NCBI RefSeq assembly: GCF_000220565.1
Contig: NZ_AFPM01000335.1
Span: 1-64,000 of the forward strand
From: Oceanicola sp. S124
GTDB lineage: Bacteria; Pseudomonadota; Alphaproteobacteria; Rhodobacterales; Rhodobacteraceae
Direction of reading: 5' to 3'
Length of the DNA: 64,000 nucleotides
Shown here: positions 1 through 64,000 of the stretch, piece after piece
Layout of the letters: every line of letters begins with the position of its first letter
Numbering within the stretch: position 1 is the stretch's first letter
Notes under the pieces: model-generated
Seen by the model: only the letters and a program-made list of their open reading frames with translations
What the model was told of the DNA's origin: nothing
Database searches by the model: none
Position numbers and translations under genes: made by a program

Positions 1-231
1 GACCCGGTCGAGGGGATCGCCCGTTACCCCGGCCCGGTGATGGTCGCCTGGGGCAGCGCCGATCCCCTTGTGCCGGAAAGCTCTGCCGAAAAGCTTCTCG
101 CGGCGCATCGCGGTGCCGGGGTGGCTTACCGCCGCCCCTTCGACCATGCCTTCGACATCGGCGCCGGTCCGAAAGAGCTTGATACCCTGATCGCCCGCAC
201 CATCGCCTTCCTGACGGAACCGCCGTCCTAG
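1..231 (+). CDS. alpha/beta hydrolase, C-terminal fragment
   Basis: Only the last 76 codons are inside the window; the start lies upstream. The fragment holds the end of an alpha/beta-hydrolase fold: a strand followed by GSADPLVP, which fits the catalytic-acid loop, and a later DHAFD that fits the catalytic histidine. Proteins of the dienelactone-hydrolase type end this way, about 60 residues after the acid. The nucleophile region is not visible, so the substrate cannot be named. Its TAG stop overlaps the stop of the convergent dusA gene inside one CTAG, leaving no room for a dedicated terminator. Confidence 0.7.
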   Translation, partial: DPVEGIARYPGPVMVAWGSADPLVPESSAEKLLAAHRGAGVAYRRPFDHAFDIGAGPKELDTLIARTIAFLTEPPS

Positions 232-1235
232 GCCGCCTCGGGGGCCAGCAGCGCCAGGGCCTCGCGCACCACCTCGGGACCGGCGCCGGGGCGATGTGCA
301 TTCTCGGACAGGTGGCGCCGCCAGGCCCGGGCCCCGGCACGCCCCTGGAACAATCCCAGCATGTGCCGCGTGACCTGGCCCAGCTTGCCACCGGCGCTGA
401 CGTGACGCTCGATATAGGGCAGCATCGCCAGCGCTGCCGCCTCCGCATCCAGCCCGCCCGGCTGGCCCCAGATCCGCGCATCGGCCCCGCAGAGCATATT
501 GCCCGGCTCATGGTAGGCGGCCCGCCCCACCATCACCCCGTCGAGCCCCTGCGCCAGCAGCGCCTCGGCCTGATCAAGAGAGGTGATCCCCCCGTTGATC
601 GACAGGTGGAGGTCGGGGAAGGCCTGCCGCATCCGCAGCACCAGCGGATAGTCGAGCGGCGGGATATCGCGGTTCTCCTTCGGGCTGAGGCCCTGCAGCC
701 AGGCCTTGCGGGCATGCACGGTCACCCGGCGGCAGCCCGCCGCGGAGATCTTGTCGAGGAAGTCCGGCAGGACCTCTTCGGGATCCTGGTCATCGACGCC
801 GATGCGGCATTTCACGGTCACCTCGACAGTCACCGCGGCGCGCATGGCGGCAACACAGTCGGCAACCAGCTCGGGGTGTTTCATCAGCACGGCGCCGAAG
901 GTGCCCGACTGCACCCGGTCCGACGGGCAGCCACAATTGAGGTTGATCTCGTCGTAGCCAGCCTCGGCGCCCAGCCGGGCTGCCGCCGCCAGTTCCTCGG
1001 GATCAGACCCGCCGAGTTGCAGCGCGACGGGATGTTCCTCGGGATTATAGGCCAGCAGGTGCAGGGCCCCGCCCCGCACCAGCGCCGGAGAGGTGACCAT
1101 CTCGGTATAGAGAAGCGCCCGCGGCGACAGCAGCCGGTGCAGGTAGCGGCAATGGCGGTCGGTCCAATCCATCATCGGGGCGACGGACAGGCGGGCGGCC
1201 GTTGAAAGATCTACATTCTTTTCTTTTTCAGCCAC
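228..1235 (-). CDS. dusA: tRNA-dihydrouridine(20/20a) synthase DusA
   Basis: 335-residue FMN-dependent enzyme that reduces uridine to dihydrouridine in the tRNA D-loop using NADPH. The DusA-type opening VAPMMDWTDRHCRYLHR, the catalytic-cysteine segment NLNCGCPSDRVQSG and the phosphate-binding NGGI and VMVGRAAY segments are all present. Length is normal for DusA (about 330). The frame opens with GTG at 1235, preceded by AAGG at 8-nt spacing; no ATG lies upstream before the conserved core. It is a stand-alone gene, convergent with the hydrolase fragment. A strong palindrome lies about 70 bp upstream (1303-1320), but there is no proof that it controls dusA. Confidence 0.93.
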   Translation of the reverse strand: MAEKEKNVDLSTAARLSVAPMMDWTDRHCRYLHRLLSPRALLYTEMVTSPALVRGGALHLLAYNPEEHPVALQLGGSDPEELAAAARLGAEAGYDEINLNCGCPSDRVQSGTFGAVLMKHPELVADCVAAMRAAVTVEVTVKCRIGVDDQDPEEVLPDFLDKISAAGCRRVTVHARKAWLQGLSPKENRDIPPLDYPLVLRMRQAFPDLHLSINGGITSLDQAEALLAQGLDGVMVGRAAYHEPGNMLCGADARIWGQPGGLDAEAAALAMLPYIERHVSAGGKLGQVTRHMLGLFQGRAGARAWRRHLSENAHRPGAGPEVVREALALLAPEAA

Positions 1236-1302
1236 TTACGAGACCTTCACCAACACACGATTGAGCATCATTATTTCTGTTGCGCGCCATTTTTCGCATG
1301 GC

Positions 1303-1320
1303 GTACACCAAATGGTGTAC
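1303..1320. promoter_or_regulatory. perfect 8-2-8 palindrome, possible operator
   Basis: GTACACCA-AA-TGGTGTAC in the 200-bp gap between dusA and the end of the LysR gene. Both arms match perfectly. It resembles the TGGT/ACCA-centred operators of FCD-type GntR regulators, but no such gene is adjacent. The remainder of 1236-1436 shows no gene. Confidence 0.45.
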
Positions 1321-1436
1321 AGGATTGGCTCATGATGCACACCACAGGGGAAGCATCACCGAAAGGCGCCGAGGAAACGGCTCGATAGCATATCGTGCAG
1401 CGGTCGTCATGCGTCGAGATGGCAGGCGCCACACCT

Positions 1437-2339
1437 TCACTCGGACTTTTGATCGCGAGCAACCCCATATTCACCGCATAGTTCCGACAGTGCGCCGTGC
1501 AGCAATGAAATGATTTCAGCGCGTGGCGACGACGTTCTTTCGACAATCCCAATCTGCCGTGTCACTTGCGGCGAGCCAAACGGAAGACGCATCAGGCCAA
1601 GATCCTCCGGGTACTGCAATGCGACGTGCGGAACCACCGAAATGCCCAGCCCCTGACGAACACAGGTGACGATCGAGCCGACAGTGTCTATTTCAGCCAC
1701 GTCGTTCGTGACGACGCCCAGACGGGACAGTTCGGTGTCGATCAAGTTGGCCAGAGGAACAGGGCTTCGGAAGCGGACGTAGGGCCACGTGTTCAACAAC
1801 TTGATAGGATCGCTGGCGTCCATTTCAGCTGGCCCGATCAACCAGAGCGGCTCGCGCAGGAAAGGGCTCCAACGTAGAGCACTGGGAAAGCCCAGGTGTT
1901 CAGCGACGATCGCGGCATCGAGGCGACCTGCCGCCACATCCGCTATCAGGGGCGAGGACAACGACACGCGCAGGCTCGGCTTCAGCGCCGGATAGCGCTG
2001 GCGCATCTGCACCAGGGCCCGAGGCAAAAGGTTGAGAGCACTTGTTCTGACTGAGCCCAACATCAGGGTTCCCGCGATGTGAAGTCCGCTCAGGCTGGCT
2101 TTGGTATCCTCGGCGCGGCGAAGAATATCACTCGCCATCTCAAGAACTTGAAGTCCTTCCGGCGTGACCGTCGGCGGCCGTGTACTGCGGTCGAAGATGG
2201 TCACGCGCAGTTCCTCCTCCAAGGCCTGAACCTGCTGACTAACCGCCGAGGGTGTCAGCCCGACGACCTCCGCCGCGTGGGCAAAGGTGCCATGGGATTG
2301 AATGGCCAGGAGGGTTTTCAGTTGTCGCGTTTCCATCAT
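1437..2339 (-). CDS. LysR-family transcriptional regulator
   Basis: 300 residues: an N-terminal winged helix-turn-helix (METRQLKTLLAIQSHGTFAHAA, with the recognition helix around TPSAVSQQVQALEEEL) followed by a LysR-type periplasmic-fold effector domain. ATG 2339 is chosen because an upstream in-frame TTG (2348) has no better ribosome site; ATG 2336 is equally possible. It is divergent from the dehydrogenase-aldolase-transporter operon starting at 2525, the usual arrangement for a LysR activator with its target, so control of that operon is likely but inferred. The effector may be an organic acid taken up by the neighbouring importers. Confidence 0.9.
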   Translation of the reverse strand: MMETRQLKTLLAIQSHGTFAHAAEVVGLTPSAVSQQVQALEEELRVTIFDRSTRPPTVTPEGLQVLEMASDILRRAEDTKASLSGLHIAGTLMLGSVRTSALNLLPRALVQMRQRYPALKPSLRVSLSSPLIADVAAGRLDAAIVAEHLGFPSALRWSPFLREPLWLIGPAEMDASDPIKLLNTWPYVRFRSPVPLANLIDTELSRLGVVTNDVAEIDTVGSIVTCVRQGLGISVVPHVALQYPEDLGLMRLPFGSPQVTRQIGIVERTSSPRAEIISLLHGALSELCGEYGVARDQKSE

Positions 2340-2486
2340 CAAATCCAATATTTCTAAATCTAATAACCAGAATTACGCGCTTTTGTGAAGCCATTCTTGA
2401 CGTTAGTTTGCCAGATCAGGAGGAGACCCGCGGTTCGGTTGAGGGGATCGGCGCGGACCTATCGACACCCAGAGAAATGAAGAGAC

Positions 2487-2508
2487 GCGTCCCGACGGTT
2501 CGGGACGC
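2487..2508 (+). promoter_or_regulatory. leader hairpin next to the RBS
   Basis: GCGTCCCGA-cggt-TCGGGACGC forms a perfect 9-bp stem with a 4-nt loop. It ends 3 nt before the GGAGA ribosome site (2512-2516) of the dehydrogenase gene. It has no T-run, so it is more likely a translational or stability element than a terminator. It matches no riboswitch class that I recognise. Confidence 0.5.
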
Positions 2509-2524
2509 TATGGAGACACGCGCC

Positions 2525-3535
2525 ATGAGCAAGAAAATCCTCGTTACAGGGCCTGACCTCGATCAGGCGGCGGCCCGTCTGCTGGCCGAACATGGCTATG
2601 AGACGGTACACACCCCCGCCTATGCCGACAGCGCGGTGATCTCCGAGTACCTGCAGCAGACCGGCGCTGAGGGCATCGTGTCACGCATGGGCCGTCTGGA
2701 CGCCGAGGTCATGGATGCCGCCCCTAGGCTAAAGGTCATTTCAAAACACGGTGTGGGCGTCGACAACATCGACATCCAGGCCGCCGCCGAACGCGGCATT
2801 CCGGTGCTGGTCGCCACCGGTGCCAATGCTGTTTCCGTGGCAGAACATGCCATCGCGTTGCTGCTGGCGACCGTGAAGCGCATCCTGCCCCTGGGTGCGG
2901 GTCTGCGCGCTGGGCGTTGGGAGAAGCCTGGCTTCTCGGGTCGCGAAATCGCAGGGGAAACGATCGGGCTGATGGGCATGGGGTCCATCGCGCAGGCCAC
3001 ATGCCGGATGGCACATGGCCTCGGCCTGAACGTCATCGGTTTCGACCCCTACGCCCCGGACCACCTGTTTGAGGAACACGACGTGAAACGCTGTGCGTCC
3101 TTCGAGGAGCTGGCGTCCAAATCCAACATCCTCAGCCTGCATTGCCCGCTGACCGCTCAGACCCGCAAGATCCTGAACGCGGAAACCATCGCGTTGATGC
3201 CTCATGGATCCTACGTAGTGAACACCGCGAGAGGTGGCCTGATCGACGAGGAGGCCCTGGTTGCGGCGATCCGGTCCGGCCATCTGGCAGGCGCTGGACT
3301 GGACACCTTTGCGGTGGAGCCGCCTGCAGCTGACCATCCGTTCTTCGCTGAGCCGACCATCGTCCTGACGCCCCACATTGGCGGGGTCACCGCTCAGGCC
3401 GGCGCTCGTGTCGGCGTCGAGGCCGTAACTGGCATCGTGCAGGTCTTGGCCGGTGAGACCGTGCCAGAGCACCGCATCATCAATCGCAAACTGCTGGCTG
3501 CTGCAAAGGCAGAACCGGCCAAAGTCGAGGACTGA
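2525..3535 (+). CDS. D-isomer 2-hydroxyacid dehydrogenase family protein
   Basis: 336 residues of the SerA/hydroxypyruvate reductase superfamily, interconverting a 2-hydroxy acid and a 2-oxo acid with NAD(P). Visible are the entry segment KHGVGVDNID, a Rossmann loop GLMGMGSIAQ (the last glycine of GxGxxG is Ala), the NTARGGLIDE segment with the catalytic Arg, the Glu in AVEPPA and the catalytic His in TPHIGG. ATG 2525 is chosen because GGAGA sits 8 nt upstream; ATG 2510 would overlap this site and the longer frame adds non-conserved residues. No ACT domain, so it is not a regulated PGDH. First gene of a transporter operon; its substrate is probably an imported hydroxyacid. Confidence 0.9.
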   Translation: MSKKILVTGPDLDQAAARLLAEHGYETVHTPAYADSAVISEYLQQTGAEGIVSRMGRLDAEVMDAAPRLKVISKHGVGVDNIDIQAAAERGIPVLVATGANAVSVAEHAIALLLATVKRILPLGAGLRAGRWEKPGFSGREIAGETIGLMGMGSIAQATCRMAHGLGLNVIGFDPYAPDHLFEEHDVKRCASFEELASKSNILSLHCPLTAQTRKILNAETIALMPHGSYVVNTARGGLIDEEALVAAIRSGHLAGAGLDTFAVEPPAADHPFFAEPTIVLTPHIGGVTAQAGARVGVEAVTGIVQVLAGETVPEHRIINRKLLAAAKAEPAKVED

Positions 3536-3538
3536 TCC

Positions 3539-4219
3539 ATGACTGTGGGTTTCCGTATCCTGAAACGCGAACGCTCCGCGTCGAAAGACCTTGTTGACGA
3601 ATTCGCCAAACTGCCAGTGGCCAATGTCTCTGACAGCATGTCGCGAATGACCGCCGCCGGCCCGACCCTGCGCCCGATGCATACCTCCGGCGGCATGGCC
3701 GGCGTGGCACTGACCGTGAAGGCGCGCCCTGGCGACAACCTGATGCTTCACGCCGCCATCGACCGCGCCGTGCCTGGTGACGTGATCGTCGTCGACGCTG
3801 GCGGCGCGCTGGACAACGCCCTGATGGGCGAGCTGATGCTGGCCTACGCCATCAAGAAGGGCGTTGTCGGCTTCGTTATCAACGGCGCCATCCGCGACCT
3901 CGACAACTTCCGCGAAACCAACCTGCCGACTTGGGCCGCCGGCGTCACCCACCGCGGCCCCTACAAGGACGGCCCCGGCGAGCTGAACGTACCGATCGCC
4001 ATCGACGGCATGGTGATCCACCCCGGCGATATCATCATCGGCGACAGCGACGGCGTGCTCTGCGTGCCCCTCGACGAAGCCGAGACGATCCTGAAGGCAA
4101 CCCAGATGAAATCCGCCGCCGAGATCAAGCAGATGGCCGACATCGACGCCGGCACCAACGACCGTACCTGGGTCGACCGCGCTCTGAAGGAGCGAGGCTG
4201 CACCCTGCCGGAAGACTGA
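3539..4219 (+). CDS. RraA-like aldolase (HMG/CHA aldolase family)
   Basis: 226 residues of the RraA/4-hydroxy-4-methyl-2-oxoglutarate aldolase fold. The characteristic run GDVIVVDAGGALDNALMGEL is followed by GFVINGAIRDLD, which holds the Arg-Asp pair that binds substrate and divalent metal in characterised aldolases. Family members cleave 4-hydroxy-4-methyl- or 4-carboxy-4-hydroxy-2-oxoacids to pyruvate plus an oxoacid and often decarboxylate oxaloacetate; RraA itself is an RNase E inhibitor. The gene begins 3 nt after the dehydrogenase stop and precedes an organic-acid importer, so an aldolase role on a dehydrogenase product is favoured. Exact substrate unknown. Confidence 0.85.
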   Translation: MTVGFRILKRERSASKDLVDEFAKLPVANVSDSMSRMTAAGPTLRPMHTSGGMAGVALTVKARPGDNLMLHAAIDRAVPGDVIVVDAGGALDNALMGELMLAYAIKKGVVGFVINGAIRDLDNFRETNLPTWAAGVTHRGPYKDGPGELNVPIAIDGMVIHPGDIIIGDSDGVLCVPLDEAETILKATQMKSAAEIKQMADIDAGTNDRTWVDRALKERGCTLPED

Positions 4220-4246
4220 AACACACGCATGTACAGGAGGAGAAAC

Positions 4247-5200
4247 ATGCTCAATATCGTCAAGAAGACCGCCCTCGCAGGCGCGCTGATCCTATCCGCA
4301 GGTGCCGCGCTGGCCGAGTACCCCGAGAAGCCGATCGAGGTGATCGTCGGCTATTCCGCAGGTGGCGGCACCGACGTGATGGCCCGCACCGCCGCCCCCT
4401 TCATCGAGAAGTACCTGGGCGACGGCGCCAGCATCGTGGTCAAGAACATGCCCGGCGCCTCCGGCCAGATCGGCGTGACCGAGGCGGCCAATGCCGACCC
4501 CGACGGCTATACCCTGGGCACCTTCAACCTGCCCGGCATGATGGCCCGCACCATCGACCGCGAAGCCGACTATGACCGCGACAGCTTCAGCTACCTGGCC
4601 AACGTGGTGAACGATCCCAACGTCATCGTCACCTCCAAGTCAAGCGGCCTCGACACCCTCGACGCGCTGCTGGCAGAGGCCAAGGCCAATCCCGGCGCGA
4701 TCACAGTCGGCATGTCGAGCCTCGGCGGCGACGACCACTTCGCCCTGATCAAGCTGCAGAACGCCACCGAGACCGAGTTCACCATCGTGCCCTTCAAGGG
4801 CTCTGCCCCGGCCCGCACCGCGCTGCTGGGCGGCCATGTGGCCATGGGCATCCTGAACATTTCGGAAGTGGCCGAGTTCCAGGACCAGCTGAACGTCCTG
4901 GGTGTCGCCACCAACGAACGGTCCCAGTTCGCCCCCGAGCTGCCGACCTTCAAGGAACAGGGGCTCGAGCTGGTCAACGGCTCCATGCGCGGCTTCATCG
5001 CCCCGGCCGGTCTGCCCGAGGATGTCCAGGCCAAGCTGATCGACGCCTTCACCCAGATGGCAAGCGATCAGGAGTTCCTAGACGCCATGGCCGCGACCGC
5101 CAACCCGGTCGAAGTGGTCGCCGGCGAGGAGTTCCGCCAGCTGACCTCGGATCTCTACGACCTTGCCAAGGGCGTCTGGGACACCACCCCCTGGAACTGA
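4247..5200 (+). CDS. TTT solute-binding protein (Bug/TctC family), copy 1
   Basis: 317 residues with a cleavable signal peptide ending ALA-EYPEKPI, then the Bug-family opening VGYSAGGGTDVMART and conserved segments DGYTLGTFN, VPFKGSAPART and GHVAMGI. It captures a carboxylated solute in the periplasm for the TctAB membrane pair. ATG 4247 follows a strong AGGAGGAG; an upstream in-frame ATG (4229) would put charged residues before the signal peptide. Followed by a hairpin (5241-5265) and then the tctB- and tctA-like genes. It closely resembles the protein at 8293-9234 along its whole length, so the two are recent paralogues. Confidence 0.92.
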   Translation: MLNIVKKTALAGALILSAGAALAEYPEKPIEVIVGYSAGGGTDVMARTAAPFIEKYLGDGASIVVKNMPGASGQIGVTEAANADPDGYTLGTFNLPGMMARTIDREADYDRDSFSYLANVVNDPNVIVTSKSSGLDTLDALLAEAKANPGAITVGMSSLGGDDHFALIKLQNATETEFTIVPFKGSAPARTALLGGHVAMGILNISEVAEFQDQLNVLGVATNERSQFAPELPTFKEQGLELVNGSMRGFIAPAGLPEDVQAKLIDAFTQMASDQEFLDAMAATANPVEVVAGEEFRQLTSDLYDLAKGVWDTTPWN

Positions 5201-5240
5201 GCCCTCGGACCTGAGGCCCTCCTCGGGCCCAAGGAGCCGC

Positions 5241-5265
5241 GCGTGAGGGGGCTGCCCCCTCACGC
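5241..5265 (+). promoter_or_regulatory. intercistronic hairpin after binding-protein gene
   Basis: Perfect 11-bp inverted repeat GCGTGAGGGGG with a CTG loop, in the 94-nt gap between the binding-protein gene and the membrane genes. It lacks a T-run. Such hairpins commonly protect the 3' end of the upstream mRNA segment or partly stop transcription, giving more binding protein than permease. Confidence 0.65.
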
Positions 5266-5294
5266 CACCCATTCCTGACAGCAAGAGCAGACCC

Positions 5295-5756
5295 ATGCCC
5301 GCAAGCAAGAACCACCGCTTGGCCCGGCCCGAGACCCTGACCGCGATCGGCATCATCCTGGTCGCAGCCGGCTTCCTGATCCCCACGTTCGACATGCGCG
5401 CCATCTCGGCGCTGCTGCCCGCCACCATGCTGATCGGCCTGATCCTGCTGTCCCTGTTGCTGCTGCTCTCGGATCAGCGCAAGGCCGGCGCAGGAGAAGA
5501 GGCAAAGCCGATGACCGGCTCGCCCAAGCGGGTGATCGGGGCCTTTCTTCTGATCGTCGCCTATGCCCTGGCGACTGACTTCATCGGCTTCTACGTCAGC
5601 ACCGCCGCGACCATCCCTCTGGTCGCCTGGATCTTCGGCTACCGCAACCCGCTGGGCCTGCTGATCGCCACCGTGATCGTCACCGGCACCATCTGGGCGA
5701 TCTTCGATTTCGGGATGTCCCAGGACTTCCCTACCGGCCGCTTCTGGGAGAGCTGA
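5295..5756 (+). CDS. TTT small membrane subunit (TctB family)
   Basis: 153 residues with four predicted membrane segments (about 15-33, 38-58, 78-98 and 100-140 in two closely spaced helices), the size and pattern of TctB subunits. Low primary-sequence conservation is normal in this family; assignment rests on topology and on its place between a Bug protein and TctA. It sits in the inner membrane and pairs with TctA to move the bound organic acid using the ion gradient. Stops 3 nt before tctA. Confidence 0.85.
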   Translation: MPASKNHRLARPETLTAIGIILVAAGFLIPTFDMRAISALLPATMLIGLILLSLLLLLSDQRKAGAGEEAKPMTGSPKRVIGAFLLIVAYALATDFIGFYVSTAATIPLVAWIFGYRNPLGLLIATVIVTGTIWAIFDFGMSQDFPTGRFWES

Positions 5757-5759
5757 GAC

Positions 5760-7259
5760 ATGTACGCTGATCTTCTGAACGCCCTGCCCGACGTCTTTTC
5801 GCTGGCCAATTTCGCCGCAGTGGTGATCGGCGTGATCGCCGGCATCGTGGTTGGCGCCATGCCGGGCCTGTCGGCCACCATGGCGATCTCGGTCCTGGTG
5901 CCCTTCACCTTCGGGCTGGAGCCGCTGGTCGCCCTCGGCCTGATGGCCGGCATCTACAACGGCGCCATGTACGGCGGCGCCATCCCGGCAGTGCTGCTGC
6001 GTATCCCGGGCACGCCGGCGGCCGTGGCCACCACCTTCGACGGCTATCCGATGGCCCAGAAGGGCGAAGGCGGCTTCGCGCTGCAGGTCGCGGTGGTCTC
6101 CTCGGCCTTCGGCGGTGTCGCCTCGGCCTTCGCGCTGATGCTGCTGGCCCCGCCGCTGTCCAAGGTCACTCTGCTGTTTGGCCCCTCCGAGGTCTTCTGG
6201 GTGGCGATCTTCGGCCTCGCCTCGATCATCTTCCTGCTGGGCGGCAACCCGGTGAAAGGCCTGATCTCCGCCTGCTTCGGGGTCTTCGTCTCGGTCGTGG
6301 GGTCCGATCCGATCTACGGCAACGACCGTTTCACCTTCGGCCAGCTGGAAATGCTGGACGGCATCAACATCGTCATCCTGCTGGTCGGGCTGTACGCCCT
6401 GCCCCCAGTGATCGACCTGCTGGAAACGCCGCTGAAGACCGATGGCGTGAAAAGCTCCAAACTGGGGACCGAGCCGATCTGGAAGGCCCTGCCCCGGATG
6501 AAGTCCTACTGGAAAACCTGGGTACGCGGTTCCTTCATCGGCATCTGGATCGGCATCCTGCCGGGCGCCGGCGGCTCCATGGCGGCCTTCATGTCCTACA
6601 ACGAGGCGCGCCGCGCCTCAAACACCCCCGAGACCTGGGGTGAGGGCGAGCCCGAGGGCGTGGCCGCCGCAGAAGTGGCCAACAATGCCGATACCGCCTC
6701 GGCGCTGATCCCGGCGCTGACCCTGGGCATCCCCGGCACCGCCGTGGCCGCCGTCATGCTGGGCGGTCTGCTGGTGCACGGTCTGCAGCCGGGCCCCATG
6801 CTGTTCCGCGACAACCCCGATATCGTTTTCGGCTTCATGTGGCAGTTCCTCTTCGGGGCAATCCTGCTGGTGGTGCTGGGCGGCTCTCTGGCCACCAACA
6901 GCTTTGCCCGGCTGCTGAACCTGCCGCGGCCGCTGCTGGGATCGGTGATCATCGTGCTGATGCTGATCGGGGTCTATTCGATCCACGGCCGGATGTTCGA
7001 CGTCTACCTGATGCTGGGCTTCGGCGCGATCGGCTGGGTCATGGACCGGCTGAAGTTCCCGCTGCCGCCGGTGGTGCTGGGCCTGATCCTGGGCGGTTTC
7101 GCTGAGGAGAACCTGCGCCTGGCCCTGAGGATCGGCCGTGGCGACCCGATGGTGCTGTTCCAGAACACCACCAGCCTGATCCTCGTGGCCCTGACCATCG
7201 CCGTGATCGTCGGCCCCTCGCTGAAGAAGCGCTTCACCGGCAAGGGCAAGGCGCAGTGA
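5760..7259 (+). CDS. TTT large membrane subunit (TctA family)
   Basis: 499 residues with about 11-12 hydrophobic helices. The two family signature repeats are clear: GAMPGLSATMAISVLVPFTF near the N terminus and GILPGAGGSMAAFMSYNEAR near residue 265, plus LGIPGTAVAAVMLGGL. TctA is the conducting subunit of tripartite tricarboxylate transporters. The operon gives it two possible binding proteins (4247-5200 and 8293-9234). Its TGA overlaps the GTG start of the following amidohydrolase by 4 nt, so the enzyme is translationally coupled to uptake. Confidence 0.95.
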   Translation: MYADLLNALPDVFSLANFAAVVIGVIAGIVVGAMPGLSATMAISVLVPFTFGLEPLVALGLMAGIYNGAMYGGAIPAVLLRIPGTPAAVATTFDGYPMAQKGEGGFALQVAVVSSAFGGVASAFALMLLAPPLSKVTLLFGPSEVFWVAIFGLASIIFLLGGNPVKGLISACFGVFVSVVGSDPIYGNDRFTFGQLEMLDGINIVILLVGLYALPPVIDLLETPLKTDGVKSSKLGTEPIWKALPRMKSYWKTWVRGSFIGIWIGILPGAGGSMAAFMSYNEARRASNTPETWGEGEPEGVAAAEVANNADTASALIPALTLGIPGTAVAAVMLGGLLVHGLQPGPMLFRDNPDIVFGFMWQFLFGAILLVVLGGSLATNSFARLLNLPRPLLGSVIIVLMLIGVYSIHGRMFDVYLMLGFGAIGWVMDRLKFPLPPVVLGLILGGFAEENLRLALRIGRGDPMVLFQNTTSLILVALTIAVIVGPSLKKRFTGKGKAQ

Positions 7260-8296
7260 CGGCCAGCCCGCACCATACCGTCCGCGAGGACTGGCTCGCC
7301 CTGGCGCAGGAAGAGGTTCTTGCGCCGGGGCAACCCGTTCTTGATGCCCATCACCACCTCTGGGACCGCCCCGAGGGGCGCTACCGCGCTGATGAGCTGA
7401 TGGCGGATGTCGGTACGGGTCATGACATTCGCGCCTCGGTCTACGTGCAGTGCCGCACCGGCTATCGCGCCCATGGATCCGAAGCCTTGCGCCCGGTGGG
7501 CGAGGTCGAGACGGTGCTGGACTGGACCCGTGGGCAGCCCCATTTCCCCGGCGCAATCATCGCCATGGCCGACCTGCAACTGGGCGCCGCCGTGGCCCCC
7601 GTGCTGGAGGCGCTGATCGAGGCCGGCGGAGGCCGTGTCACCGGCATCCGAAACACCACCGCCTGGCACGCCGATTCCGCCGTGCGCTCCAACCCCAAGC
7701 CGCCGCCCGACGGGCTGCTGCGCTCGGACGCCTTGCGCGATGGCGCGCGGGCGCTGGCGGCGCGGGGTCTCGCCCTCGATATCTGGGCTTATCAGACCCA
7801 GCTGGACGAGGTCCGCGCCCTGGCGCAGGCGGTGCCCGATCTGACAGTGGTGGTCGATCACTGCGGCGGCCCGCTGGGCGTCGGCCCGCATGACCGGTTC
7901 GATCCCGAGAATTTCGCCGCCTGGCGCAGCGCCCTGGCCGGTGTGGCAGAGCTGCCCAACACCCGCGTCAAGATCGGCGGCTTCGGGCTCGGCGTCTTCG
8001 GCTGGCGCTATGCCGAAGGCCCCACCCCGCCGCAGTCCGAGACGCTCGCCCGCGACTGGCACCCCTGGGTGGACAGCTGCCTGGACCTCTTCGGGCCCAA
8101 GCGTGCGATGTTCGAAAGCAACTTCCCCGTCGACAAGGGGCAGGTCGGATACCGCACCCTTTGGAACGCCTTCAAACGCCTGGCCGCCCCCCTTTCAGGG
8201 CAAGAGCAGGACGCGCTCTTCTGGGGCAGCGCCGCGCGGACCTACGGCATCGACCCTCAGATTTTCGCACATGACAACGGGAGGACACCGTCATGA
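7256..8296 (+). CDS. amidohydrolase-2 family lactonase/hydrolase (COG3618 type)
   Basis: 346 residues of the metal-dependent TIM-barrel group that includes L-fuconolactonase and 2-pyrone-4,6-dicarboxylate lactonase. The metal-site opening VLDAHHHLWD, a mid-protein VVDHCGGP with the usual histidine, and the C-terminal FESNFPVD segment carrying the catalytic Asp are present. Starts at GTG 7256 in a 4-nt overlap with tctA, and its own stop overlaps the next ATG (8293). Probably opens a lactone or cleaves a C-C/C-O bond in the acid imported by its neighbours. The substrate is not determinable from sequence. Confidence 0.88.
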   Translation: MTASPHHTVREDWLALAQEEVLAPGQPVLDAHHHLWDRPEGRYRADELMADVGTGHDIRASVYVQCRTGYRAHGSEALRPVGEVETVLDWTRGQPHFPGAIIAMADLQLGAAVAPVLEALIEAGGGRVTGIRNTTAWHADSAVRSNPKPPPDGLLRSDALRDGARALAARGLALDIWAYQTQLDEVRALAQAVPDLTVVVDHCGGPLGVGPHDRFDPENFAAWRSALAGVAELPNTRVKIGGFGLGVFGWRYAEGPTPPQSETLARDWHPWVDSCLDLFGPKRAMFESNFPVDKGQVGYRTLWNAFKRLAAPLSGQEQDALFWGSAARTYGIDPQIFAHDNGRTPS

Positions 8297-9234
8297 AGAA
8301 AACCCTCACCGCGCTGGCCCTGGCACTGACTGCCACCACCGCCCTGGCTGACTACCCGGAGAAACCGATCGAGGTCGTCGTCGGCTATTCCGCCGGCGGC
8401 GGCACCGACGTGATGGCGCGCACCGTGGCACAGTTCCTTGAACAGGAACTCGGCGACGGCGCATCAGTGGTGGTAAAGAACATGCCCGGAGCGGGCGGCC
8501 AGATCGGCTTTACCGAAGTCGCGCAGGCCGATGCAGACGGCTATACGCTGGGCACCTTCAATCTGCCCGCCGCCCTGGCCCTGACACACGACCGTGACGC
8601 CGACTACGGCTTGAACAGCTATACCTACCTCGCCAACTTCGTCGAGGATCCCAACACCATTACCGTCGCCGCGAACTCGCCCTACCAGACCCTGGACGAG
8701 TTGCTGGAGGCGGCCCGCACCGATCCCGGCGCGATCACCGTCGGCCTGTCGGCGCTTGGCGGCAACGACCACTTCGGCGCCAACATGATGGCAGCAGCCG
8801 CAGGGGCGGAATTCACCCTGGTGCCCTTCAAGGGCGCCTCTATGGCGCGGACCGCGATCATGGGCGGTCATGTGGCCGCCGGCACCATGACCCTGGGCCA
8901 GACCACCGCCTTCCCCGATGAGCTGCGGGTGCTGGCGGTGCTGGCCGACGAACGCTCCAGCTTCCGGCCCGAGGTGCCGACCGCGAAGGAGCTGGGCTAT
9001 GACGTGAAGATGTCCTCGCTTCGCGGCTTCGTAGCGCCCGCGGGCCTTGATGCGGCCACCGCCGAAACACTGCGCGCGGCCCTGAGCGCGGTGAACGAGA
9101 ACCCCGATTTTCAGGCGACGATGGCCGAACAGGGCAACCCGATCGCCTTCATGCTGGGCGAGGCTTTCGCGGCCACCGCCGCCGAACAGGATGCCGTCGC
9201 GGCCCGGATCTGGGCCGAGAGCCCTTGGAAGTAA
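8293..9234 (+). CDS. TTT solute-binding protein (Bug/TctC family), copy 2
   Basis: 313 residues; signal peptide ending ALA-DYPEKPIEV. It shares long identical stretches with the copy at 4247-5200, for example VGYSAGGGTDVMART, VVKNMP and DGYTLGTFNLP, so the pair arose by duplication. No second tctAB follows, so this copy probably feeds the same TctAB with a different ligand range or acts as a sensor/buffer. GGGAGGACACC precedes the ATG, which overlaps the amidohydrolase stop. The divergence of the middle region (residues about 95-230) is consistent with altered ligand choice. Confidence 0.92.
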   Translation: MKKTLTALALALTATTALADYPEKPIEVVVGYSAGGGTDVMARTVAQFLEQELGDGASVVVKNMPGAGGQIGFTEVAQADADGYTLGTFNLPAALALTHDRDADYGLNSYTYLANFVEDPNTITVAANSPYQTLDELLEAARTDPGAITVGLSALGGNDHFGANMMAAAAGAEFTLVPFKGASMARTAIMGGHVAAGTMTLGQTTAFPDELRVLAVLADERSSFRPEVPTAKELGYDVKMSSLRGFVAPAGLDAATAETLRAALSAVNENPDFQATMAEQGNPIAFMLGEAFAATAAEQDAVAARIWAESPWK

Positions 9235-9262
9235 CCCCGCCCGTCCCTGCCAACACCCCGCC

Positions 9263-9287
9263 CCCGGGGGCTGCAACGCCCCCCGGG
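9263..9287 (+). promoter_or_regulatory. intercistronic hairpin between binding protein and TRAP genes
   Basis: CCCGGGGGC-tgcaac-GCCCCCCGGG: a 9-bp stem with one bulged C, between the second Bug gene and dctP. No T-run follows. It occupies the same position relative to a binding-protein gene as the hairpins at 5241, 31250, 33979 and 44196. Confidence 0.5.
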
Positions 9288-9314
9288 CAAACGTTTTAAA
9301 ACTGGAGGAGTACC

Positions 9315-10283
9315 ATGACGTTCAAGACTCTCGGCGCCGCTGCGCTGATCGCCGCATCCGCCACCGTCACCCAGGCCGACGACTGGACGGCCTACACCTA
9401 TTCGTCCGTGTCGACGACCGCTGCCGTCAAGGGCATGAACCGCATCGTCGATCGGGTCGGTGCCGACACCGACCTGTCGATCGACCTGCACCTGGGCAAG
9501 ACCTTGCAGATCGCCTCGGCCGACATCACCCAGGCCGTGGGTGACGGCATCATCGACATGGCCGCCGACTTCTTCTTCTCGGGCTCGGTGCCGCTGGCGC
9601 GGGTGCTGAATCTGCCGATGCTGATCGAAAACGACGAGGAATGGGACAAGGCCTATGCCGCCATGGAGCCGACCCTGGTCGAGGCCTTCGCACAGCAGGG
9701 CGTGGTGCTGCTGGGCGGCTACCGCTACCCGGAACAGACCATTTTCACCACCTTCGAGATCAACAGCCTGGCCGACCTCGAAGGCCACAAGATCCGCGTC
9801 ACCTCGCCCGAGCAGGGCCATTTCATCGAGCAATTCGGCGGCGCGCCGATCACCTTGTCGGGTTCCGAAGTGCCGACCTCGCTGGAGCGCGGCGTGATCG
9901 AGGGCGTGCTGACCGCCTCCGCCGGCGGCGCCAAGAACTGGCATGAGTTCCTGCCCTACAACTACCGCTTCTCGGTGAACTACGGCAACTCGATGATCAT
10001 CGCCAATGCCGACAGTTTCGACGCGCTGTCCGAAGACACCCAGGCCAAGCTGCGGGCGATCGTGGCCGAGGAAGGCCCGAACACGACCGCCGCCTTCCTC
10101 GAGGACGAAGAGGCGCAGAAGGCCTCTCAGGCGGCGGCCGGGATGGCCCTGGTCGAGGCCGCCGAAGGGGACATGGCAATGGCGACCGAGCAGCTGGCCC
10201 CCTACTGGGAATCCTGGGCTGCCGAGAACGGCCCGGAGTATGAAGCTGCCCTGGCAGCGGTGCGTGAGGCCATTGGCAAGTAA
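9315..10283 (+). CDS. TRAP transporter solute-binding subunit (DctP family)
   Basis: 322 residues with a signal peptide ending TQA-DDWTAY. The DctP-fold signature GYRYPEQTIFTTFEIN is followed by LEGHKIRVTSPEQG, whose Arg is the near-invariant residue that binds the substrate carboxylate, and SEVPTSLERGVIEG. A good AGGAGG precedes ATG 9315. It binds a carboxylic acid in the periplasm and hands it to the Na+-coupled DctQM pair encoded next. A TRAP system directly behind a TTT system in one operon suggests uptake of two related acids or two affinities for one acid. Confidence 0.92.
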   Translation: MTFKTLGAAALIAASATVTQADDWTAYTYSSVSTTAAVKGMNRIVDRVGADTDLSIDLHLGKTLQIASADITQAVGDGIIDMAADFFFSGSVPLARVLNLPMLIENDEEWDKAYAAMEPTLVEAFAQQGVVLLGGYRYPEQTIFTTFEINSLADLEGHKIRVTSPEQGHFIEQFGGAPITLSGSEVPTSLERGVIEGVLTASAGGAKNWHEFLPYNYRFSVNYGNSMIIANADSFDALSEDTQAKLRAIVAEEGPNTTAAFLEDEEAQKASQAAAGMALVEAAEGDMAMATEQLAPYWESWAAENGPEYEAALAAVREAIGK

Positions 10284-10284
10284 C

Positions 10285-10803
10285 ATGCGGCGCGACAACA
10301 CCAAACTGGGGCCGGCCACCGCCGGCCCCCTCTTCGATTTCGCCGCCCGCGCCATTGCCGTGGCAACTGGCACGGTGCTGGCCGGGTTGGTCACCCTGGT
10401 CTGTCTCGAGGCCTTCCTGCGTGGCGCCCTCAACCATTCCCTGGGCTTTGCCGAGGAACTGACCGGCTACGGCGTGGTCTTCATGACCTTCTTCGGCGCT
10501 GCCCTGTCGCTACGCGGCGGCTCCATGTTCCAGGTGCATTTCCTGCTGGACGCCTGGCCCGCGGCCACCCGCCGCTGGGTGGTCCGCAGCTTTGTCGTGA
10601 TCGCGCTGATCCTCTGCGTGATCCTGGCGTGGAAGACCAAGGACCTGCCCCTTTCGTCCTTCAGCCGCGGCAAGTTCGCGCCCACCGTCCTGCGCACCCC
10701 GATGTGGATCCCGCAGATCATCCTGCCTGCCGGCTTTGCCGTGCTGGCGTTCTTCCTGGTCGAGCAGCTGCTGCTGACCTTCCGAAAAACCGAGGACGAG
10801 TAA
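10285..10803 (+). CDS. TRAP transporter small permease (DctQ family)
   Basis: 172 residues with four membrane segments (about 20-40, 57-78, 94-113, 138-160), the DctQ layout. The signature EELTGYGVVFMTFFGAALSLRGG, split around residues 53-75, is typical of the family. ATG 10285 follows the dctP stop by 1 nt and the stop directly abuts the dctM start, so all three subunits are coupled. In-frame sequence upstream of 10285 lies inside dctP and is excluded. Confidence 0.9.
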   Translation: MRRDNTKLGPATAGPLFDFAARAIAVATGTVLAGLVTLVCLEAFLRGALNHSLGFAEELTGYGVVFMTFFGAALSLRGGSMFQVHFLLDAWPAATRRWVVRSFVVIALILCVILAWKTKDLPLSSFSRGKFAPTVLRTPMWIPQIILPAGFAVLAFFLVEQLLLTFRKTEDE

Positions 10804-12096
10804 ATGGAAGCGATCCTTGCCTTCGGCCTGCTGATCGGCCTGATCGTCGGCGGCATGTGGGTGCAATTCGCCGTGGCCGGCGCCGGCCTGACCTATATCT
10901 GGCTGCTCAAGGGCTTTGGCGGCTGGAAGGCCCTGGGCCTGGTCAGCTGGGGCGCCGCCAACAGCTTTACCCTGGCCGCCATCCCGCTTTTCGTGCTGAT
11001 GGCCGAGATCCTGCTGGGATCAGGCCTGTCGAACCGTCTCTACAACGGCGTGGCGCCCTTCATGCGGCGCCTGCCCGGCGGCTTGCTGCACACCAATATC
11101 GCAGGCAGCGGCATCTTCGCCGCGATCTCCGGCGGCTCGGCCCCAACCGCCGCCGCCATGTCCACCGTCGCCCTGCCCGAACTGTCCAAGCGCGGCTACA
11201 ACAAGCGTCTGGTCGCCGGCTCCCTCGCCGCGGGCGGCACCCTGGGCATCCTGATCCCGCCCTCGATCACCATGATCATCTACGCCACCTTCACCGAGAC
11301 CTCGATCGCACGCCTTTTCGCCGCCGGCCTGGTGCCGGGCATCCTGTTGGCGCTGTGCTACATGGGCTTCATCATCACCCGCGCACTGCTGAACCCAAGC
11401 CTGGCCCCCAAGTCCGAAACCAAGGCGACCGCAGGTGACCTGGGCCGCGCGCTGCTGGACATCCTGCCCTTCCTGATGCTGATCATCATCGTCCTGGGCA
11501 GCATCTACGGCGGCTTTGCAACGCCCACAGAGGCCGGCGCCGTCGGCACCGTGGGAGCGATCCTGATCGCCACCCTTTACCGCAAGCTCTCGCTGTCGCT
11601 GCTCAGGAACGCCCTGATGCGCACCGCCTCGATGAGCGGAAATATCCTGTTCATCGTCTTCACCTCGATGATCTTCGCCTATGCCACCGCCCTGTCGGGG
11701 ATCGGCGAGGACCTGGTGGGGATGCTGGAGGACGCCAATGTCTCGCGCCTGACCTTCCTGCTGATCATCATGGTGGTCTTCGCCATCCTGGGTTGCTTCA
11801 TGGAAGGGCTGGGGATGATCGCGATTATCGTGCCGGTGATCTTCCCGGCGCTGCTGGCGCTCGGTGTCGATCCGATCTGGTTCGGCGTCTTCGTAGTGAT
11901 CCTTGTGGAGCTGGGCCAGCTGACGCCGCCGTTGGGGGTGATCCTCTTCGTGGTCGCCAGTTCCTCGGACGAGGTGAAGGTCGAGGACGTGATCATGGGC
12001 ACCCTGCCCTTCTTCCTGATCATCGTCGCCTTCATGCTGCTGCTGATCGCCTCGCCGCAGATTGCGCTGTTCCTGCCGGAGGTCACGTTCGGATGA
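10804..12096 (+). CDS. TRAP transporter large permease (DctM family)
   Basis: 430 residues, about 12 hydrophobic segments. Family motifs include AIPLFVLMAEIL, the SGGSAPTAAAMSTVALPEL segment and AAGGTLGILIPPSITMIIYA, the last being diagnostic of DctM. It is the Na+-coupled conducting subunit. Its TGA overlaps the next ATG (12093). Length is that of an unfused DctM, consistent with the separate dctQ. Confidence 0.95.
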   Translation: MEAILAFGLLIGLIVGGMWVQFAVAGAGLTYIWLLKGFGGWKALGLVSWGAANSFTLAAIPLFVLMAEILLGSGLSNRLYNGVAPFMRRLPGGLLHTNIAGSGIFAAISGGSAPTAAAMSTVALPELSKRGYNKRLVAGSLAAGGTLGILIPPSITMIIYATFTETSIARLFAAGLVPGILLALCYMGFIITRALLNPSLAPKSETKATAGDLGRALLDILPFLMLIIIVLGSIYGGFATPTEAGAVGTVGAILIATLYRKLSLSLLRNALMRTASMSGNILFIVFTSMIFAYATALSGIGEDLVGMLEDANVSRLTFLLIIMVVFAILGCFMEGLGMIAIIVPVIFPALLALGVDPIWFGVFVVILVELGQLTPPLGVILFVVASSSDEVKVEDVIMGTLPFFLIIVAFMLLLIASPQIALFLPEVTFG

Positions 12097-13043
12097 CGCC
12101 CACCTATCCCTTCCCCGACCCCGTGGTCCTCGGCGCCGAGGTCTTCACAGAACTGCCCGGGGCGCTGCGCCGCACCGGGCAGCCCTCCTACTGGGCCGAG
12201 AAGAACCGGCGCGGCGCGCCCGCCGACAGCTTCCTCGAAGGGCCGTCCTTCGACCGCGAGGGCAACCTGTGGTTCGTGGACATCCCCTTTGGGCGGGTGT
12301 TCCGCGCCACCCCCCGGGGCGAAATCAGCCAGATCGCCGAATATGACGGCCAGCCAAACGGGTTGAAGATCCATCGCGACGGGCGGATCTTCCTGGCCGA
12401 CTACCAGAACGGCATCATGCAGCTGGACCCGGCGACAGGCACCGTGACCAAGGCCCTGGCCGATGCGGACACCGAAAGCTTCAAGGGGTGCAACGACCTG
12501 CATTTCGGACGCGACGGCGCGCTCTACTTCACTGACCAGGGGCAGACCGGGCTTCAGGATCCCTCGGGTCGGGTCTGGAAATGGCAGATGGAGACAGGCG
12601 CGCTCACCTGCCTGATCGACAGGGTACCCAGCCCCAACGGGCTGGTACTGGACCTGGCCGAGCACGTGCTGTTCCTGGCCGTGACCCGGGCAAACGCCGT
12701 CTGGCGGCTGCCGATGTCGCCCTCGGGCCGGGTCAACAAGGCCGGGCTCTTCCTCCAGTTCTCGGGCGGACGCGCGGGACCTGACGGGCTGGCCCTGACC
12801 GCCGACGGTGGCGTGGTGGTCTGCCAGACCGGCATGGGACTGGTCTGGGTGCATGACGTGCTGGGCCGCCCCGTGGCCGTGGTCCGCTCTCCGCGCGGGC
12901 TGGGCACGACCAACTGCGCCTTCGGCGGGCCCGGGGGGCGCACCCTCTACATCACCGAAAGCGACAGCGGCAGCATCCTGAAGGCCGAGTTCCCGCCTGA
13001 GCTGGGCATCTCGGGCGCGCCGATGTTCTCGGGCGCGCCCTGA
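12093..13043 (+). CDS. SMP-30/gluconolactonase family lactone hydrolase
   Basis: 316 residues forming a six-bladed propeller of the SMP-30/gluconolaconase/LRE family. The metal-ligand segments are present: FLEGPSFDREGNLWFVD (Glu), GCNDLHFGRDG (Asn/Asp) and PSPNGLVL (Asn). ATG 12093 overlaps the dctM stop in ATGA; a longer frame upstream is inside dctM. No signal peptide, so it acts in the cytoplasm. Likely hydrolyses a sugar-acid or hydroxyacid lactone after uptake, complementing the amidohydrolase in the same operon. Last gene of the operon; its stop forms half of a palindrome shared with the convergent gene. Confidence 0.9.
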   Translation: MTPTYPFPDPVVLGAEVFTELPGALRRTGQPSYWAEKNRRGAPADSFLEGPSFDREGNLWFVDIPFGRVFRATPRGEISQIAEYDGQPNGLKIHRDGRIFLADYQNGIMQLDPATGTVTKALADADTESFKGCNDLHFGRDGALYFTDQGQTGLQDPSGRVWKWQMETGALTCLIDRVPSPNGLVLDLAEHVLFLAVTRANAVWRLPMSPSGRVNKAGLFLQFSGGRAGPDGLALTADGGVVVCQTGMGLVWVHDVLGRPVAVVRSPRGLGTTNCAFGGPGGRTLYITESDSGSILKAEFPPELGISGAPMFSGAP

Positions 13044-13059
13044 CCCCGATGCGGGGTCA
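13041..13059. terminator. hairpin joining two convergent stop codons
   Basis: TGACCCCG-ATG-CGGGGTCA: a perfect 8-bp stem whose left end is the TGA of the lactonase gene and whose right end is the TGA (read as TCA) of the FMN dehydrogenase gene. Probably a bidirectional transcription end, although no T-run is present on either side. Confidence 0.5.
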
Positions 13060-14190
13060 GATCCGGTGCAGGACTGCGGGGGTGATCTCGGACGGCGCCC
13101 GCAGCCCCATCAGGCCGAGGTTGCGATGCACCTCGCTTTTCAGGATCCCGGCGGCCTGTTCCGCCATCGCCTGCCCGCCGAGCGTCGCCGCGTAAAGGAA
13201 AGGACGCCCGACCAGCACCATGTCCGCGCCAAGCGCCAGCGCCTTGATCACGTCGGTACCGCGCCGGATGCCGCCGTCGATCAGCAACGCCATGTCCCCG
13301 GCCTGCGCGCGGGCCTCGGGCAGGATGCGCAGGGGCGAGATCGCATGATCCAGCTGGCGCCCACCGTGGTTTGACAGGACCACCGCGTCGCAGCCGAGCG
13401 CGCGCGCCTTCGCCACGTCCTCGGGGTGGATCACGCCTTTCAGCACCAGCTTGCCCGGCCAGATCTCCCGCATCAATGCCAGGTGGTCCCAGTTCAGGTG
13501 GTCCTTGCGCCCGAAGTCTCGCGCCGCCTGCTTCGAGATGATCGGAGCGCCGCGTTCAGCGAAGGAGTTCTCGAAATGCGGCATGCCCTGACTCAGCGTC
13601 GGCAGAAAGGTCCCTAAGACCCAGCGGGGCCGGATAGCGAAATCCCAGATCAGCCGGGGCCGGATCCTGAGCGGGGTCGAGAACCCCGCCCGCAGGTTGT
13701 TTTCGCGGTTCGCCAACACCGCCGTGTCGGCGGTCAGCACGAGGGTGCCGAACCCAGCCCTCAGCACGCGCGCGATCAGCGGGCGGATGCGCTCTTCCTC
13801 ACCGGGCAGATATGCCTGGAACCAGGCATCGGGGTTGGCCTGCACCACGTCTTCGAGCCGGGTCAGCGAAGAGCCCGACAGCACGAAGGGAATGCCCGCC
13901 GCCCCTGCCGCCCTTGCCAGTACCCGGTCGCCGTCACGCGCCATCAGCGCCGACAGCCCCATGGGCGCGATCCCGAAGGGCGCCTCATAGCTTTTGCCCA
14001 TCAGGGTGCAGGCACTGGAGCGCTCCTCGACGCTGCGCAGCACCTTGGGCAGCAGCCGCCATTCCTGCAGCGCATCGCGGTTGTCCTGCCAGGCCGCCCC
14101 CGTCTCGGTCGCGCCCGACACATAGGCGAACAGCGGGCGCGGCAGGCGGCGCCTTGCGGCAGGTTCGAAATCGTCCAGCGTCAGCAGCAT
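13057..14190 (-). CDS. FMN-dependent 2-hydroxyacid dehydrogenase/oxidase (LldD family)
   Basis: 377 residues of the L-lactate dehydrogenase/glycolate oxidase/mandelate dehydrogenase family. FMN- and substrate-binding landmarks are present: Y in FAYVSGATET, APMGLSAL, a Lys in KLVLKGVIHPEDV, the catalytic His in LSNHGGRQLDH, IDGGIRRGTDV and MVLVGRPFLYA. ATG 14190 is chosen because it shares one base with the stop of the upstream amidohydrolase (TGATG); an earlier in-frame ATG (14223) lies within that gene. It oxidises a 2-hydroxyacid to a 2-oxoacid and passes electrons to a quinone or oxygen. Last gene of the leftward transporter operon. Confidence 0.92.
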   Translation of the reverse strand: MLLTLDDFEPAARRRLPRPLFAYVSGATETGAAWQDNRDALQEWRLLPKVLRSVEERSSACTLMGKSYEAPFGIAPMGLSALMARDGDRVLARAAGAAGIPFVLSGSSLTRLEDVVQANPDAWFQAYLPGEEERIRPLIARVLRAGFGTLVLTADTAVLANRENNLRAGFSTPLRIRPRLIWDFAIRPRWVLGTFLPTLSQGMPHFENSFAERGAPIISKQAARDFGRKDHLNWDHLALMREIWPGKLVLKGVIHPEDVAKARALGCDAVVLSNHGGRQLDHAISPLRILPEARAQAGDMALLIDGGIRRGTDVIKALALGADMVLVGRPFLYAATLGGQAMAEQAAGILKSEVHRNLGLMGLRAPSEITPAVLHRI

Positions 14191-14966
14191 CAGAAACCGT
14201 AAAGCCCTTCTGGGTTGTCCCACATGCAGCGCCGGAAGCTGTCCGTGCTCAGGGCCTCGCGGCAGAGCGCCAGCATCGGCGGGATCTCGGGGACGGGGTC
14301 GGGGGTCATCACATGTGGCCAGTCACTACCCCAGATTATCTGTTCGGGGAAGGCCGCGCCAATACGTTCGATCATTGCCACGAGGTCGCCGTAGCGCCCG
14401 ATGTCATTGCTGATCCGTGTCGGCGAGAGCTTGACCCAGACACGCTCATTCTCAAGCAGCCGCATCACCGGATCGGGCGCAGCCGGATCGACATGGCCCA
14501 CGTGGTCCAGGATCAGCCGCATCCCTCGGGGCAGACCAGCTGCCATCTCGGCAACCCGCTCGAAGCTGCGAGGTTCCGAGTTCAGCTCGATATGCCAGCC
14601 CACTTCGGCCACGCGCCCGGCGAGATCGGGCAGCTGGTCCAGCGCACTGGCGCCCAGCCGGGTGCGGTCCTGGATGCGGATGGCACGCACGCCTGCGGCC
14701 TGCAGGGCCGGCAGGTCGGCGCCTTCGTCGATCACTGCCACACCACGCAGCGCAACCGGACCCTCGGCGCCAAGCGTTTCGACCAGGCGGCTGTTGTCGG
14801 TGCCGTCGACCGAGGCCTGCACCACAACCGCTCGGCGCACCCCGTGGGGCGCGGCCTCGTTCATGAAGTCCAGCACATCGCGCGCAGGCGGGACATAGGC
14901 GCCGGTCTGCGGCGTATCGGCCCCGCGGCTGCGCGAGAACGAGTGGATATGGCAATCGGTGATCAT
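14190..14966 (-). CDS. amidohydrolase-2 family hydrolase (LigI/PDC-hydrolase type)
   Basis: 258 residues. Opens directly with the metal-binding MITDCHIHSFS (HxH), has LILDHVGHVD with the third histidine and ends with IIWGSDWPH containing the catalytic Asp, as in 2-pyrone-4,6-dicarboxylate lactonase relatives. ATG 14966 overlaps the tctA stop by 4 nt and the gene's TGA overlaps the FMN dehydrogenase ATG, giving a fully coupled operon. It shares a family with the protein at 7256-8296 but is shorter and clearly not a recent copy. The lactone or dicarboxylate substrate is unknown. Confidence 0.88.
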   Translation of the reverse strand: MITDCHIHSFSRSRGADTPQTGAYVPPARDVLDFMNEAAPHGVRRAVVVQASVDGTDNSRLVETLGAEGPVALRGVAVIDEGADLPALQAAGVRAIRIQDRTRLGASALDQLPDLAGRVAEVGWHIELNSEPRSFERVAEMAAGLPRGMRLILDHVGHVDPAAPDPVMRLLENERVWVKLSPTRISNDIGRYGDLVAMIERIGAAFPEQIIWGSDWPHVMTPDPVPEIPPMLALCREALSTDSFRRCMWDNPEGLYGF

Positions 14967-16438
14967 GTGCGTGCCTTTCGCAGACCAAGAACAAGGCTGA
15001 GGGCCAGCGACACGGCAATCAGCGCCACGAGCCCGATGGTGATAGGTGAACCCACGAAGATATCGAAGCCACCGCCCGAGGTCAGCAGCGCCTGCCGCAG
15101 GCTCTGTTCGAAGGGCGCGCCCAGAATCAGGCCGATCAGCAGCGGCGGCAGCGGGAAGCCCGAGCTCCGGAACAGGAAGCCCAGCACACCGGCGCCCAGC
15201 ATCACCCAGACGTCGAACAGGCTGTTGTTGACCGAGAAAGCGCCGAAGATCGCCAGGATGGTGATCGCCGGCAGCAGGTGGCGCGGCTGGACGCGGGTGA
15301 CATGGATCGCCACGCGGAAGAACAGCAGGCCCAGGATCACCGTCGGGATCGAGGACAGCAACAGCGCTTCGAAAATGGCATAGACCTCCAGCCCGTGGTC
15401 GCGGAACAGGAACGGCCCCGGCGCCAGGCCATGCAGCATGAAGGCGCCCAGGATCACCGCCGTGACCGCATCGCCGGGAATGCCAAGCGCAAGCGTCGGC
15501 ACCAGTGCCCCGCCAGTGACTGCGTTGTTGGCGGCCTCGGGTGCAGCGACGCCTTCGGGCGCGCCCTGGCCGAACTGCCCGGCCTCGGACGACCGGGCAC
15601 GGGCCAGGTTGTAGCTCATGAAGGCCGGCACGGTAGAGCCAATGCCCGGCAGGATGCCCACGAAGGTGCCGATGACCGAGGACAGCAGCAAGGTCACCCG
15701 CATGCGCCACAGCTCGACCAGGCTTACCACCGAGCGTTTCAGCGGCGGCATCTCGGCATCGCTGACCTCGTCCGCACGGTCGAAGGCCTGAAGCAGGACC
15801 TCGGACATGGCGAAGAGGCCGATCAGCACCGGGATCAACTGGAACCCGTTGTCGAAGGCGAAGGAGCCGAAGGTGAACCGCGGCGTCCCGCTGATCGGGT
15901 CCAGCCCGACGATGCCCGCGCAGGCTCCGACCAGAACCATCAGAAGCGCGTCCAGTTTCGACCCGCCCCCGAAGAGCACGATCACCAGCAGCGCGAAGAG
16001 CATCAGCATGGCCATCTCGGCCGGTCCGAAGTCCAGCGCGAAGCGGGCCAGCGGCTGGGCCAGGGCCATCAGGACGAGACAACTGAAGATATTGCCGGCG
16101 ACGCTGGCGTAGAGCGCGATGCGCAGCGCGCGACCGCCCTCGCCCCGCCGCGCCATGGCGAAGCCGTCGATGGCCGTTGCCGCCGACGAGGGCGTGCCCG
16201 GCACGTTCAGCAGCACCGCCGAGATCGACCCGCCGAAAATCGCCCCCTGGTAGACGCCCAGAAGCAGGATGATGGCCGGGATCGGCTCCATCGAGAAGGT
16301 GACGGGGATCAGCAGGGCGATCGCCATGGTCGGTCCCAGCCCGGGGATCGCACCGATAATGATCCCCGAGGCGATACCGGCCAGCGCGGCAACCAGCACC
16401 CAGAGGTTCAAAAGTTCGAAAAAGGCGTCGACAAGCAC
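14963..16438 (-). CDS. TTT large membrane subunit (TctA family), second system
   Basis: 491 residues, about 11-12 membrane segments with both signature repeats: GAIPGLGPTMAIALLIPVTF near the N terminus and GILPGIGSTVPAFMSYNLAR in the middle, plus ALGIPGDAVTAVILGAF. Begins with GTG 16438 preceded by AAGGAG at 8 nt. Partner subunits are the two genes upstream. Several substitutions relative to the protein at 5760-7259 show an old divergence rather than a local duplication. Confidence 0.95.
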   Translation of the reverse strand: MLVDAFFELLNLWVLVAALAGIASGIIIGAIPGLGPTMAIALLIPVTFSMEPIPAIILLLGVYQGAIFGGSISAVLLNVPGTPSSAATAIDGFAMARRGEGGRALRIALYASVAGNIFSCLVLMALAQPLARFALDFGPAEMAMLMLFALLVIVLFGGGSKLDALLMVLVGACAGIVGLDPISGTPRFTFGSFAFDNGFQLIPVLIGLFAMSEVLLQAFDRADEVSDAEMPPLKRSVVSLVELWRMRVTLLLSSVIGTFVGILPGIGSTVPAFMSYNLARARSSEAGQFGQGAPEGVAAPEAANNAVTGGALVPTLALGIPGDAVTAVILGAFMLHGLAPGPFLFRDHGLEVYAIFEALLLSSIPTVILGLLFFRVAIHVTRVQPRHLLPAITILAIFGAFSVNNSLFDVWVMLGAGVLGFLFRSSGFPLPPLLIGLILGAPFEQSLRQALLTSGGGFDIFVGSPITIGLVALIAVSLALSLVLGLRKART

Positions 16439-16477
16439 GGCTTGCGCTCCTTCATGTCTTGAATGGAAAGACGATGG

Positions 16478-16939
16478 TCAGGGCAGCGGGATGTTCAATC
16501 CGTGCTGCCCCCCATAGGCGACGACCGCCGAAACCAATAGCGGCAGCCCCAGCATGAGGGGCTTTCGCTCGCCCAGCACCAGCGAGACAATGACGCCCGC
16601 GCCCGCAGCTCCGGCGAGGAAGCCAACGGTCGGCATCGACCAGAGCGCCAGGATGCAGACCGCGACCACCGCCAGCACCCGCAGAAGCGGACCGGCGCGG
16701 AGGGCGGCATCTTCACGGCGCAGCGACAGGACAAGGCGCAGCGCGACAACCGCTACCAGAAGCCACAGCACACCGCGCGGAAAGCTGCGCGCATCCGGGC
16801 CGCTTTCCCCGAAGGAAAAGACCTGGATCTGACTGTCGAGCGCCTGCAGCGCCCAGAGCGCCGCCGCCAGCAACAAGCTGGCGGTCAATGTCCGGAAGCC
16901 GGGGCGGGAGACCCCGCCCCCCGAAGACTTCGCACTCAA
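16478..16939 (-). CDS. TTT small membrane subunit (TctB family), second system
   Basis: 153 residues with four hydrophobic stretches (about 18-36, 54-73, 85-104, 108-147 as two close helices). Recognised by size, topology and position between a Bug protein gene and tctA. The start overlaps the binding-protein stop by 4 nt, so unlike the other TTT operons here there is no gap or hairpin between binding protein and membrane subunits. Confidence 0.82.
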   Translation of the reverse strand: MSAKSSGGGVSRPGFRTLTASLLLAAALWALQALDSQIQVFSFGESGPDARSFPRGVLWLLVAVVALRLVLSLRREDAALRAGPLLRVLAVVAVCILALWSMPTVGFLAGAAGAGVIVSLVLGERKPLMLGLPLLVSAVVAYGGQHGLNIPLP

Positions 16940-17886
16940 TTCCCGAGATCCTTGGCGATCTCGCGGTAGGCGACAAGATTTTCCTCTATGGTTTTGGCCA
17001 GTTCGGCCCCCGGCATGATCCGAACCGGCTGACTGAGATCGGTCATGAAGGATTTGAATTCGTCTGAGGAGGCGACCTCGGTAAAAGTCGCTTCGAGCTT
17101 TTGGATAATCACCGGATCGGTGCCGGCCGGTGCCATGATGCCCACGATCGACGGGAATTCCGCGGACAGGCCCGCTTCCTTCAAGGTCGGCACATCGGGG
17201 AAGTCCGGATCATTGCTGCCGTCGAGCACTCCCAGCAGGCGCAGCTGGCCATCCCGCACGAGATCGCGATAGGCCGGGACCAGGGCCGCGTCGACATGCC
17301 CCCCCAGCACCGCAGCCGTCGCCTTGGCGGCGCCGTCAAAGGGAACATGCTGCAGCCTGGCGCCAGTTTGCGTCGCGACCGCGGCAAAGGCCAGGTGCGC
17401 GCCGCCCATGGCTCCCGCGGTGCCGTATGTCACACCGTCGGACTTGCCCCCCGCGATCAGTGCATCGAGGCTCTCATACGGAGAGTCCACCTGCACAACG
17501 ACGCCGTGATAGGGGCCGGAGTAGTTCAGGATCGGCACCAGGTCCTCAAGCGTATCATAGCCCACGTCGCGCAGCGCCGGGGTCACAAACGACGGCGACG
17601 ACGTGGTCGCGATCAGCGTGTAGCCATCGGGATCGGCCCCGGCGACCGCACGCATGGCGTTTGTCCCGCTGGCGCCGGGCTGGTTCTCCACCACAATGGG
17701 CTGTCCCAGCAGTTCTTCCGCCATGCTGGCGATCTGCCGGGCCGAAATGTCGGTCGTCCCGCCTGCCCCGTAGGGCACGACCAGCGTGATTGCTCGGTCG
17801 GGATAGTCTTGCTGCGCGAGGGTCGCAGAGGGTACAAGAGACATGCCCCCCAAAAGCGCCAAGCTCAAACGGCGTGTGAACTTCAT
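16936..17886 (-). CDS. TTT solute-binding protein (Bug/TctC family), second system
   Basis: 316 residues; signal peptide ending TLA-QQDYPDRAI, then VPYGAGGTTDISARQIA, the Bug loop that binds carboxylates, and DGYTLIATTS. ATG 17886 follows GGGAGGACAAC; an upstream in-frame ATG would add a non-hydrophobic extension. It leads a leftward operon of binding protein, TctB, TctA, amidohydrolase and FMN dehydrogenase. It is only distantly similar to the two Bug proteins at 4247 and 8293, so this system probably imports a different acid. Confidence 0.92.
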   Translation of the reverse strand: MKFTRRLSLALLGGMSLVPSATLAQQDYPDRAITLVVPYGAGGTTDISARQIASMAEELLGQPIVVENQPGASGTNAMRAVAGADPDGYTLIATTSSPSFVTPALRDVGYDTLEDLVPILNYSGPYHGVVVQVDSPYESLDALIAGGKSDGVTYGTAGAMGGAHLAFAAVATQTGARLQHVPFDGAAKATAAVLGGHVDAALVPAYRDLVRDGQLRLLGVLDGSNDPDFPDVPTLKEAGLSAEFPSIVGIMAPAGTDPVIIQKLEATFTEVASSDEFKSFMTDLSQPVRIMPGAELAKTIEENLVAYREIAKDLGN

Positions 17887-18450
17887 GTTGTCCTCCCAAG
17901 CGTCGAAACACTGACCAATGGCCACTGTATTCGCGTAAAAAACCTTGTCCGAACGCGTCCGAGCGTGCGGTTCTGGTCCCGACCTCCCGCCGGGAGTCAG
18001 AGCATGACATTTATTATTCCTTATTCAAAGCGCGATATACTTAAGGATTTGTACAGCATCCCTTAACTTCCCAAGTGACGCTCTGCCCTTCGCCCCACCT
18101 GCTCCCACGGGCTTTTTCCCCAATTAGCCGAGCACGAAAACGACGGTAGGCCCGCCGGTCGGGAGCATCTTGCCCTGATTTTCAGAGACTCCCCGGGGGG
18201 CCTCGCATTCGCCAACGCGCATGGCTGCCGCTCGCACCGGGCACGGCGGATGAGCGGTCCCGACCAGTCCCGCCTGCCCTCGCAGCAGTAGAAGCGGCTC
18301 GGAAGAACCCGCGAGAGGGCGCGCATCCCCTGCCCCGTGGCTCCCCCGTCCGAAGGTCACCCTGCCTGCCGGCCATCCGCCGGTGGCGTCGTCCGGGGGC
18401 CATGCCGCCGGGGTCCATGCCGCCGGGGGGATGAACCGCGCGCCGGGCGC
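17887..18450. other. 564-bp non-coding gap between two leftward operons
   Basis: No credible gene is seen. The right third is an AT-rich patch (about 18007-18066), which probably carries the promoter of the binding-protein gene at 17886. The part adjoining the ABC permease gene is GC-rich and contains two tandem copies of CCATGCCGCCGGGG (about 18402-18430). Confidence 0.5.
18041..18066. promoter_or_regulatory. imperfect inverted repeat, possible operator
   Basis: TTAAGGAT-N9-ATCCCTTAA with one extra C in the right arm, about 155 bp upstream of the binding-protein start at 17886 and inside the AT-rich patch. The spacer holds TTGTACA. A regulator-binding site is possible; nothing identifies the regulator. 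Confidence 0.3.
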
Positions 18451-19374
18451 TCAGTCCCGGGCGCGGAAGGGCTGGCCCAGCGACAGCGGCACATCCAGCG
18501 CCATGCGGGTGCGGTTCTGCGAGATCAGCACCAGCACGAGGATGGTCGCCAGGTAGGGCGCCGCCGAAAGCGCCTCGGAGGGCACCGGAAGGCCAAGGAT
18601 CTGGCCGTGCAGCTGCAGGATCGTCACGCCGCCGAAGAGCACCGCACCGGCCAGCACCCGCACCGGGCGCCAGGTGGCGAAGACCACCAGCGACAGGGCG
18701 ATCCAGCCGCGCCCGGCGGTCATGTTCTCGACCCAGATGCCGGTATAGGCCAGCGACAGGTAGCCCCCCGCCAGGCCGGCCAGGGCGCCGCCCCAGAGGA
18801 CGGCCAGGAAGCGGATGCGCAGCACGTCGTAGCCAAGGGCATGGGCATTGCCCGGGGCCTCGCCCACCACCCGCAGCACCAGCCCGGCCCGGGTCCGGTT
18901 GAGCCACCACCAGGTGGCCGGCACCAGCGCCAGCGCCAGGTAGACCATCGCGTCGAAGCGGAACAGCAGCGGCCCCGCCACCGGCAGCTCGGCCAGCGGC
19001 CCGAGGGCCAGCGGCGACAGCGCCTCGATCGGGCGCGAGCCGAAGCCCGCCCCCAGCGTCGCCGAGACGCCCGAGCCGAAGATCGCCAGTGCCAGCCCGG
19101 CGGCATATTGGTTGGTCAGGAAGATCAGCGTCAGCACGGCGAAGAGACCCGCCGCCAGAGCGCCCGCCAGCGCCGCCACGGCAAAGGCCGCCAGCAGCCC
19201 CCCGCCCTGCACCGCGACGAGGAACCCCGCCGCCGCGCCGATCAGCATCATGCCCTCGATCCCGAGGTTGAGGACGCCGGATTTCTCGACCACCAGCTCT
19301 CCCAGGGCGGCGAGCAGCAGCGGCGTGGCAGCGATGACGGTGCCGGTGAAGATGGCGATGAGAAGCGGACTCAT
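18451..19374 (-). CDS. BMP-type ABC importer permease (second subunit)
   Basis: 307 residues with about 8-9 membrane segments and the family segments EKSGVLNLGIEGMMLIGA near the N terminus and NAHALGYDVLRIRFLAVLWGG, the cytoplasmic coupling region. It belongs to the branched-chain/sugar-type permease superfamily and matches the nucleoside/purine (BMP) subgroup, partner of the permease at 19371-20457. ATG 19374 overlaps the stop of that gene in ATGA. Because of the frameshift in the upstream gene, the raw frame here stays open to 20457 as one 668-residue reading frame. That fusion is not believed. Confidence 0.92.
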   Translation of the reverse strand: MSPLLIAIFTGTVIAATPLLLAALGELVVEKSGVLNLGIEGMMLIGAAAGFLVAVQGGGLLAAFAVAALAGALAAGLFAVLTLIFLTNQYAAGLALAIFGSGVSATLGAGFGSRPIEALSPLALGPLAELPVAGPLLFRFDAMVYLALALVPATWWWLNRTRAGLVLRVVGEAPGNAHALGYDVLRIRFLAVLWGGALAGLAGGYLSLAYTGIWVENMTAGRGWIALSLVVFATWRPVRVLAGAVLFGGVTILQLHGQILGLPVPSEALSAAPYLATILVLVLISQNRTRMALDVPLSLGQPFRARD

Positions 19375-20457
19375 GCGGGCCTCCCCCTGCGGCGGGCGCC
19401 GGTGTGGCGGACCAGCCGGTAGCTGACGAAGAACTCGGAGGCCAGCAGCAGGAACAGCAGCAGGCCCTGGAAGACGCGGGTGATCGGCGAGGGAATGCCA
19501 TGGGTCATCTGCACGCTCTCGCCGCCGACATAGGTCAGGGCCAGGAACAGCCCTGCCAGCAGGATCCCCGGCGCCGAGAGGCGGCCGACGAAGGCGACGA
19601 TGATCGCCGCGAAGCCATAGCCCGGCGAGATCACTGCCGAAAGCTGGCCGAGCGGCCCCGCCGCCTCGTAGAACCCGGCGACCCCGGCGGCGGCGCCCCC
19701 GGTCAGCAGGCCGATCCAGATCGCGCCCCGCTCGGAAAAGCCGGCGTAGCGCGCCGCGCGTGGTGCCGCGCCGCCGACCGAGAGGCGATAGCCCGCAAAG
19801 CTGCGCCCGGTGAAGACCCACAGCGCCGCGAGCGCCAGCAGCGCAACGAAGACCGAGGCGGTGACGCGATACATCGGGTCCAGCGGCTGCAACATGCCCG
19901 CCGGTGGCAGCAGCGCGGTCTGGGGGAAGTTGTAGCCGTTCGGGTCGCGCCACGGGCCGCGCACCAGGAAGGACAGGGAACAGCCCGGCGATATAGGTCA
20001 GCATCAGGGTGACGAGGATCTCGTTGGTATTGGCCCGGGTGCGCAGCAGCGCCGCGATGGCGGCCCAGGCCGCGCCCCCCGCCAGCCCGGCGGCGCACAT
20101 AAGCGGCAGCAGTACCGGGTGCAGCGCCGCGGGGGCGAACAGCCCCACCCCGGTCGCCGCAATGGCGCCCATGGTCAGCTGCCCCTCGGCACCGATGTTC
20201 CAGACATTGGCCCGGAAGCCGACCGCCAGCCCGGCGGCGATGAGGATCAGCGGCACCGCCTTCACCAGCAGCTCGGTCACGCCGTAAAGGCTCGAGACCG
20301 GCCGGATGAAGAAGGCGTGCAGGGTCTCGAGTGGCGGCAGGCCGAGCGCGGCGAACAGCGCCCCGCCACAGAGCAGCGTCAGCGCGACGGCGACCAGCGG
20401 GGCCAGCAGGTTGGCGAGGCCTGAGACGCTGCGGCGGGGTTCGATGCGATATCTCAT
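19371..20457 (-). pseudogene. BMP-type ABC importer permease (first subunit), frame broken by one base
   Basis: The first 150 or so residues read normally from ATG 20457 (LVKAVPLILIAAGLAVGFRA, NIGAEGQLTMGAI, TRANTNEILVTLMLTYIAGLF). The frame is then lost and continues perfectly in another frame as LSFLVRGPWRDPNGYNFPQT and onward to the stop at 19371. The break is a single extra base in the GGG at 19976-19978 (TTCCCTG where TTCCTG restores the frame). The corrected product is about 361 residues with about 9-10 membrane helices, normal for this permease. Either a sequencing error or a recent loss of the importer. Partners: ATPase upstream, second permease downstream. Confidence 0.85.
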
Positions 20458-20460
20458 GGC

Positions 20461-21972
20461 TTACTCCGCTGCCTCGGGGGCCCGCACGCCGGTCATCAGC
20501 GCGCCGAGGCGGTCCTTGGTGGCCTCGTCTCGCGCCAAGGGATGCGACAGGCGCCCGTCCGAGAGCACATGGATCCGGTCGCAGATCTCGATCAGCTCGT
20601 CGAGTTCCTCGGAGAAGACCAGCACCGCGGCCCCCTGCCGCGACAGGTCGATCAGGCGCTGGCGGATGAAGGCGGCGGCGCCGACGTCGACGCCCCAGGT
20701 GGGCTGGGCGACGATCAGCACCTGCGGTGCCAGCGCCAGCTCGCGGCCCAGGATGAATTTCTGCAGGTTGCCCCCGGACAATGACGAGGCCAGCGCCCCC
20801 GGCCCGTCGGCCTTGACCGAGAACCCCCCGATGATCCCGGCGGCGCGGCGGCGGGCCTCGCCGAAGCGCACCATGCCGTGCCGCACCAGCCCCGAGGCAT
20901 AGCCGGTCAGCACTGTATTGGCGGTCAGCGAATGGCCCGGAACGGCACCGCGCCCCAGCCGTTCCTCGGGCACATAGGCCATCCCGGCGCGGCGGCGCCG
21001 GTCGGGGCGCATCTGTCCGACGGGGGCGCCGTCCAGCAGCAGGCAGCCGGCAGGCGACAGGGCCTCGCCGCTGAGGCAGGCGGCCAGTTCGGACTGGCCA
21101 TTCCCGGACACACCGGCGATGCCGACCACCTCTCCGCCATGCAGGTCCAGCGAGATGTCGTGCAACCGGCGCCCGGCCGGCCCGAGCGGCGCCCCCGTGA
21201 GCGCCCGCACCGACAGGCGCGGCGCCGGCGAGGGCATGCTGGCGGGGCGTTCGGGGATCGGCAGGTCGCGGCCCACCATCATCACCGCAAGTTCGTGGCT
21301 GGTGGCCTGGCGCGGGTCGACCTTGCCCGTCACCCGTCCGCCGCGCAGCACCGTGGCCGCGTGGCAGAGCGCCCGCACCTCGTCCAGCTTGTGCGAGATG
21401 TAGATGATCGAGCAGCCCTCGGCGGCGATCCGGCGCAGCACGGTGAACAGCTGTTCGACCGCCTGCGGCGCCAGCACCGAGGTCGGCTCGTCCAGGATCA
21501 GCAGGCGGGGGGCGCGCATCAGGCAGCGCAGGATTTCCAGCTGCTGGCGCTCGCCCATCGACAGGTCCATGACCGTGCGGTCGGGATCCACCGCCAGCCC
21601 GTAGCGCGCCGCCGTCTCGCGGATGCGCAGGCGCAGGGCGGGCAGGTCCAGGCGGCCTTCCAGGCAGAGCGCCACGTTCTCGGCCACCGAGACTGTCTCG
21701 AACAGCGAGAAGTGCTGGTAGACCATTTCGATGCCCAGGGCGCGGGACTGGCCGGGACTGTGCGCCTCAAGCAGCGTGCCGTCATAGCGGATTTCGCCCG
21801 CATCGGGACTGGTGACGCCGTAGATGATCTTCATCAGCGTCGACTTGCCCGCCCCGTTCTCGCCGAGGATGGCGTGGATCTCTCCCCCGGCGACCGAGAG
21901 AGAGATATCGTCATTGGCCACCACGCCGGGATAGGCCTTGGAGATACCGGCCAGTTGCAACCTTGCGCTCAT
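20461..21972 (-). CDS. BMP-type ABC importer ATPase, two nucleotide-binding domains
   Basis: 503 residues carrying two fused ABC domains. First: Walker A GENGAGKST, signature LSMGERQQLE, Walker B RLLILDEPTSVL. Second: degenerate Walker A GVSGNGQSE, signature SLSGGNLQK, and a Walker B region ending VAQPTWGVDV in place of an acidic DEPT. This asymmetric layout is typical of sugar/nucleoside-type importers (RbsA, YufO/NupO relatives). ATG 21972 has GGAAAGGA about 8 nt upstream; an earlier in-frame ATG (22017) overlaps the binding-protein gene. It energises the permeases at 18451-20457. Confidence 0.93.
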   Translation of the reverse strand: MSARLQLAGISKAYPGVVANDDISLSVAGGEIHAILGENGAGKSTLMKIIYGVTSPDAGEIRYDGTLLEAHSPGQSRALGIEMVYQHFSLFETVSVAENVALCLEGRLDLPALRLRIRETAARYGLAVDPDRTVMDLSMGERQQLEILRCLMRAPRLLILDEPTSVLAPQAVEQLFTVLRRIAAEGCSIIYISHKLDEVRALCHAATVLRGGRVTGKVDPRQATSHELAVMMVGRDLPIPERPASMPSPAPRLSVRALTGAPLGPAGRRLHDISLDLHGGEVVGIAGVSGNGQSELAACLSGEALSPAGCLLLDGAPVGQMRPDRRRRAGMAYVPEERLGRGAVPGHSLTANTVLTGYASGLVRHGMVRFGEARRRAAGIIGGFSVKADGPGALASSLSGGNLQKFILGRELALAPQVLIVAQPTWGVDVGAAAFIRQRLIDLSRQGAAVLVFSEELDELIEICDRIHVLSDGRLSHPLARDEATKDRLGALMTGVRAPEAAE

Positions 21973-22013
21973 GCAGGGATCCTTTCCGCCGGCATCTCCG
22001 GTCTTCGCGTGGA

Positions 22014-23096
22014 TCAACCGAGCTGGCCGATCATCCCGGCGGCCAGCCAGTCGATGCCGCGCACCGCGCCATCGGCCATGACCTCGCCCTCGGGCACGAT
22101 CACGTTGCCCTGGTTGTCCGAGATCGGTCCGGCGTAGGGCTGCACCTCGCCAGCACCGATGGCGACGACCAGGGCGTCAAGCTCGGCGCGGACCTCGGCC
22201 GGAATGGCCTCGTGGAAGGGCGCCATGGTGACGACACCGGCGGCCAGCCCGTCCCAGGCCTCTTCGGTTTCCCAGGCGCCGTCCAGCACCGCGCGGGCGG
22301 CACCGACATAGTCCTTGGACCAGTCCAGCACCACCGAGGTCAGCTGGCTGTCGGGCCCGAACGAGATCAGGTCGGAGGCGTAACCCACCGAGTAGATGCC
22401 CTGCTCCTGCGCGGTCTGCACCGCGACGCCGGTGTCGGTCATGCCAAGCAGCACGTCGGCGCCCTGGGCGATCAGGGCGGCGGCGGCCTCCTTCTCCTTG
22501 CCCGGGTCGAACCACGAGTTCAGGAAGACCACGTTGCAGGTGATATCCGGGTTCACCGACTGCGCGCCCAGCAGGAAGGCATTGCCGGGGCCGACGATGT
22601 CGGGGATCGGGAAGCCGCCGATGAAGCCCAGCTTGCCGGTCTTGCTCATGTGGCCTGCCGCGACGCCGGCGACATACATGCCCTCGTAGTACTTGGCCTC
22701 GAAGGTCGCCAGGTTGTCGAAGTGGACGATGCCCGAGCAATGCTCCCAGGCCACGTCGGGGAAGCGGGGGGCCACCTTCTGCATCGGTGCGCCGAGCGAG
22801 AAGGAGGTGCCGAAGACCAGCCCGTGGCCGGTGGCGGCCATCTCGCGGAAGACGCGCTCGGCGTCCTGCGGCAGGAAGGTATTGTCGACGACGGTCACTT
22901 CGACGCGGTCGCCGAACTCGGCCTTGATCGCCTCGATGCCAAGGGCGTGCTGCTTGGCCCAGCCGATTTCGGCGGCGGGCGAGGCATTCACCTGGCCGAT
23001 CTTCAGGACACCCTCGGCGCTGGCAAGGCGCGGCAGGGCCAGGGTGCCCGCAAGGGCAGCGGAGCCCTGCAGCAGCGTGCGGCGGTTGATCGTCAT
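22014..23096 (-). CDS. BMP-family solute-binding protein (purine/nucleoside type)
   Basis: 360 residues with a twin-arginine-like signal peptide (NRRTLLQGSAALAGTLALP, ending ASA-EG) and no lipobox Cys. Family landmarks are KIGQVNASPAAEIGWAKQ, HGLVFGTSFS, KTGKLGFIGGFPIPDI and DVLLGMTDTG. BMP/Med proteins bind purine nucleosides (PnrA, BmpA, NupN types); alphaproteobacterial relatives are often annotated as nucleoside or purine binders. ATG 23096 is preceded by CAGGAGAG. Together with the divergent demethylase and guanine deaminase genes this points to a purine base or nucleoside, probably methylated; that is inference. Confidence 0.9.
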   Translation of the reverse strand: MTINRRTLLQGSAALAGTLALPRLASAEGVLKIGQVNASPAAEIGWAKQHALGIEAIKAEFGDRVEVTVVDNTFLPQDAERVFREMAATGHGLVFGTSFSLGAPMQKVAPRFPDVAWEHCSGIVHFDNLATFEAKYYEGMYVAGVAAGHMSKTGKLGFIGGFPIPDIVGPGNAFLLGAQSVNPDITCNVVFLNSWFDPGKEKEAAAALIAQGADVLLGMTDTGVAVQTAQEQGIYSVGYASDLISFGPDSQLTSVVLDWSKDYVGAARAVLDGAWETEEAWDGLAAGVVTMAPFHEAIPAEVRAELDALVVAIGAGEVQPYAGPISDNQGNVIVPEGEVMADGAVRGIDWLAAGMIGQLG

Positions 23097-23144
23097 TTTC
23101 ACTCTCCTGTTGCTGACCCGGGGGGAGCCGGGCGTCTGGTCGTG

Positions 23145-23159
23145 CCGCCTGTCAGGCGG
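23145..23159. promoter_or_regulatory. small hairpin at the end of the GntR gene
   Basis: CCGCCT-GTC-AGGCGG (6-bp stem, 3-nt loop) overlapping the stop codon of the GntR gene, just before the binding-protein gene. May moderate read-through from regulator to transporter genes. Confidence 0.35.
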
Positions 23160-23850
23160 TCTGGGAATGGCTGTCCAGCCAGGGGGCAAGCGCCCTGGCG
23201 AGGCTCTCTGGTTCGGTGACCGGGGCCTCGACGTCGTAGCCCCGGGCGATGGACTGGTAATGGTTCTGGATCAGCGCCAGCGCCTCGGGCACACGGGCCG
23301 CGCGCAGGTGCTCCAGCAGGTCGCGGTGATCGTCGTTCAGGCGGCAGCGGTGGTAATCGCGGTTGACGTAGAGCTGGCGCAGCAGCTGCATCCGGCGCAC
23401 CAGCCGGGCGTGGATCTCCTGCACGGCGCGGTTGCCCGACAGCGCGATCATGTGGTCATGGAAGACGGGGCCGATGATATCCGCGTTCTCGTTGTCGCCC
23501 GCCGCCATGCTGGCCTCGACCTCGTCGACATTGGCCTGCATCACGTCCCACTCGCGCCCCGAAAGCCGCTGCATCAACTGGAAGGCCACGCCCTGTTCCA
23601 GCGCGCTGAGCGCCTCGAACAGCTCCTGCGCCTCGCGGTGCCCAAGCTGTGCGACCGAGGCGCCCCGGTTGACCCGCGTCTCGACCAGCCCGCTTTCCCC
23701 GACGATGATCAGCGCCTGCTTGATCACCGCGCGGGAGGTGCCCCAGACCTCGGCCAGCTCGCGTTCCCCCAGCTTGGTGCCGGGGGGCAACGCCTGGGCG
23801 ACGATGGCCGCGATCACCGCCTCGGCGATCTGTCTGGGTCGGTCTGTCAT
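23152..23850 (-). CDS. GntR-family regulator, FCD subfamily
   Basis: 232 residues. The N-terminal winged helix-turn-helix contains IAEAVIAAIVAQALPPGTKL, GERELAEVWGTSRAVIKQAL and LVETRVNRGASV. The C-terminal all-helical FCD effector domain has the usual metal/ligand residues spread through DHRDLLEHLRA and HDHMIALSGN. ATG 23850 is used since the typical domain starts there; the frame is open further upstream without a better start. It lies between the importer (same strand, downstream) and the divergent ndm-like genes, so it probably represses both from the 23851-23995 region, responding to a purine-derived ligand. Confidence 0.88.
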   Translation of the reverse strand: MTDRPRQIAEAVIAAIVAQALPPGTKLGERELAEVWGTSRAVIKQALIIVGESGLVETRVNRGASVAQLGHREAQELFEALSALEQGVAFQLMQRLSGREWDVMQANVDEVEASMAAGDNENADIIGPVFHDHMIALSGNRAVQEIHARLVRRMQLLRQLYVNRDYHRCRLNDDHRDLLEHLRAARVPEALALIQNHYQSIARGYDVEAPVTEPESLARALAPWLDSHSQTA

Positions 23851-23934
23851 CGGGTCGCTCTGCCTATTGCCTGTGCATCCGTATCGATCCGACAAAGCGA
23901 GCGGCTTTCTCCTCTTGTCAAGCCAGAGCAAGCC

Positions 23935-23968
23935 TTGTCATAGCTAAATTGAAGAATTGCTATGCAAT
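23935..23968 (+). promoter_or_regulatory. promoter with overlapping palindrome for the ndm-like operon
   Basis: A -35-like TTGTCA (23935-23940), 17-nt spacer and -10-like TGCTAT (23958-23963). The -10 overlaps the perfect 5-3-5 palindrome ATTGC-TAT-GCAAT (23956-23968). It lies about 30 bp upstream of the oxygenase start and in the gap shared with the GntR gene, a plausible repressor site. Confidence 0.45.
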
Positions 23969-23995
23969 CTGCTGAAATGATGAACGGAGCGCTAG

Positions 23996-24853
23996 GTGAG
24001 CCCCCAGACACAGCCCGACCCCTTCATGCGGGACCAGTGGTATCCGGTCTCTGCCCTGCAGGATATCGCAGCCGGCACGCCACGGGTGACGAAACTCTTC
24101 GGCCAGCGGGTGAGCTACCGCCGCGAGGCCGATGGTGCCTGTTCCGCAAGCACCGAGGACCGCGCCCTGCCCGTCCTGCAGCGATACGGCTGCCTCTGGA
24201 CTTCGCTCGGCACCCCCGGCGAGTTGTTCGAGATTCCCGAATACACCGAGGCCGACCGGCGCAACGTGGCTGCCGGCACCGTCGCCGTGCAGGTCTCGGC
24301 GCAGCGCGGCATCGAGAACTTCCTCGACATGGGGCACTTTCCCTATGTCCATACCGGCATCCTCGGCGCCCTGCCCCATACGGAGGTCAAGGAGTACAAC
24401 GTCGAAGAGACCCCCGACGGGCGCGAGATCATCGCCACCGAATGCCTGTTCTACCAGCCCATGGCCTCGACCGTCTCGACCTCGGGCGCGGATGTCGAAT
24501 ACATCTACCGGGTGCCGCATCCGACCTGCTCGGTGCTCTACAAGTCCTCGCCGCTGGACGAGAAGCGGCTGGATGTGATCGCCCTCTTCGGCCAGCCCAC
24601 GGGCGAGGAGAGCTTTCGCGGCCACATGGTGCTGTCGATCCTCGATGACGTGAACACCGACGATTTCATCAGCTACTTCCAGCTGCACATCTTCGGCCAG
24701 GACAAGCCGATCCTGGAAAACCAGATGCCCAAGCGGCTGCCGCTGGATCCCCGGGCGGAAACGCCGATCCGGGCGGACAAGACCTCGATCATGTATCGCC
24801 GCTGGCTGACGCGCCATGGCGCGACCTACGGCGTGATCCCGGCACAGGGCTGA
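23996..24853 (+). CDS. ndmC: NdmC-like N-demethylase oxygenase lacking a Rieske domain
   Basis: 285 residues, a Rieske-type non-haem iron oxygenase catalytic domain. The mononuclear-iron motif N108-x2-D111-x2-H114-x4-H119 (ENFLDMGHFPYVH) is intact, and QDKPILENQMPK and ADKTSIMYRRWL match the C terminus of the NdmA/B/C purine demethylases. The usual N-terminal Rieske domain is missing: the chain passes from the first strands to RYGCLWTSLG with no CxH or CxxH. NdmC of Pseudomonas putida CBB5, the N7-demethylase, is built the same way and takes electrons from a Rieske domain on NdmD. GTG 23996 has GGAG 6-7 nt upstream; ATG 24026 is an alternative. I could not place the third (Asp/Glu) iron ligand with certainty. 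Confidence 0.85.
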   Translation: MSPQTQPDPFMRDQWYPVSALQDIAAGTPRVTKLFGQRVSYRREADGACSASTEDRALPVLQRYGCLWTSLGTPGELFEIPEYTEADRRNVAAGTVAVQVSAQRGIENFLDMGHFPYVHTGILGALPHTEVKEYNVEETPDGREIIATECLFYQPMASTVSTSGADVEYIYRVPHPTCSVLYKSSPLDEKRLDVIALFGQPTGEESFRGHMVLSILDDVNTDDFISYFQLHIFGQDKPILENQMPKRLPLDPRAETPIRADKTSIMYRRWLTRHGATYGVIPAQG

Positions 24854-24868
24854 GGAAGGACCAAGCCA

Positions 24869-26554
24869 ATGAGCGATATGACCTGGGTCCCCGTGGCCAA
24901 TGCATCGGACCTGGCGCCGCGCCATGTCTTCCAGGGCCGCCTTCTGGGGCAGGAGCTGGCGATTTGGCGGGCCGACGACGGCAATGTCAACGTCTGGGAA
25001 AACCGCTGCCTGCACAGGGGCGTGCGCCTGTCGATCGGCGTCAACACCGGCAGCGAGCTGGTCTGCCAGTACCACGGCTGGCGCTATGCAAACCGCAATG
25101 CCGGCTGCACCTACATCCCCGCCCATCCTGCCGACGCCCCGCCGCACACCATCTGCAACCGGACCTGGCCGGCGCTGGAACAGGACGGGCTGATCTGGAC
25201 CCATTTCGCCCCCGTCGATCCACCGCGCCCCGAAAGCCTCGGCGCCGGGGCCCTGGCCCTGCGGCCCCAGCCCGTCGCCGCCGCGCCCGAACTGGCGCGC
25301 GCGGTGCTGGCCGGGCTGTCACCCGAGGGCTTCGGACCGCTCGGGCAGGATCTGGTCGCCAGCGGCCCCGCGGGCCGCCTGCGCCTGATGGTGCAGGCCG
25401 CCGATGCCGGCCGCGCGGTGCTGCGCGGGCTGGTGCTGTCGGACGAGGCGCCCCTGCCCCTGCTGCGCCGCCTCTCGCTGGTCCTGCGGCTGGCGCGGGA
25501 CGAGATCGAGCGCCGCGCCGCGACCCTGCCCGTGCCCGCGCCGATCCCGCACCGCTCGGAACGGGTTGCGCCCGAACTGGCCGAGATGCCCGAGATGGTC
25601 TCGGGCCCCGCCCGCATCCGGGTGCGCGTGGCGAAGAAGCAGATCGTCGGAGAGGACATCGTCGCACTGGAGCTGGCCGGGCTGCGCGGCACCCTGCCCG
25701 CCTCCCAGCCCGGCGCCCATATCGACGTCGCGCTGCCCAACGGGCTGCTGCGCCAGTATTCGCTGGTCAATGCCCCGGGCGAGACCGACCGCTACGTCAT
25801 CGGCATCAAGCGCGAGGCCCAAAGCACCGGCGGCTCTGCCGCGATCCACGACAGCCTGGCCGAGGGCGACCTGCTGGCGATCTCCGAGCCGCGCAACAAC
25901 TTCACCCTGCGCCGCGACGCCGAAGAGACCGTGCTGATCGCCGGGGGCATCGGCGTGACGCCCCTGCTGTCCATGGCCGCCGCGCTGCGGGACGAGGGGC
26001 TGCCCTTCACCCTGCACTACTTCGCCGCCAGTGCCGAGACCCTCGCCTTCGGCGAGCGGCTGGCCCTGCTGGGCGAGCGGATGGTGCCCTACCTCGGGCT
26101 GGACGCGGCCCAGACCACCCTGGCGCTGCAAGGCATCCTGAAGGGTCCTGGCGCCGACCGTCAGGTCTATGTCTGCGGCCCCGCCCCGATGCTGGACGCC
26201 GCCCGCGCCACGGCCGCCGAAGCGGGCTGGCCCGAGGCCGCCGTCCACTTCGAGTATTTCGCCAACACCCGCGAGATTGACACCTCGTCGAGCTTCCGCA
26301 TCGAACTGGCGCGTTCGGCCCTGTCGCTGGAGGTGCCCGCCGGGCGCTCGATCCTCTCGGTGCTGCAAGAGGCCGGGGTGGCGCCGCCCTCGTCCTGCAG
26401 CCAGGGCGCCTGCGGCACCTGCATGGTGCGCCTGCTGGAGGGCGAGCCGGATCATCAGGACGTCTACCTGACCGGCGCCGAGAAGGCCGCCGGAGAGAAG
26501 ATCCTGACCTGCGTCAGCCGCGCCAAGTCCGACCGCCTCATCCTGGATCTCTGA
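24869..26554 (+). CDS. ndmD: NdmD-like reductase with extra N-terminal Rieske domain
   Basis: 561 residues with three modules. Residues about 5-95: a Rieske [2Fe-2S] domain with C47-x-H49 and C66-x2-H69 (NRCLHRGV, LVCQYHGW). About 245-460: flavin/NAD(P)H reductase with RQYSLVNAP for flavin and IAGGIGVTPLLSM for nicotinamide. About 475-561: plant-type [2Fe-2S] ferredoxin with C-x4-C-x2-C (SCSQGACGTCM) and a fourth Cys in ILTCVS. Ordinary VanB/PDR reductases have only the last two modules; the added Rieske domain is the hallmark of NdmD (588 residues in CBB5). It supplies electrons from NADH to the Rieske-less oxygenase encoded just upstream (15-nt gap, GGAAGGA ribosome site). Confidence 0.9.
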   Translation: MSDMTWVPVANASDLAPRHVFQGRLLGQELAIWRADDGNVNVWENRCLHRGVRLSIGVNTGSELVCQYHGWRYANRNAGCTYIPAHPADAPPHTICNRTWPALEQDGLIWTHFAPVDPPRPESLGAGALALRPQPVAAAPELARAVLAGLSPEGFGPLGQDLVASGPAGRLRLMVQAADAGRAVLRGLVLSDEAPLPLLRRLSLVLRLARDEIERRAATLPVPAPIPHRSERVAPELAEMPEMVSGPARIRVRVAKKQIVGEDIVALELAGLRGTLPASQPGAHIDVALPNGLLRQYSLVNAPGETDRYVIGIKREAQSTGGSAAIHDSLAEGDLLAISEPRNNFTLRRDAEETVLIAGGIGVTPLLSMAAALRDEGLPFTLHYFAASAETLAFGERLALLGERMVPYLGLDAAQTTLALQGILKGPGADRQVYVCGPAPMLDAARATAAEAGWPEAAVHFEYFANTREIDTSSSFRIELARSALSLEVPAGRSILSVLQEAGVAPPSSCSQGACGTCMVRLLEGEPDHQDVYLTGAEKAAGEKILTCVSRAKSDRLILDL

Positions 26555-26557
26555 GCC

Positions 26558-27196
26558 ATGCCAACACTTTACGACTTCGACCTCTCGGCGGATTGCTACA
26601 AGGTGCGCCTGCTGGCGGCGATCCTCGGCATCCCCTATGACCGCCATAACGTGGATTTCTTCCCCGGGATGAAGCACCTCTCGCCCGCCTTCCTGGCGGT
26701 GAACCCGCTCGGCACCCTGCCGGTCTGGGACGAAGGCGACCTGCGGCTCTGCTCGGCCCATGCAATCCTCGTCTACCTCGCCGAACGCCACGCGCCGGGC
26801 GGGCCCTGGCTGCCGCGCGACCCCGCACTGGCGGGCGAGGTGCAGCACTGGCTGGGCTTTGCCGAGGGTCTCGCGACCTCGGCAGGCGCGGCGCGGCTGG
26901 CCGCCGGCATGGAGTTCGACCTCGATCTCGCGGCCGCGCAGGCCCGGGCGCATCAGCTCTTCGAGCGGATGGACGAACACCTGTGGTTCCGCGAGCGCGA
27001 GGGCGGCAACTGGCTGTGCCGCACCCTCCAGCCAACCCTGGCCGAGATCGCCTGCTTCCCCGACGTGATGCTTTCCGAAGAGGGCGGCATCGCGCGCGAG
27101 GACTACCCCGCCCTGCGCCGCTGGAGCGACCGCGTGAAGCGCATCCCGGGTTTCGAGGTGATGCCCGGCATTTTCCCTGCAAAGATCGGCGCCTGA
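26558..27196 (+). CDS. ndmE: NdmE-like glutathione S-transferase-fold protein
   Basis: 212 residues: an N-terminal thioredoxin-like domain (TLYDFDLSADCYKVRLLAAI, NPLGTLPVWDEG with the cis-Pro) and a helical C-terminal GST domain (about 90-205). In caffeine degraders NdmE is a GST homologue needed to assemble the NdmC-NdmD complex instead of acting as a conjugating enzyme. The position directly after the ndmC/ndmD-like pair, 3 nt from the reductase stop, supports that structural role. On sequence alone it would be called just a GST-family protein. Confidence 0.82.
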   Translation: MPTLYDFDLSADCYKVRLLAAILGIPYDRHNVDFFPGMKHLSPAFLAVNPLGTLPVWDEGDLRLCSAHAILVYLAERHAPGGPWLPRDPALAGEVQHWLGFAEGLATSAGAARLAAGMEFDLDLAAAQARAHQLFERMDEHLWFREREGGNWLCRTLQPTLAEIACFPDVMLSEEGGIAREDYPALRRWSDRVKRIPGFEVMPGIFPAKIGA

Positions 27197-27199
27197 CGC

Positions 27200-28564
27200 A
27201 TGAAGACCCAAGATTTCGCCCGTGTCGTCACGGGCACCGCCTTCCACACCCCTGCCCGGGATCGTCTGGAGGTGCTGGAAGACCACGCCTTCGTGCTGGA
27301 CACCTCGGGCACCATAACCCGCCTGTTGCCCCCCGATCACCCCGAGCGCCCCGCCCTGATCGAGGCCGCCCGCCAGCGGGGCGTGCTGAGCGAACTGCCC
27401 GAGGGCAGCGTCCTGATCCCCGGCCTGATCGACCTGCATATCCACGCACCCCAATGGCCCCAGCTTGGCAAGGCGCTGGATGCGCCGCTGGAGGCCTGGC
27501 TGCAAAAGTACACCTTCCCGATGGAGGCGCGCTTTGCCGATACTGCCTTCGCCGCCGAGGTCTACGACGAGATGGTCGCCACCCTGCTGGCCCATGGCAC
27601 GACGACGGCGGTCTACTTCGGCTCGGTCGAGGTGGCGCCCAACCTCGTTCTCGCCGAGGCCTGCCTGCGCCACGGCCAGCGGGCGCTGATCGGCAAGGTC
27701 GCCATGGACGATCCCGACAACTGCCCCCCCTACTACCGTGACGCCAGTGCCGAGGAGGGGCTGGCCGAGACGCGCCGTTTCGTCACCGAGTTGCGCGCAC
27801 TGGCCGGCGACGACCCGCTGGTGCTGCCCGTCATCACGCCGCGCTTCATCCCCTCGTGCTCGGACGAGCTGCTGGCGGGTCTGGGCGCCATGGCGCGCGA
27901 GCTGGATTGCCATGTCCAGACCCATTGCTCGGAAAGCGACTGGGAGGTCGGCCATGTCGCCGCCCGCCTCGGCCAGACCGATTGCGAGGCGCTCTCGGGG
28001 CACGGTCTGCTGACCGACCGCACGGTGCTGGCACATTCGAACTTCGTCACCGGGGGCGACATGGAGATCATCTGCGCCCATGGCTCTGCCGTGGCCCATT
28101 GCCCGATGTCCAACGCCTATTTCGCCAATGCGGTCTTCCCCCTGCGCGCCGCAATCGAGCGGGGCGTGAAGGTGGGGCTGGGCACCGATATCTCGGGCGG
28201 GTTCAGCCCCTCGCTGTTTGATGCGGCGCGCCACGCGCTGATGGCCTCGCGCCACGCCGCCTCGGGCACCGATCCCGCGCTGCCGCCCGAGACGCGCGGC
28301 CCCGGCACGCGGCCGCTCGGCACCGTCGAGACCTTCTGGCTGGCAACCGCCTCGGGCGGGGAAGCGCTGCGACTGCCCATCGGGCAATTCCGCGAGGGCT
28401 ACCGCTTTGATGCACTGGCGATTGCGACCAATGCCCCCGGCTCGAGCCTGCGCTACTACCCCGCGCTGGACCCGCTGGAAGAGCTGTTCGAGAAACTCGT
28501 GCTCACCGCCGACCGGGGCGCCATCGCAGAGGTCTGGGTCGACGGGAAACGCCGCCTCGACTGA
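27200..28564 (+). CDS. guaD: guanine deaminase
   Basis: 454 residues of the amidohydrolase superfamily. Zinc-site and substrate segments are those of GuaD: PGLIDLHIHAPQWPQLG (HxH), QTHCSESDWEV (His), AHCPMSNAYFAN and GLGTDISGG (catalytic Asp). It hydrolyses guanine to xanthine and ammonia in the cytoplasm. ATG 27200 is 3 nt after the GST-like gene, the last of four coupled genes. Its presence behind an N-demethylase suggests either 7-methylguanine to guanine to xanthine, or deamination first to 7-methylxanthine, the known NdmCDE substrate. No xanthine dehydrogenase is in the window. Confidence 0.9.
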   Translation: MKTQDFARVVTGTAFHTPARDRLEVLEDHAFVLDTSGTITRLLPPDHPERPALIEAARQRGVLSELPEGSVLIPGLIDLHIHAPQWPQLGKALDAPLEAWLQKYTFPMEARFADTAFAAEVYDEMVATLLAHGTTTAVYFGSVEVAPNLVLAEACLRHGQRALIGKVAMDDPDNCPPYYRDASAEEGLAETRRFVTELRALAGDDPLVLPVITPRFIPSCSDELLAGLGAMARELDCHVQTHCSESDWEVGHVAARLGQTDCEALSGHGLLTDRTVLAHSNFVTGGDMEIICAHGSAVAHCPMSNAYFANAVFPLRAAIERGVKVGLGTDISGGFSPSLFDAARHALMASRHAASGTDPALPPETRGPGTRPLGTVETFWLATASGGEALRLPIGQFREGYRFDALAIATNAPGSSLRYYPALDPLEELFEKLVLTADRGAIAEVWVDGKRRLD

Positions 28565-28584
28565 CGCGGCGCCGTTGCGCGGGC

Positions 28585-29427
28585 CTAGGTGGCGTCGACC
28601 CGCCGCGAGGCGCGTCGGGTGCTCAAGTTGCGCCACAGGAAGGCGGCGAGGAAGATCGCCGTCAGCACCAGCACCACCGTCGCCGCCGGAGAGCTGTCGA
28701 GCCAGAAGCTGGCATAGCTGCCACCCAGCATCGAGAGCATGCAGACCGCCACAGAAAGCGCCATCATGCGTCCGAAGCTGCGCGTCAGCAGGAAGGCGAT
28801 GGCCCCCGGCGCGATCAGCAGCGCCACCGCCAGGATCAGCCCCGTGGCGCTGAGCGTGGCCACGATGGTCAGCGACAGCACGGTCAGCAACCCGTAGTGC
28901 AGCAGCCCGACCCGCAGACCCGAGGCCCGGGCCTGCGCCGGATCGAAGGCATGCAGCAGGAGGTCGCGCCACTTCAGCAGCAACACGCCCGAGACCGCCA
29001 GGGCGATCAGCCCCGCCGTCCACAGATCCCCCGGCCCCACGCCCAGCATGTTGCCGAAGAGGATGTGGTCGAGATGCACGTTGGTATGGATCGAGGTGTA
29101 AAGCACGATGCCCAGCCCGAACATGCCCGAAAAGACGACGCCCATCACGGTGTCCTGCTTCACCCGGCTGTTCTCGGCAAGGTAGCCGGTGGCCAGCGCC
29201 GTGGTCATCCCCGCCAGGAAGGCGCCGAGGATCAGCGGCACGCCGAGGATATAGGCCAGTACGACGCCGGGCAGGATGGCGTGGGAAATCGCGTCTCCCA
29301 TCAACGCCCAGCCCTTGAGGACGAGGAAGCACGACAGCAGCCCGGTCGGCACGGCGACGATCATGCCGATCAGGAAGGCGTTCTGCATGAAGGGGAATTG
29401 CAGCGGCATCAGCAGGGTGTCGATCAT
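28585..29427 (-). CDS. sitD: Mn/Fe ABC importer permease (SitD type)
   Basis: 280 residues, about 8 membrane helices, with LVLKGWALMGDAISHAILPG, the conserved loop of metal-type (ZnuB/MntB/SitCD) permeases. ATG 29427 overlaps the upstream permease stop by 4 nt. Last gene of a four-gene operon with two different permeases, which is the sitABCD plan, in contrast to znuABC with one. The frame is open further upstream, but only across the preceding gene. Confidence 0.9.
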   Translation of the reverse strand: MIDTLLMPLQFPFMQNAFLIGMIVAVPTGLLSCFLVLKGWALMGDAISHAILPGVVLAYILGVPLILGAFLAGMTTALATGYLAENSRVKQDTVMGVVFSGMFGLGIVLYTSIHTNVHLDHILFGNMLGVGPGDLWTAGLIALAVSGVLLLKWRDLLLHAFDPAQARASGLRVGLLHYGLLTVLSLTIVATLSATGLILAVALLIAPGAIAFLLTRSFGRMMALSVAVCMLSMLGGSYASFWLDSSPAATVVLVLTAIFLAAFLWRNLSTRRASRRVDAT

Positions 29428-30287
29428 GCCCCGATCTCCCCGGCCAGGGCCTCGGCGGCGCGGCGGCGGGCCGCCAGCATGCCGTGCTTGGGCGCCAGCA
29501 CGAAGGTGGTGAGGAAGACCAGCGTCTGCAGGATCACGATCACCCCGCCCGTCGCCCCGTCGAGGAAATACGAGAGATAGGCCCCGGCAAAGCTGGTCAG
29601 CGTGCCGATGGCAACCGAGGTCATGATCAGCCGCGAGAAGCGGTCGCAGAGCAGGTAGGCCGTGGCCCCCGGCGTCACCACCATGGCGATCACCAGGAAG
29701 GCGCCGACGGTCTGCATCGCCGCCACCACCGAGGCCGAGAGCAGCACGAAGAACACCGCCTTCAGCAGCCCCGGGCGCAACCCGATGGAGCGGGCGTGGT
29801 TCTCGTCGAAGAAGACCACCACGAGGTCCTTCCACTTCGCCAGCAGCACCACGAGGGAGACCACCCCGATGATCACCAGTTGCAGCGTGTCATCCGGGGC
29901 GATGGCCAGGATATTGCCCATGGTGATGGTCTGGATCGACACCGCGATCGGATTGACCGAGGCCATGAACAGCCCCAGCCCGAAGAACGAGGTGAAGATC
30001 AGGCCGATGATCACGTCGACCTTCAGCCCCGAGCGGTCCGACAGGAACAGCATCGCCGCCGCCGCCAGCCCGCCCGACAGGAAGGCGCCAAGCGCGAAGG
30101 GCAGGCCCAGCATGTAGGCCCCCGCCACGCCGGGCACCACCGAATGGCTGAGTGCATCGCCGATCAGCGACCAGCCCTTCAGCATCAGGTAGGAAGACAG
30201 GAAGGCGCAGACTCCGCCGACCAGGGCCGAGACCCACATGGCGTTCAGCATGTAGCCGTAGGTGAACGGATCGAGCAGCTGGCTCAT
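29424..30287 (-). CDS. sitC: Mn/Fe ABC importer permease (SitC type)
   Basis: 287 residues, about 8 helices, with [20 protein letters not shown] and [18 protein letters not shown]. It is a paralogue of the following permease, and together they form a heterodimeric channel in the inner membrane. ATG overlaps the ATPase stop (30284-30287). Confidence 0.9.
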
Positions 30288-31198
30288 TCGTCGCGCTCCT
30301 TCGTCCGGATAGGCAGCCGGGCGGGCTCTCCGTATTGCACGAAGGGGCGTTCGTCGTCGGTCAGGATGGTGACGTGGCGCTCGTCCTCGTCGTCATGCAG
30401 GTCCGAGCCGCCGAGGGTGAAATGCCTCAGCACGCCGCCGAAGGCGCGGGCCAGGTTCTCGTGGGTGAAGGTGGTCTCGGTGGGCCCGTAGCCCAGCACG
30501 GTGCCCTTGACCAGCACGGTGCGGTCGCAGAATTCAGGCACGGTGCCCAGGTTGTGGGTCGAGACCAGCATCACCCGGCCCTCGTCGCGCAGCTCGCGCA
30601 GCAGGGCGATGATCTGGTCTTCGGTCTTGACGTCGACGCCGGTGAAGGGCTCGTCCAGCAGGATCACCTGCCCTTCCTGGGCCAGTGCGCGCGCCAGGAA
30701 GACGCGCTTCTTCTGGCCGCCCGACAGCTCGCCGATCTGGCGTTTGCGGAAATCCAGCATGTTGACCCGGCTCAGCGCCTGTTCCACCGCCGCATGGTCC
30801 GCCGCCTTCGGACGGCGCAGGAAGCCCATGTGGCCGTAGCGCCCCATCATCACCACGTCCTCGACCAGCACCGGGAAGGACCAGTCGACCTCCTCGCTCT
30901 GCGGCACATAGGCCACGAGGTTCTTGCGCAGGGCGTCCTTCACGCTCATGCCCAGCAGCCGGATCTCTCCGCCTGCCACCGGCACGAAGCCCATGATCGC
31001 CTTGAACAGGGTGGATTTCCCGGCCCCGTTGACCCCGACGAGGGCGGTCACGGTGCCGCGCGGGATCTCGAAGCTGGCGTGCCGCAGCGCGGTGTGGCCG
31101 TTGCGGTAGGTGACCGTGACGTCACGGGCGCAGATACCGCCCTCGGGATCTTCGTGCTGGCCCGGGATGGTGACCGGAGCTTGCTGTTCGTCTTTCAT
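30284..31198 (-). CDS. sitB: Mn/Fe ABC importer ATPase (SitB type)
   Basis: 304 residues, one ABC domain: Walker [10 protein letters not shown], signature [16 protein letters not shown], Walker [13 protein letters not shown] and an H-loop in [11 protein letters not shown]. The last about 60 residues are an extension rich in acidic and His residues ([17 protein letters not shown]) seen in alphaproteobacterial SitB relatives; its role is unknown but metal sensing is conceivable. Starts 78 nt after sitA, with a hairpin in the gap. Confidence 0.9.
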
Positions 31199-31249
31199 CT
31201 CATTCGCTTTCCGCCGACACCGCCAACGGGGGCGGGACGGCCTGCGACG

Positions 31250-31266
31250 GGCCGCCCGAGGCGGCC
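31250..31266 (-). promoter_or_regulatory. intercistronic hairpin after sitA
   Basis: GGCCGCC-CGA-GGCGGCC, a perfect 7-bp stem with a 3-nt loop, 10 nt after the sitA stop. Same position as the other post-binding-protein hairpins in this window. Confidence 0.5.
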
Positions 31267-31275
31267 GCGCCGCGC

Positions 31276-32178
31276 TTACTTCAGACCGTCTTCCAGCCCG
31301 TTTGCAATGGTTTCCGCGGTGACGCGCAGAAGATCGAGATAGGAGGGCACCGGGCCGCCCTCTTTCGACAGGCTGTCGACGTAGAGAACGCCGCCGTAAT
31401 GGGCACCCGTCTCGCGCGCGACCTGTTCGGCGGGGGCGGTGTTGACCGTGCTCTCGCAGAAGACCACGGGAATCTCGTTATCGCGCACCCCGTCGATCAC
31501 CGCACGCACCTGCTGCGGCGTGCCCATCTGGTCGGCGTTCATCGGCCAGAGGTACAGCTCTTTCATGCCGAAATCGCGCGCCAGGTAGCTGAAGGCGCCT
31601 TCGCAGGTCACCAGCCAGCGTTGCGCCTCGGGAATCGTCGCGATCTCGTCGCGCAGCGGTTCCAGCGTGGCCTTCAGCCGCTCGGCGTAAGCTTCGGCAT
31701 TGGCGGCGTAGACCTCGGCATTCCCCGAGTCCTGAGCGCTCAGCGCCTTCTCGATATTGTCGATGTAGATCAGCGCGTTATCCAGCCCCATCCAGGCATG
31801 GGGATTGGGCTTGCCCTCATAGGCGCCCTGGGCGATCGGGATCGGGTCGATGCCTTCGGTCAGGGTCGCCGAGGGCACGTCCTTGAGGTTGGCAAGGAAC
31901 TGTTCGAACCACAGTTCGAGGTTCAGGCCGTTCCACAGGATCAGGTCGGCGCCCTGGGCACGCACGATGTCGCGCGGCGTCGGCTCGTAGCCGTGGATCT
32001 CGGCCCCCGGCTTGGTGATCGAGGCGACCTCGGCGGCATCGCCCGCCACCTGCTGCGCCATGTCCGCCAGGACGGTGAAGGTGGTCACCACCTTCAGCTT
32101 GTCCCCGGCCAGCGCGCCCTGCCCCAGCATCAGCGCCACTGCCGTCCCCGCCAGCAGCGATTTCGCCACGATCTTCAT
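31276..32178 (-). CDS. sitA: Mn/Fe-binding periplasmic protein (SitA type)
   Basis: 300 residues of the cluster A-I (PsaA/MntC/SitA) family. Signal peptide ending ALA-GDK. Metal-ligand regions are visible: [14 protein letters not shown] (His), [11 protein letters not shown] (His), a Glu in [15 protein letters not shown] and an acidic residue in [11 protein letters not shown]. There is no His-rich loop, which argues for Mn/Fe over Zn. ATG 32178 is chosen over 32238 because it opens the signal peptide and has GGAG/AGGA upstream. Heads the leftward sit operon; a palindrome at 32245-32259 is a likely metal-regulator site. Confidence 0.92.
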
Positions 32179-32244
32179 TCCTGCAGCTCCTTGTTGCGAG
32201 TTATTCTCATCTAAGAGCGCGCGCCGGAGACAAGTCAAGACTCC

Positions 32245-32259
32245 TGAGAACCGTTCTCA
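32245..32259. promoter_or_regulatory. palindrome upstream of sitA (possible Mur/Fur-family site)
   Basis: TGAGAAC-C-GTTCTCA, perfect 7-1-7, 67 bp upstream of sitA and about 170 bp upstream of the divergent peptide-type binding-protein gene. In alphaproteobacteria sit operons are controlled by the Mn-responsive Fur homologue Mur; whether this is that site is inference. A weaker GAGttattCTC lies closer to sitA at about 32198-32208. Confidence 0.45.
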
Positions 32260-32430
32260 ACAAAAACCCTGTTTCTGCGTGGAAAGATGCCGACCGGCGG
32301 GCACCACAGCCCCGGTTTCTGCATCTGCACGGTCAAGACTTGCGAAAATTGCAATCGAAGGACCGATCTTTGCAATTTTGGTTGCCACCGCCGGGAACTT
32401 AAGGTGAGGCACGATCCAAGGGAGGACACC

Positions 32431-33960
32431 ATGCAACAATTCCGTTGGCGCCATCTCGGCGCCGCGAGCGCGCTTGCGCTTGCCACCGCGATCACCCCGG
32501 CCTTTGCCGGCCCGTCCGACGACACGCTGCGGGCGGCCATGTCCGAGGAGATCCTGAACCTCGACTACAACTACACCACCAAGCGCGAATATATCATCCT
32601 CGCCCAGCTGACGGATGCGACGCTCTTCGATATCGACCCCGAGACGCAGGAAGTGAACCCTTCGATCGCGACCGGCTACGAGTTTCTCGACGAGACCACG
32701 CTGGACGTGACCCTGCGCGACGACGTGAAGTTCCACGACGGCAGCACCCTGACCCCCGCCGACGTGGCCTATACCTACAACTGGATCAAGGACGAGCGCA
32801 GCGAGAGCAACGCCGCCGGCGTCGTGCGCCGCTGGCTGGACAACGCCGAGGTCACCGGCCCGAACACCGTCCGCTTCCACCTGAACTCGGTCTATCCGCT
32901 GGTGATCCGCGACATGGCCGCCCGGATCATGATCCGCAAGGACGGCACCTATGACGCCGGCGGCGAGGTCGACCGCGATGCCATGGCGCAGAACCTGAAC
33001 GCCACCGGCCCCTACAAGGTCGTCTCCTTCGAGCCCGGCACCGAGCTGGTGCTCGAGCGCAACGCGGACTACTTCGGCGAGGCGCCCGCCATCGAGCATA
33101 TCGTCGTGCGCAACATCCCCGATGTCGGCACCCAGCAGGCGGAAATGATGTCGGGCGGCATCGACTGGATGTTCAACGTGCCGCTGGACCTGGCCGAAAG
33201 CCTGGGCGCCACGCCGATGGCCACCCACCTGGCCGGTCCCGACCTGCGCGTCGCCTTCATCGTGCTGGACAGCCATGGCTACACCGATCCCGAGGGCCCG
33301 CTGACCAACGTCAAGGTGCGCCAGGCGATCAACCACGCCCTGAACAAGCCCGAGATGGCGCAGTATCTCATCGGCGGCTCTGCCGAGGCGATCCACACCG
33401 CCTGCCACCCGGCGCAGTTCGGCTGCGACACCTCGGTCACCAACTACGAGTACGACCCCGAGAAGGCGAAGGCCCTGCTGGCCGAAGCCGGCTACGCCGA
33501 CGGGTTCACCCTGCCGCTCTGGGCCTACCGCGAGAAGCCCGTGGCCGAGGCCGTGGCCGCCGACCTGACGGCGGCCGGCATCGACGTGGACCTGCGCTAC
33601 GTCAAGCTGGAAAGCCTCAACCAGGCCCGCGCCTCCCGCGACATCCCCGCCTATATCGGCACCTGGGGCTCTGGCGGCACCGCCGACACGGCAGCCATCG
33701 CGCGGATCCACTTCGACATGTCCAGCGACCGCAACATGACCGGCGACGAGGCCCTGGCCGAGGAAATCCTTTCGGCCGAGCAGACCAACGACCAGGCCGA
33801 GCGCAAGGCGATCTATGCCTCCGCCCTCGGCAAGATCGCCGATGAAGCCCTCTGGGCCCCGCTCTTCACCTACTCGGCGAACTACCTCGTCTCGCCCGAG
33901 CTGGACTTCCCGCTGGATCCCGACGGCCTGCCCCGTCTGCAGAATTCCAGCTGGAAATAA
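32431..33960 (+). CDS. ABC importer solute-binding protein, family 5 (DppA/OppA type)
   Basis: 509 residues. Signal peptide ending AFA-GPSDD, no lipobox. Family-5 landmarks are TLRDDVKFHDGSTLTPADV, TGPYKVVSFEPGTELVLERN, YFGEAPAIEHI, VRQAINHALNK and the C-terminal EKAKALLAEAGYADGF. ATG 32431 follows GGGAGGA. These proteins bind peptides, opines, glycosides or other medium-sized solutes. Two Cys residues in ACHPAQFGCD could form a disulfide. Leads an operon with two permeases, a double ATPase and a lyase; the lyase suggests a substrate cleaved to fumarate or a similar acid. Confidence 0.92.
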   Translation: MQQFRWRHLGAASALALATAITPAFAGPSDDTLRAAMSEEILNLDYNYTTKREYIILAQLTDATLFDIDPETQEVNPSIATGYEFLDETTLDVTLRDDVKFHDGSTLTPADVAYTYNWIKDERSESNAAGVVRRWLDNAEVTGPNTVRFHLNSVYPLVIRDMAARIMIRKDGTYDAGGEVDRDAMAQNLNATGPYKVVSFEPGTELVLERNADYFGEAPAIEHIVVRNIPDVGTQQAEMMSGGIDWMFNVPLDLAESLGATPMATHLAGPDLRVAFIVLDSHGYTDPEGPLTNVKVRQAINHALNKPEMAQYLIGGSAEAIHTACHPAQFGCDTSVTNYEYDPEKAKALLAEAGYADGFTLPLWAYREKPVAEAVAADLTAAGIDVDLRYVKLESLNQARASRDIPAYIGTWGSGGTADTAAIARIHFDMSSDRNMTGDEALAEEILSAEQTNDQAERKAIYASALGKIADEALWAPLFTYSANYLVSPELDFPLDPDGLPRLQNSSWK

Positions 33961-33978
33961 GCCGGCCTGACAGCTGAC

Positions 33979-34006
33979 GGCAGGGGCCGATCTTCCGGCC
34001 CCTGCC
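33979..34006 (+). promoter_or_regulatory. intercistronic hairpin after binding-protein gene
   Basis: GGCAGGGGCC-gatcttcc-GGCCCCTGCC: perfect 10-bp stem, 8-nt loop, in the 62-nt gap before the first permease. No T-run. Likely favours higher expression of the binding protein. Confidence 0.6.
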
Positions 34007-34022
34007 CCTTGGAGGACCCAGA

Positions 34023-34940
34023 ATGCTCAGATACATCGCGCTGCGGGGGGCCCTTGCCCTGGCCGTGGCCTTCACTGTCTCCCTCGCGGCCTTCCTGCTG
34101 CTGAACGTGGCCGGCGACCCTGCCCAGGCCATCGCCGGCGAGGACGCCACCCCCGAGGTGATCGAGGCGATCCGCGCCCGCTACGGCCTCGACCAGCCGT
34201 TGACGGTGCGCTACTTCGACTGGCTCGGCGGCGTGCTGCAGGGCGACTTCGGCGAAAGCTACTACTGGCACAAGCCGGTGGCGGACCTGGTCATCGACCG
34301 CGCCGACGAGACCATCGCCCTCGCGCTCTCGGCCCTCTCGGTCACCATCCTCATCGCCATTCCCCTGGGCGCGCTGGCCGCGCTGAACCCGAATTCCTGG
34401 GTCGACCGCTTCGCCCTCGGCGTCGCCGTCTCGGCGCAGGCGGTGCCAAACTTCTGGCTGGGCCTGATCATGATCATCCTCTTCGGGGTGATGATGCCGA
34501 TCTTCCCGGTCTCGGGCGACAGCACCTGGAAGCACTTCGTGCTGCCGGCCTTCGTCCTTGGCGCCTCTTCGGTGCCCGCCGTGATGCGCCTGACCCGCAC
34601 CGGCCTGATCGAGGTGATGGGCGCCGACTACATCCGCACCGCCCGTTCCAAGGGCTTCCGCGGCTGGTCGCTGCTGCGCCGCCACGCCCTGCGCAACGCC
34701 CTGCTGCCGGTGATCTCGGTGCTGGCCGTGCAACTGGGCCAGAAGTTCGGCGGCTCGGTCATCACCGAAAGCATCTTTGCCATCAACGGCCTCGGGCGGC
34801 TGGCGCTGGAAAGCATCCTCGGCATGGATATCCCCACCGTGCAGATGCTGATCTTCGTCTTCGCCATCGTCTTCGTCGCCATGAACCTGCTCGCCGACAT
34901 CCTGAATGCGGCGCTTGACCCGAGGATCCGCATCGGATGA
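34023..34940 (+). CDS. ABC importer permease (DppB type)
   Basis: 305 residues with about 6 membrane helices. N-terminal LLNVAGDPAQAIAGEDATPE and RYGLDQPLTVRYFDWLGGVL are typical of DppB/OppB, and the EAA coupling loop reads ARSKGFRGWSLLRRHALRNA. ATG preceded by GGAGG. Its TGA overlaps the next ATG. Forms the inner-membrane channel with the following DppC-type subunit. Confidence 0.93.
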   Translation: MLRYIALRGALALAVAFTVSLAAFLLLNVAGDPAQAIAGEDATPEVIEAIRARYGLDQPLTVRYFDWLGGVLQGDFGESYYWHKPVADLVIDRADETIALALSALSVTILIAIPLGALAALNPNSWVDRFALGVAVSAQAVPNFWLGLIMIILFGVMMPIFPVSGDSTWKHFVLPAFVLGASSVPAVMRLTRTGLIEVMGADYIRTARSKGFRGWSLLRRHALRNALLPVISVLAVQLGQKFGGSVITESIFAINGLGRLALESILGMDIPTVQMLIFVFAIVFVAMNLLADILNAALDPRIRIG

Positions 34941-35845
34941 GCACCACAGACATCACCCTGACGGCCGTGGAAGAGGCAACGCCCCTCACCCCCGGCCAGA
35001 TCTTCCGCAAGCGCCTGTTCGGCCATACCGGCTTCCTGATCGGCGCCTCGATCATCCTGGCTATCGTCGTGGTGGCGATCTTCGCTCCGCTGATCGCGCC
35101 GCATGATCCCTACGTGCAGTCGCTCTCGACCCGCATGCTGCCCCCGGTCTGGTCCGAGGGCGGCACATGGGAGCACATCCTGGGCACCGACCAGAACGGC
35201 CGCGACTACCTGAGCCGGCTGATCTACGGCACCCGCGTGTCGATCACCATCGGCATCGGCGCCGCCTCGGTCGGGCTGGTGATCGGCGTCACGCTCGGCG
35301 TCATGGCGGGCTATTTCGGCGGCTGGATCGACCATGCCATCAGCTTCCTGCTGACCGCCCAGCTGGCCCTGCCCGGCCTGCTGCTGGCCATGGCGCTGGT
35401 GTTCATCATCGGCCCCTCGATCTGGGTCGTGATCGGCATCGTCGGCGTGCTGCACTGGACCTACTACCTGGTCGTCACCCGCGCCGCCACGCAGCGCATC
35501 CGCAACCTCGATTTCGTCGCCGCCGCCAAGGCCTCGGGCGCCTCGTCCCGCCAGATCATCTGGCACGAGATCCTGCCCAACCTCGCCTCGGCGATCATCG
35601 TGATCTTCACCTTCGAACTGGGCATCGCCATCCTCGCCGAAAGCTCCCTGAGCTTCCTCGGCGTGGGCATCCAGCCCCCGACCCCCTCCTGGGGTCTGAT
35701 GATCGCCGAGGGCAAGCAGGCCATGTTCTACCGGCCCTGGCTGGTCATCCTGCCCGGCATCTGCCTGTTCCTGCTGGTCATCGGCGCCAACCTGATGGGC
35801 GACGGCCTGCGCGACATCACCTCTCCGGAAGGGCGCAACGAATGA
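34937..35845 (+). CDS. ABC importer permease (DppC type)
   Basis: 302 residues, about 6 helices. The DppC/OppC hallmarks [20 protein letters not shown] and the EAA loop [20 protein letters not shown] are clear, as is [12 protein letters not shown] near the C terminus. ATG 34937 overlaps the DppB stop; its own stop overlaps the ATPase start (ATGA at 35842). Confidence 0.93.
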
Positions 35846-37473
35846 GCCTGCTTGATATCCAGAACCTCGACGTCACCCTGGCGCTGCCCAATGGCCCGCT
35901 GAAGGCCGTGCGCGACGTGACCTTGACGCTTGAGCCCGGCGAAAGCCTTGGCATCGTGGGCGAAAGCGGCTCGGGCAAGTCGATGACCGCGCTGGCGCTG
36001 ATGCGCCTGCTGCCCCGGTCCGCCACCTGCGAGGCCACGGCGCTGCGTTTTGCCGGTCAGGACCTGCGCGACCTGAGCGATCCCGACTTCGCCCGCCAGA
36101 TCCCCGGCCCCCGCATCGGCATGATCTTCCAAGAGCCGATGACCTCGCTGAACCCGGTCTACACCATCGGGCGGCAGATGACCGAGGCCACCGTGGCCCG
36201 CGGCCTGCTGAGCGAAGCCGCGGCGCGCAAGAAGGCCATCGACTTGCTGGACCGCGTCGGCATCCCCGACCCCGAAGGCCGGATGAGCCAGTTCCCCGCA
36301 CCAGATGTCGGGCGGCCAGCGCCAGCGCGTGATGATCGCCATGACCCTGATGCTGGACCCGGAACTGCTGATCGCGGACGAGCCGACGACCGCGCTGGAC
36401 GTGACGGTGCAGGCGCAGATCCTCGACCTGCTCGACGACCTGCGCCGCGAGCGCGGCATGGGCCTGATCCTGATCAGCCATGACTTGGCCGTGGTCGCCG
36501 AACGCACCGACCGCGTGGCGGTGATGTACCTGGGCGAGCTGGTCGAACAGGGCACCGCGCAGGATGTCCTCTACCGCCCGCAGCACGACTACACCAAGGC
36601 CCTGCTGGCCGCGATCCCGCGCCTTGACGGACCGGCCCGCGTGCCCGCCCAGGCCGCCGCCGCGCCAGAGGTCGAAAAGGTCATCTCGGCCACCAACCTC
36701 TGCCGCGAATTCCACTCGCGCAAGGGTCTGTTCGGCCCGAAGAAGACCGTGCGGGCGCTGGATGACGTCTCGCTGGAACTGCGGCGCGGAGAGACGCTGG
36801 CGGTGATCGGCGAAAGCGGCTCGGGCAAGTCGACGCTGGCGCGCATCCTGCTGGGGCTCGACCTGCCTGATGCGGGCGACGTGCGGATGCTGGGCCGCCC
36901 GGTGCTGGATCTGCCCGGCGCCGAACGCGCCAGCCTCGTGCAGCCGGTCTTCCAGGACCCCTACACCTCGCTGAACCCGCGCCGCCGGCTGAGCGAGATC
37001 ATCGCCGCCCCCTCGTGCTGCGTGGCGAGGGCGACAGCGCCTCGCGCCTCGCTGCCGTCAAGGACGCCATGGAGAAGGTGCGCCTGCCCGGTCGCCTGAT
37101 CCACGCCTACCCCAGCCAGCTGTCGGGCGGACAGCGCCAGCGGGTGGCCATCGCCCGCGCCCTGATCACCGAACCCGAGGCGCTGATCTGCGACGAGCCG
37201 ACCTCGGCGCTGGATGTCTCGGTCCAGGCGCAGATCCTCGAGCTGCTGGACGACCTGCGCGCCAAGATGGGCCTGACCTGCCTGCTGATCACCCATGACA
37301 TGGCCGTGGTGCATGAGACCGCCGACCGTGTCGCGGTGATGTACCAGGGCCGCGTGGTCGAGGAAGGCAGCGCCCGCGACGTGCTGGGCAATCCGTCCAA
37401 CGACTACACCGCGCGCCTGCTGGCCGCTGCGCCGCGCTTTGGCGCCACGCAAGAGATGGAGGCGGTGCAGTGA
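35842..37473 (+). pseudogene. double ABC ATPase (DppD-DppF fusion), frame broken twice
   Basis: Read with two corrections this is a 543-residue protein with two peptide-type ABC ATPase halves. Half 1: Walker [20 protein letters not shown], then [12 protein letters not shown] and [12 protein letters not shown]. Half 2: [35 protein letters not shown] and ALICDEPTSALDVS. The first break is an extra C in CCCC at 36294-36297 (before HQMSGGQRQ); the second is a missing C at 37008-37012 (in [14 protein letters not shown]). The two changes cancel, so the length is that of an intact gene. Sequencing error is likely; if real, the importer is dead. Confidence 0.85.
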
Positions 37474-38804
37474 AGCTTTCGACCACCGCCCTGACGCCCG
37501 CGACGCTGTTTGCCCGCGAAACGCTCTGGCAAAGCTGGCTGGATGTCGAGGCCGCCCTGGCCGAGACACAGGCCGAGATGGGGATCATCCCCGCCGACGC
37601 GGCAAGAGGCATCCGGGAGGCCGCAAGCCTAGCGCGCATCGGCATCGAGGAACTTCAGGCCGACATCCGTGTCACCCATGCGCCGATCCTGTCGCTGACC
37701 CGCCTGCTGGCGGCGGCGGCGGGCGAGGCCGGAGCCTATGTGCATTGGGGGGCAACCACTCAGAACGTCATGCAGACGGGGCGTATCCTGCTGATCCGCG
37801 AGGCCGACCGGGCGATCCGCAAGGCCCTGGGACAGGCGCTGCTCAAGCTGGCCGAGATGGCCGAGACCCACGCCGAGACCCTGATGCCGGGCCGCACCAA
37901 CCGCCAGCACGCCCTGCCGATCAGCTACGGCTTCAAGGTGGCGGGCTGGATCGAGGAACTGACCCGCGCGCTGGATCGCCTGTCGGACGGGGGGCGTCGC
38001 CTATTCGTGCTGCCCTTCGGCGGCGCGGTCGGTGCCATGCATGCCTTCGGCCCTGAGGGCGCCGAGCTGAACCGCCGCCTCGCGGCCCGCATGGGGCTGG
38101 GCACGCTGCTGGTGCCGGGCCGGGCGATCAACGACCTCTTTGCCGACTACATCACCCAGCTGTCCCTGCTGGCGATGACGCTTGAGCGGGTGGCGGCAGA
38201 GCTTTACCTGCTGATGACGCAGGAGATCGGCGAGATCGCCGAGCGGCTGGACGCGGGCACCGTCGGCTCGTCCACCATGCCGCACAAGGTCAACCCCAAG
38301 TACGTCGTGCGGGTACTGGCCCAGACCGGAGAGCTGCGCGGCCTCGCCGGCCCGGCGATGGAAACGGGCCGCTCAAGCCATGAGGGGGATTCGGCGCAGA
38401 ACCAGATGCTGTCCACGCTGCTGGATCGCGCCGTGCCCCTGGCATGGGAGATGGCCGAGGGCTTCGACGCCCTGCTGGGCCGGATCGAGGTGAAGGCGCC
38501 GAAGATGGCCGAGAATGCCGCGCTGTCGGGTGGGGCCATCGCCACCGAGGGGCTGATGATGCGCCTCGCGCCGCTGACCGGCCGGGCCGAGGCGCATGAC
38601 CTGATCCACCACGCGCTGGATCACCGCGCCCCGGGCGACAGCCCGACCGAGGCGCTGGTCGCCTCGCCCGCCCTGCTGGCGCATATGTCCGAGACCGAGA
38701 TCCGCAACGCGCTGGACCCCGCCGCCTATTGCGGCGACAGCGCCCGGATCTCGCGCGATGCGGCGGGGCTGGCACGCGAGACGGCCCGCGCCATCGCCGG
38801 CTAG
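37470..38804 (+). CDS. fumarase/aspartase-superfamily lyase (PurB/PcaB-like)
   Basis: 444 residues. The superfamily signature GSSTMPHKVNPK is present, with RTNRQHALPISYGFKVAGW and YVHWGATTQN, resembling adenylosuccinate lyase and 3-carboxymuconate cycloisomerase. These enzymes eliminate fumarate (or isomerise) by attack on a carboxylated C-N or C-C bond. Starts at GTG 37470 overlapping the ATPase stop, so it is part of the peptide-type import operon, which argues against housekeeping PurB and for a catabolic role on the imported compound, perhaps an N-succinyl or dicarboxyethyl amine. Substrate unproved. The stop overlaps the convergent LysR stop inside CTAG. Confidence 0.82.
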   Translation: MKLSTTALTPATLFARETLWQSWLDVEAALAETQAEMGIIPADAARGIREAASLARIGIEELQADIRVTHAPILSLTRLLAAAAGEAGAYVHWGATTQNVMQTGRILLIREADRAIRKALGQALLKLAEMAETHAETLMPGRTNRQHALPISYGFKVAGWIEELTRALDRLSDGGRRLFVLPFGGAVGAMHAFGPEGAELNRRLAARMGLGTLLVPGRAINDLFADYITQLSLLAMTLERVAAELYLLMTQEIGEIAERLDAGTVGSSTMPHKVNPKYVVRVLAQTGELRGLAGPAMETGRSSHEGDSAQNQMLSTLLDRAVPLAWEMAEGFDALLGRIEVKAPKMAENAALSGGAIATEGLMMRLAPLTGRAEAHDLIHHALDHRAPGDSPTEALVASPALLAHMSETEIRNALDPAAYCGDSARISRDAAGLARETARAIAG

Positions 38805-39730
38805 ATCAGGTAGACGAGCCCGGCCACCCCGGGCTCGTCCCGCCGCCGCGCCTCGACATGGGCGGCAAGACCATCAAGGAACAGTTCGGACAGGTCGGCA
38901 CGCGGCCCCTTGGCATGGACGCTGGCATAGGTGATCCAGTGATCGCCCTCCATCGGGCGCATCACCATCCCCGCCATCGCCGAGGCCGGCAGCACCACCG
39001 GGTCGATCAGCGTCAGCCCCAGCCCCTGCCGCACCATCTCGACCGTCACCAGCGTCGAGCCGGTCTCGAAGGCGATCTTCGGACGCAGGCCCGCCTCGCC
39101 CATCACCTCTTCCAGCCGGTAGCGCCAGCGCTGCCCCGTCGCCAGCGTCACCAGCGGCTCTTCGGCCAGCTGCGCCAGTGTCACTTCCTCGACGCCCGCC
39201 AGCGCATGGCCCTCGGGCATCAGCACCGACAGGCGCGAGCGCAGCAGGGGCATGATGTCGATGGGGATGATCTCGTTTTCCACCGGCAGGGAGATCAGGC
39301 CGATGTTGTAGCCCCGCGCCGCCACCTTGCTTTCAATCTCGAAGCGGTTCTCGACGTGGACGGTGCATTCCAGCTCGACCCCCTCGCGGCGCAGCCGGGC
39401 GATGGTCGGCACCACCAGCCCGTTCGCCATCGGCGCCGCCGTCACCACCGACAGCCAGCTGCGCGAGCGCGAGCGCAGGTCACGGGCGATCAGGGGGATT
39501 TCTTCCAGCCCGTCCAGCGTGTTCGAGATCTGCTGGTAGAACAGCGCCCCCTCTTCCGTCAGCTGAAGGTTGCGCCGGTCACGCGAGAAGAGCGCAATCT
39601 GCAACTGCCCTTCCAGCTGCGACAGCAAGCGGCTGGCCGCCGAGGCCGAGAGGTTCAGCCGCTCGGCCGCCTCGGCAAGCGAGCCGGTCGCCACCACCGC
39701 CCGGAACAGGCGCAATCCGCGTAGGTTCAT
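38801..39730 (-). CDS. LysR-family transcriptional regulator
   Basis: 309 residues. N-terminal helix-turn-helix (FRAVVATGSLAEAAERLN, ASAASRLLSQLEGQL) and a C-terminal effector-binding domain. ATG 39730 follows GGGAGGG. It is convergent with the lyase gene and about 90 bp from the leftward solute-binding/TctE/TctD operon end, so its target is not obvious from position; the peptide-type importer operon is one candidate. The effector is unknown. Confidence 0.88.
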   Translation of the reverse strand: MNLRGLRLFRAVVATGSLAEAAERLNLSASAASRLLSQLEGQLQIALFSRDRRNLQLTEEGALFYQQISNTLDGLEEIPLIARDLRSRSRSWLSVVTAAPMANGLVVPTIARLRREGVELECTVHVENRFEIESKVAARGYNIGLISLPVENEIIPIDIMPLLRSRLSVLMPEGHALAGVEEVTLAQLAEEPLVTLATGQRWRYRLEEVMGEAGLRPKIAFETGSTLVTVEMVRQGLGLTLIDPVVLPASAMAGMVMRPMEGDHWITYASVHAKGPRADLSELFLDGLAAHVEARRRDEPGVAGLVYLI

Positions 39731-39819
39731 CTGTCCCTCCCCCAGCCCTCCGGCCGCCGGCTCTCCCCTGCCGGATCCGCAACATTCTGCGCGTTCAGTG
39801 CGGAAAGAGCAACAGAGAG

Positions 39820-40977
39820 CTAGGGCTGTCCGGGGCCGAAGGCATCCCGCCAGCGGGCGGTGAACTGGGCCACCTTGGCGCGGTCCATGGCCAGCAGCAG
39901 CGGCAGTCCCAGCCCGATGGGCACCTGCCGGCCCGCCTCTTCGGCATCGTCGGGGTCGGCGTCCAGCGGATCCAGCCCGACCAGCCGGTTGCGGGCCATG
40001 ACCAGCTGCCCCTCGGGACCCAGCAGGTAGTCCAGCAGCGCCCCGGCATCCGCATCCGCCTGACGACCCGGCAGGATCGCCGCGCGGCTCAGCACCAGCG
40101 TGTAATCCGACGGCGCGACGATCCCCAGCATGGGATCCTCGGCGGCGCGGGTCTGGGCGTAGGAGCCGAGCACGTTGTAGGCGATCAGGTAGTGCCCGCG
40201 CTGCACCCCCTCGATGATCTCGGCGGAACAGCAGGTGGCGACGGCCTCGGTGCGGGCGAAGGCCTCCATCAGGGCGCCGAAGGTGGTCGCCTCCTGGCTG
40301 TCCATGAAGGCAAAGAGGAAGCCCAGCCCCGAGGCCTCGATGTCGTAGGTTGCCACGCGGCCCGCGTAGGGCGTGCGTTCCGGGCGCAGCAGGTCCAGCA
40401 GGTCGAAGCGCGAGCGCGGCACCTCGGAGGCGGGCACGAGCGCGCGGTTGTAGACGATGACGGCGGGTTCCCGGGTGATGCCCCAGATCTCGTTGCGCCA
40501 GGTCAGGGCGTCAGGCACCGCCGCGGTGGCCGCCGAGACCCAGGGCGCGGCGCAGCCGTCGTTGACCAGCTTGACCAGGTGATGCACCGCCGAGCTGATC
40601 ACCAGCCCGGCGCCGGGCTGACCGGAGGCGCATTCGGCCAGGGTCAGGTCATAGAGGTTGTTCGAGCCCCATTGCTCATAGCGGATCGCCAGCCCCGGGC
40701 GGCTGTCGAGAAACTGCGCGATGGCCGGGGCCATGACGTCGATATCGGTGGTGGTGCGCAGGACGATCTCGCGCCCCGCGCCGAAACTGCGCACGGCCTC
40801 GGGGGCGGGCTCGGCACGGGCCGCCACGGGGCCGATCCCGCAGAGCGCCGCCGCCAGCAGCAGAGCGCGAGCGCCCCCCTGTCTCGCGGACCGCAGCCCT
40901 CCGCCGAGGGCCGCCCCTTGCCGCTCGCACGCCCCTGCCGGGCGCGCGGCGCGCGCGCGTCGCGGGAACCACCTCAT
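39820..40977 (-). CDS. periplasmic solute-binding protein (family 1/Fe(III)-type fold) in the tctED operon
   Basis: 385 residues, with a long basic N-terminal region before a hydrophobic signal segment (ALLLAAALCGIGPVAARA). The mature part resembles extracellular binding proteins of the iron/phosphonoacetate type: GREIVLRTTTDIDVMAPAI, ITREPAVIVYNRALVP and QRGHYLIAYNVLGSYA. No permease or ATPase accompanies it. Its start overlaps the TctE stop by 4 nt. Such orphan binding proteins cotranscribed with TctE-type kinases probably act as sensory partners that present the ligand to the kinase; that is inference here. Two cysteine pairs (TCCSAE and others) may form disulfides. Confidence 0.8.
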   Translation of the reverse strand: MRWFPRRARAARPAGACERQGAALGGGLRSARQGGARALLLAAALCGIGPVAARAEPAPEAVRSFGAGREIVLRTTTDIDVMAPAIAQFLDSRPGLAIRYEQWGSNNLYDLTLAECASGQPGAGLVISSAVHHLVKLVNDGCAAPWVSAATAAVPDALTWRNEIWGITREPAVIVYNRALVPASEVPRSRFDLLDLLRPERTPYAGRVATYDIEASGLGFLFAFMDSQEATTFGALMEAFARTEAVATCCSAEIIEGVQRGHYLIAYNVLGSYAQTRAAEDPMLGIVAPSDYTLVLSRAAILPGRQADADAGALLDYLLGPEGQLVMARNRLVGLDPLDADPDDAEEAGRQVPIGLGLPLLLAMDRAKVAQFTARWRDAFGPGQP

Positions 40978-42404
40978 TGCGCCACCTCCAGCACCAGGGC
41001 CATGCGGAAGGGATGGCCTCCGCTCATTTCCAGCCGGCCGCCGAAGGCCTCGGCCACGGCACCGGCGATCGACAGGCCAAGCCCGCTGCCCTGCGCGGCA
41101 CCGGCGACGAAACGGTCGCCCAGTTGCGCGCGCACCTCCTCGGCAGGCCCCGGCCCCGCGTCCTCGACCCAGAGCCGCGCCAGCCCGTCCTCTGCACCGA
41201 CCCCGACGCCGACCACCACCGGCGCCCGGCCATGGCGCAGGGCGTTCGAGAGCAGGTTCTTCGCCGCCTCGGTCAGCGACAGCGCATCGCCGCGCACCAT
41301 CACCGGGTCTTCTCCGATCACCAGCGCCACCGCTGCGCCACCGGCCAAGAGCTGCGGGTCATCGGCCTCGACCGCCTCAAGCGCGACGTCGCGCAGGTCC
41401 AGCAGGGCGCGGCGGGCGGAATCGCCCCGGTGCACCACCATCGCCCGCGACAGCATCTGGTCCAGCAGGTGACCAAGGCTCTTGGTGCGGGCATGGATGC
41501 GGCCGACCAGCAGGCGCTGGCGTTCGGGGTCGCTCTCTTGCCCGGCAAGATCGGCCTGGGCGCGCAGGGCGGCGACGGGGTTCCTGAGCTGGTGCGCGGT
41601 ATCCGAGATCAGCCGCCGCATGGTGCCGAACTGCCGGTCCAGCCGCCCCATGAAGCCGTTGAGACCGACGACCATGGGCAGCACCTCGCGCGGGATGCGC
41701 CCGTCGAGCGGCGTCAGGTCCTGCGGATCGCGCGCCTCGAGCCGCGCGGCAAGACGGCCAAGCGGCCCGAGCGCACCGCGCACGATCAGCACCGCCAGCA
41801 GCAGCACCGCCAGCCCGCCGATGGCCAGCACCACCAGCGCCTTGCCGGTGATGTCGCGCGCCAGGTCGTTGCGCGCCCGCAGGGTCTGGCCGACCACCAC
41901 GTCGACCTGCCCCGAGAAGCTGCGCTCGGCAAAGCGGCGCGAGACAAGGATGTAGCGCGCGGGTTCCCCCATGAACTCGGCGTCGTAAAAGCGGGTGTCG
42001 CCGCCCTCGGGCGGGGCGGGTAGGCCCTCGTAGCCGGTCAGCAGCTGGTCGCCGGGGCCGCTGATCCGGTAGGCGACCCGGTCCTCCGGGGCCAGGGCCA
42101 GCAGCTGGAAGGCCGAGGCCGGCAGGTCGACCACGGGCTGGCCGTCGCGGATCGCCACGGTGCTGGCGATATCGTTGGCGGCGCCGACCAGCAGCCGGTC
42201 GAAGGCCTCGCGCGCGGCGGTGCGCCCGTAGGCGAAGGCCGCCAGCGCCAGCACCACGCCACCGACCAGCAGCAGCGCCCCCAGCCCCGCCACCAGCCGC
42301 GCCGTCAGCGACAGCGTCGGCCGCAGCCCGGCGTCCCCCGCCGGCGGCCCCCCACTCTTCGGGCCCCCACTCTTCGGGCCCTCAGTCTTCGGAATCGAGG
42401 ACAT
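40974..42404 (-). CDS. tctE: sensor histidine kinase TctE
   Basis: 476 residues. Two membrane helices (about 33-56 and 187-210) enclose a periplasmic region of the TctE/2CSK type with the typical DTRFYDAEFMGEPARYILVS stretch. Then come a HAMP-like linker, the dimerisation/phospho-acceptor box SDTAHQLRNPVAALRAQA (His) and an HATPase domain with NLLSNALRHG, VEDAGPGPAEE and GSGLGLSIAG. The N-terminal cytoplasmic tail contains a short PKSGGPKSGG repeat. It overlaps tctD by 23 nt. Phosphorylates TctD in response to a tricarboxylate-type signal, controlling the divergent tctCBA genes. Confidence 0.92.
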   Translation of the reverse strand: MSSIPKTEGPKSGGPKSGGPPAGDAGLRPTLSLTARLVAGLGALLLVGGVVLALAAFAYGRTAAREAFDRLLVGAANDIASTVAIRDGQPVVDLPASAFQLLALAPEDRVAYRISGPGDQLLTGYEGLPAPPEGGDTRFYDAEFMGEPARYILVSRRFAERSFSGQVDVVVGQTLRARNDLARDITGKALVVLAIGGLAVLLLAVLIVRGALGPLGRLAARLEARDPQDLTPLDGRIPREVLPMVVGLNGFMGRLDRQFGTMRRLISDTAHQLRNPVAALRAQADLAGQESDPERQRLLVGRIHARTKSLGHLLDQMLSRAMVVHRGDSARRALLDLRDVALEAVEADDPQLLAGGAAVALVIGEDPVMVRGDALSLTEAAKNLLSNALRHGRAPVVVGVGVGAEDGLARLWVEDAGPGPAEEVRAQLGDRFVAGAAQGSGLGLSIAGAVAEAFGGRLEMSGGHPFRMALVLEVAQ

Positions 42405-43053
42405 AGCCCAGCCCCCTCAGCGTGCGGATCACCGCGCCGGAGCCGGCGATCTTCTTGCGCAGCCGCGCCACGTAAAGCTCGATGGCATTCACCCCGACCA
42501 CCGTGTCGTCGAAGGAATAGAGCCCCTCCAGCAGCCGGTCCTTGGAATGCACCTGGCCGCGCCCGCGCAGCAGCATCGACAGCAGCGCGAACTCGCGCCG
42601 CGTCAGGTCCAGCCGCTGGCCATGGGCCGAGACCATTCCCGCCACCGGATCGTAGCTCAGCCCGCCCAGGCTGATCTCTCCGGCCCGCTCGGCGGCCTCG
42701 CGGCGCGCCAGCACATGCAACCGCGCCTCCAGCTCGCGCTGATCGAAGGGTTTCACCAGGTAGTCGTCGGCCCCGAAGGAGAAGGCCGACAGCTTGTCGT
42801 CGACAGAGAAATGCGCCGTCAGCATCAGCACCGGCATCTTCTGCCCCGCGGCCCGCATCTCCTTCAGCAGGTCGACGCCGGAGCCGTCGGGCAGCGTGAT
42901 GTCCAGCACCACCACGTCATAGGCCTGCACCCGCAGGCAGTCGCGCGCCTCGGCCAGGGTCATCGCGTAATCGCAGGCCATTCCGCCGGCGCGCAGGCGC
43001 GCCAGGGTGGCATCGGCCAGGTCCTGGGTATCCTCGACCAGCAAGATCCGCAT
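42382..43053 (-). CDS. tctD: response regulator TctD (OmpR family)
   Basis: 223 residues: a receiver domain with phospho-acceptor Asp in VVVLDITLPDG, conserved Thr/Lys in LMLTAHF and YLVKPFD, and an OmpR-type winged-helix DNA-binding domain (LTRREFALLSMLLRG, NAIELYVARLRKKI, TLRGLGYVL). Divergent from tctC across a 146-bp gap that contains two 11-bp-spaced direct repeats, the usual target geometry of this family. Expected to activate tctCBA when citrate or a related acid is sensed. Confidence 0.94.
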   Translation of the reverse strand: MRILLVEDTQDLADATLARLRAGGMACDYAMTLAEARDCLRVQAYDVVVLDITLPDGSGVDLLKEMRAAGQKMPVLMLTAHFSVDDKLSAFSFGADDYLVKPFDQRELEARLHVLARREAAERAGEISLGGLSYDPVAGMVSAHGQRLDLTRREFALLSMLLRGRGQVHSKDRLLEGLYSFDDTVVGVNAIELYVARLRKKIAGSGAVIRTLRGLGYVLDSED

Positions 43054-43111
43054 TTACGCCTCCTTAACGGCTGACTCGCCACCGTCCGGCGGGGCCGCAA
43101 GGCCCGACCCT

Positions 43112-43145
43112 GTGACAGCTTGGTGACAGGTTCAACCGCTATATC
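43112..43145 (+). promoter_or_regulatory. direct repeats and -10 of the tctC promoter (TctD or Pho-box-like site)
   Basis: GTGACAG at 43112-43118 and again at 43123-43129, an 11-bp period, ending 10 nt before a -10-like TATATC (43140-43145). No good -35 is present, as expected for an activator-dependent promoter. Read on the other strand the site is CTGTCAC-CAAG-CTGTCAC, nearly identical to a PhoB Pho box. Confidence 0.6.
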
Positions 43146-43199
43146 ACGCGATACCGGTCGCAGGGCAGCAAGGCCCGCGACCCATGAGGAGGAAATCGA

Positions 43200-44186
43200 A
43201 TGGCTTTCAAACATCTTCGCACGGCGCTGGCCGTTGCGGGCCTGGCCCTGACCGCGTCCGGCGCCTCGGCCCAGTTCGCCCCCGAGCAGCCCGAGTGCAT
43301 CGCCCCCGCCAACCCCGGCGGCGGCTGGGACTTCACCTGCCGCCAGGTGGGCAAGACCATGCAGGACATCGGCCTGATCTCGAAGACCATGCAGGTCGTC
43401 AACCTGGCCGGTGGCGGTGGCGGTGTCGCCTATGCCGAGGTGGTCAACAAGCGCAATGACAGCAGCGACCTGATCGTCGCCGCCTCGACCGCGACCGCCA
43501 CGCGCCTCGCCCAGGGCGCCTACCCGGGCAACACCATGGACCAGGTCCGCTGGCTGGCCTCGATCGGCGCCGACTACGGCGTGATCGCCGTCGCCGCCGA
43601 CAGCGATATCGAGACCCTGCCCGAGCTGCTGGACATGATCAAGAATGACCCCCGCTCGGTCTCGGTGGCCGGTGGCTCTGCCGTGGGTGGCTGGGATCAC
43701 CTGAAGGTGCTGATCGCCGCCAACGCCTATGGCGTCGAGGACGTACGCACCGTCAAGTACATCGCCTTCGACGGCGGCGGCGAGGCCGTGACCCAGCTGC
43801 TGGCCGGCTCGGTCCAGGCCTTCACCGGCGACCTTTCCGAAGCCAAGGGCTTTGTCGACAGCGGCGACATCAAGGTCATCGCCGTGCTGGCCCCCGAGCG
43901 CCTGGAAGGTGAATTCGCCGCCTTCCCGACCGCCAAGGAACAGGGCGTCGACGCCATCGGTGCCAACTGGCGCGGCTTCTACGCCCCCGCCGGCATGACC
44001 GATGAGGCCTATGACGCATGGGTCTCGATGATCGGCGAACTCTACGCCTCGCCCGAGTGGAAAGAGATCATGGCCGCCAACGGCCTGGCCCCGCTGAACC
44101 TGCAGGGCGCCGAGTTCGAGACCTTCGTGTCGGACAGCGTGACCCAGATCCAGGACATCTCTCGCGAGATCGGCATCATCAAGTAA
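43200..44186 (+). CDS. tctC: tricarboxylate-binding protein TctC
   Basis: 328 residues; signal peptide ending ASA-QFAPEQPECIAP. The mature protein carries PANPGGGWDFTCRQVGK, the binding loop of the TctC subgroup that serves tricarboxylates, with a Cys pair (C in PECIAP and in FTCRQ) that probably forms a disulfide. ATG follows GAGGAGG. It differs clearly from the Bug proteins at 4247, 8293 and 16936. Its linkage to TctDE makes it the best candidate in the window for citrate/tricarballylate-type uptake. Confidence 0.93.
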   Translation: MAFKHLRTALAVAGLALTASGASAQFAPEQPECIAPANPGGGWDFTCRQVGKTMQDIGLISKTMQVVNLAGGGGGVAYAEVVNKRNDSSDLIVAASTATATRLAQGAYPGNTMDQVRWLASIGADYGVIAVAADSDIETLPELLDMIKNDPRSVSVAGGSAVGGWDHLKVLIAANAYGVEDVRTVKYIAFDGGGEAVTQLLAGSVQAFTGDLSEAKGFVDSGDIKVIAVLAPERLEGEFAAFPTAKEQGVDAIGANWRGFYAPAGMTDEAYDAWVSMIGELYASPEWKEIMAANGLAPLNLQGAEFETFVSDSVTQIQDISREIGIIK

Positions 44187-44195
44187 ACCAGGCTC

Positions 44196-44229
44196 GCGCG
44201 CGCGGAGGGCATCCCCCTGCCGCGCGCGC
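44196..44229 (+). promoter_or_regulatory. intercistronic hairpin between tctC and tctB
   Basis: GCGCGCGCGG-N14-CCGCGCGCGC: a perfect 10-bp stem, starting 10 nt after the tctC stop. No T-run. The same arrangement follows other binding-protein genes here. Confidence 0.6.
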
Positions 44230-44248
44230 TTCTTTCCGGGAGGTCAGA

Positions 44249-44680
44249 ATGAGCGACCGTATCTTCGGAGCCTTCGGGCTTCTTCTTGCCCTGTTCTACG
44301 CATGGGCCACCCTGCAGATCGAGGAAAGCTTCCTGTCGGACGAGGTCGGCCCCAAGACCTTCCCGCTGGTTATCGCGGTGATCCTCGGCCTGTCGTCCGC
44401 CGTCATCGCGCTGCGCCCCGACGAGAACCCCGTCTGGCCGCCGCTGAGCCGCCTGGCCGAAATCGGCGCCGCGGTCGTGGTGATGATCCTCTACGCGGAA
44501 TTCCTGCCCGAGGTGGGCTTTGTCATCGCCACCGCGCTGGCCGCCGCCTACCTGACCTGGCGCCTCGGCACCCGGCCGCTGCAATCGCTGCTGGTCGGCG
44601 TCTGCACCTCGGTCGGCATCTACGTCATCTTCCATCTCGTGCTGGGGCTCTCGCTGGCCCGCGGCCCGCTCGGCTTCTGA
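44249..44680 (+). CDS. tctB: TTT small membrane subunit TctB
   Basis: 143 residues with four hydrophobic segments (about 5-22, 36-54, 69-101 as two, 112-135). ATG 44249 follows GGGAGGT; the frame is open further upstream, but only inside tctC. Identified by size, topology and place between tctC and tctA; carries the TctB-typical PKTFPLVIAVILGL. Confidence 0.88.
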   Translation: MSDRIFGAFGLLLALFYAWATLQIEESFLSDEVGPKTFPLVIAVILGLSSAVIALRPDENPVWPPLSRLAEIGAAVVVMILYAEFLPEVGFVIATALAAAYLTWRLGTRPLQSLLVGVCTSVGIYVIFHLVLGLSLARGPLGF

Positions 44681-44690
44681 GGAGACCCCG

Positions 44691-46229
44691 ATGGACATCA
44701 TGTCTTCCCTCGGCGACGGCTTCCTGATCGCCCTCACCTGGCAGAACCTCGGCCTTGCGGTGCTGGGCTGCTTCCTCGGCACCATCATGGGCGCCCTGCC
44801 CGGCCTCGGGCCGTCCAACGGCGTCGCCATCCTGATCCCGCTGGCCTTCACCCTGGGGCTGGGCGCCACGCCCTCGCTGATCCTGCTGACCTCGGTCTAC
44901 TACGGGGCGATGTACGGCGGGCGGATCAGCTCGATCCTGCTGGGCATTCCCGGCGATGAGCCCGCCATGATGACCGTGCTCGACGGCCACCCCATGGCCA
45001 AGGCGGGCCGCGCCGGCGAGGCGCTGTCGCTCTCGGGCGTTGCCTCCTTCGTCGGCGCCTTCCTGGCCACCTGGGGCCTGATCTTCCTGGCCCCGCAGCT
45101 GGTCAAGTTCGCCCTGCTCTTCGGCCCGGCGGAATACTTCGCCCTCTTCGCCCTGGCCTTCGCCACCCTCGGCGGGGTCTCGTCGACCAACCAGGCGAAA
45201 TCGGCCTTTGCCGCCATGCTGGGCCTCGGCCTGGCCGTCGTCGGCGTCGACACCCAGACCGGCGTGCCGCGCCTGACCTTCGGCGAGGTCCACCTCTATG
45301 ACGGTCTCGACTTCCTCGTCGCCATCGTCGGCCTCTTCGCCCTCTCCGAGGTCTTCATCTTCCTCGAACACCGCCACGGCGAAGCCGATGCGGACAGCAA
45401 GAAGATCGAGGTCGGCCGCCTGACCCCGTCCTGGGCAATGCTGAAGTACTGCACCCCGACCATGCTGCGCACCTCGGTGCTGGGCTTCGTGGCAGGCGTG
45501 CTGCCCGGTGCGGGGGCCTCTCTGGGCTCGTTCATCTCGTACTCCATGGAGAAGAAGCTGGTCGACAAGAAGGGCACCTTCGGCACCGGCGATCCGCGCG
45601 GCGTCGCGGCGCCCGAGGCCGGCAACAACGCGGCCGCAGGTGGCGCGCTGGTGCCCATGCTCTCGCTCGGGGTGCCGGGGTCGGGCACGACCGCCGTGCT
45701 GCTGGCGGTGCTGCTGGCGCTCAACATCACGCCGGGGCCGCTACTGTTCCAGAACAACCCCGACGTGGTCTGGGGCCTGATCGCGGCGCTGTTCATCGCC
45801 AACATCATGCTGCTTCTGATGAACATCCCCATGGTGGGCCTGTTCACCCGCGTGCTGATGATCCCGCCGCGGATCCTGATGCCCATCGTGGCCATGGTCA
45901 GCTTCGTCGGCATCTACGGCATCTCGGGCAGCTCGTTCGACCTGCTGGTGATGATCGCCTTCGGCGTCGGTGGCTGGGTGCTGCGCAAGCTCGACGTGCC
46001 GCTGGTGCCGATCATCCTCGGCACGCTGCTCGGCAACACGATGGAGAACAACCTGCGCCGCGCCGTGACCATCTCGAACGGCGACTACATGACCCTGATC
46101 GACAGCCCCCTGTCCATCGGCCTGTGGACCGTCGCCATCGTCGGGTTCATCCTGCCGATCTTCGTCGGCAAGCTGGTCAAGGGCCGGATGCGCGCCCGCC
46201 GCGACGCCGAGGGCTCGACCTCGGACTGA
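44691..46229 (+). CDS. tctA: TTT large membrane subunit TctA
   Basis: 512 residues, about 11-12 helices. Signature repeats GALPGLGPSNGVAILIPLAF and GVLPGAGASLGSFISYSMEK, plus LGVPGSGTTAVLLAVLLAL. The last residues are basic (KGRMRARRDAEG), the expected cytoplasmic tail. Closes the tctCBA operon, with a clear terminator 30 nt later. Uses a cation gradient to import the acid delivered by TctC. Confidence 0.95.
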   Translation: MDIMSSLGDGFLIALTWQNLGLAVLGCFLGTIMGALPGLGPSNGVAILIPLAFTLGLGATPSLILLTSVYYGAMYGGRISSILLGIPGDEPAMMTVLDGHPMAKAGRAGEALSLSGVASFVGAFLATWGLIFLAPQLVKFALLFGPAEYFALFALAFATLGGVSSTNQAKSAFAAMLGLGLAVVGVDTQTGVPRLTFGEVHLYDGLDFLVAIVGLFALSEVFIFLEHRHGEADADSKKIEVGRLTPSWAMLKYCTPTMLRTSVLGFVAGVLPGAGASLGSFISYSMEKKLVDKKGTFGTGDPRGVAAPEAGNNAAAGGALVPMLSLGVPGSGTTAVLLAVLLALNITPGPLLFQNNPDVVWGLIAALFIANIMLLLMNIPMVGLFTRVLMIPPRILMPIVAMVSFVGIYGISGSSFDLLVMIAFGVGGWVLRKLDVPLVPIILGTLLGNTMENNLRRAVTISNGDYMTLIDSPLSIGLWTVAIVGFILPIFVGKLVKGRMRARRDAEGSTSD

Positions 46230-46258
46230 TCACGCGCGCCTGACGACAAGGTTACAGA

Positions 46259-46290
46259 ACGCCCGGCCCCGCGCCGGGCGTTTTGCTTTG
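46259..46290 (+). terminator. rho-independent terminator after tctA
   Basis: ACGCCCGGC-ccgc-GCCGGGCGTT stem (9 bp) followed by TTTTGCTTT. The best intrinsic terminator in the window. Confidence 0.85.
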
Positions 46291-46364
46291 CGCATGGGCG
46301 GCCTTGCGCCACTGTGGTTTGGACCTCTGCCGGAGTGATCTACCTATAGGCGAGGAAACGTAAC

Positions 46365-47591
46365 ATGAGACACCAGACCGGAGCCATCATGAAACACGCC
46401 GACCGCATTGCCGCCATCGCGGCGGTGGCGGCCATAGCCGCCCTGCTGCTCAGTACCCCTGCCCTGTCGCAGGACTTCAACGCCGACCCGCCCAATGCGC
46501 CCGACCAGCGCCCCGCCTTCCCCGATCAGACACGCGCCCCGGTGGTGGACCGGGGCGTGACGCTGACCCGCCAGGTCATCGCCAGCGGGCTGGAAAATCC
46601 CTGGGGCATGGAGGAACTGCCCTCCGGTGACTGGCTGGTCACCGAGCGCCCCGGCCGCATGCGGCTGGTGTCGCGCGACGGAACCGTCTCGGCCCCGATC
46701 CGTGGCCTGCCCGAGGTCGACGCCCGCCGTCAGGGCGGGCTGCTGGATGTCACCGTGGCGCCCGACTTCGACCAGACCCGCCGGGTGTGGTGGAGCTATG
46801 CCGAACCCCGCGAGGGCGGCCGAAACGGCACCTCGGTCGCCACCGGAGTGCTCTCGGACGACGCCAGCCAGATGAGTGATGTGGCGGTGATCTTCCGCCA
46901 GACCCCGGCCTGGGCCTCGACGCTGCACTATGGCTCGCGGCTGGTCTTCGACCGGGATGGCGCGCTATTCGTCACCACCGGGGAACGCTCGAACCCCGAG
47001 CCGCGCCAGCTGGCCCAGGATCCCGCGACGCACCTCGGCAAGGTGCTGCGCATCGCACCCCTTGGCGGCCCGGCGCAGGGCAATCCCCGCCCCGAGGGCG
47101 CCGTGCCCGAGCTCTGGTCTCTGGGTCACCGCAATATCCAGGGCGCGGCCCTGGCGCCCGATGGCCGCCTCTGGACGGTCGAGCACGGACCGCGCGGCGG
47201 GGATGAGCTGAACCGCCCCGAAGCGGGCCTGAACTACGGCTGGCCGGTGATAACCTACGGCCAGGACTACTCGGGCCGTCCCATCGGCGAGGGCCGCACC
47301 GAGGCGCCGGGGATGGAGCAGCCGGTCTACTACTGGGATCCGGTGATCGCCCCCTCGGGCATGGCCTTCTACGACGGCGCGATGTTCCCCGGCTGGCGCG
47401 GCTCGGTGCTGATCGGCGGGCTGGCCGGCCAGGCGCTGGTGCGGCTGACGCTGGAAGACGGGCGCGTCACCGGCGAGGCGCGCTACCTGCAGGGACAGGG
47501 ACGCATCCGTGACGTCGCCGTGGCCAGCGACGGCGCTGTCATGGTGCTGACCGACAGCGGCAACGGGGCGCTGGTGCGCGTGACACCCTGA
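46365..47591 (+). CDS. PQQ-dependent aldose/sorbosone dehydrogenase family protein (YliI/Asd type)
   Basis: 408 residues with a signal peptide (IAAVAAIAALLLSTPALSQ) and a six-bladed propeller. Landmarks are SGLENPWGMEELPSGDWLVTE, RQGGLLDVTVAPDF with a strand of the PQQ pocket, the catalytic-His region LHYGSRLVFDRDG, SLGHRNIQG, VEHGPRGGDELN and NYGWPVITYG. These soluble periplasmic enzymes oxidise aldoses to lactones using PQQ and pass electrons to the respiratory chain. ATG 46365 has GAGGA 8 nt upstream; ATG 46389 (MKHADRI) with GGAG is an equal alternative that gives a tidier signal peptide. Monocistronic between two other units. Confidence 0.9.
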   Translation: MRHQTGAIMKHADRIAAIAAVAAIAALLLSTPALSQDFNADPPNAPDQRPAFPDQTRAPVVDRGVTLTRQVIASGLENPWGMEELPSGDWLVTERPGRMRLVSRDGTVSAPIRGLPEVDARRQGGLLDVTVAPDFDQTRRVWWSYAEPREGGRNGTSVATGVLSDDASQMSDVAVIFRQTPAWASTLHYGSRLVFDRDGALFVTTGERSNPEPRQLAQDPATHLGKVLRIAPLGGPAQGNPRPEGAVPELWSLGHRNIQGAALAPDGRLWTVEHGPRGGDELNRPEAGLNYGWPVITYGQDYSGRPIGEGRTEAPGMEQPVYYWDPVIAPSGMAFYDGAMFPGWRGSVLIGGLAGQALVRLTLEDGRVTGEARYLQGQGRIRDVAVASDGAVMVLTDSGNGALVRVTP

Positions 47592-47690
47592 CACCCTGCC
47601 TGCCCCCGACAGGGCCAGCGGGCGGGCGGGAAGGCTTCCGCAGAACGGCCCATCTGGCTAGGGTCCCCGGCAACCCCACCGGAGATCGCC

Positions 47691-48158
47691 ATGCTGACCC
47701 ATCCCCGCCCCGCAGTCCTGTCCGTCGCCCTGCGCGGCAACGAGGTGCTGCTGGTCCGTCGCGCCAATCCCCCCGATGCCGGGCTCTGGGGCTTTCCCGG
47801 CGGCAAGCTGGACCTCGGAGAGACCCTCGCAGAGGCCGCCCTGCGCGAGTTGAAGGAAGAGACCGGCCTGACGGCGCTCTCTGCCGGGCCGGTGCTGGGC
47901 GCGCAGGACGTGATCGTTCCCGGCGAAGCGCTGACCGGCTCGCCGGATGAGTCGCAGGGCTCGTCCCCGCCTCCTCCGCTTTTCCACTACGTGCTGATCG
48001 CCCTGCGTTGCGAGTTGCCGGAAAATGCCCCGCCGCCTCAGGCCGCCGACGACGCGCTTGAGGCCCGCTGGGTTGCCGTGGACGAGATCGCCGCCCTCAG
48101 CTGCAGCGAGGGTGTCGAGACCCTGGCCCGTCAGGCTCTTGGCCGCGCGACCGACTGA
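47691..48158 (+). CDS. NUDIX hydrolase
   Basis: 155 residues with a perfect Nudix box: GGKLDLGE, then [12 protein letters not shown], giving GX5EX7REXXEEXGL. Hydrolyses a nucleoside diphosphate linked to another group, needing Mg2+. The rest is not diagnostic: ADP-ribose/NADH-type and MutT-like housecleaning enzymes have the same core. A 14-residue segment [14 protein letters not shown] inside the fold looks like an insertion loop. Good ribosome site (CCGGAGA) before ATG. Confidence 0.88.
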
Positions 48159-48321
48159 TCCCGGCAAGCCCCTGTCCTGCTGCAATTTATGCACCTCTCT
48201 GGGGGGCCTGCGCGGGTTCCCGAGCGAAATGCTTGCTGTCGGGGGGCCAAATCCGACCGAAAAACTGGGCTTTCAACACCCGAGAGAATCACTCAACTAT
48301 TTGTTTTTATTTATTTTTTTA

Positions 48322-48358
48322 TTGCACCCCCGAAACCAGCGGCCTATACAGGGTGCAA
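48322..48358 (+). promoter_or_regulatory. promoter embedded in an inverted repeat
   Basis: -35 TTGCAC (48322-48327), 17-nt spacer and -10 TATACA (48345-48350), following an AT-rich run. The perfect inverted repeat TTGCACCC (48322-48329)...GGGTGCAA (48351-48358) brackets this core, overlapping the -35 and the start region. Looks like a regulated promoter for the small Cys-rich gene about 65 bp downstream. Confidence 0.6.
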
Positions 48359-48421
48359 GACAGCAAGCAAGCGACCCGCCAGCCAGCTATCCGTGAAACG
48401 CCAGCTCGACAGGATCAGCCC

Positions 48422-48616
48422 ATGTCCACGCATTGCAGCTCTTGCGCCTTCTACGAGGACCACAAAGCCAACTCCGCCAGCCAGCTCTCTGACGCCGGCC
48501 TGTGCCGCGCCAACCCGCCCGTGACCCAGAAGGACGCCGACAGCCGCGGCTTCTGGCCGGTGGTGCAGTCCAGCGACTGGTGCGGCAAGTTCGCCAACGC
48601 CTTCCCGGCGGAATAA
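48422..48616 (+). CDS. small cysteine-rich protein of unknown function
   Basis: 64 residues: starts [15 protein letters not shown] and holds four Cys (a C-x2-C pair at 5 and 8, one in AGLCRANPP and one in [10 protein letters not shown]). It has no signal peptide or membrane segment. The spacing would suit a small zinc or iron-sulfur site, but I do not recognise a named family. AGGA lies about 9 nt upstream of ATG 48422. Upstream there is a strong promoter within an inverted repeat and downstream a hairpin with TTTT (48757-48784), so it looks like an independently controlled one-gene unit. Confidence 0.65.
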
Positions 48617-49030
48617 ACCTTCCGGACGGGTCCCAGCCCGCCCCCAAGCCAGCCGCGGACATCCCATCGCGACCCGGTCGCGTTCCGCAGGCCAGCAAGG
48701 ACGCAAGCCCGGCCCCCATCCGAAAGACCTGCCTGCCACCTTCGGGATGGCAGGACAAGGCAGCCCTCCGGGGCTGCCTTTTGCCGTTCCTGCGGCAGGG
48801 AACGCACTGCTCCGGCCAAGGGCCAGCCCGGAAGGCATGACGAAAAGGTGAACGCGGGACAGGTGGCCCCGGGCTCGAAGTTGACGCTACGCGGCATCAG
48901 ATGCGCGCACTTCGTAGCGGCGCCGAGCAGTTTCGCGAGACAGCCACGCGAAGGCTCGGCCCACAAGCCCTTCCATGGTCCCATTTGCGTCCCGCCTCAG
49001 CCAGCTACGCTGTGATCTGTTGTTGTAAGA
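48617..49030. other. 414-bp gap without a recognisable gene
   Basis: Apart from the terminator at 48757-48784 I see no supported feature. The part from 48841 to 49030 probably carries the promoter of the following AroE-like gene, but no convincing -35/-10 pair stands out. Confidence 0.4.
48757..48784 (+). terminator. rho-independent terminator
   Basis: AAGGCAGCCC-tccg-GGGCTGCCTTTT: an 8-bp GC stem (10 with the A-T pairs) followed by a TTTT run, 140 nt after the small Cys-rich gene. The A-run before the stem could let it work in both directions. Confidence 0.75.
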
Positions 49031-49957
49031 GTGTCCCCAGTTACAGAAATGGCGATTGCGAACGCGATACCAGGGCCCCCGCAAGCGACCCGTATCGGGC
49101 TGGCCGGGGAGGATGACCGGCTGGTGCCGGTGGCCGAAGCCCTCGAACGGGAGGCGCAGCGGTGCGACCTGCCCTTGCGGATCCGGCGCTTCGAGCTGGA
49201 GGGCCCCTATCGGCCCGGCGATGTCGCCCGGCTGATCGCCGCCGCCCGCAAGGCCCGCTTCGACACCCTGCACGTCACCGCACCCCTGCTTGGCGAACTG
49301 ACAGAGATGATCAACGACAGCGCGCCCGAGGCGACCAGCGGCGGTCTGTTCGACACGATTTTCCTGGACAGCCAGTACCCTCTGCGTGGCTGCGACGCCG
49401 GCACCTGGTCCCTTGCTGCGGCCCTGCCGGAATTCCTGCGCGCCCGGTCCGCGGATCACGTCCTGATCCTGGGCGCCGGCTCCGAGGCACATTCGGCTGC
49501 CCTGGCGCTGGCGGCCCGGGGGATCACCAGGCTGACCTTTCACGACCCGGACATGAGCCGCGCCGCCACGCTGGCCAATCTGATGCAGGCGGGGACGGGA
49601 CTTCGCTGTGCGCTGCTGGCCTCGACCGACGGGATCTTCCACGAGTTCTCGCGCCCAGGCATGACCCGCGGCTGGATCGACGGCATCGTCCATGCCCCAG
49701 CGCCTGACCGCAGGATCCCCGTGATCGCGGGGCTGGCGCCGCCGCTCTGGCTGATCGACCTGGCGAGCCCGGGCGCCGAGACCCGACTGTCTTCCGAGGC
49801 CCGCCGCGCGGGATGTGCGGTGCTGGACGGCCGCCGGATCGCCGGGCGGCGCGGCGCGCGGGTGTTGCACTGCAGCCTGGGCAACGGGAAGCCCGGCTGC
49901 GCGCTTCCCTGGTCGGCGCAACAGCTGCCGACACCTCGACAGATCGCCACCCGCTGA
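49031..49957 (+). CDS. shikimate dehydrogenase-like protein with altered active site
   Basis: About 302-308 residues; the start is GTG 49031 or ATG 49049, neither with a good ribosome site. The fold of AroE is traceable: a catalytic-domain segment FDTLHVTAPLLGELTEMIND where AroE has NVTxPHK, GCDAGTWSLAAAL where AroE has NTDxxGF, and a Rossmann loop ILGAGSEAHSAALAL. The catalytic Lys of the HK pair is Leu and the NTD motif is CDA, so shikimate dehydrogenase activity is doubtful. It could be a diverged quinate/shikimate-type oxidoreductase or a decaying gene. Not part of an operon. Confidence 0.7.
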   Translation: MSPVTEMAIANAIPGPPQATRIGLAGEDDRLVPVAEALEREAQRCDLPLRIRRFELEGPYRPGDVARLIAAARKARFDTLHVTAPLLGELTEMINDSAPEATSGGLFDTIFLDSQYPLRGCDAGTWSLAAALPEFLRARSADHVLILGAGSEAHSAALALAARGITRLTFHDPDMSRAATLANLMQAGTGLRCALLASTDGIFHEFSRPGMTRGWIDGIVHAPAPDRRIPVIAGLAPPLWLIDLASPGAETRLSSEARRAGCAVLDGRRIAGRRGARVLHCSLGNGKPGCALPWSAQQLPTPRQIATR

Positions 49958-49985
49958 TCGTCGCGCCTTGGGTCTGAGCCCGGCC

Positions 49986-50093
49986 TCAGCCGCGCAGGAG
50001 GCCCGACCGCAGCAGCAGCCATTCCGTGTAGCCGCCCTTTCTGGGCGCAATGAGGCAATGCAGGACGAAGCGCAGCGGCGAAAGTTCGGTCAT
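49986..50093 (-). CDS. possible 35-residue small protein
   Basis: ATG 50093 is preceded by GGGGGA at 4-5 nt and reads MTELSPLRFVLHCLIAPRKG and on to WLLLRSGLLRG, then TGA. One short hydrophobic stretch. It overlaps nothing on the other strand. Recognised only from its start context; no homologue is known to me, so it may be chance. Confidence 0.25.
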   Translation of the reverse strand: MTELSPLRFVLHCLIAPRKGGYTEWLLLRSGLLRG

Positions 50094-50233
50094 GGTATCC
50101 CCCGATCCATGGTCTGACTGGTCGCAGACCTATCCTGGCGCGATGACAGGGATGTGACGCGCCCACCCACGGGTCGGCGCTCTTTCCGGCGGCAGCGCCG
50201 GTCTCGGCCCACGGAGGGCCTCGCCCGCCGCAC

Positions 50234-50283
50234 CCGGACCTTCGGCCGGGCGATGCACCCGGACCTTCGGCCGGGCGATGCAC
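50234..50283. repeat. 25-bp tandem duplication
   Basis: Two identical 25-bp units beginning CCGGACCTTCGGCCGGGCGA, directly adjacent. The unit contains a small inverted repeat (CCGG...CCGG). About 100 bp upstream of the pseudouridine synthase gene. Confidence 0.85.
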
Positions 50284-50380
50284 CCGCTCTGGCGGCCCCC
50301 CCAACCGCGACCGCCTTACCCCGCCCTGGTTCGGCACGGGCCTACTGGATTTCCGTCCGGGCAACAGCTAGGCAGGCGCC

Positions 50381-50950
50381 ATGGCGCGCACCCTTCTCTT
50401 CAACAAACCCTTCGGCACCCTGCCCCAGTTCACCGACCGCGGGACAGAGGGCAGTCCCCGGGCGACCCTCTCGGACCACGTTCAGGTGAAGGGCGTCTAC
50501 CCCGCCGGCCGACTGGACCGCGACAGCGAGGGGCTGATGGTGCTGACCTCGGACGGGCGACTGCAGGCACGGATCGCGGACCCCAAGCACAAGCTGGCCA
50601 AGCTCTACTGGGTCCAGGTCGAGGGGCTTCCGGACGATGCCGCACTCGCGGCGCTGCGCAATGGGGTGACCTTGAAGGATGGCCCGACCCGACCCGCCGA
50701 AGCCCGGCGGATCGACGCCCCGGAGGGGCTCTGGCAGCGTGACCCGCCGATCCGGGTCCGCAAATCGGTTCCTGACAGCTGGATCGCTCTCGAGCTGCGC
50801 GAGGGGCGCAATCGCCAGGTTCGTCGGATGTGCGCCCATGTGGGGCACCCCTGCCTGCGCCTGATCCGGGCCGCCATCGGGCCATGGCACCTTGACGGTC
50901 TGCAACCCGGCGAATGGCGCGACGCCCCCGACCGGCCCCTGCGCGGTTGA
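50381..50950 (+). CDS. rluE: 23S rRNA pseudouridine synthase (RluE/RsuA family)
   Basis: 189 residues without an S4 domain, as in RluE. Family motifs are [10 protein letters not shown] at the N terminus, the catalytic-Asp segment [32 protein letters not shown] and the C-terminal [23 protein letters not shown]. RluE modifies U2457 of 23S rRNA in E. coli; the short length and absent S4 domain favour this over RluB/RsuA. Stand-alone gene. Confidence 0.88.
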
Positions 50951-51610
50951 TCCCGATAGCCTGCGTTGCCGCAGCTCGGCCGGGCCGGTGCAGGACAATG
51001 CCTGCAGCCAAAGTCAGGCAAGGCCCCTGAGCCGGTCCGCGCCGGGCGCTTGTTGATGCGATTCAACAGATGTGACTTTCCGCACGTGGCTTTTCTTCGC
51101 CAGCCGCAGGCCACTGCCCCTGCCGGATCCCGAGGGCGGGATGGAGATCACAAGCGTCAAAGCCTCGCAGGGAGACTCAAAAATACAATAATTACAAATT
51201 ATTACGCCACGCAATTAACTCAGCGCAGCGAACATCATGCCGTACCCCATCCGGCCATGCCAGGGCCGGGGTCCGGCGACTACCACCTTCGACTTGAGAC
51301 CGACCGGCACGTCCGGGGGACTATTGCCACGAGGTCTCACTCCGCTGAGGTCGCCTCGGCAACAGCTCCAGGTCGGGCCCCCGACCCGGCTCTCGCAGCT
51401 CGTCGCCAGGCCAACTGGGAACGTCCGGGTGACCAGTCATCATCGGAACAAGGACCCAAGAGCGCAGCCTGAGCGAGCAAAAAGAACCCACGGCCAGGTC
51501 AAAGGGGCATGCGGAAGGACGGCCCCGAACACTTGACTATTTCAGACAGGAGACCCCCAGAAAACCTGTGGATAAGTCTTCATGCCTTCACTTTGCCAAC
51601 ATCATGCATC
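50951..51610. other. 660-bp gap without a recognisable gene
   Basis: The largest gap in the window. It contains an AT-rich patch (about 51178-51220) unlike its surroundings and, at 51567-51575, a TGTGGATAA that matches a DnaA box on the other strand. Possible short frames show no conserved pattern. Function not assigned. Confidence 0.4.
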
Positions 51611-54097
51611 TTAAGCCTCCTGGTGATGAGCTACCCGTCGCAGGCGCAGCGCATTGCCCACGACCAGCACCGAAGAGGCCGCCATGGCGGCAGATGCCAG
51701 CATCGGCGAGAGCATCGGCCCCCCCCAGATCGCCAGCACTCCGGCCGCGACGGGGATCAGGGCGACATTGTAGGCGAAGGCCCAGAAGAGGTTCTGCCGG
51801 ATGTTGGCCATGGTGCGCCGCGACAGCGTCAAAGCTGTCGGAACGCCCTGCAGCGCGCCACCGATCAGCACCACGTCGGCGGCCTCCATGGCCACATCCG
51901 TGCCCGAGCCCATGGCCACGCCCACATCCGCCGCCGCAAGCGCCGGCGCATCATTGATGCCGTCGCCGACGAAGATCACCGGCCCCTCGCCACGCAGTGC
52001 GGTCACGGCCTCGGCCTTGTCCGTCGGGCGCACCTCGGCGCGCACCAGGTCGATGCCCAGCTGTCCCGCCACATGGGCTGCGGCGGCCTGGCTGTCGCCG
52101 GTGATCATCGCCGGTCGCAGCCCCTCGGCCTTCAACGCGGCGATGACGCCGGGCGCCTCGTCGCGGATCACATCCGAGACCGCAAGGACCGCCAGCGCCG
52201 CCCCGTCGGCCTCGGCAAAGAGCACCGTGGCGCCGGTCGCCTCCCATGCCTCGGCCTGGCGAGCCAGCGCTTCGGGCAGCTCTGCGGTGACGAAACCGCG
52301 GTTGCCGATGCGTAAGGCAATACCTTCACTTCGACCCGCAAGCCCCTCTCCAACAACAGCTTTCACCCCCTCCATCTCGGGCAGATCCAGGCCGCGTTCG
52401 GCGGCAGCCGCAACAACGGCACGGCCCAGAGGATGCTCGGACCGGCTTTCCAGCGCCGCCAGCCGGGCCAGGGTACGGTCCTCTTCGACAAGGGCCAGGA
52501 ACCCGGTCAGCCGCGGTTTGCCGAGGGTCAGCGTTCCGGTCTTGTCGAAGGCCACCACCTGCCCCTCGCGCAGGCGCTGCAGCGCATCGCCGCGCCGGAA
52601 CAGCACCCCCAGCTCGGAGGCGCGCCCGGTGCCGACCATGATCGACACCGGCACCGCCAGCCCCATGGCGCAGGGGCAGGCCACCACCAGCACCGAGACC
52701 GCCGCCACCACCGCCGCGCCAAGCCCTCCGCCAAGCGCCAGCCAGAGCGCGAAGGTCAGCGCCGCGATGGCGATCACCGCCGGCACGAAGACCTGCGCCA
52801 CCCGATCCACCAGGTTCTGCACCGGCAACTTGGCGCCCTGCGCCTCGTCCACCGCGGCCATGATCCGCGACAGCATGGTGTCGGCGCCGGTCGCCGTGGC
52901 GCGCATCACCAGCGCCGAAGCACCGTTCACCGTGCCGCCGATCACCGCATCACCAGGGCGACGGGTCGCGGGAATGGGCTCTCCGGTGACCATGCTCTCG
53001 TCGATGTCCGAAACGCCTTCGGTCACCACCCCGTCCACCGGCAGGCGGTCACCGGGGCGCAGCGCGATCAGGTCGCCCGGTTGCAGGGCCGAGACCGGCA
53101 CCGCGCTGGTGCTGCCGTCCGGGGCCACCAGAAGCGCCTCGCGCACCTGCAGCCCGGCCAGCCTCCGGATCGCCGCCGAGGCCCGCCCGCGGGCGCGTGC
53201 CTCCATCCAGCGCCCCGCGAGGATCAGCGTGACGATCACCGCCGCCGCCTCGAAATAGACATGGGCCGCGCCCTCGGGCAGGACGGCGGGGGCGAAGGTG
53301 GCGACGGTGGAATAGATCCAGGCCGCCGAGGTGCCGAGCACCACGAGGGCGTTCATGTCGGGCGCCAGGTGGCGCAGGGTGGGCAGGCCGAGGCGGAAGA
53401 ACCGCGCCCCGGGCCAGGCCAGCACCAGCGTGGTCAGCACGCACTGCAGGACGTTCGAGGTGGTCATGCCGATCGTCCCGGCGATCCAGTGATGGAAGCC
53501 CGGCACGAGGTGAGCGCCCATGGCCAGGATCACCACCGGCAGCGAGAGCGCGGCCGAGATCAGGGTGTCGCGGCGCAGCCCGGCGGTCTCGGCGGCCTGG
53601 CGCGCCTCGGCCTGTTCGGCGGCGCTGGTGCCGGTCAGCGCCTCGCTGGCGCCGTAGCCCGCCGCCTCTACCGCCGCGATCAGCGCCGCGACGGTCACCG
53701 CGCCGGTCAGCACTCGGGCCCGCGCCGTGCCGTTCGCCAGGTTGAAGCTGGCCGAGGTCACGCCCGGCACCGCCGCCAGCGCCGCCTCGATCCGCGCCGC
53801 GCAAGAGCCGCAGGTGGCCCCCTCGACATGCAGGACCAGGGTGGTTTCGGATGCGGGATAGCCCGCCTCGGCCAGGCGTGTCGCGGCGGCGGCAGGGGTC
53901 AGGCTGCCGTCGTGGTCGATCTCGGCCTTGCGCGTCGCCAGGTTGACCCGCGCCGCGACGGTGCCGGGCAGCCCGGCAAGGGCGCCTTCGGCCCGGCGGA
54001 CACAGCCGCCACAGGTCATGCCGGTGACTTCCAGCGTCAGCGTTTCGGAAGCATCGAGGGGGGCGGGGCGCTCAGCCCCTGCGACTGTCTGGTCCAT
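51611..54097 (-). CDS. copA: Cu(I)-exporting P-type ATPase CopA
   Basis: 828 residues: two N-terminal heavy-metal domains (GMTCGGCVRR near residue 28, GATCGSCAAR near 95), eight membrane helices, and P1B-1 motifs: VTGEP (actuator), VVACPCAMGLAVP (CPC ion site; Met replaces the common Leu), DKTGTLTLGKP (phosphorylated Asp), SEHPLG and GDGINDAPAL. Helices 7-8 carry FAYN and MAASS, giving the Y-N...M-S pattern for Cu(I). Exports copper from cytoplasm to periplasm. Single gene; no cueR/hmrR gene is adjacent, but a MerR-family-like operator lies upstream (54128-54149). Confidence 0.95.
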   Translation of the reverse strand: MDQTVAGAERPAPLDASETLTLEVTGMTCGGCVRRAEGALAGLPGTVAARVNLATRKAEIDHDGSLTPAAAATRLAEAGYPASETTLVLHVEGATCGSCAARIEAALAAVPGVTSASFNLANGTARARVLTGAVTVAALIAAVEAAGYGASEALTGTSAAEQAEARQAAETAGLRRDTLISAALSLPVVILAMGAHLVPGFHHWIAGTIGMTTSNVLQCVLTTLVLAWPGARFFRLGLPTLRHLAPDMNALVVLGTSAAWIYSTVATFAPAVLPEGAAHVYFEAAAVIVTLILAGRWMEARARGRASAAIRRLAGLQVREALLVAPDGSTSAVPVSALQPGDLIALRPGDRLPVDGVVTEGVSDIDESMVTGEPIPATRRPGDAVIGGTVNGASALVMRATATGADTMLSRIMAAVDEAQGAKLPVQNLVDRVAQVFVPAVIAIAALTFALWLALGGGLGAAVVAAVSVLVVACPCAMGLAVPVSIMVGTGRASELGVLFRRGDALQRLREGQVVAFDKTGTLTLGKPRLTGFLALVEEDRTLARLAALESRSEHPLGRAVVAAAAERGLDLPEMEGVKAVVGEGLAGRSEGIALRIGNRGFVTAELPEALARQAEAWEATGATVLFAEADGAALAVLAVSDVIRDEAPGVIAALKAEGLRPAMITGDSQAAAAHVAGQLGIDLVRAEVRPTDKAEAVTALRGEGPVIFVGDGINDAPALAAADVGVAMGSGTDVAMEAADVVLIGGALQGVPTALTLSRRTMANIRQNLFWAFAYNVALIPVAAGVLAIWGGPMLSPMLASAAMAASSVLVVGNALRLRRVAHHQEA

Positions 54098-54127
54098 CTT
54101 GCACCGCCTTTCAGGATGCCAGATGGT

Positions 54128-54149
54128 CCTTCCCCGACGGAAAGGTCAA
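54128..54149 (-). promoter_or_regulatory. CueR/HmrR-like operator upstream of copA
   Basis: Read on the gene strand: TTGACC (-35) overlapping CCTTTCC-GTCG-GGGAAGG, an inverted repeat with one mismatch, about 31 bp before copA. MerR-family copper sensors use long-spacer promoters with CCTTCC/GGAAGG arms. The expected -10 is weak (ATCTGG), so the call is tentative. Confidence 0.45.
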
Positions 54150-54258
54150 GGGGCGCGCCCGGCGGCCAGGCCGGTGCCCCCCTGCCTTGCAGGGCCTGCA
54201 AGGCGCTTTCGGGGAGGGCCTGCGACAGGATGCCCCCCCTTTCGCGGTGCCTGCGACC

Positions 54259-55428
54259 TCAGCCGACCCGCGCGCCCTCGACGAAGACGGAGCGCACCAC
54301 CGGGACATTGCCGCGCTTGGCAAAGCGGATCAGGTCGGCGCGTTGACCGACCTCAAGCGCGCCGCGATCGGCAAGGCCCGAGGCCCGTGCCGGCGCCAGC
54401 GTCACCGTGGCGAGGCCGCGCGCCATGTCGCCCCAATGCTCGCCCAGCATCACCGCCGCCTGCAGCAGCGCCGCCGGCACGTAGTCCGAGCTGAGGATGT
54501 CCAGCAGGCCGAGGTCTGCCAGTTCCAGCGCCGAAACATTGCCCGAGTGCGATCCGCCCCGGATCAGGTTGGGCGCGCCCATGATCACCCTGATGCCATG
54601 GTCGTGGCAGGCCCGCGCCGCCTCGACGGTGGTCGGGAACTCGGCCAGGCGGATGCCATGCCCGGCCGAGGTCTCGACCTGGGCACGGGTGGTGTCGTCA
54701 TGGCTGGCAAGCACCGCACCATAGCGCGCCGCCGCCTCGACCGAGGCCGCCTCGTGGCGTGCGCCCAGCCGGTCGTGAAGGTCGTAGAGGAACTGGCAGT
54801 ACTCGCCGAAACCTTCCTTGGACAGGCCATGCTTGCCGCAGACATAGTCCTCGAACTTGCTGATATCGCTGAACTGTCGCTGCCCCGGCGTGTGATCCAT
54901 CAGGGACACGATGCCGACATTGTCGTCGGGTCCGAACTCGGACAGCTCCTCGATCAGGGTTTCGGAGCAGGTCTCGGCGCGCAGGTGCAGCTTGTGGCTG
55001 ATCTTCAGCGCCCCGGCCCGGCGCATCACGGCGATCTCGTCGGCCATGGGCCGGGCGTAGCGGCGATAATCGCCCTTCGAGCCCTCGACGATCGAGCCGA
55101 CGCGGATCGCGTCGAAGACCGTGGTGATGCCGCAGCCGCAGAGTTCGGCGTCATGGGCGACGATGGCGGCATGATGCGGCCAGTGCGCCTTCGGGCGCGG
55201 GGTGATGTGGCGTTCGAGGTTGTCGGTGTGCAGCTCGACCAGCCCGGGCGAGAGGTAGTCACCCTCGCAGTCCACCGCGCCGCGCGGCACGGCGCCACTG
55301 CCCAGCTCGGCGATCTGCCCGTCGCGGATCACCACATGGCCCTCGCGCGTCTCGTCCGGCAGCACCAGCCGGGCATTGGCCAGCACGATTTCACCCTGTT
55401 GGGCCGCAGCCCCCGTTCCGTCCTTCAT
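54259..55428 (-). CDS. phnM: RPnTP diphosphatase PhnM
   Basis: 389 residues of the amidohydrolase superfamily. Canonical PhnM landmarks are present: LSPGLVELHTDNLERHITPRPK, VSLMDHTPGQRQF, ASHDDTTRAQV, GAPNLIRGGSHSGN and DILSSDYVPAALL. In the C-P lyase pathway it removes pyrophosphate from ribose-1-phosphonate 5-triphosphate. ATG 55428 overlaps the restored phnN stop in ATGA, matching the operon style here. In the raw sequence a frameshift near the end of phnN fuses the two genes into one 583-residue frame. Confidence 0.92.
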   Translation of the reverse strand: MKDGTGAAAQQGEIVLANARLVLPDETREGHVVIRDGQIAELGSGAVPRGAVDCEGDYLSPGLVELHTDNLERHITPRPKAHWPHHAAIVAHDAELCGCGITTVFDAIRVGSIVEGSKGDYRRYARPMADEIAVMRRAGALKISHKLHLRAETCSETLIEELSEFGPDDNVGIVSLMDHTPGQRQFSDISKFEDYVCGKHGLSKEGFGEYCQFLYDLHDRLGARHEAASVEAAARYGAVLASHDDTTRAQVETSAGHGIRLAEFPTTVEAARACHDHGIRVIMGAPNLIRGGSHSGNVSALELADLGLLDILSSDYVPAALLQAAVMLGEHWGDMARGLATVTLAPARASGLADRGALEVGQRADLIRFAKRGNVPVVRSVFVEGARVG

Positions 55429-56010
55429 TCCACCTGTCCCATCGCTTCCGCCGTCGGGCCGTCCCGCAGCGCATCCAGAATGCCGAGCACCCCCCCGGAC
55501 GGTGTCCGAGAGAGCGCCCGAATTGTCGACCTCATGCGGCGTGATGCCCGCAGGCAGGGCAAAGCCCGCCCGCGCCAGCCGCCGCTCGATCTCGGCCGCG
55601 CTTTCGCGGCCCCGCTCGGCCAGTCGCGCCGCCAGCACCGGGGCCGGCGCGCTCAGCAGCACGCAGGCAAAGCCCGGCACCCGGGCCTGCGCCTGCGGCA
55701 GCACCGCGCGCGACAGGTTGACCAGCTTGTCCTGCCCCGCCGCCAGCTCTGCCAGAACGCCACGGGGAACGCCGTAGCGCAAGCCATGCGCCCGCCAGGA
55801 CAGCAGGAAGTCGCCCGCCGCCTCGCGCGCGGCGAAATCGGCCTCGGAGGTGCCCTCGAAGTCCTCGCCGCCGGCCTCGCTGGGCCGGGTGATGACCCGC
55901 CGCACCAGCGAGACGCCGGGACGCGCCGCCGCGACGGCCTCCATCACGGTGTCCTTGCCGACCCCCGAGGGGCCGACCACGCCTAGCAGAAGGCCCGGTG
56001 CCTGCGCCAT
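55425..56010 (-). CDS. phnN: ribose 1,5-bisphosphate phosphokinase PhnN (3' end frameshifted)
   Basis: About 194 residues when corrected. Walker A GPSGVGKDT at the N terminus, RRVITRPSEAGGEDFEGTS (substrate lid region) and LLSWRAHGLRYGVPR are typical of PhnN, which makes PRPP from ribose 1,5-bisphosphate. After SGALSDTVRG the frame is lost. Removing one C from the seven-C run at 55490-55496 gives VLGILDALRDGPTAEAMGQV and a TGA overlapping the phnM ATG. That restored end makes a base error or very recent mutation the best explanation, not a true PhnN-PhnM fusion. Confidence 0.88.
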
Positions 56011-56011
56011 C

Positions 56012-56695
56012 TCAGGCCACCTTCGCCGGGGTGAAGCCCGTCACGTCGACCGCCCGGTCGCAGACCCGGTCGCGGGCCTCGACATCATGGAAGATGCCGA
56101 TGATGGCCGCGCCGCGCGCCTTGGCCTCTTCGATCAGCTGCATCACTTGCTCGCGGTTGGCCGCGTCGAGGCTGGCGGTCGGCTCGTCCAGCAACATGGC
56201 CGGGTATTGCCGGGCAAAGCCGCGCGCGATGTTCACCCGCTGCTGCTCCCCGCCCGAGAAGGTGGTGGGCGAGAGACCCCAGAGCCGCTCGGGGATGTTC
56301 AGCCGACCCAGCAGGTCCGCCGCACGCGCCCGCGCCTCTTCAGCCGTCACGCCGACCGCCAGCAAGGGCTCGGCGACCACGTCCAGCGTCGCCACCCGGG
56401 GCACCACCCGCAGGAACTGGCTGACATAGCCCAGCACCTCGCGCCGCAGCCGCAGGATTTCGCGCGGCTCGGCGCTGGCGACATCCACCTCGCCGACCAT
56501 GATCCGCCCCGAGGCCGAGAGGTAATTGCCGTAGATCATCCGCATCAGGGTGGATTTCCCCGCCCCCGAGGCGCCGACCAGCGCCACGCATTCGCCGGCG
56601 GCGACCTGCAGCGAGGCGCCCTCCATCACCGGGATCACTGCCGCGCCCTGGTTGTGCAGGGTGAAGGTCTTGCTGACGTCCTGAACCGAGATCAT
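56012..56695 (-). CDS. phnL: C-P lyase complex ATPase-like protein PhnL
   Basis: 227 residues, an ABC-type ATPase without membrane partner: MISVQDVSKTFTLHNQG start as in E. coli PhnL, Walker A GASGAGKST, signature TFSGGEQQRVNIARGFA, Walker B MLLDEPTASLD. It acts with PhnG, H, I on the first ribosyl-transfer step. ATG 56695 matches family length; ATG 56719, with GGAG 7 nt upstream inside the intergenic element, is an alternative start. The last residues (DVTGFTPAKVA) end 1 nt before the phnN ATG. Confidence 0.92.
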   Translation of the reverse strand: MISVQDVSKTFTLHNQGAAVIPVMEGASLQVAAGECVALVGASGAGKSTLMRMIYGNYLSASGRIMVGEVDVASAEPREILRLRREVLGYVSQFLRVVPRVATLDVVAEPLLAVGVTAEEARARAADLLGRLNIPERLWGLSPTTFSGGEQQRVNIARGFARQYPAMLLDEPTASLDAANREQVMQLIEEAKARGAAIIGIFHDVEARDRVCDRAVDVTGFTPAKVA

Positions 56696-56716
56696 GGTCC
56701 CGCCCTGTTCCTGTTT

Positions 56717-56764
56717 CATCCGATGGCTCCAAATACTGCGGGGGTCCGGGGGCAGAGCCCCCGG
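56717..56764. repeat. AAATACT-hairpin intergenic element, copy B
   Basis: CATCCGATGGCTCCAAATACTG followed by a perfect hairpin CCGGGGGC-AGA-GCCCCCGG (56746-56764), between phnK and phnL. Shares the ATCCGATGGCT..AAATACT block with copy A (58521-58560) and the GGCT..AAATACT part with copy C (62967-63144). Confidence 0.65.
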
Positions 56765-56778
56765 CCGCGCCGCGCCTC

Positions 56779-57570
56779 TCACACCTGCAGTACCGAGCTG
56801 ACCAGCAGCTGGGTATACTCATGCTGCGGATCGTCCAGCACCTGGTCGGTCAGGCCGGTTTCCACCACCTGCCCCGACTTCATCACCATCAGCCGGTCCG
56901 CCAGCAGGCGCACCACGGCCAGGTCATGGGTGACGATGATCGCCGACAGCCCCATCTCGCGCACCAGCCCGCGCAGCAGGTCCAGCAGACGCGCCTGGAC
57001 CGAGACATCAAGGCCCCCGGTCGGCTCGTCCATGAAGACCAGCCGCGGCCCGGTCACCAGGTTGCGCGCGATCTGCAACCGCTGCCGCATCCCGCCGGAA
57101 AAGGCCGTCGGGCGGTCATCCACACGGTCCTCGGCGATCTCGACCCGGCCCAGCCAGTCGACGGCCTGCTCGCGGATCTTCCCGTAATGCCGCGCGCCCA
57201 GTCCCATCAGCCGCTCGCCGACATTGCCGCCCGCGCTGACATTCATCCGCAGCCCCTCATGGGCATGCTGATGCACGAAGGCCCAGTCGGTGCGACTGAG
57301 CATGCGCCGCTCGGGCTCGCTCATGGTCACCGTGTCGACCAGCTGGCCGGCCCGATCAAACAGCACCTGCCCGGCATCCGGCGCCAGATGGCCAGCCAGG
57401 CAGTTCAGCAGCGTCGTCTTGCCCGAGCCGCTCTCGCCGACGATGCCCATCACCTCGCCGGGGTAAAGATCGAAGGACACGCCCTCGCAGCCCACCCGGG
57501 CGCCGTAGTACTTGGCCAGCCCCTCGACCCGCAGCAGCGGGCCGGTGCCGATATCGGTCATGTCCTTCAT
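56779..57570 (-). CDS. phnK: C-P lyase complex ATPase PhnK
   Basis: 263 residues, ABC-type ATPase: [20 protein letters not shown], Walker A GESGSGKTT, signature AFSGGMRQRLQIARNL, Walker B LVFMDEPTGGLDVS, the PhnK-specific VHQHAHEGLRMNVSAGGNV. PhnK docks on the PhnGHIJ core and drives the catalytic cycle. ATG 57570 is chosen for its GGAGG at 8 nt; ATG 57561 is too close to AAGGA, and more distal in-frame ATGs fall in phnJ. Confidence 0.93.
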   Translation of the reverse strand: MKDMTDIGTGPLLRVEGLAKYYGARVGCEGVSFDLYPGEVMGIVGESGSGKTTLLNCLAGHLAPDAGQVLFDRAGQLVDTVTMSEPERRMLSRTDWAFVHQHAHEGLRMNVSAGGNVGERLMGLGARHYGKIREQAVDWLGRVEIAEDRVDDRPTAFSGGMRQRLQIARNLVTGPRLVFMDEPTGGLDVSVQARLLDLLRGLVREMGLSAIIVTHDLAVVRLLADRLMVMKSGQVVETGLTDQVLDDPQHEYTQLLVSSVLQV

Positions 57571-57598
57571 TGTCTTTGCCTCCGTACCGTCACCCGGT

Positions 57599-58480
57599 TC
57601 ATGCCGCATCCTCCGCCACGCCCAGGGCGCCGACATGGCCCGCTTCCCGCCGCTCGCGGCAGAAGTCGGTGTCCGAGCAGACATACATCCGCCCGCCCGC
57701 ATCATCGGTGATCACCTCGTCCAGATAGCTCTCGCCGGCGCCGCAGAGATCGCAGCACTTCGGCGCCTTCATCCGCTGGAAGGGGTAGTCCTCGAAATCG
57801 AGACTGACCACCTGGGTATGGGGCGGGATCGCGTAGATCCGCTGCTCACGCCCCGCGCCGAACAGCTGGATCCCGGCCATTTCCAGCTTCGGATTGTCGA
57901 ACTTCGGAATGGGCGAGGGATCCATGACATAGCGCCCCTCGACCTTCACCGGATAGGCGTAAGAGGTCGCGATCTCGCCGTGCCGGGCGATATCCTCGTA
58001 GAGCTTCACATGCATCAGCCCGTATTCCTCGAGCGCATGCATCTTGCGGGTCTCGACCTCGGAAGGCTCAAGGAAGCGCAAAGGCTCGGGGATCGGCACC
58101 TGGTAGACCAGCACCTGCCCCTCGTGCAGATCGCGCTCGGGGATGCGGTGGCGGGTCTGGATGACGGTGGCCTCTGCGGTCTTCTCGGTGGTCTCCACCT
58201 GGGCGACCTTCTCGAAGAAGCGCCGGATCGAGACGGCATTGGTCGTATCGTCGGCCCCCTGGTCGATCACCTTGAAGCGATCCTCGGGCACCAGGATCGC
58301 GGCCGAGATCTGCACCCCGCCGGTGCCCCAGCCGTAGGGCATGGGCATCTCGCGGCTGGCAAAGGGCACCTGGTAGCCGGGAATGGCAAGCCCCTTCAGC
58401 AGCGCCCGGCGGATCATCCGCTTGGTCTGTTCGTCGAGATAGGCGAAATTGTACTCGCCCGAGATCTGTTCCGCGTTCAT
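57599..58480 (-). CDS. phnJ: C-P lyase PhnJ (radical SAM)
   Basis: 293 residues. Starts MNAEQISGEYNFAYLDEQTK and holds GYQVPFASREMPMPYGWGTG. The C-terminal iron-sulfur Cys set reads CCDLCGAG, then CSDTDFC, matching the non-canonical C-x2-C-x21-C-x5-C cluster of PhnJ. It breaks the carbon-phosphorus bond of 5-phosphoribosyl 1-phosphonate, releasing the alkane (methane from methylphosphonate) and cyclic ribose phosphate. About 110 nt separate it from phnI, with an intergenic element in that gap. Confidence 0.95.
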   Translation of the reverse strand: MNAEQISGEYNFAYLDEQTKRMIRRALLKGLAIPGYQVPFASREMPMPYGWGTGGVQISAAILVPEDRFKVIDQGADDTTNAVSIRRFFEKVAQVETTEKTAEATVIQTRHRIPERDLHEGQVLVYQVPIPEPLRFLEPSEVETRKMHALEEYGLMHVKLYEDIARHGEIATSYAYPVKVEGRYVMDPSPIPKFDNPKLEMAGIQLFGAGREQRIYAIPPHTQVVSLDFEDYPFQRMKAPKCCDLCGAGESYLDEVITDDAGGRMYVCSDTDFCRERREAGHVGALGVAEDAA

Positions 58481-58499
58481 GCTCCGCACTCCCGGCTCA

Positions 58500-58560
58500 G
58501 GGGCGCCACGCCCCCAGCCCCTATCCGATGGCTGAAAATACTGTCGCCGAAGGCTTCGGC
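58500..58560. repeat. AAATACT-hairpin intergenic element, copy A
   Basis: A small hairpin GGGGCG-CCA-CGCCCC (58500-58514), the block ATCCGATGGCTGAAAATACTG (58523 on), and a hairpin GCCGAAG-G-CTTCGGC (58546-58560), all between phnI and phnJ. Same central block as copies at 56717 and 62967. Confidence 0.6.
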
Positions 58561-58589
58561 CCGGCACGGGCCGAACTCACGCTTGCCGC

Positions 58590-59690
58590 TCATTCTGCCG
58601 CCTCCTGATGCCGCGCCTCATCCGCCTCGCGCCGGATCTTGCGAACCAGCTCCAGCTCGGACTGGAAGTCGACGTAGTGGGGCAGCTTGATATGCTCGAG
58701 GAAGCCCGTCGCCTGGATGTTGTCGCAATGGTAGAGGACGAATTCCTCGTCCTGCGCCGGGGCGCCCTTGTCGTCCTCGCCGAACTCCTTCCAGCGCAGC
58801 GCCCGGTCGACCAGCGCCATGGAAATGGCCTTGCGCTCGGTCTGGCCGAAGACGAGGCCATAGCCGCGGGTGAACTGCGGCGGCTCGGATTTACTGCCCA
58901 GGAACTGGTTGACGGTCTCGCATTCGGTCAGCACCACCTCGCCGATCTCGATATCGAAACCCAGCTCGGGGATCTCGGCCTCGACCCCGACGGTCCCGAT
59001 GCGCAGTTCACCCACGAAGGGGTGGTTCTTGGCGTAGCCCCGCTGGGTCGAATAGGCCATCGACAGCACGAAGCCCTCGTCGCCCCGGGTCAGCGCCTGC
59101 AGGCGCAGCGGACGCGCGGCGGGCAGCTCGAGCGGCTGGCGCGTCAGGTCGTCGGGCTGGTCCTCGGCGGGCGCAGGCGCCACCTCGTCCTGGATCAGAC
59201 CCTCCTTGTTGAGGAACTCGGTCACCCGCGGCATCTCGGGATGCACCGCCGCACCCGCCTCGGGCGCGGGCCGCTCCAGCCTCTCTGCCTCAAGCGCGAA
59301 GTCCAGCAGACGGTGCGTGTAGTCGAAGGTCGGCCCCAGCACCTGCCCGCCCGGCACATCCTTGAAGGTGGCCGAGATCCGGCGGTCGCATTCCATTGCC
59401 CCCGTGTCGACGGGCAGCGAATAGCCGAAACGCGGCAGCGTGGTGCGATAGGCGCGGATCAGGAAGATCGCCTCGATCAGGTCGCCCCGCGCCTGCTTGA
59501 TCGCCAGCGCCGCAAGGTCGGGATCGTAGAGAGAGCCCTCGGCCATCACCCGGTTCACCGCCAGCGCAAGCTGCTCGCGGATCTGCGGCACCGACAACTC
59601 GGCCACCGCGGGATCGCCCCGGCGCGCCTCGTCCAGCCACTCATGCGCCTTGTCGATGGCCTTTTCGCCACCCTTTACAGCCACATACAT
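58590..59690 (-). CDS. phnI: C-P lyase core protein PhnI
   Basis: 366 residues: MYVAVKGGEKAIDKAHEWLD start, SLYDPDLAALAIKQARGDLIEA and RISATFKDVPGGQVLGPTFDYTH, all characteristic. PhnI is the nucleosidase of the core, displacing adenine from ATP so that ribose triphosphate is transferred to the phosphonate with PhnG, H and L. ATG 59690 overlaps the phnH stop (TGATG). Longer frames upstream lie in phnH and are discarded. Confidence 0.95.
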   Translation of the reverse strand: MYVAVKGGEKAIDKAHEWLDEARRGDPAVAELSVPQIREQLALAVNRVMAEGSLYDPDLAALAIKQARGDLIEAIFLIRAYRTTLPRFGYSLPVDTGAMECDRRISATFKDVPGGQVLGPTFDYTHRLLDFALEAERLERPAPEAGAAVHPEMPRVTEFLNKEGLIQDEVAPAPAEDQPDDLTRQPLELPAARPLRLQALTRGDEGFVLSMAYSTQRGYAKNHPFVGELRIGTVGVEAEIPELGFDIEIGEVVLTECETVNQFLGSKSEPPQFTRGYGLVFGQTERKAISMALVDRALRWKEFGEDDKGAPAQDEEFVLYHCDNIQATGFLEHIKLPHYVDFQSELELVRKIRREADEARHQEAAE

Positions 59691-60271
59691 CAGACGGCCT
59701 CCGCTTCCGTGACCTTGGTCGTGCGCGGCAGCGCCCAGAGGCGGGCGCCGTCGCAGAAATAGAAATCGAGCCCCAGCGGGAACAGCGCCGCATTGCGCTG
59801 GAAGGCCGCCGTCTCGGGCAGCTCGGCCGCGCGGCTGTCGCGGATCCCGGGGCCGCGCAGCGTGACAGGCGCCCCGCCCATGCCCTCGACGATCAGCGTC
59901 GCCGAGCGGTCGGGGTATTCTGCCGTGCCGAGGCCATAGGCACCCAGATCGCCAAGCGCCTGCCAGCTGCCGAGGGCAAAGGCCGCCTCGCCCGGCCCGA
60001 CCAGCGGCGCACCGCAATGGAAGGTGATCCAGTCGCGCACCTCGGTGCGGTCGTGATCGCCCGCCAGATGCACCGGGGTCTCGGGGTCGCAGAGCACCAG
60101 CAGCAGGGTCGCCGCCGCCGGGCTGACCGGCGCCGGGGCCGCGGCCAAATCGGCCAGCTGCTGCATCTCGCCGGGGCGCGCCATCGCCTCAAGCGCGGCG
60201 CGGAAGGCCCGCGCCGACTGCCGGGGCGCATCGCTGAAACCGCCCGAGAGGGCCTCACTTGCCATCGCCAT
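59690..60271 (-). CDS. phnH: C-P lyase core protein PhnH
   Basis: 193 residues with the PhnH landmarks SARAFRAALEAMARPGEMQ, ATLLLVLCDPETPVHLAGDH and NAALFPLGLDFYFCDGARL. Structural/catalytic subunit of the PhnGHIJ core complex. ATG 60271 shares a base with the phnG stop; ATG 60265 two codons later is the alternative. Confidence 0.93.
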   Translation of the reverse strand: MAMASEALSGGFSDAPRQSARAFRAALEAMARPGEMQQLADLAAAPAPVSPAAATLLLVLCDPETPVHLAGDHDRTEVRDWITFHCGAPLVGPGEAAFALGSWQALGDLGAYGLGTAEYPDRSATLIVEGMGGAPVTLRGPGIRDSRAAELPETAAFQRNAALFPLGLDFYFCDGARLWALPRTTKVTEAEAV

Positions 60272-60735
60272 CAGTCTTCTCCCCGTACCATGGTGAAGAA
60301 ATCCACCTTCGTCTGGTCGGCCTTCGCGGCCCGTGCGGCCTTGGCCGAGGACATCTCGGCCTCGAGCACCTCCAGCAGGCCGGCGCGCAGCCCCTCGGCT
60401 TCGGCGCCCTGCATGCCGGCATCGACCAGCGCGGCGATCTCGGCCTTCTTGCGGTCGCGCCCCTGCACCATGGCGTGCCCGACCCGGCCATCGGCCAACT
60501 TGAGCGCACAGCGGGTGACCACCATCTCTCCAAGGTTGAAGGCCGCGCCGGTGCCCCCGGCCCGACCGCGCACCATCACGCCGCCCACCTCGGGCGCGCG
60601 CAGCCACTCAAAGCCCGGGGCCGCGCCCCGCGCCTGCCAGAGGTCCGCAAGCCGCCCCGCGGGCGCCTTCGCCAGCAGCGACATCCAGCTACGCCGTGCC
60701 GCCTCCGCTTCCGTCAATTCCTGCCGATCCGCCAT
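60271..60735 (-). CDS. phnG: C-P lyase core protein PhnG
   Basis: 154 residues; RRSWMSLLAKAPAGRLADLW, GFEWLRAPEVGGVMVRGRAG and FNLGEMVVTRCALKLADGRVG are typical of PhnG. First gene of the leftward phnGHIJKLNM operon. ATG 60735 is used as it matches family length; the earlier in-frame ATG (60771) would fall inside the presumptive operator. Confidence 0.92.
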   Translation of the reverse strand: MADRQELTEAEAARRSWMSLLAKAPAGRLADLWQARGAAPGFEWLRAPEVGGVMVRGRAGGTGAAFNLGEMVVTRCALKLADGRVGHAMVQGRDRKKAEIAALVDAGMQGAEAEGLRAGLLEVLEAEMSSAKAARAAKADQTKVDFFTMVRGED

Positions 60736-60749
60736 TAGACACCTTGCCG

Positions 60750-60781
60750 ATTTGTCTAGATCACTATACAACTAGACAAAT
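60750..60781. promoter_or_regulatory. PhnF-type operator between phnG and phnF
   Basis: ATTTGTCTAG-N12-CTAGACAAAT: a perfect 10-bp inverted repeat in the 106-bp divergent gap. Each arm includes TGTCTAG, and a further TTAGACA half-site lies next to the phnG start. Fits autorepression and phn repression by the adjacent GntR/UTRA regulator. Confidence 0.65.
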
Positions 60782-60841
60782 CCTTACGCGACCCATCGTC
60801 CCCGCACAAGCCATCCCCCCAGACATCCGAATGAAATTTTG

Positions 60842-61576
60842 ATGACAGACCCCCGCCCCGACCCTGCCCGCAAGACCCCTCTCTGGCGCTCCATCGCCGA
60901 CGCGCTGACCAATGACATCGCCACGGGGCGCTATCGCCCCGGCGACCGGCTGCCGACCGAGGCCGAGCTTTCGGCCCGCTTCGGCGTCAACCGTCACACG
61001 GTGCGGCGCGGGCTGGCGGCGCTGGCCGACAGCGGGCTGACCCACGCCCGGCGCGGTGCCGGGGTCTTCGTGGCCCAGACGCCGACCGACTACCCCATCG
61101 GGCGGCGCGTGCGCTTTCACCAGAACATCCGCGCCGCCGGACGCCTGCCGAGCCGCCGCGCCCTGACGCAAGAGCGCCGCGCCGCCACCGCGGACGAGGC
61201 CGAACTTCTGCAAGTCCCTGTCGGAGATGAGATATTCGTCACCGAGGGCCTGTCTCTGGCGGATGAGCAGCCGCTGGCGCTCTATCGCTCGATCTTCCCG
61301 CTGTCGCGGCTGCCGGGCCTGCCCGCCTCGCTCGACCGGCTGTCCTCGATCACCCTTGCGCTGCGGGACAACGGGGTGCCCGACTACACCCGCGCCTGGA
61401 CCCGGCTGACGGCGAAGCTGGCCAATGCCCACCAGGCGCTGCACCTGCAACTGCGCGAGGGTGACCCGATCCTGCGCACCACCTCGCTGAACGTCGACCC
61501 GGAAGGACTGCCACTGGAATACGGGCGCACCTGGTTCGCCGGGGACCGCGTCACGCTGACCCTCGCCGAAGACTGA
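60842..61576 (+). CDS. phnF: phosphonate-metabolism GntR/UTRA regulator PhnF
   Basis: 244 residues: N-terminal GntR winged helix (IADALTNDIATGRYRPGDRL, EAELSARFGVNRHTVRRGL) and a UTRA effector domain (VRFHQNIRAAGRLPSRR, YRSIFPLSRLPGLP, LRTTSLNVDPEGLPLEYG). ATG 60842 is taken; an in-frame TTG precedes it. Divergent from the C-P lyase operon with a strong inverted repeat between, the standard PhnF arrangement. Confidence 0.92.
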   Translation: MTDPRPDPARKTPLWRSIADALTNDIATGRYRPGDRLPTEAELSARFGVNRHTVRRGLAALADSGLTHARRGAGVFVAQTPTDYPIGRRVRFHQNIRAAGRLPSRRALTQERRAATADEAELLQVPVGDEIFVTEGLSLADEQPLALYRSIFPLSRLPGLPASLDRLSSITLALRDNGVPDYTRAWTRLTAKLANAHQALHLQLREGDPILRTTSLNVDPEGLPLEYGRTWFAGDRVTLTLAED

Positions 61577-61691
61577 CGCGACGCGGACCTCAAGCGCCCC
61601 GGAGCGTTGATTTCACCTGCCCTCAGGGAAAGCGTCACGCCGCCGATACAAAGCGGGGTTATCCACAGCGGACAAGAGTTCGAGCAGAGCC

Positions 61692-62891
61692 ATGCCAGTG
61701 TCATTGTCCCCAGTTTCCTTTCCGAGCCTGCGCCTGACCGGCGCCTCCGTGTTGCGCGACGGCGCCCTGCAGGCCCGCTCGATCGCCTTCGCCGAGGGCC
61801 GGATCACCCGCGGCCCCCTGCCCGAGGTCGACCTGAGCGGCTACCTCGTGCTGCCGGGGATCGTCGACCTGCACGGCGACGCCTTCGAGCGCCACATCGC
61901 GCCGCGCCCCTCGGCCCCCTTCCCGATCGAGACCGGGCTGCGTGCCACCGACCGAGAGGCGGCCGCCAATGGCGTCACGACCGCCTGGCTGGCGCAGAGC
62001 TGGTCCTGGGAGGGCGGTGCGCGTGGCCCCGAGTTCACGCTTGATCTGCTGGCGGCGCTTGCGCTCTACCGGCGTGATCACGCACTGACCGACCTGCGGG
62101 TGCAGATCCGCTGCGAGACCCACACCGTCGAAACCGAATCCCGCCTGCTGGCGGCGATCCGCGACCACGGCATCGACTACGTCGTCTTCAACAACCACCT
62201 CGAAGAGGCGGTGCAGATGATGGAGACCCGCCGCGAGGACCTGATGATCTGGGCCAGGAAGGCCGGGCGCAGCCTGCCGGAGCACATGCAGATCGTCCAG
62301 GAGGCCCGCCGCCAAGCCCGCGAGGTGCCGCGTTTCCTCTGCCGCCTGGCCGAGCAGTTCGACGCCCTGGGCGTGACCTACGGCAGCCATGACGACCCCG
62401 ATGGCGAAACCCGCGAAACCTTCTCGATGATCGGCGCCAAGATCTGCGAGTTTCCCACCGCCCGATCGGCGGCGGCCCTGGCCCGCGCGGTCGGCGACCC
62501 GATCCTGATGGGTGCACCCAACGTGGTGCGCGGCGGCTCGCAGTCCGGCAATATCGCTGCCGAAGAGCTGATCCGCGCCGGGCTCTGCGATGCGCTGGTC
62601 TCGGACTACTACTACCCCGCGCTGCACCAGGCCGCCTTCGCGCTGGTCGACCGTGGACTGCTGCCGCTGGCCGCCGCCTGGGAGATGATCTCGACCCGGC
62701 CCGCCGAGATCCTGCGCCTGCCCGACCGGGGCCGGCTGGAGCCGGGGATGCGCGCCGACATGGTGGTGATCAACGCCGAGACCCGCGCCATCGAGGCGAC
62801 GATCTGCGGCGGTCGGATCACCCACCTCGCAGGTGAGGCTGCCCACCGTTTCGCCACGCTGCCGCAACGCACCGCTATGGCCGCAGAATAG
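61692..62891 (+). CDS. phnM: second PhnM-like RPnTP diphosphatase
   Basis: 399 residues of the PhnM family. LPGIVDLHGDAFERHIAPRP parallels the HTDNLERH site of the other copy; GSHDDPDGETRE, GAPNVVRGGSQSGN and DALVSDYYYPALHQ are conserved. It differs from PhnM at 54259 throughout (for example WLAQSWSWEGG where the other has FDAIRVGS), so it is an old paralogue, not a fresh copy. Downstream of phnF in the same direction. Could act on a different ribosyl-phosphonate triphosphate or as a backup diphosphatase. Weak ribosome site; ATG 61692 chosen from the family start. Confidence 0.87.
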   Translation: MPVSLSPVSFPSLRLTGASVLRDGALQARSIAFAEGRITRGPLPEVDLSGYLVLPGIVDLHGDAFERHIAPRPSAPFPIETGLRATDREAAANGVTTAWLAQSWSWEGGARGPEFTLDLLAALALYRRDHALTDLRVQIRCETHTVETESRLLAAIRDHGIDYVVFNNHLEEAVQMMETRREDLMIWARKAGRSLPEHMQIVQEARRQAREVPRFLCRLAEQFDALGVTYGSHDDPDGETRETFSMIGAKICEFPTARSAAALARAVGDPILMGAPNVVRGGSQSGNIAAEELIRAGLCDALVSDYYYPALHQAAFALVDRGLLPLAAAWEMISTRPAEILRLPDRGRLEPGMRADMVVINAETRAIEATICGGRITHLAGEAAHRFATLPQRTAMAAE

Positions 62892-62966
62892 ACCCACGGC
62901 CATCACATGCCCTCTCTCCTCCGGGCGCCCACGCCGGACAGGAACGCGCCTGCCCCATATCATCAC

Positions 62967-62990
62967 CAGGCTGAAAATACTCCGGGGGGA
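62967..62990. repeat. AAATACT intergenic element, copy C
   Basis: CAGGCTGAAAATACTCCGGG..., sharing GGCTGAAAATACT with copy A, followed by an AGTCGC-GCA-GCGAC hairpin and then the 47-bp repeats. The 353-bp gap 62892-63244 otherwise holds no gene. Confidence 0.55.
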
Positions 62991-63003
62991 GTCGCGCAGC
63001 GAC

Positions 63004-63144
63004 GGGGGGCCGAGCCCCCCTCCTCCTTCTACCTGTCGCCATCCGGCGAAGGGGGGCAGAGCCCCCCTCCTCCTTCTACCTGTCTCCATCCGGTGACGGG
63101 GGGCAGAGCCCCCATCCCCCCTCTACCTGTCGCCATTCACACCC
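63004..63144. repeat. three 47-bp tandem repeats with G/C hairpins
   Basis: Units start at 63004, 63051 and 63098. Each begins GGGGGGC(A/C)GAGCCCCC, which folds into a hairpin, and continues with CTACCTGTC(G/T)CCAT. Units 1 and 2 differ at only a few positions; unit 3 is more diverged. Probably expanded from one intergenic element. No spacers, so not CRISPR. Confidence 0.8.
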
Positions 63145-63244
63145 GGCGGGGTGAGCCACCGTCCTGCGGGTCCCGCATCGGTTGCCCCCGCCACCTGCCC
63201 CGGCCAGCAGCGCACCGCAAGGCGGGGGGCACCCTGCCGGTCCG

Positions 63245-63862
63245 TCACCCCTCGTATTTCTCGAGGAACTCCAGCGCCGGCAGGCTGCGGAAATCCTCCA
63301 GGCGCTCGCGCAGCAGGGCGTGGTCCCAATCCCACCAGGCCAGCGCCATCAGCCGCTCGGCCACCTCGGGGGGCTGGCGCAGGCGCAGCACCCGGGCCGG
63401 GGTGCCCGCGACGATCGTGTAGGGCGCGACGTCTTTTGTCACCACCGCCCCCGAGGCCACGACAGCGCCGTCGCCCAGTGTCACCTCGGGCTTGATCATC
63501 GCGCCATTGCCGATCCAGGTGTCATGGCCGATCCGGGCACGGCGGGACCGGCGGTGCTCGAAGAAGGCCTCGTCCACCTCCGCGTCGTCCCAGTAGTCGG
63601 ACGAGCGATAGAGGAAATGGTGGCAGGCGGCCGTGTCCAGCGGATGGTCCGTGGCGCCGATCCGGGTGAAGGCGGCGATGTTTGCAAACTTGCCGACCGA
63701 GGCATTTGCAACATCCGCGTAGCGGTCGCAGTAGGCATAGTCATCAAAGCTGGACCAGGCGATCCGGCTGCCCTTGCCGATCTCGACATAACGGCCAAGC
63801 TGCGCCTCGGTCAGCTCGACATCGGGGTGAAGGAAGGGGGTTTCTGCACTCAGTCTTGCCAT
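63245..63862 (-). CDS. phosphonate-locus hexapeptide-repeat transferase
   Basis: 205 residues with a left-handed beta-helix: hexapeptide rungs in VELTEAQLGRYVEIGKGSRI, ARIGHDTWIGNGAMIKPEV and LGDGAVVASGAVVTKDVAPY. A His in GATDHPLDTAACHHF fits the acetyltransferase catalytic loop of the xenobiotic acetyltransferase group. A subfamily of these is specifically found in phosphonate loci and is thought to acetylate aminoalkylphosphonates; the actual substrate is not known. ATG 63862 has GAGGA upstream. Downstream of a probable phnE. Confidence 0.85.
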   Translation of the reverse strand: MARLSAETPFLHPDVELTEAQLGRYVEIGKGSRIAWSSFDDYAYCDRYADVANASVGKFANIAAFTRIGATDHPLDTAACHHFLYRSSDYWDDAEVDEAFFEHRRSRRARIGHDTWIGNGAMIKPEVTLGDGAVVASGAVVTKDVAPYTIVAGTPARVLRLRQPPEVAERLMALAWWDWDHALLRERLEDFRSLPALEFLEKYEG

Positions 63863-63879
63863 GGTGTCCTCAAATGAAA

Positions 63880-63903
63880 CCGGAGGCCCAGGCGGACCTC
63901 CGG
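63880..63903 (-). promoter_or_regulatory. intercistronic hairpin
   Basis: CCGGAGG-cccaggcgga-CCTCCGG, a perfect 7-bp stem between the phnE-like stop and the transferase start. No T-run on the gene strand. Confidence 0.45.
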
Positions 63904-63931
63904 CACAGTCTGTGTCGCGGTGGCGGGGCGA

Positions 63932-64000
63932 TCAATGCCCGCCTTCACCGCCCTTGATCAGCTTGCGGCGCAGCCAGCCCGAGAAGGCATCCATGGCGAA
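63932..64000 (-). CDS. phnE: probable phosphonate ABC permease PhnE, 3' end
   Basis: Only the last 22 codons are in the window: FAMDAFSGWLRRKLIKGGEG and a final GH. The pattern (helix end, DAFSGWLRRKLI, basic tail) is that of the C terminus of PhnE/PtxC-type permeases, and the location beside the phn genes agrees. Too short to be certain. If correct, phnCDE would lie just beyond the right edge. Confidence 0.5.
   Translation of the reverse strand, partial: FAMDAFSGWLRRKLIKGGEGGH

Follow-up and report, generated by a model that had tools for sequence, protein, structure and literature searches.

A subfamily guanine deaminase joined to an NdmCDE-like operon in Pseudooceanicola, and its possible part in the breakdown of N-methylated guanine

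Here we describe a four-gene operon in a 64,000-nucleotide stretch of DNA (hereafter the window; contig NZ_AFPM01000335.1 of assembly GCF_000220565.1, Oceanicola sp. S124), whose host is a marine Pseudooceanicola. In the ORF list of the window all four frames lie on the plus strand, in the order ndmC-like, ndmD-like, ndmE-like and guaD, with intergenic gaps of 15, 3 and 3 nt (Table 1), as expected of the four coupled genes proposed in an earlier note made from the sequence alone. The first product matches VanA_C in Pfam, with a weak KshA_C match below the cut-off and zero Rieske matches. The second combines Rieske (5-87), NAD_binding_1 and Fer2 (481-553) matches, corresponding to a Rieske motif CLH...CQYH, a reductase core and a C-terminal plant-type [2Fe-2S] ferredoxin, and this domain order equals that of the NdmD-like protein in a caffeine-type P. 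putida plasmid cluster. The third matches GST_N, and its closest solved relatives are ordinary GSTs, which are little informative. The fourth matches Amidohydro_1 and the NCBIfam guanine deaminase model (TIGR02967; 390 bits against a cut-off of 375.4). The earlier note had named a Rieske-less oxygenase, a reductase with an extra Rieske domain, a GST-fold protein and a guanine deaminase, and each assignment agrees with these matches. According to PMC4408171, the NdmCDE N7-demethylase of P. putida CBB5 has the same protein order, a Rieske-less oxygenase, a Rieske-bearing reductase and a GST partner. Identity to the caffeine-type set, measured on P. putida MT178 and not on CBB5, equals 44% for NdmC, 36% for NdmD and 52% for NdmE; the likeness in order and architecture to NdmC-NdmD-NdmE, also claimed in the note, thus holds by domains, identities and the tree described below.

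Table 1 Features of the locus (positions in the window)
Feature	Position	Strand	Length	Basis
ABC permease 2	18451..19374	-		Pfam, sequence comparison
ABC permease 1, frame broken near 19978-19985 in assembly	19407..20457	-		tblastn
ABC transporter ATPase, two ABC domains	20461..22017	-		Pfam
BMP/PnrA-like substrate-binding protein of ABC transporter	22014..23189	-		Pfam
GntR/FCD-family regulator, divergent	23152..23931	-		Pfam; homologues at same place in many relatives
Operator-like palindrome	23956..23969	.		pattern search
NdmC-like non-heme iron oxygenase, catalytic domain alone	23996..24853	+	285 aa	Pfam, AF2 model
NdmD-like reductase with N-terminal Rieske domain	24869..26554	+	561 aa	Pfam, 36% to caffeine-type NdmD
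NdmE-like GST-fold protein	26558..27196	+	212 aa	Pfam GST_N, 52% to caffeine-type NdmE
Guanine deaminase, subfamily apart from housekeeping GuaD	27200..28564	+	454 aa	Amidohydro_1, NCBIfam

The divergent GntR regulator and BMP-type ABC transporter (18451-23931, minus strand), missed in the earlier note, stand beside the operon in many relatives and belong to the locus. The true start of the regulator is probably an inner ATG, and at permease 1 the permease of P. antarcticus matches two frames (tblastn). A BMP-type transporter was also found on the caffeine-type stretch of Paraburkholderia caffeinilytica. The palindrome ATTGCTATGCAATC (consensus ATTGNTATNCAATC) has a single exact site in the host genome and a second site that deviates by 1 mismatch; with the pattern reversed as a control, 1 site was found. 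When up to one mismatch is allowed, 26 of 110 loci (counted without L023-L027, with all 20 added stretches, some of them lacking ndmC) carry it upstream of ndmC or BMP, and 4 other sites were found in 2.03 Mb; the operator consensus, like the 80-bit thresholds, was chosen after data inspection. It is present in four of the seven alphaproteobacterial ndmCDE-GuaD loci (window, L028, L029 and L051), absent from L011, L030 and L031, and was found in none of the Granulosicoccaceae loci among the 110. In Sinorhizobium and Mesorhizobium this operator also occurs at loci that show no deaminase.

Structure prediction, one of the checks proposed in the earlier note, gave for the oxygenase an AF2 model (pLDDT 88.6, pTM 0.89) whose catalytic-domain fold aligns with SxtT and NdmA. 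The motif ENFLDMGHFPYVH and D236 are putative metal ligands, with roles carried over from other Rieske oxygenases. Among solved structures the nearest are SxtT (Z 28.9) and GxtA (Z 28.6) of the saxitoxin pathway; caffeine-bound NdmA (Z 23.7) and the O-demethylases follow behind them, in a list of solved neighbours that contains no NdmC structure. This ranking would suit an oxygenase whose substrate is an N- or O-methyl compound other than a purine, with a guanidine- or pterin-like ring as the link to the deaminase. Yet the protein is 44-46% identical to caffeine-cluster NdmC against 23-25% aligned identity to SxtT and GxtA, and these identities speak against its belonging to a non-purine Rieske family. 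SxtT, GxtA, NdmA and NdmB share the catalytic-domain fold but possess a Rieske domain of their own, whereas at this locus it is found on the reductase. With the NdmE and NdmD partners retained and a BMP transporter and purine deaminases close by, we regard a non-purine substrate as very improbable.

In a quick tree (144 rows, non-purine oxygenases left out) a branch with 99% SH-aLRT support sets the oxygenase, on the side of NdmC, apart from NdmA, NdmB and HpxD. Six conserved positions (113, 117, 128, 175, 208 and 238) distinguish it from the caffeine/gamma NdmC clade, so that N7 specificity is not assured, and in NdmA two active-site changes are enough to shift N1 to N3 demethylation (PMC8055839). 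Relatives with two tandem NdmC subunits, or with several amidohydrolases as in R. grahamii (L214), suggest that there are several methyl positions or substrates. The same pathway logic could hence apply to another N-methylated amino-purine, such as 1-methylguanine, N2-methylated guanine, or methylated 8-oxoguanine or adenine; we consider this unlikely, as the oxygenase groups with NdmC (N7) and not with NdmA (N1) or NdmB (N3).

By family model and catalytic residues the product of the fourth gene is classed as a guanine deaminase, related to human GDA and E. coli GuaD, its zinc and guanine-recognition residues being invariant. The host genome encodes a housekeeping GuaD elsewhere (495.9 bits), 31% identical to the operon enzyme, and the operon type, which in the tree splits off from the housekeeping GuaDs of these genomes with 100% SH-aLRT support, has changed loops at 245-249 and 307-315; we therefore rejected the idea that the operon enzyme is the housekeeping one. 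As the genome already has a housekeeping enzyme, the best explanation for a second and different GuaD is that it acts on another substrate, a methylated one. The marks of the subfamily, W248 and YFANAVFPL, occur also in Firmicute GuaDs, those of Niallia and Aerococcus, on the same branch without ndmC, for which reason the loop motifs were dropped as proof of a methylated substrate. Rows L111, L112, L120 and L211 were left out of the GuaD sets, and the loop-motif comparison further omitted L072, L213 and the 8-oxoguanine type and kept just 8 of the housekeeping rows. A supposed GuaD fusion protein in genome G353 was discarded, being merely an upstream open frame as judged by eye. Bacterial GuaD is stated in PMC11651626 to reject 1- and 9-methylguanine, which we counted against the methylguanine reading.

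Chance can hardly account for the neighbourhood of guaD and ndmCDE, which is found again in other genomes with varied gene orders. Among 394 genomes of the family (cut-offs E ≤ 1e-90 for the GuaD type and E ≤ 1e-40 for ndmC, up to four GuaD candidates scored per genome) an ndmC homologue is present in 30, including 9 of the 10 genomes with the operon GuaD type (Fisher p=2.4e-10, the host genome counted in both and kinship uncorrected); in 6 of the 10 the two genes are at most 6 kb apart on one strand. In a search of 40 genomes, the host and 39 relatives, three have the GuaD type, all three with an ndmC homologue. The best 80 of at least 529 confirmed relatives were kept, so the sample tilts to window-like sequences; 14 of these 80 loci contain a deaminase-like amidohydrolase, 10 of them of the operon GuaD type. 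Seven alphaproteobacterial loci have the order ndmCDE-GuaD, Granulosicoccaceae ndmCDE-ABC-perm-perm-BMP-GuaD, and others Rieske-ndmC-GST with transporter and GuaD. In the actinomycete Nocardioides the gene abutting ndmC encodes a GuaD of another kind (476.5 bits against a cut-off of 351), and 8-oxoguanine-deaminase-like enzymes stand beside ndmC in R. etli and others; those of L035, L106 and L163 may be ordinary, since they cluster with the ones adjoining housekeeping GuaD in relatives. Both the co-occurrence across the family and the shifts in gene order led us to reject a chance neighbourhood.

No deaminase is seen in 82 of 110 ndmC loci (the window, 9 plasmid loci, 85 of L023-L107 and 15 of the 20 added stretches). 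Five of the 28 loci with a deaminase (L160, L161, L162, L164 and L165) come from genomes picked for having GuaD, and L080 and L171 are one contig. The count of 10 changes is too high, since some loci enter it with two ndmC genes (20 rows, 17 loci). For 8 loci ORF picking gave no ndmC, probably owing to an overlapping frame being chosen, and all 8 are in the oxygenase tree; L021/L022 (identical to L028/L087) were left out, as was L162 or L163 where both span one gene. The many ndmCDE loci with the same regulator site and transporter and no deaminase fit a model of mixed purine import, in which NdmCDE would act on 7-methylxanthine, its known substrate (PMC4408171), and GuaD separately on imported guanine, its ordinary guanine-binding residues being kept; the enzymes would then share a locus and not a substrate. 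Against it, free guanine already has a housekeeping GuaD in the genome, separate deaminase families adjoin ndmC in several lineages, and no deaminase was detected in any of the four caffeine-type clusters, which are expected to treat methylxanthines. We consider this model rather unlikely.

The absence of caffeine genes claimed in the earlier note stands as far as a VanA_C search of the host genome (91.66% complete) goes. It returned the operon oxygenase, one weak match and a further oxygenase of full length, whose identity to NdmA, NdmB and HpxD is no more than 31-32%; an ndmA or ndmB orthologue was not found there, and a caffeine cluster was rejected on this ground. The formaldehyde genes frmA/fghA occur in 13 of the loci of the best 80 relatives and in all four caffeine-type loci, and were detected in none of the GuaD-bearing loci. 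A xanthine dehydrogenase (XDH) subunit is split into two complementary halves, one on each of two contigs. An XDH-like gene near ndmCDE in S. meliloti was dropped as purine evidence, since it scored below the cut-off of every XDH model.

We give about an even chance to the locus being a catabolic module for N-methylated guanine; the likeliest compound is 7-methylguanine, which would pass by way of 7-methylxanthine to xanthine. The genes present, their coupling, domain architecture and family membership and the recurrent partnership are observed, and from the partnership we infer substrate, methyl position and order of the two steps. In its favour we counted the 3-nt gaps, the second GuaD with its kept residues, the family-wide co-occurrence, the varied gene orders, the frmA/fghA counts, the XDH halves and the P. 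caffeinilytica transporter. Against it were set the loci without a deaminase, the patchy operator, the GuaD-bearing loci without frmA/fghA, the GuaD marks common to Niallia and Aerococcus, the oxygenase differences and SxtT/GxtA as nearest solved structures.

The turnover of RNA and DNA steadily yields 7-methylguanine, which, set free in this way, would be the starting compound. Judging from family and co-conservation, the BMP-type transporter would bring in the base or nucleoside, while the GntR regulator may sense the compound or its product and control both divergent units through the palindrome. The dedicated GuaD would convert 7-methylguanine to 7-methylxanthine. Within the NdmD-like protein, electrons of NADH would first reach the flavin, then the plant-type [2Fe-2S] cluster and then the Rieske cluster, from which the mononuclear iron of the Rieske-less oxygenase would receive them. 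The NdmE-like GST presumably keeps the complex together, in line with the proposal made for P. putida NdmCDE. The oxygenase would hydroxylate the N-methyl group, releasing formaldehyde and forming xanthine for xanthine dehydrogenase. We prefer deamination before demethylation, because the housekeeping GuaD already serves free guanine and 7-methylxanthine is the known NdmCDE substrate.

Homologues of ndmCDE with no function assigned were reported in 18 organisms, mainly Sinorhizobium and Mesorhizobium, in PMC4408171, which also relates their occurrence in Janthinobacterium and Klebsiella (Summers 2013). Those rhizobial loci share the module, many with the GntR-side palindrome and transporter; most of those examined differ in having no GuaD, and many in having two tandem NdmC subunits, whereas those of Mesorhizobium sp. 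AR02, M. loti CJ3sym and Mesorhizobium sp. L-8-3 do carry GuaD. From caffeine-type NdmCDE our locus differs further in its BMP ABC transporter in place of an NCS2 permease and in its guanine deaminase. According to the earlier note, no such route was known in this group of bacteria; the ndmCDE homologues were already known, and it is the deaminase partnership that looks new. In the open-access literature, with most subscription papers outside it, we found no described bacterial route of 7-methylguanine breakdown.

More tentatively, and with somewhat less than an even chance, the window locus may be one member of a widespread, undescribed family of bacterial pathways, in which methylated guanine, chiefly 7-methylguanine from tRNA, rRNA, mRNA caps and DNA repair, is scavenged by a split Rieske N-demethylase (Rieske on the reductase or free-standing) together with guanine- or 8-oxoguanine-type deaminases. 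If this is true, the caffeine N7-demethylase would have arisen as an offshoot of an older pathway for RNA waste. The methylguanine reading of the locus, if right, would give a bacterial route for 7-methylguanine breakdown, suggest a role for many orphan ndmCDE clusters in soil, nodule and marine bacteria, and provide an evolutionary source for the N7-demethylase of caffeine degraders.

The four coupled genes proposed in the earlier note were found at the positions it gave in the window (table below), separated by gaps of 15, 3 and 3 nt, and the description of their products was borne out. ORF1 matches the VanA-type C-terminal catalytic domain with no match to a Rieske domain, in agreement with the claimed Rieske-less oxygenase, while ORF2, described as a reductase with an extra Rieske domain, carries that domain at its N terminus, followed by the reductase core and, at the C terminus, a plant-type ferredoxin. 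ORF3 was assigned to the GST fold, as claimed, and ORF4 scored above the NCBIfam cut-off for guanine deaminase (GuaD). Directly divergent from these genes lie those of a GntR/FCD regulator, a BMP/PnrA-like binding protein, an ABC ATPase and two permeases. The first permease gene is broken in the draft and its Pseudooceanicola antarcticus homologue occupies a single frame; the break reflects an error in sequencing, or else the transporter is not intact. No link to purines was evident in any of ten flanking ORFs (10.8-34 kb of the window), which include TRAP, Tct, zinc and peptide transport types, an FMN dehydrogenase and an Amidohydro_2 protein.

Coordinates of features in the window and in other loci
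Sequence	Positions	Strand	Feature
Window	19978-19985	-	first ABC permease gene, broken across two frames
Window	23956-23969		14-nt operator-like palindrome ATTGNTATNCAATC
Window	23996-24853	+	ORF1, NdmC-like oxygenase (285 aa)
Window	24869-26554	+	ORF2, NdmD-like reductase (561 aa)
Window	26558-27196	+	ORF3, NdmE-like GST
Window	27200-28564	+	ORF4, GuaD
G000:C257 (L221, host genome)	8929-8942		sole other near-match to the palindrome (1 mismatch)
L016 (clinical Klebsiella pneumoniae plasmid)	7740-20822		ndmB-like, ndmC, ndmD, ndmE, 2OG-oxygenase and purine permease among insertion sequences
L214 (R. grahamii)	584-10347		single gene run: BMP transporter, ndmC, three amidohydrolases (8-oxoguanine-deaminase-like; adenosine-deaminase/chlorohydrolase-like; GuaD)
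L217 (Niallia taxi megaplasmid)	4209-8362		operon-type GuaD adjoining NCS2-like permease and full-length Rieske oxygenase with VanA_C

The claimed likeness to NdmCDE also held, in domain set, identity and tree position. Identities to the caffeine-type clusters of P. putida (plasmid-borne NdmC) and Paraburkholderia caffeinilytica were 44% and 46% for ORF1, 36% and 40% for ORF2, and 52% for ORF3 in both cases. Caffeine-type loci were recognised by their NdmA relative, compared with solved NdmA over 206 residues (92% identity in P. putida MT178, 81% in P. caffeinilytica, 74% in Komagataeibacter nataicola and 51% in Cupriavidus EM10, whose assignment is the least certain of the four). The fold model of ORF1 (pLDDT 88.6, pTM 0.89) matched best SxtT (Z 28.9, rmsd 2.4, 268 residues), with GxtA also among the best; NdmA with caffeine (Z 23.7, rmsd 2.9, 258 residues) ranked behind these two and ahead of O-demethylases. 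A quick tree with 144 rows, from which non-purine oxygenases were absent, set the window oxygenase among NdmC-like proteins and apart from NdmA, NdmB and HpxD across a 99% branch, but on a branch other than that of caffeine and gamma-proteobacterial NdmCs. In architecture and kinship the module is thus NdmCDE-like; within the family, though, its line of descent is not that of a caffeine enzyme. At positions 113, 117, 128, 175, 208 and 238 the residues differ between the two groups while being at least 80% conserved within each (6 caffeine/gamma rows, 23 window-side rows); the exact substrate is therefore not transferable from caffeine NdmC.

The host genome encodes a second GuaD elsewhere (495.9 bits), 31% identical to the operon protein. 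Among 40 genomes (the host and 39 relatives), 23 have this housekeeping type and three have the operon type (the host, G016 and G013); all three of the latter carry ndmC, not adjacent to GuaD in G013. In the GuaD tree 22 operon-type proteins form one branch (100%), separate from 24 housekeeping GuaDs, and 17 of these 22 sit in an ndmC-bearing locus. A second tree placed GuaDs of the Firmicutes Niallia and Aerococcus on the same branch, with no ndmC within reach of either; the Niallia taxi set (L217) is a separate oxygenase-deaminase pairing. The operon GuaD retains the invariant residues H80, H82, Q85, R215, F216, H242, E245, H279 and D330 (window numbering), which we take from the human enzyme to bind zinc and recognise guanine. 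We regard the operon GuaD as a dedicated partner of the NdmCDE-like module.

Across 394 family-wide genomes, host included, an ndmC homologue was present in 30 and operon-type GuaD in 10, nine of which had both (Fisher p=2.4e-10, uncorrected for kinship); the exception was G353. Both genes lie on the same strand less than 6 kb apart in six of the ten (G000, the host; G091, G161, G210, G266, G372) and on separate contigs in G078, G347 and G423, GuaD adjoining an NdmE-like GST in G078. A deaminase-like amidohydrolase was found in 14 of the best 80 of at least 529 confirmed relatives' loci, ten being of the operon type, and in 28 of 110 loci including plasmid and chosen ones, a figure raised by five loci picked for having GuaD. 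For a rough sense of scale, the guanine deaminase model hits five stretches of the host genome (4.65 Mb) at E<=0.001. No deaminase was seen in the other 82 of the 110 loci; in these hosts it may be encoded at another site in the genome, or rival readings may apply. Mapped onto the ndmC tree, the label for GuaD requires at least 10 changes, partly owing to loci with two ndmC genes. The locus is real, and its ndmC-GuaD pairing is non-random.

Its arrangement varies. ndmCDE-GuaD stands beside a divergent transporter in Pseudooceanicola, Xinfangfangia, a Rhizobiaceae bacterium and Mesorhizobium, and the order is ndmCDE-ABC-permease-permease-BMP-GuaD in Granulosicoccaceae. In Rhizobium plasmids and in other genomes of the window's family, the transporter and GuaD accompany NdmC, a GST and a Rieske domain encoded as a protein of its own. 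In R. etli, Qingshengfaniella and others the place of GuaD is taken by an 8-oxoguanine-deaminase-like enzyme, below that family's cut-off, and a different guanine deaminase abuts ndmC in Nocardioides immobilis. The 8-oxoguanine deaminases of loci L163 and L035, above cut-off, cluster with those adjoining housekeeping GuaD in relatives and may be ordinary enzymes. In a second N-demethylase architecture (L017-L019, L165, L176-L179, L215, L216) the Rieske domain forms a separate protein, about 213-220 aa long and encoded close to NdmC and GST, and these loci showed no NdmD-like reductase. Tandem NdmC-like pairs sharing one NdmD occur in Sinorhizobium meliloti, Mesorhizobium and Aminobacter (L013, L048, L052, L058 and others); first and second copies fall in separate tree branches, which suggests two methyl positions or substrates. 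Devosia ndmCDE loci (L071, L074, L076, L081 and others) have a conserved neighbourhood in which neither BMP transporter nor deaminase was detected.

The palindrome between the divergent units has one exact site in the host genome and one further at one mismatch (reversed control pattern, one match; 0.03 matches expected in the window). Of 110 loci, 26 carry it upstream of ndmC or of the BMP gene at up to one mismatch, against four other sites in 2.03 Mb; this count is descriptive, the consensus being derived from the counted sequences themselves. It occurs in four of seven alphaproteobacterial ndmCDE-GuaD loci and in many GuaD-less ones, which hints at a common inducer. Genes for S-formylglutathione hydrolase or glutathione-dependent formaldehyde dehydrogenase were found in 13 of the best 80 of at least 529 relatives' loci and, as frmA and fghA, near each of the four caffeine-type loci, as would suit a demethylase that releases formaldehyde. 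In GuaD-bearing loci no such gene was detected.

Unlike the window locus, none of the four caffeine-type loci shows such a deaminase, and none was found in the three gamma-proteobacterial loci (L014-L016). This pattern is expected if caffeine clusters start from xanthine rings and window-type clusters from guanine rings; the 82 loci in which no deaminase was seen speak against it. According to the review PMC4408171, 18 organisms, mostly Sinorhizobium and Mesorhizobium, carry ndmCDE homologues whose function is unknown. Neither a bacterial 7-methylguanine route nor a GuaD-linked N-demethylase was found in the mostly open-access literature searched, including passages of PMC10380055 and PMC11446756, which is weak evidence of absence.

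Judging from the domain set and the published P. putida NdmCDE (PMC4408171), where NdmE is proposed as a structural partner, NADH would supply electrons that reach the iron by way of flavin, [2Fe-2S] and the Rieske cluster, and the oxygenase would hydroxylate the N-methyl group, with loss of formaldehyde. Deamination before demethylation is favoured, because the housekeeping enzyme would make a second GuaD redundant. Bacterial GuaD is stated to reject 1- and 9-methylguanine (PMC11651626), which is still compatible with 7-methylguanine. An XDH subunit gene of the host genome was matched as two complementary halves on two contigs (model positions 2-406 and 426-758), each below cut-off, which we read as one gene cut by the assembly. 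The methylguanine scavenging suggested in the earlier note is a good hypothesis that has gained comparative support from the recurring GuaD partnership, and a methylated guanine is what we infer as the substrate of the window locus.
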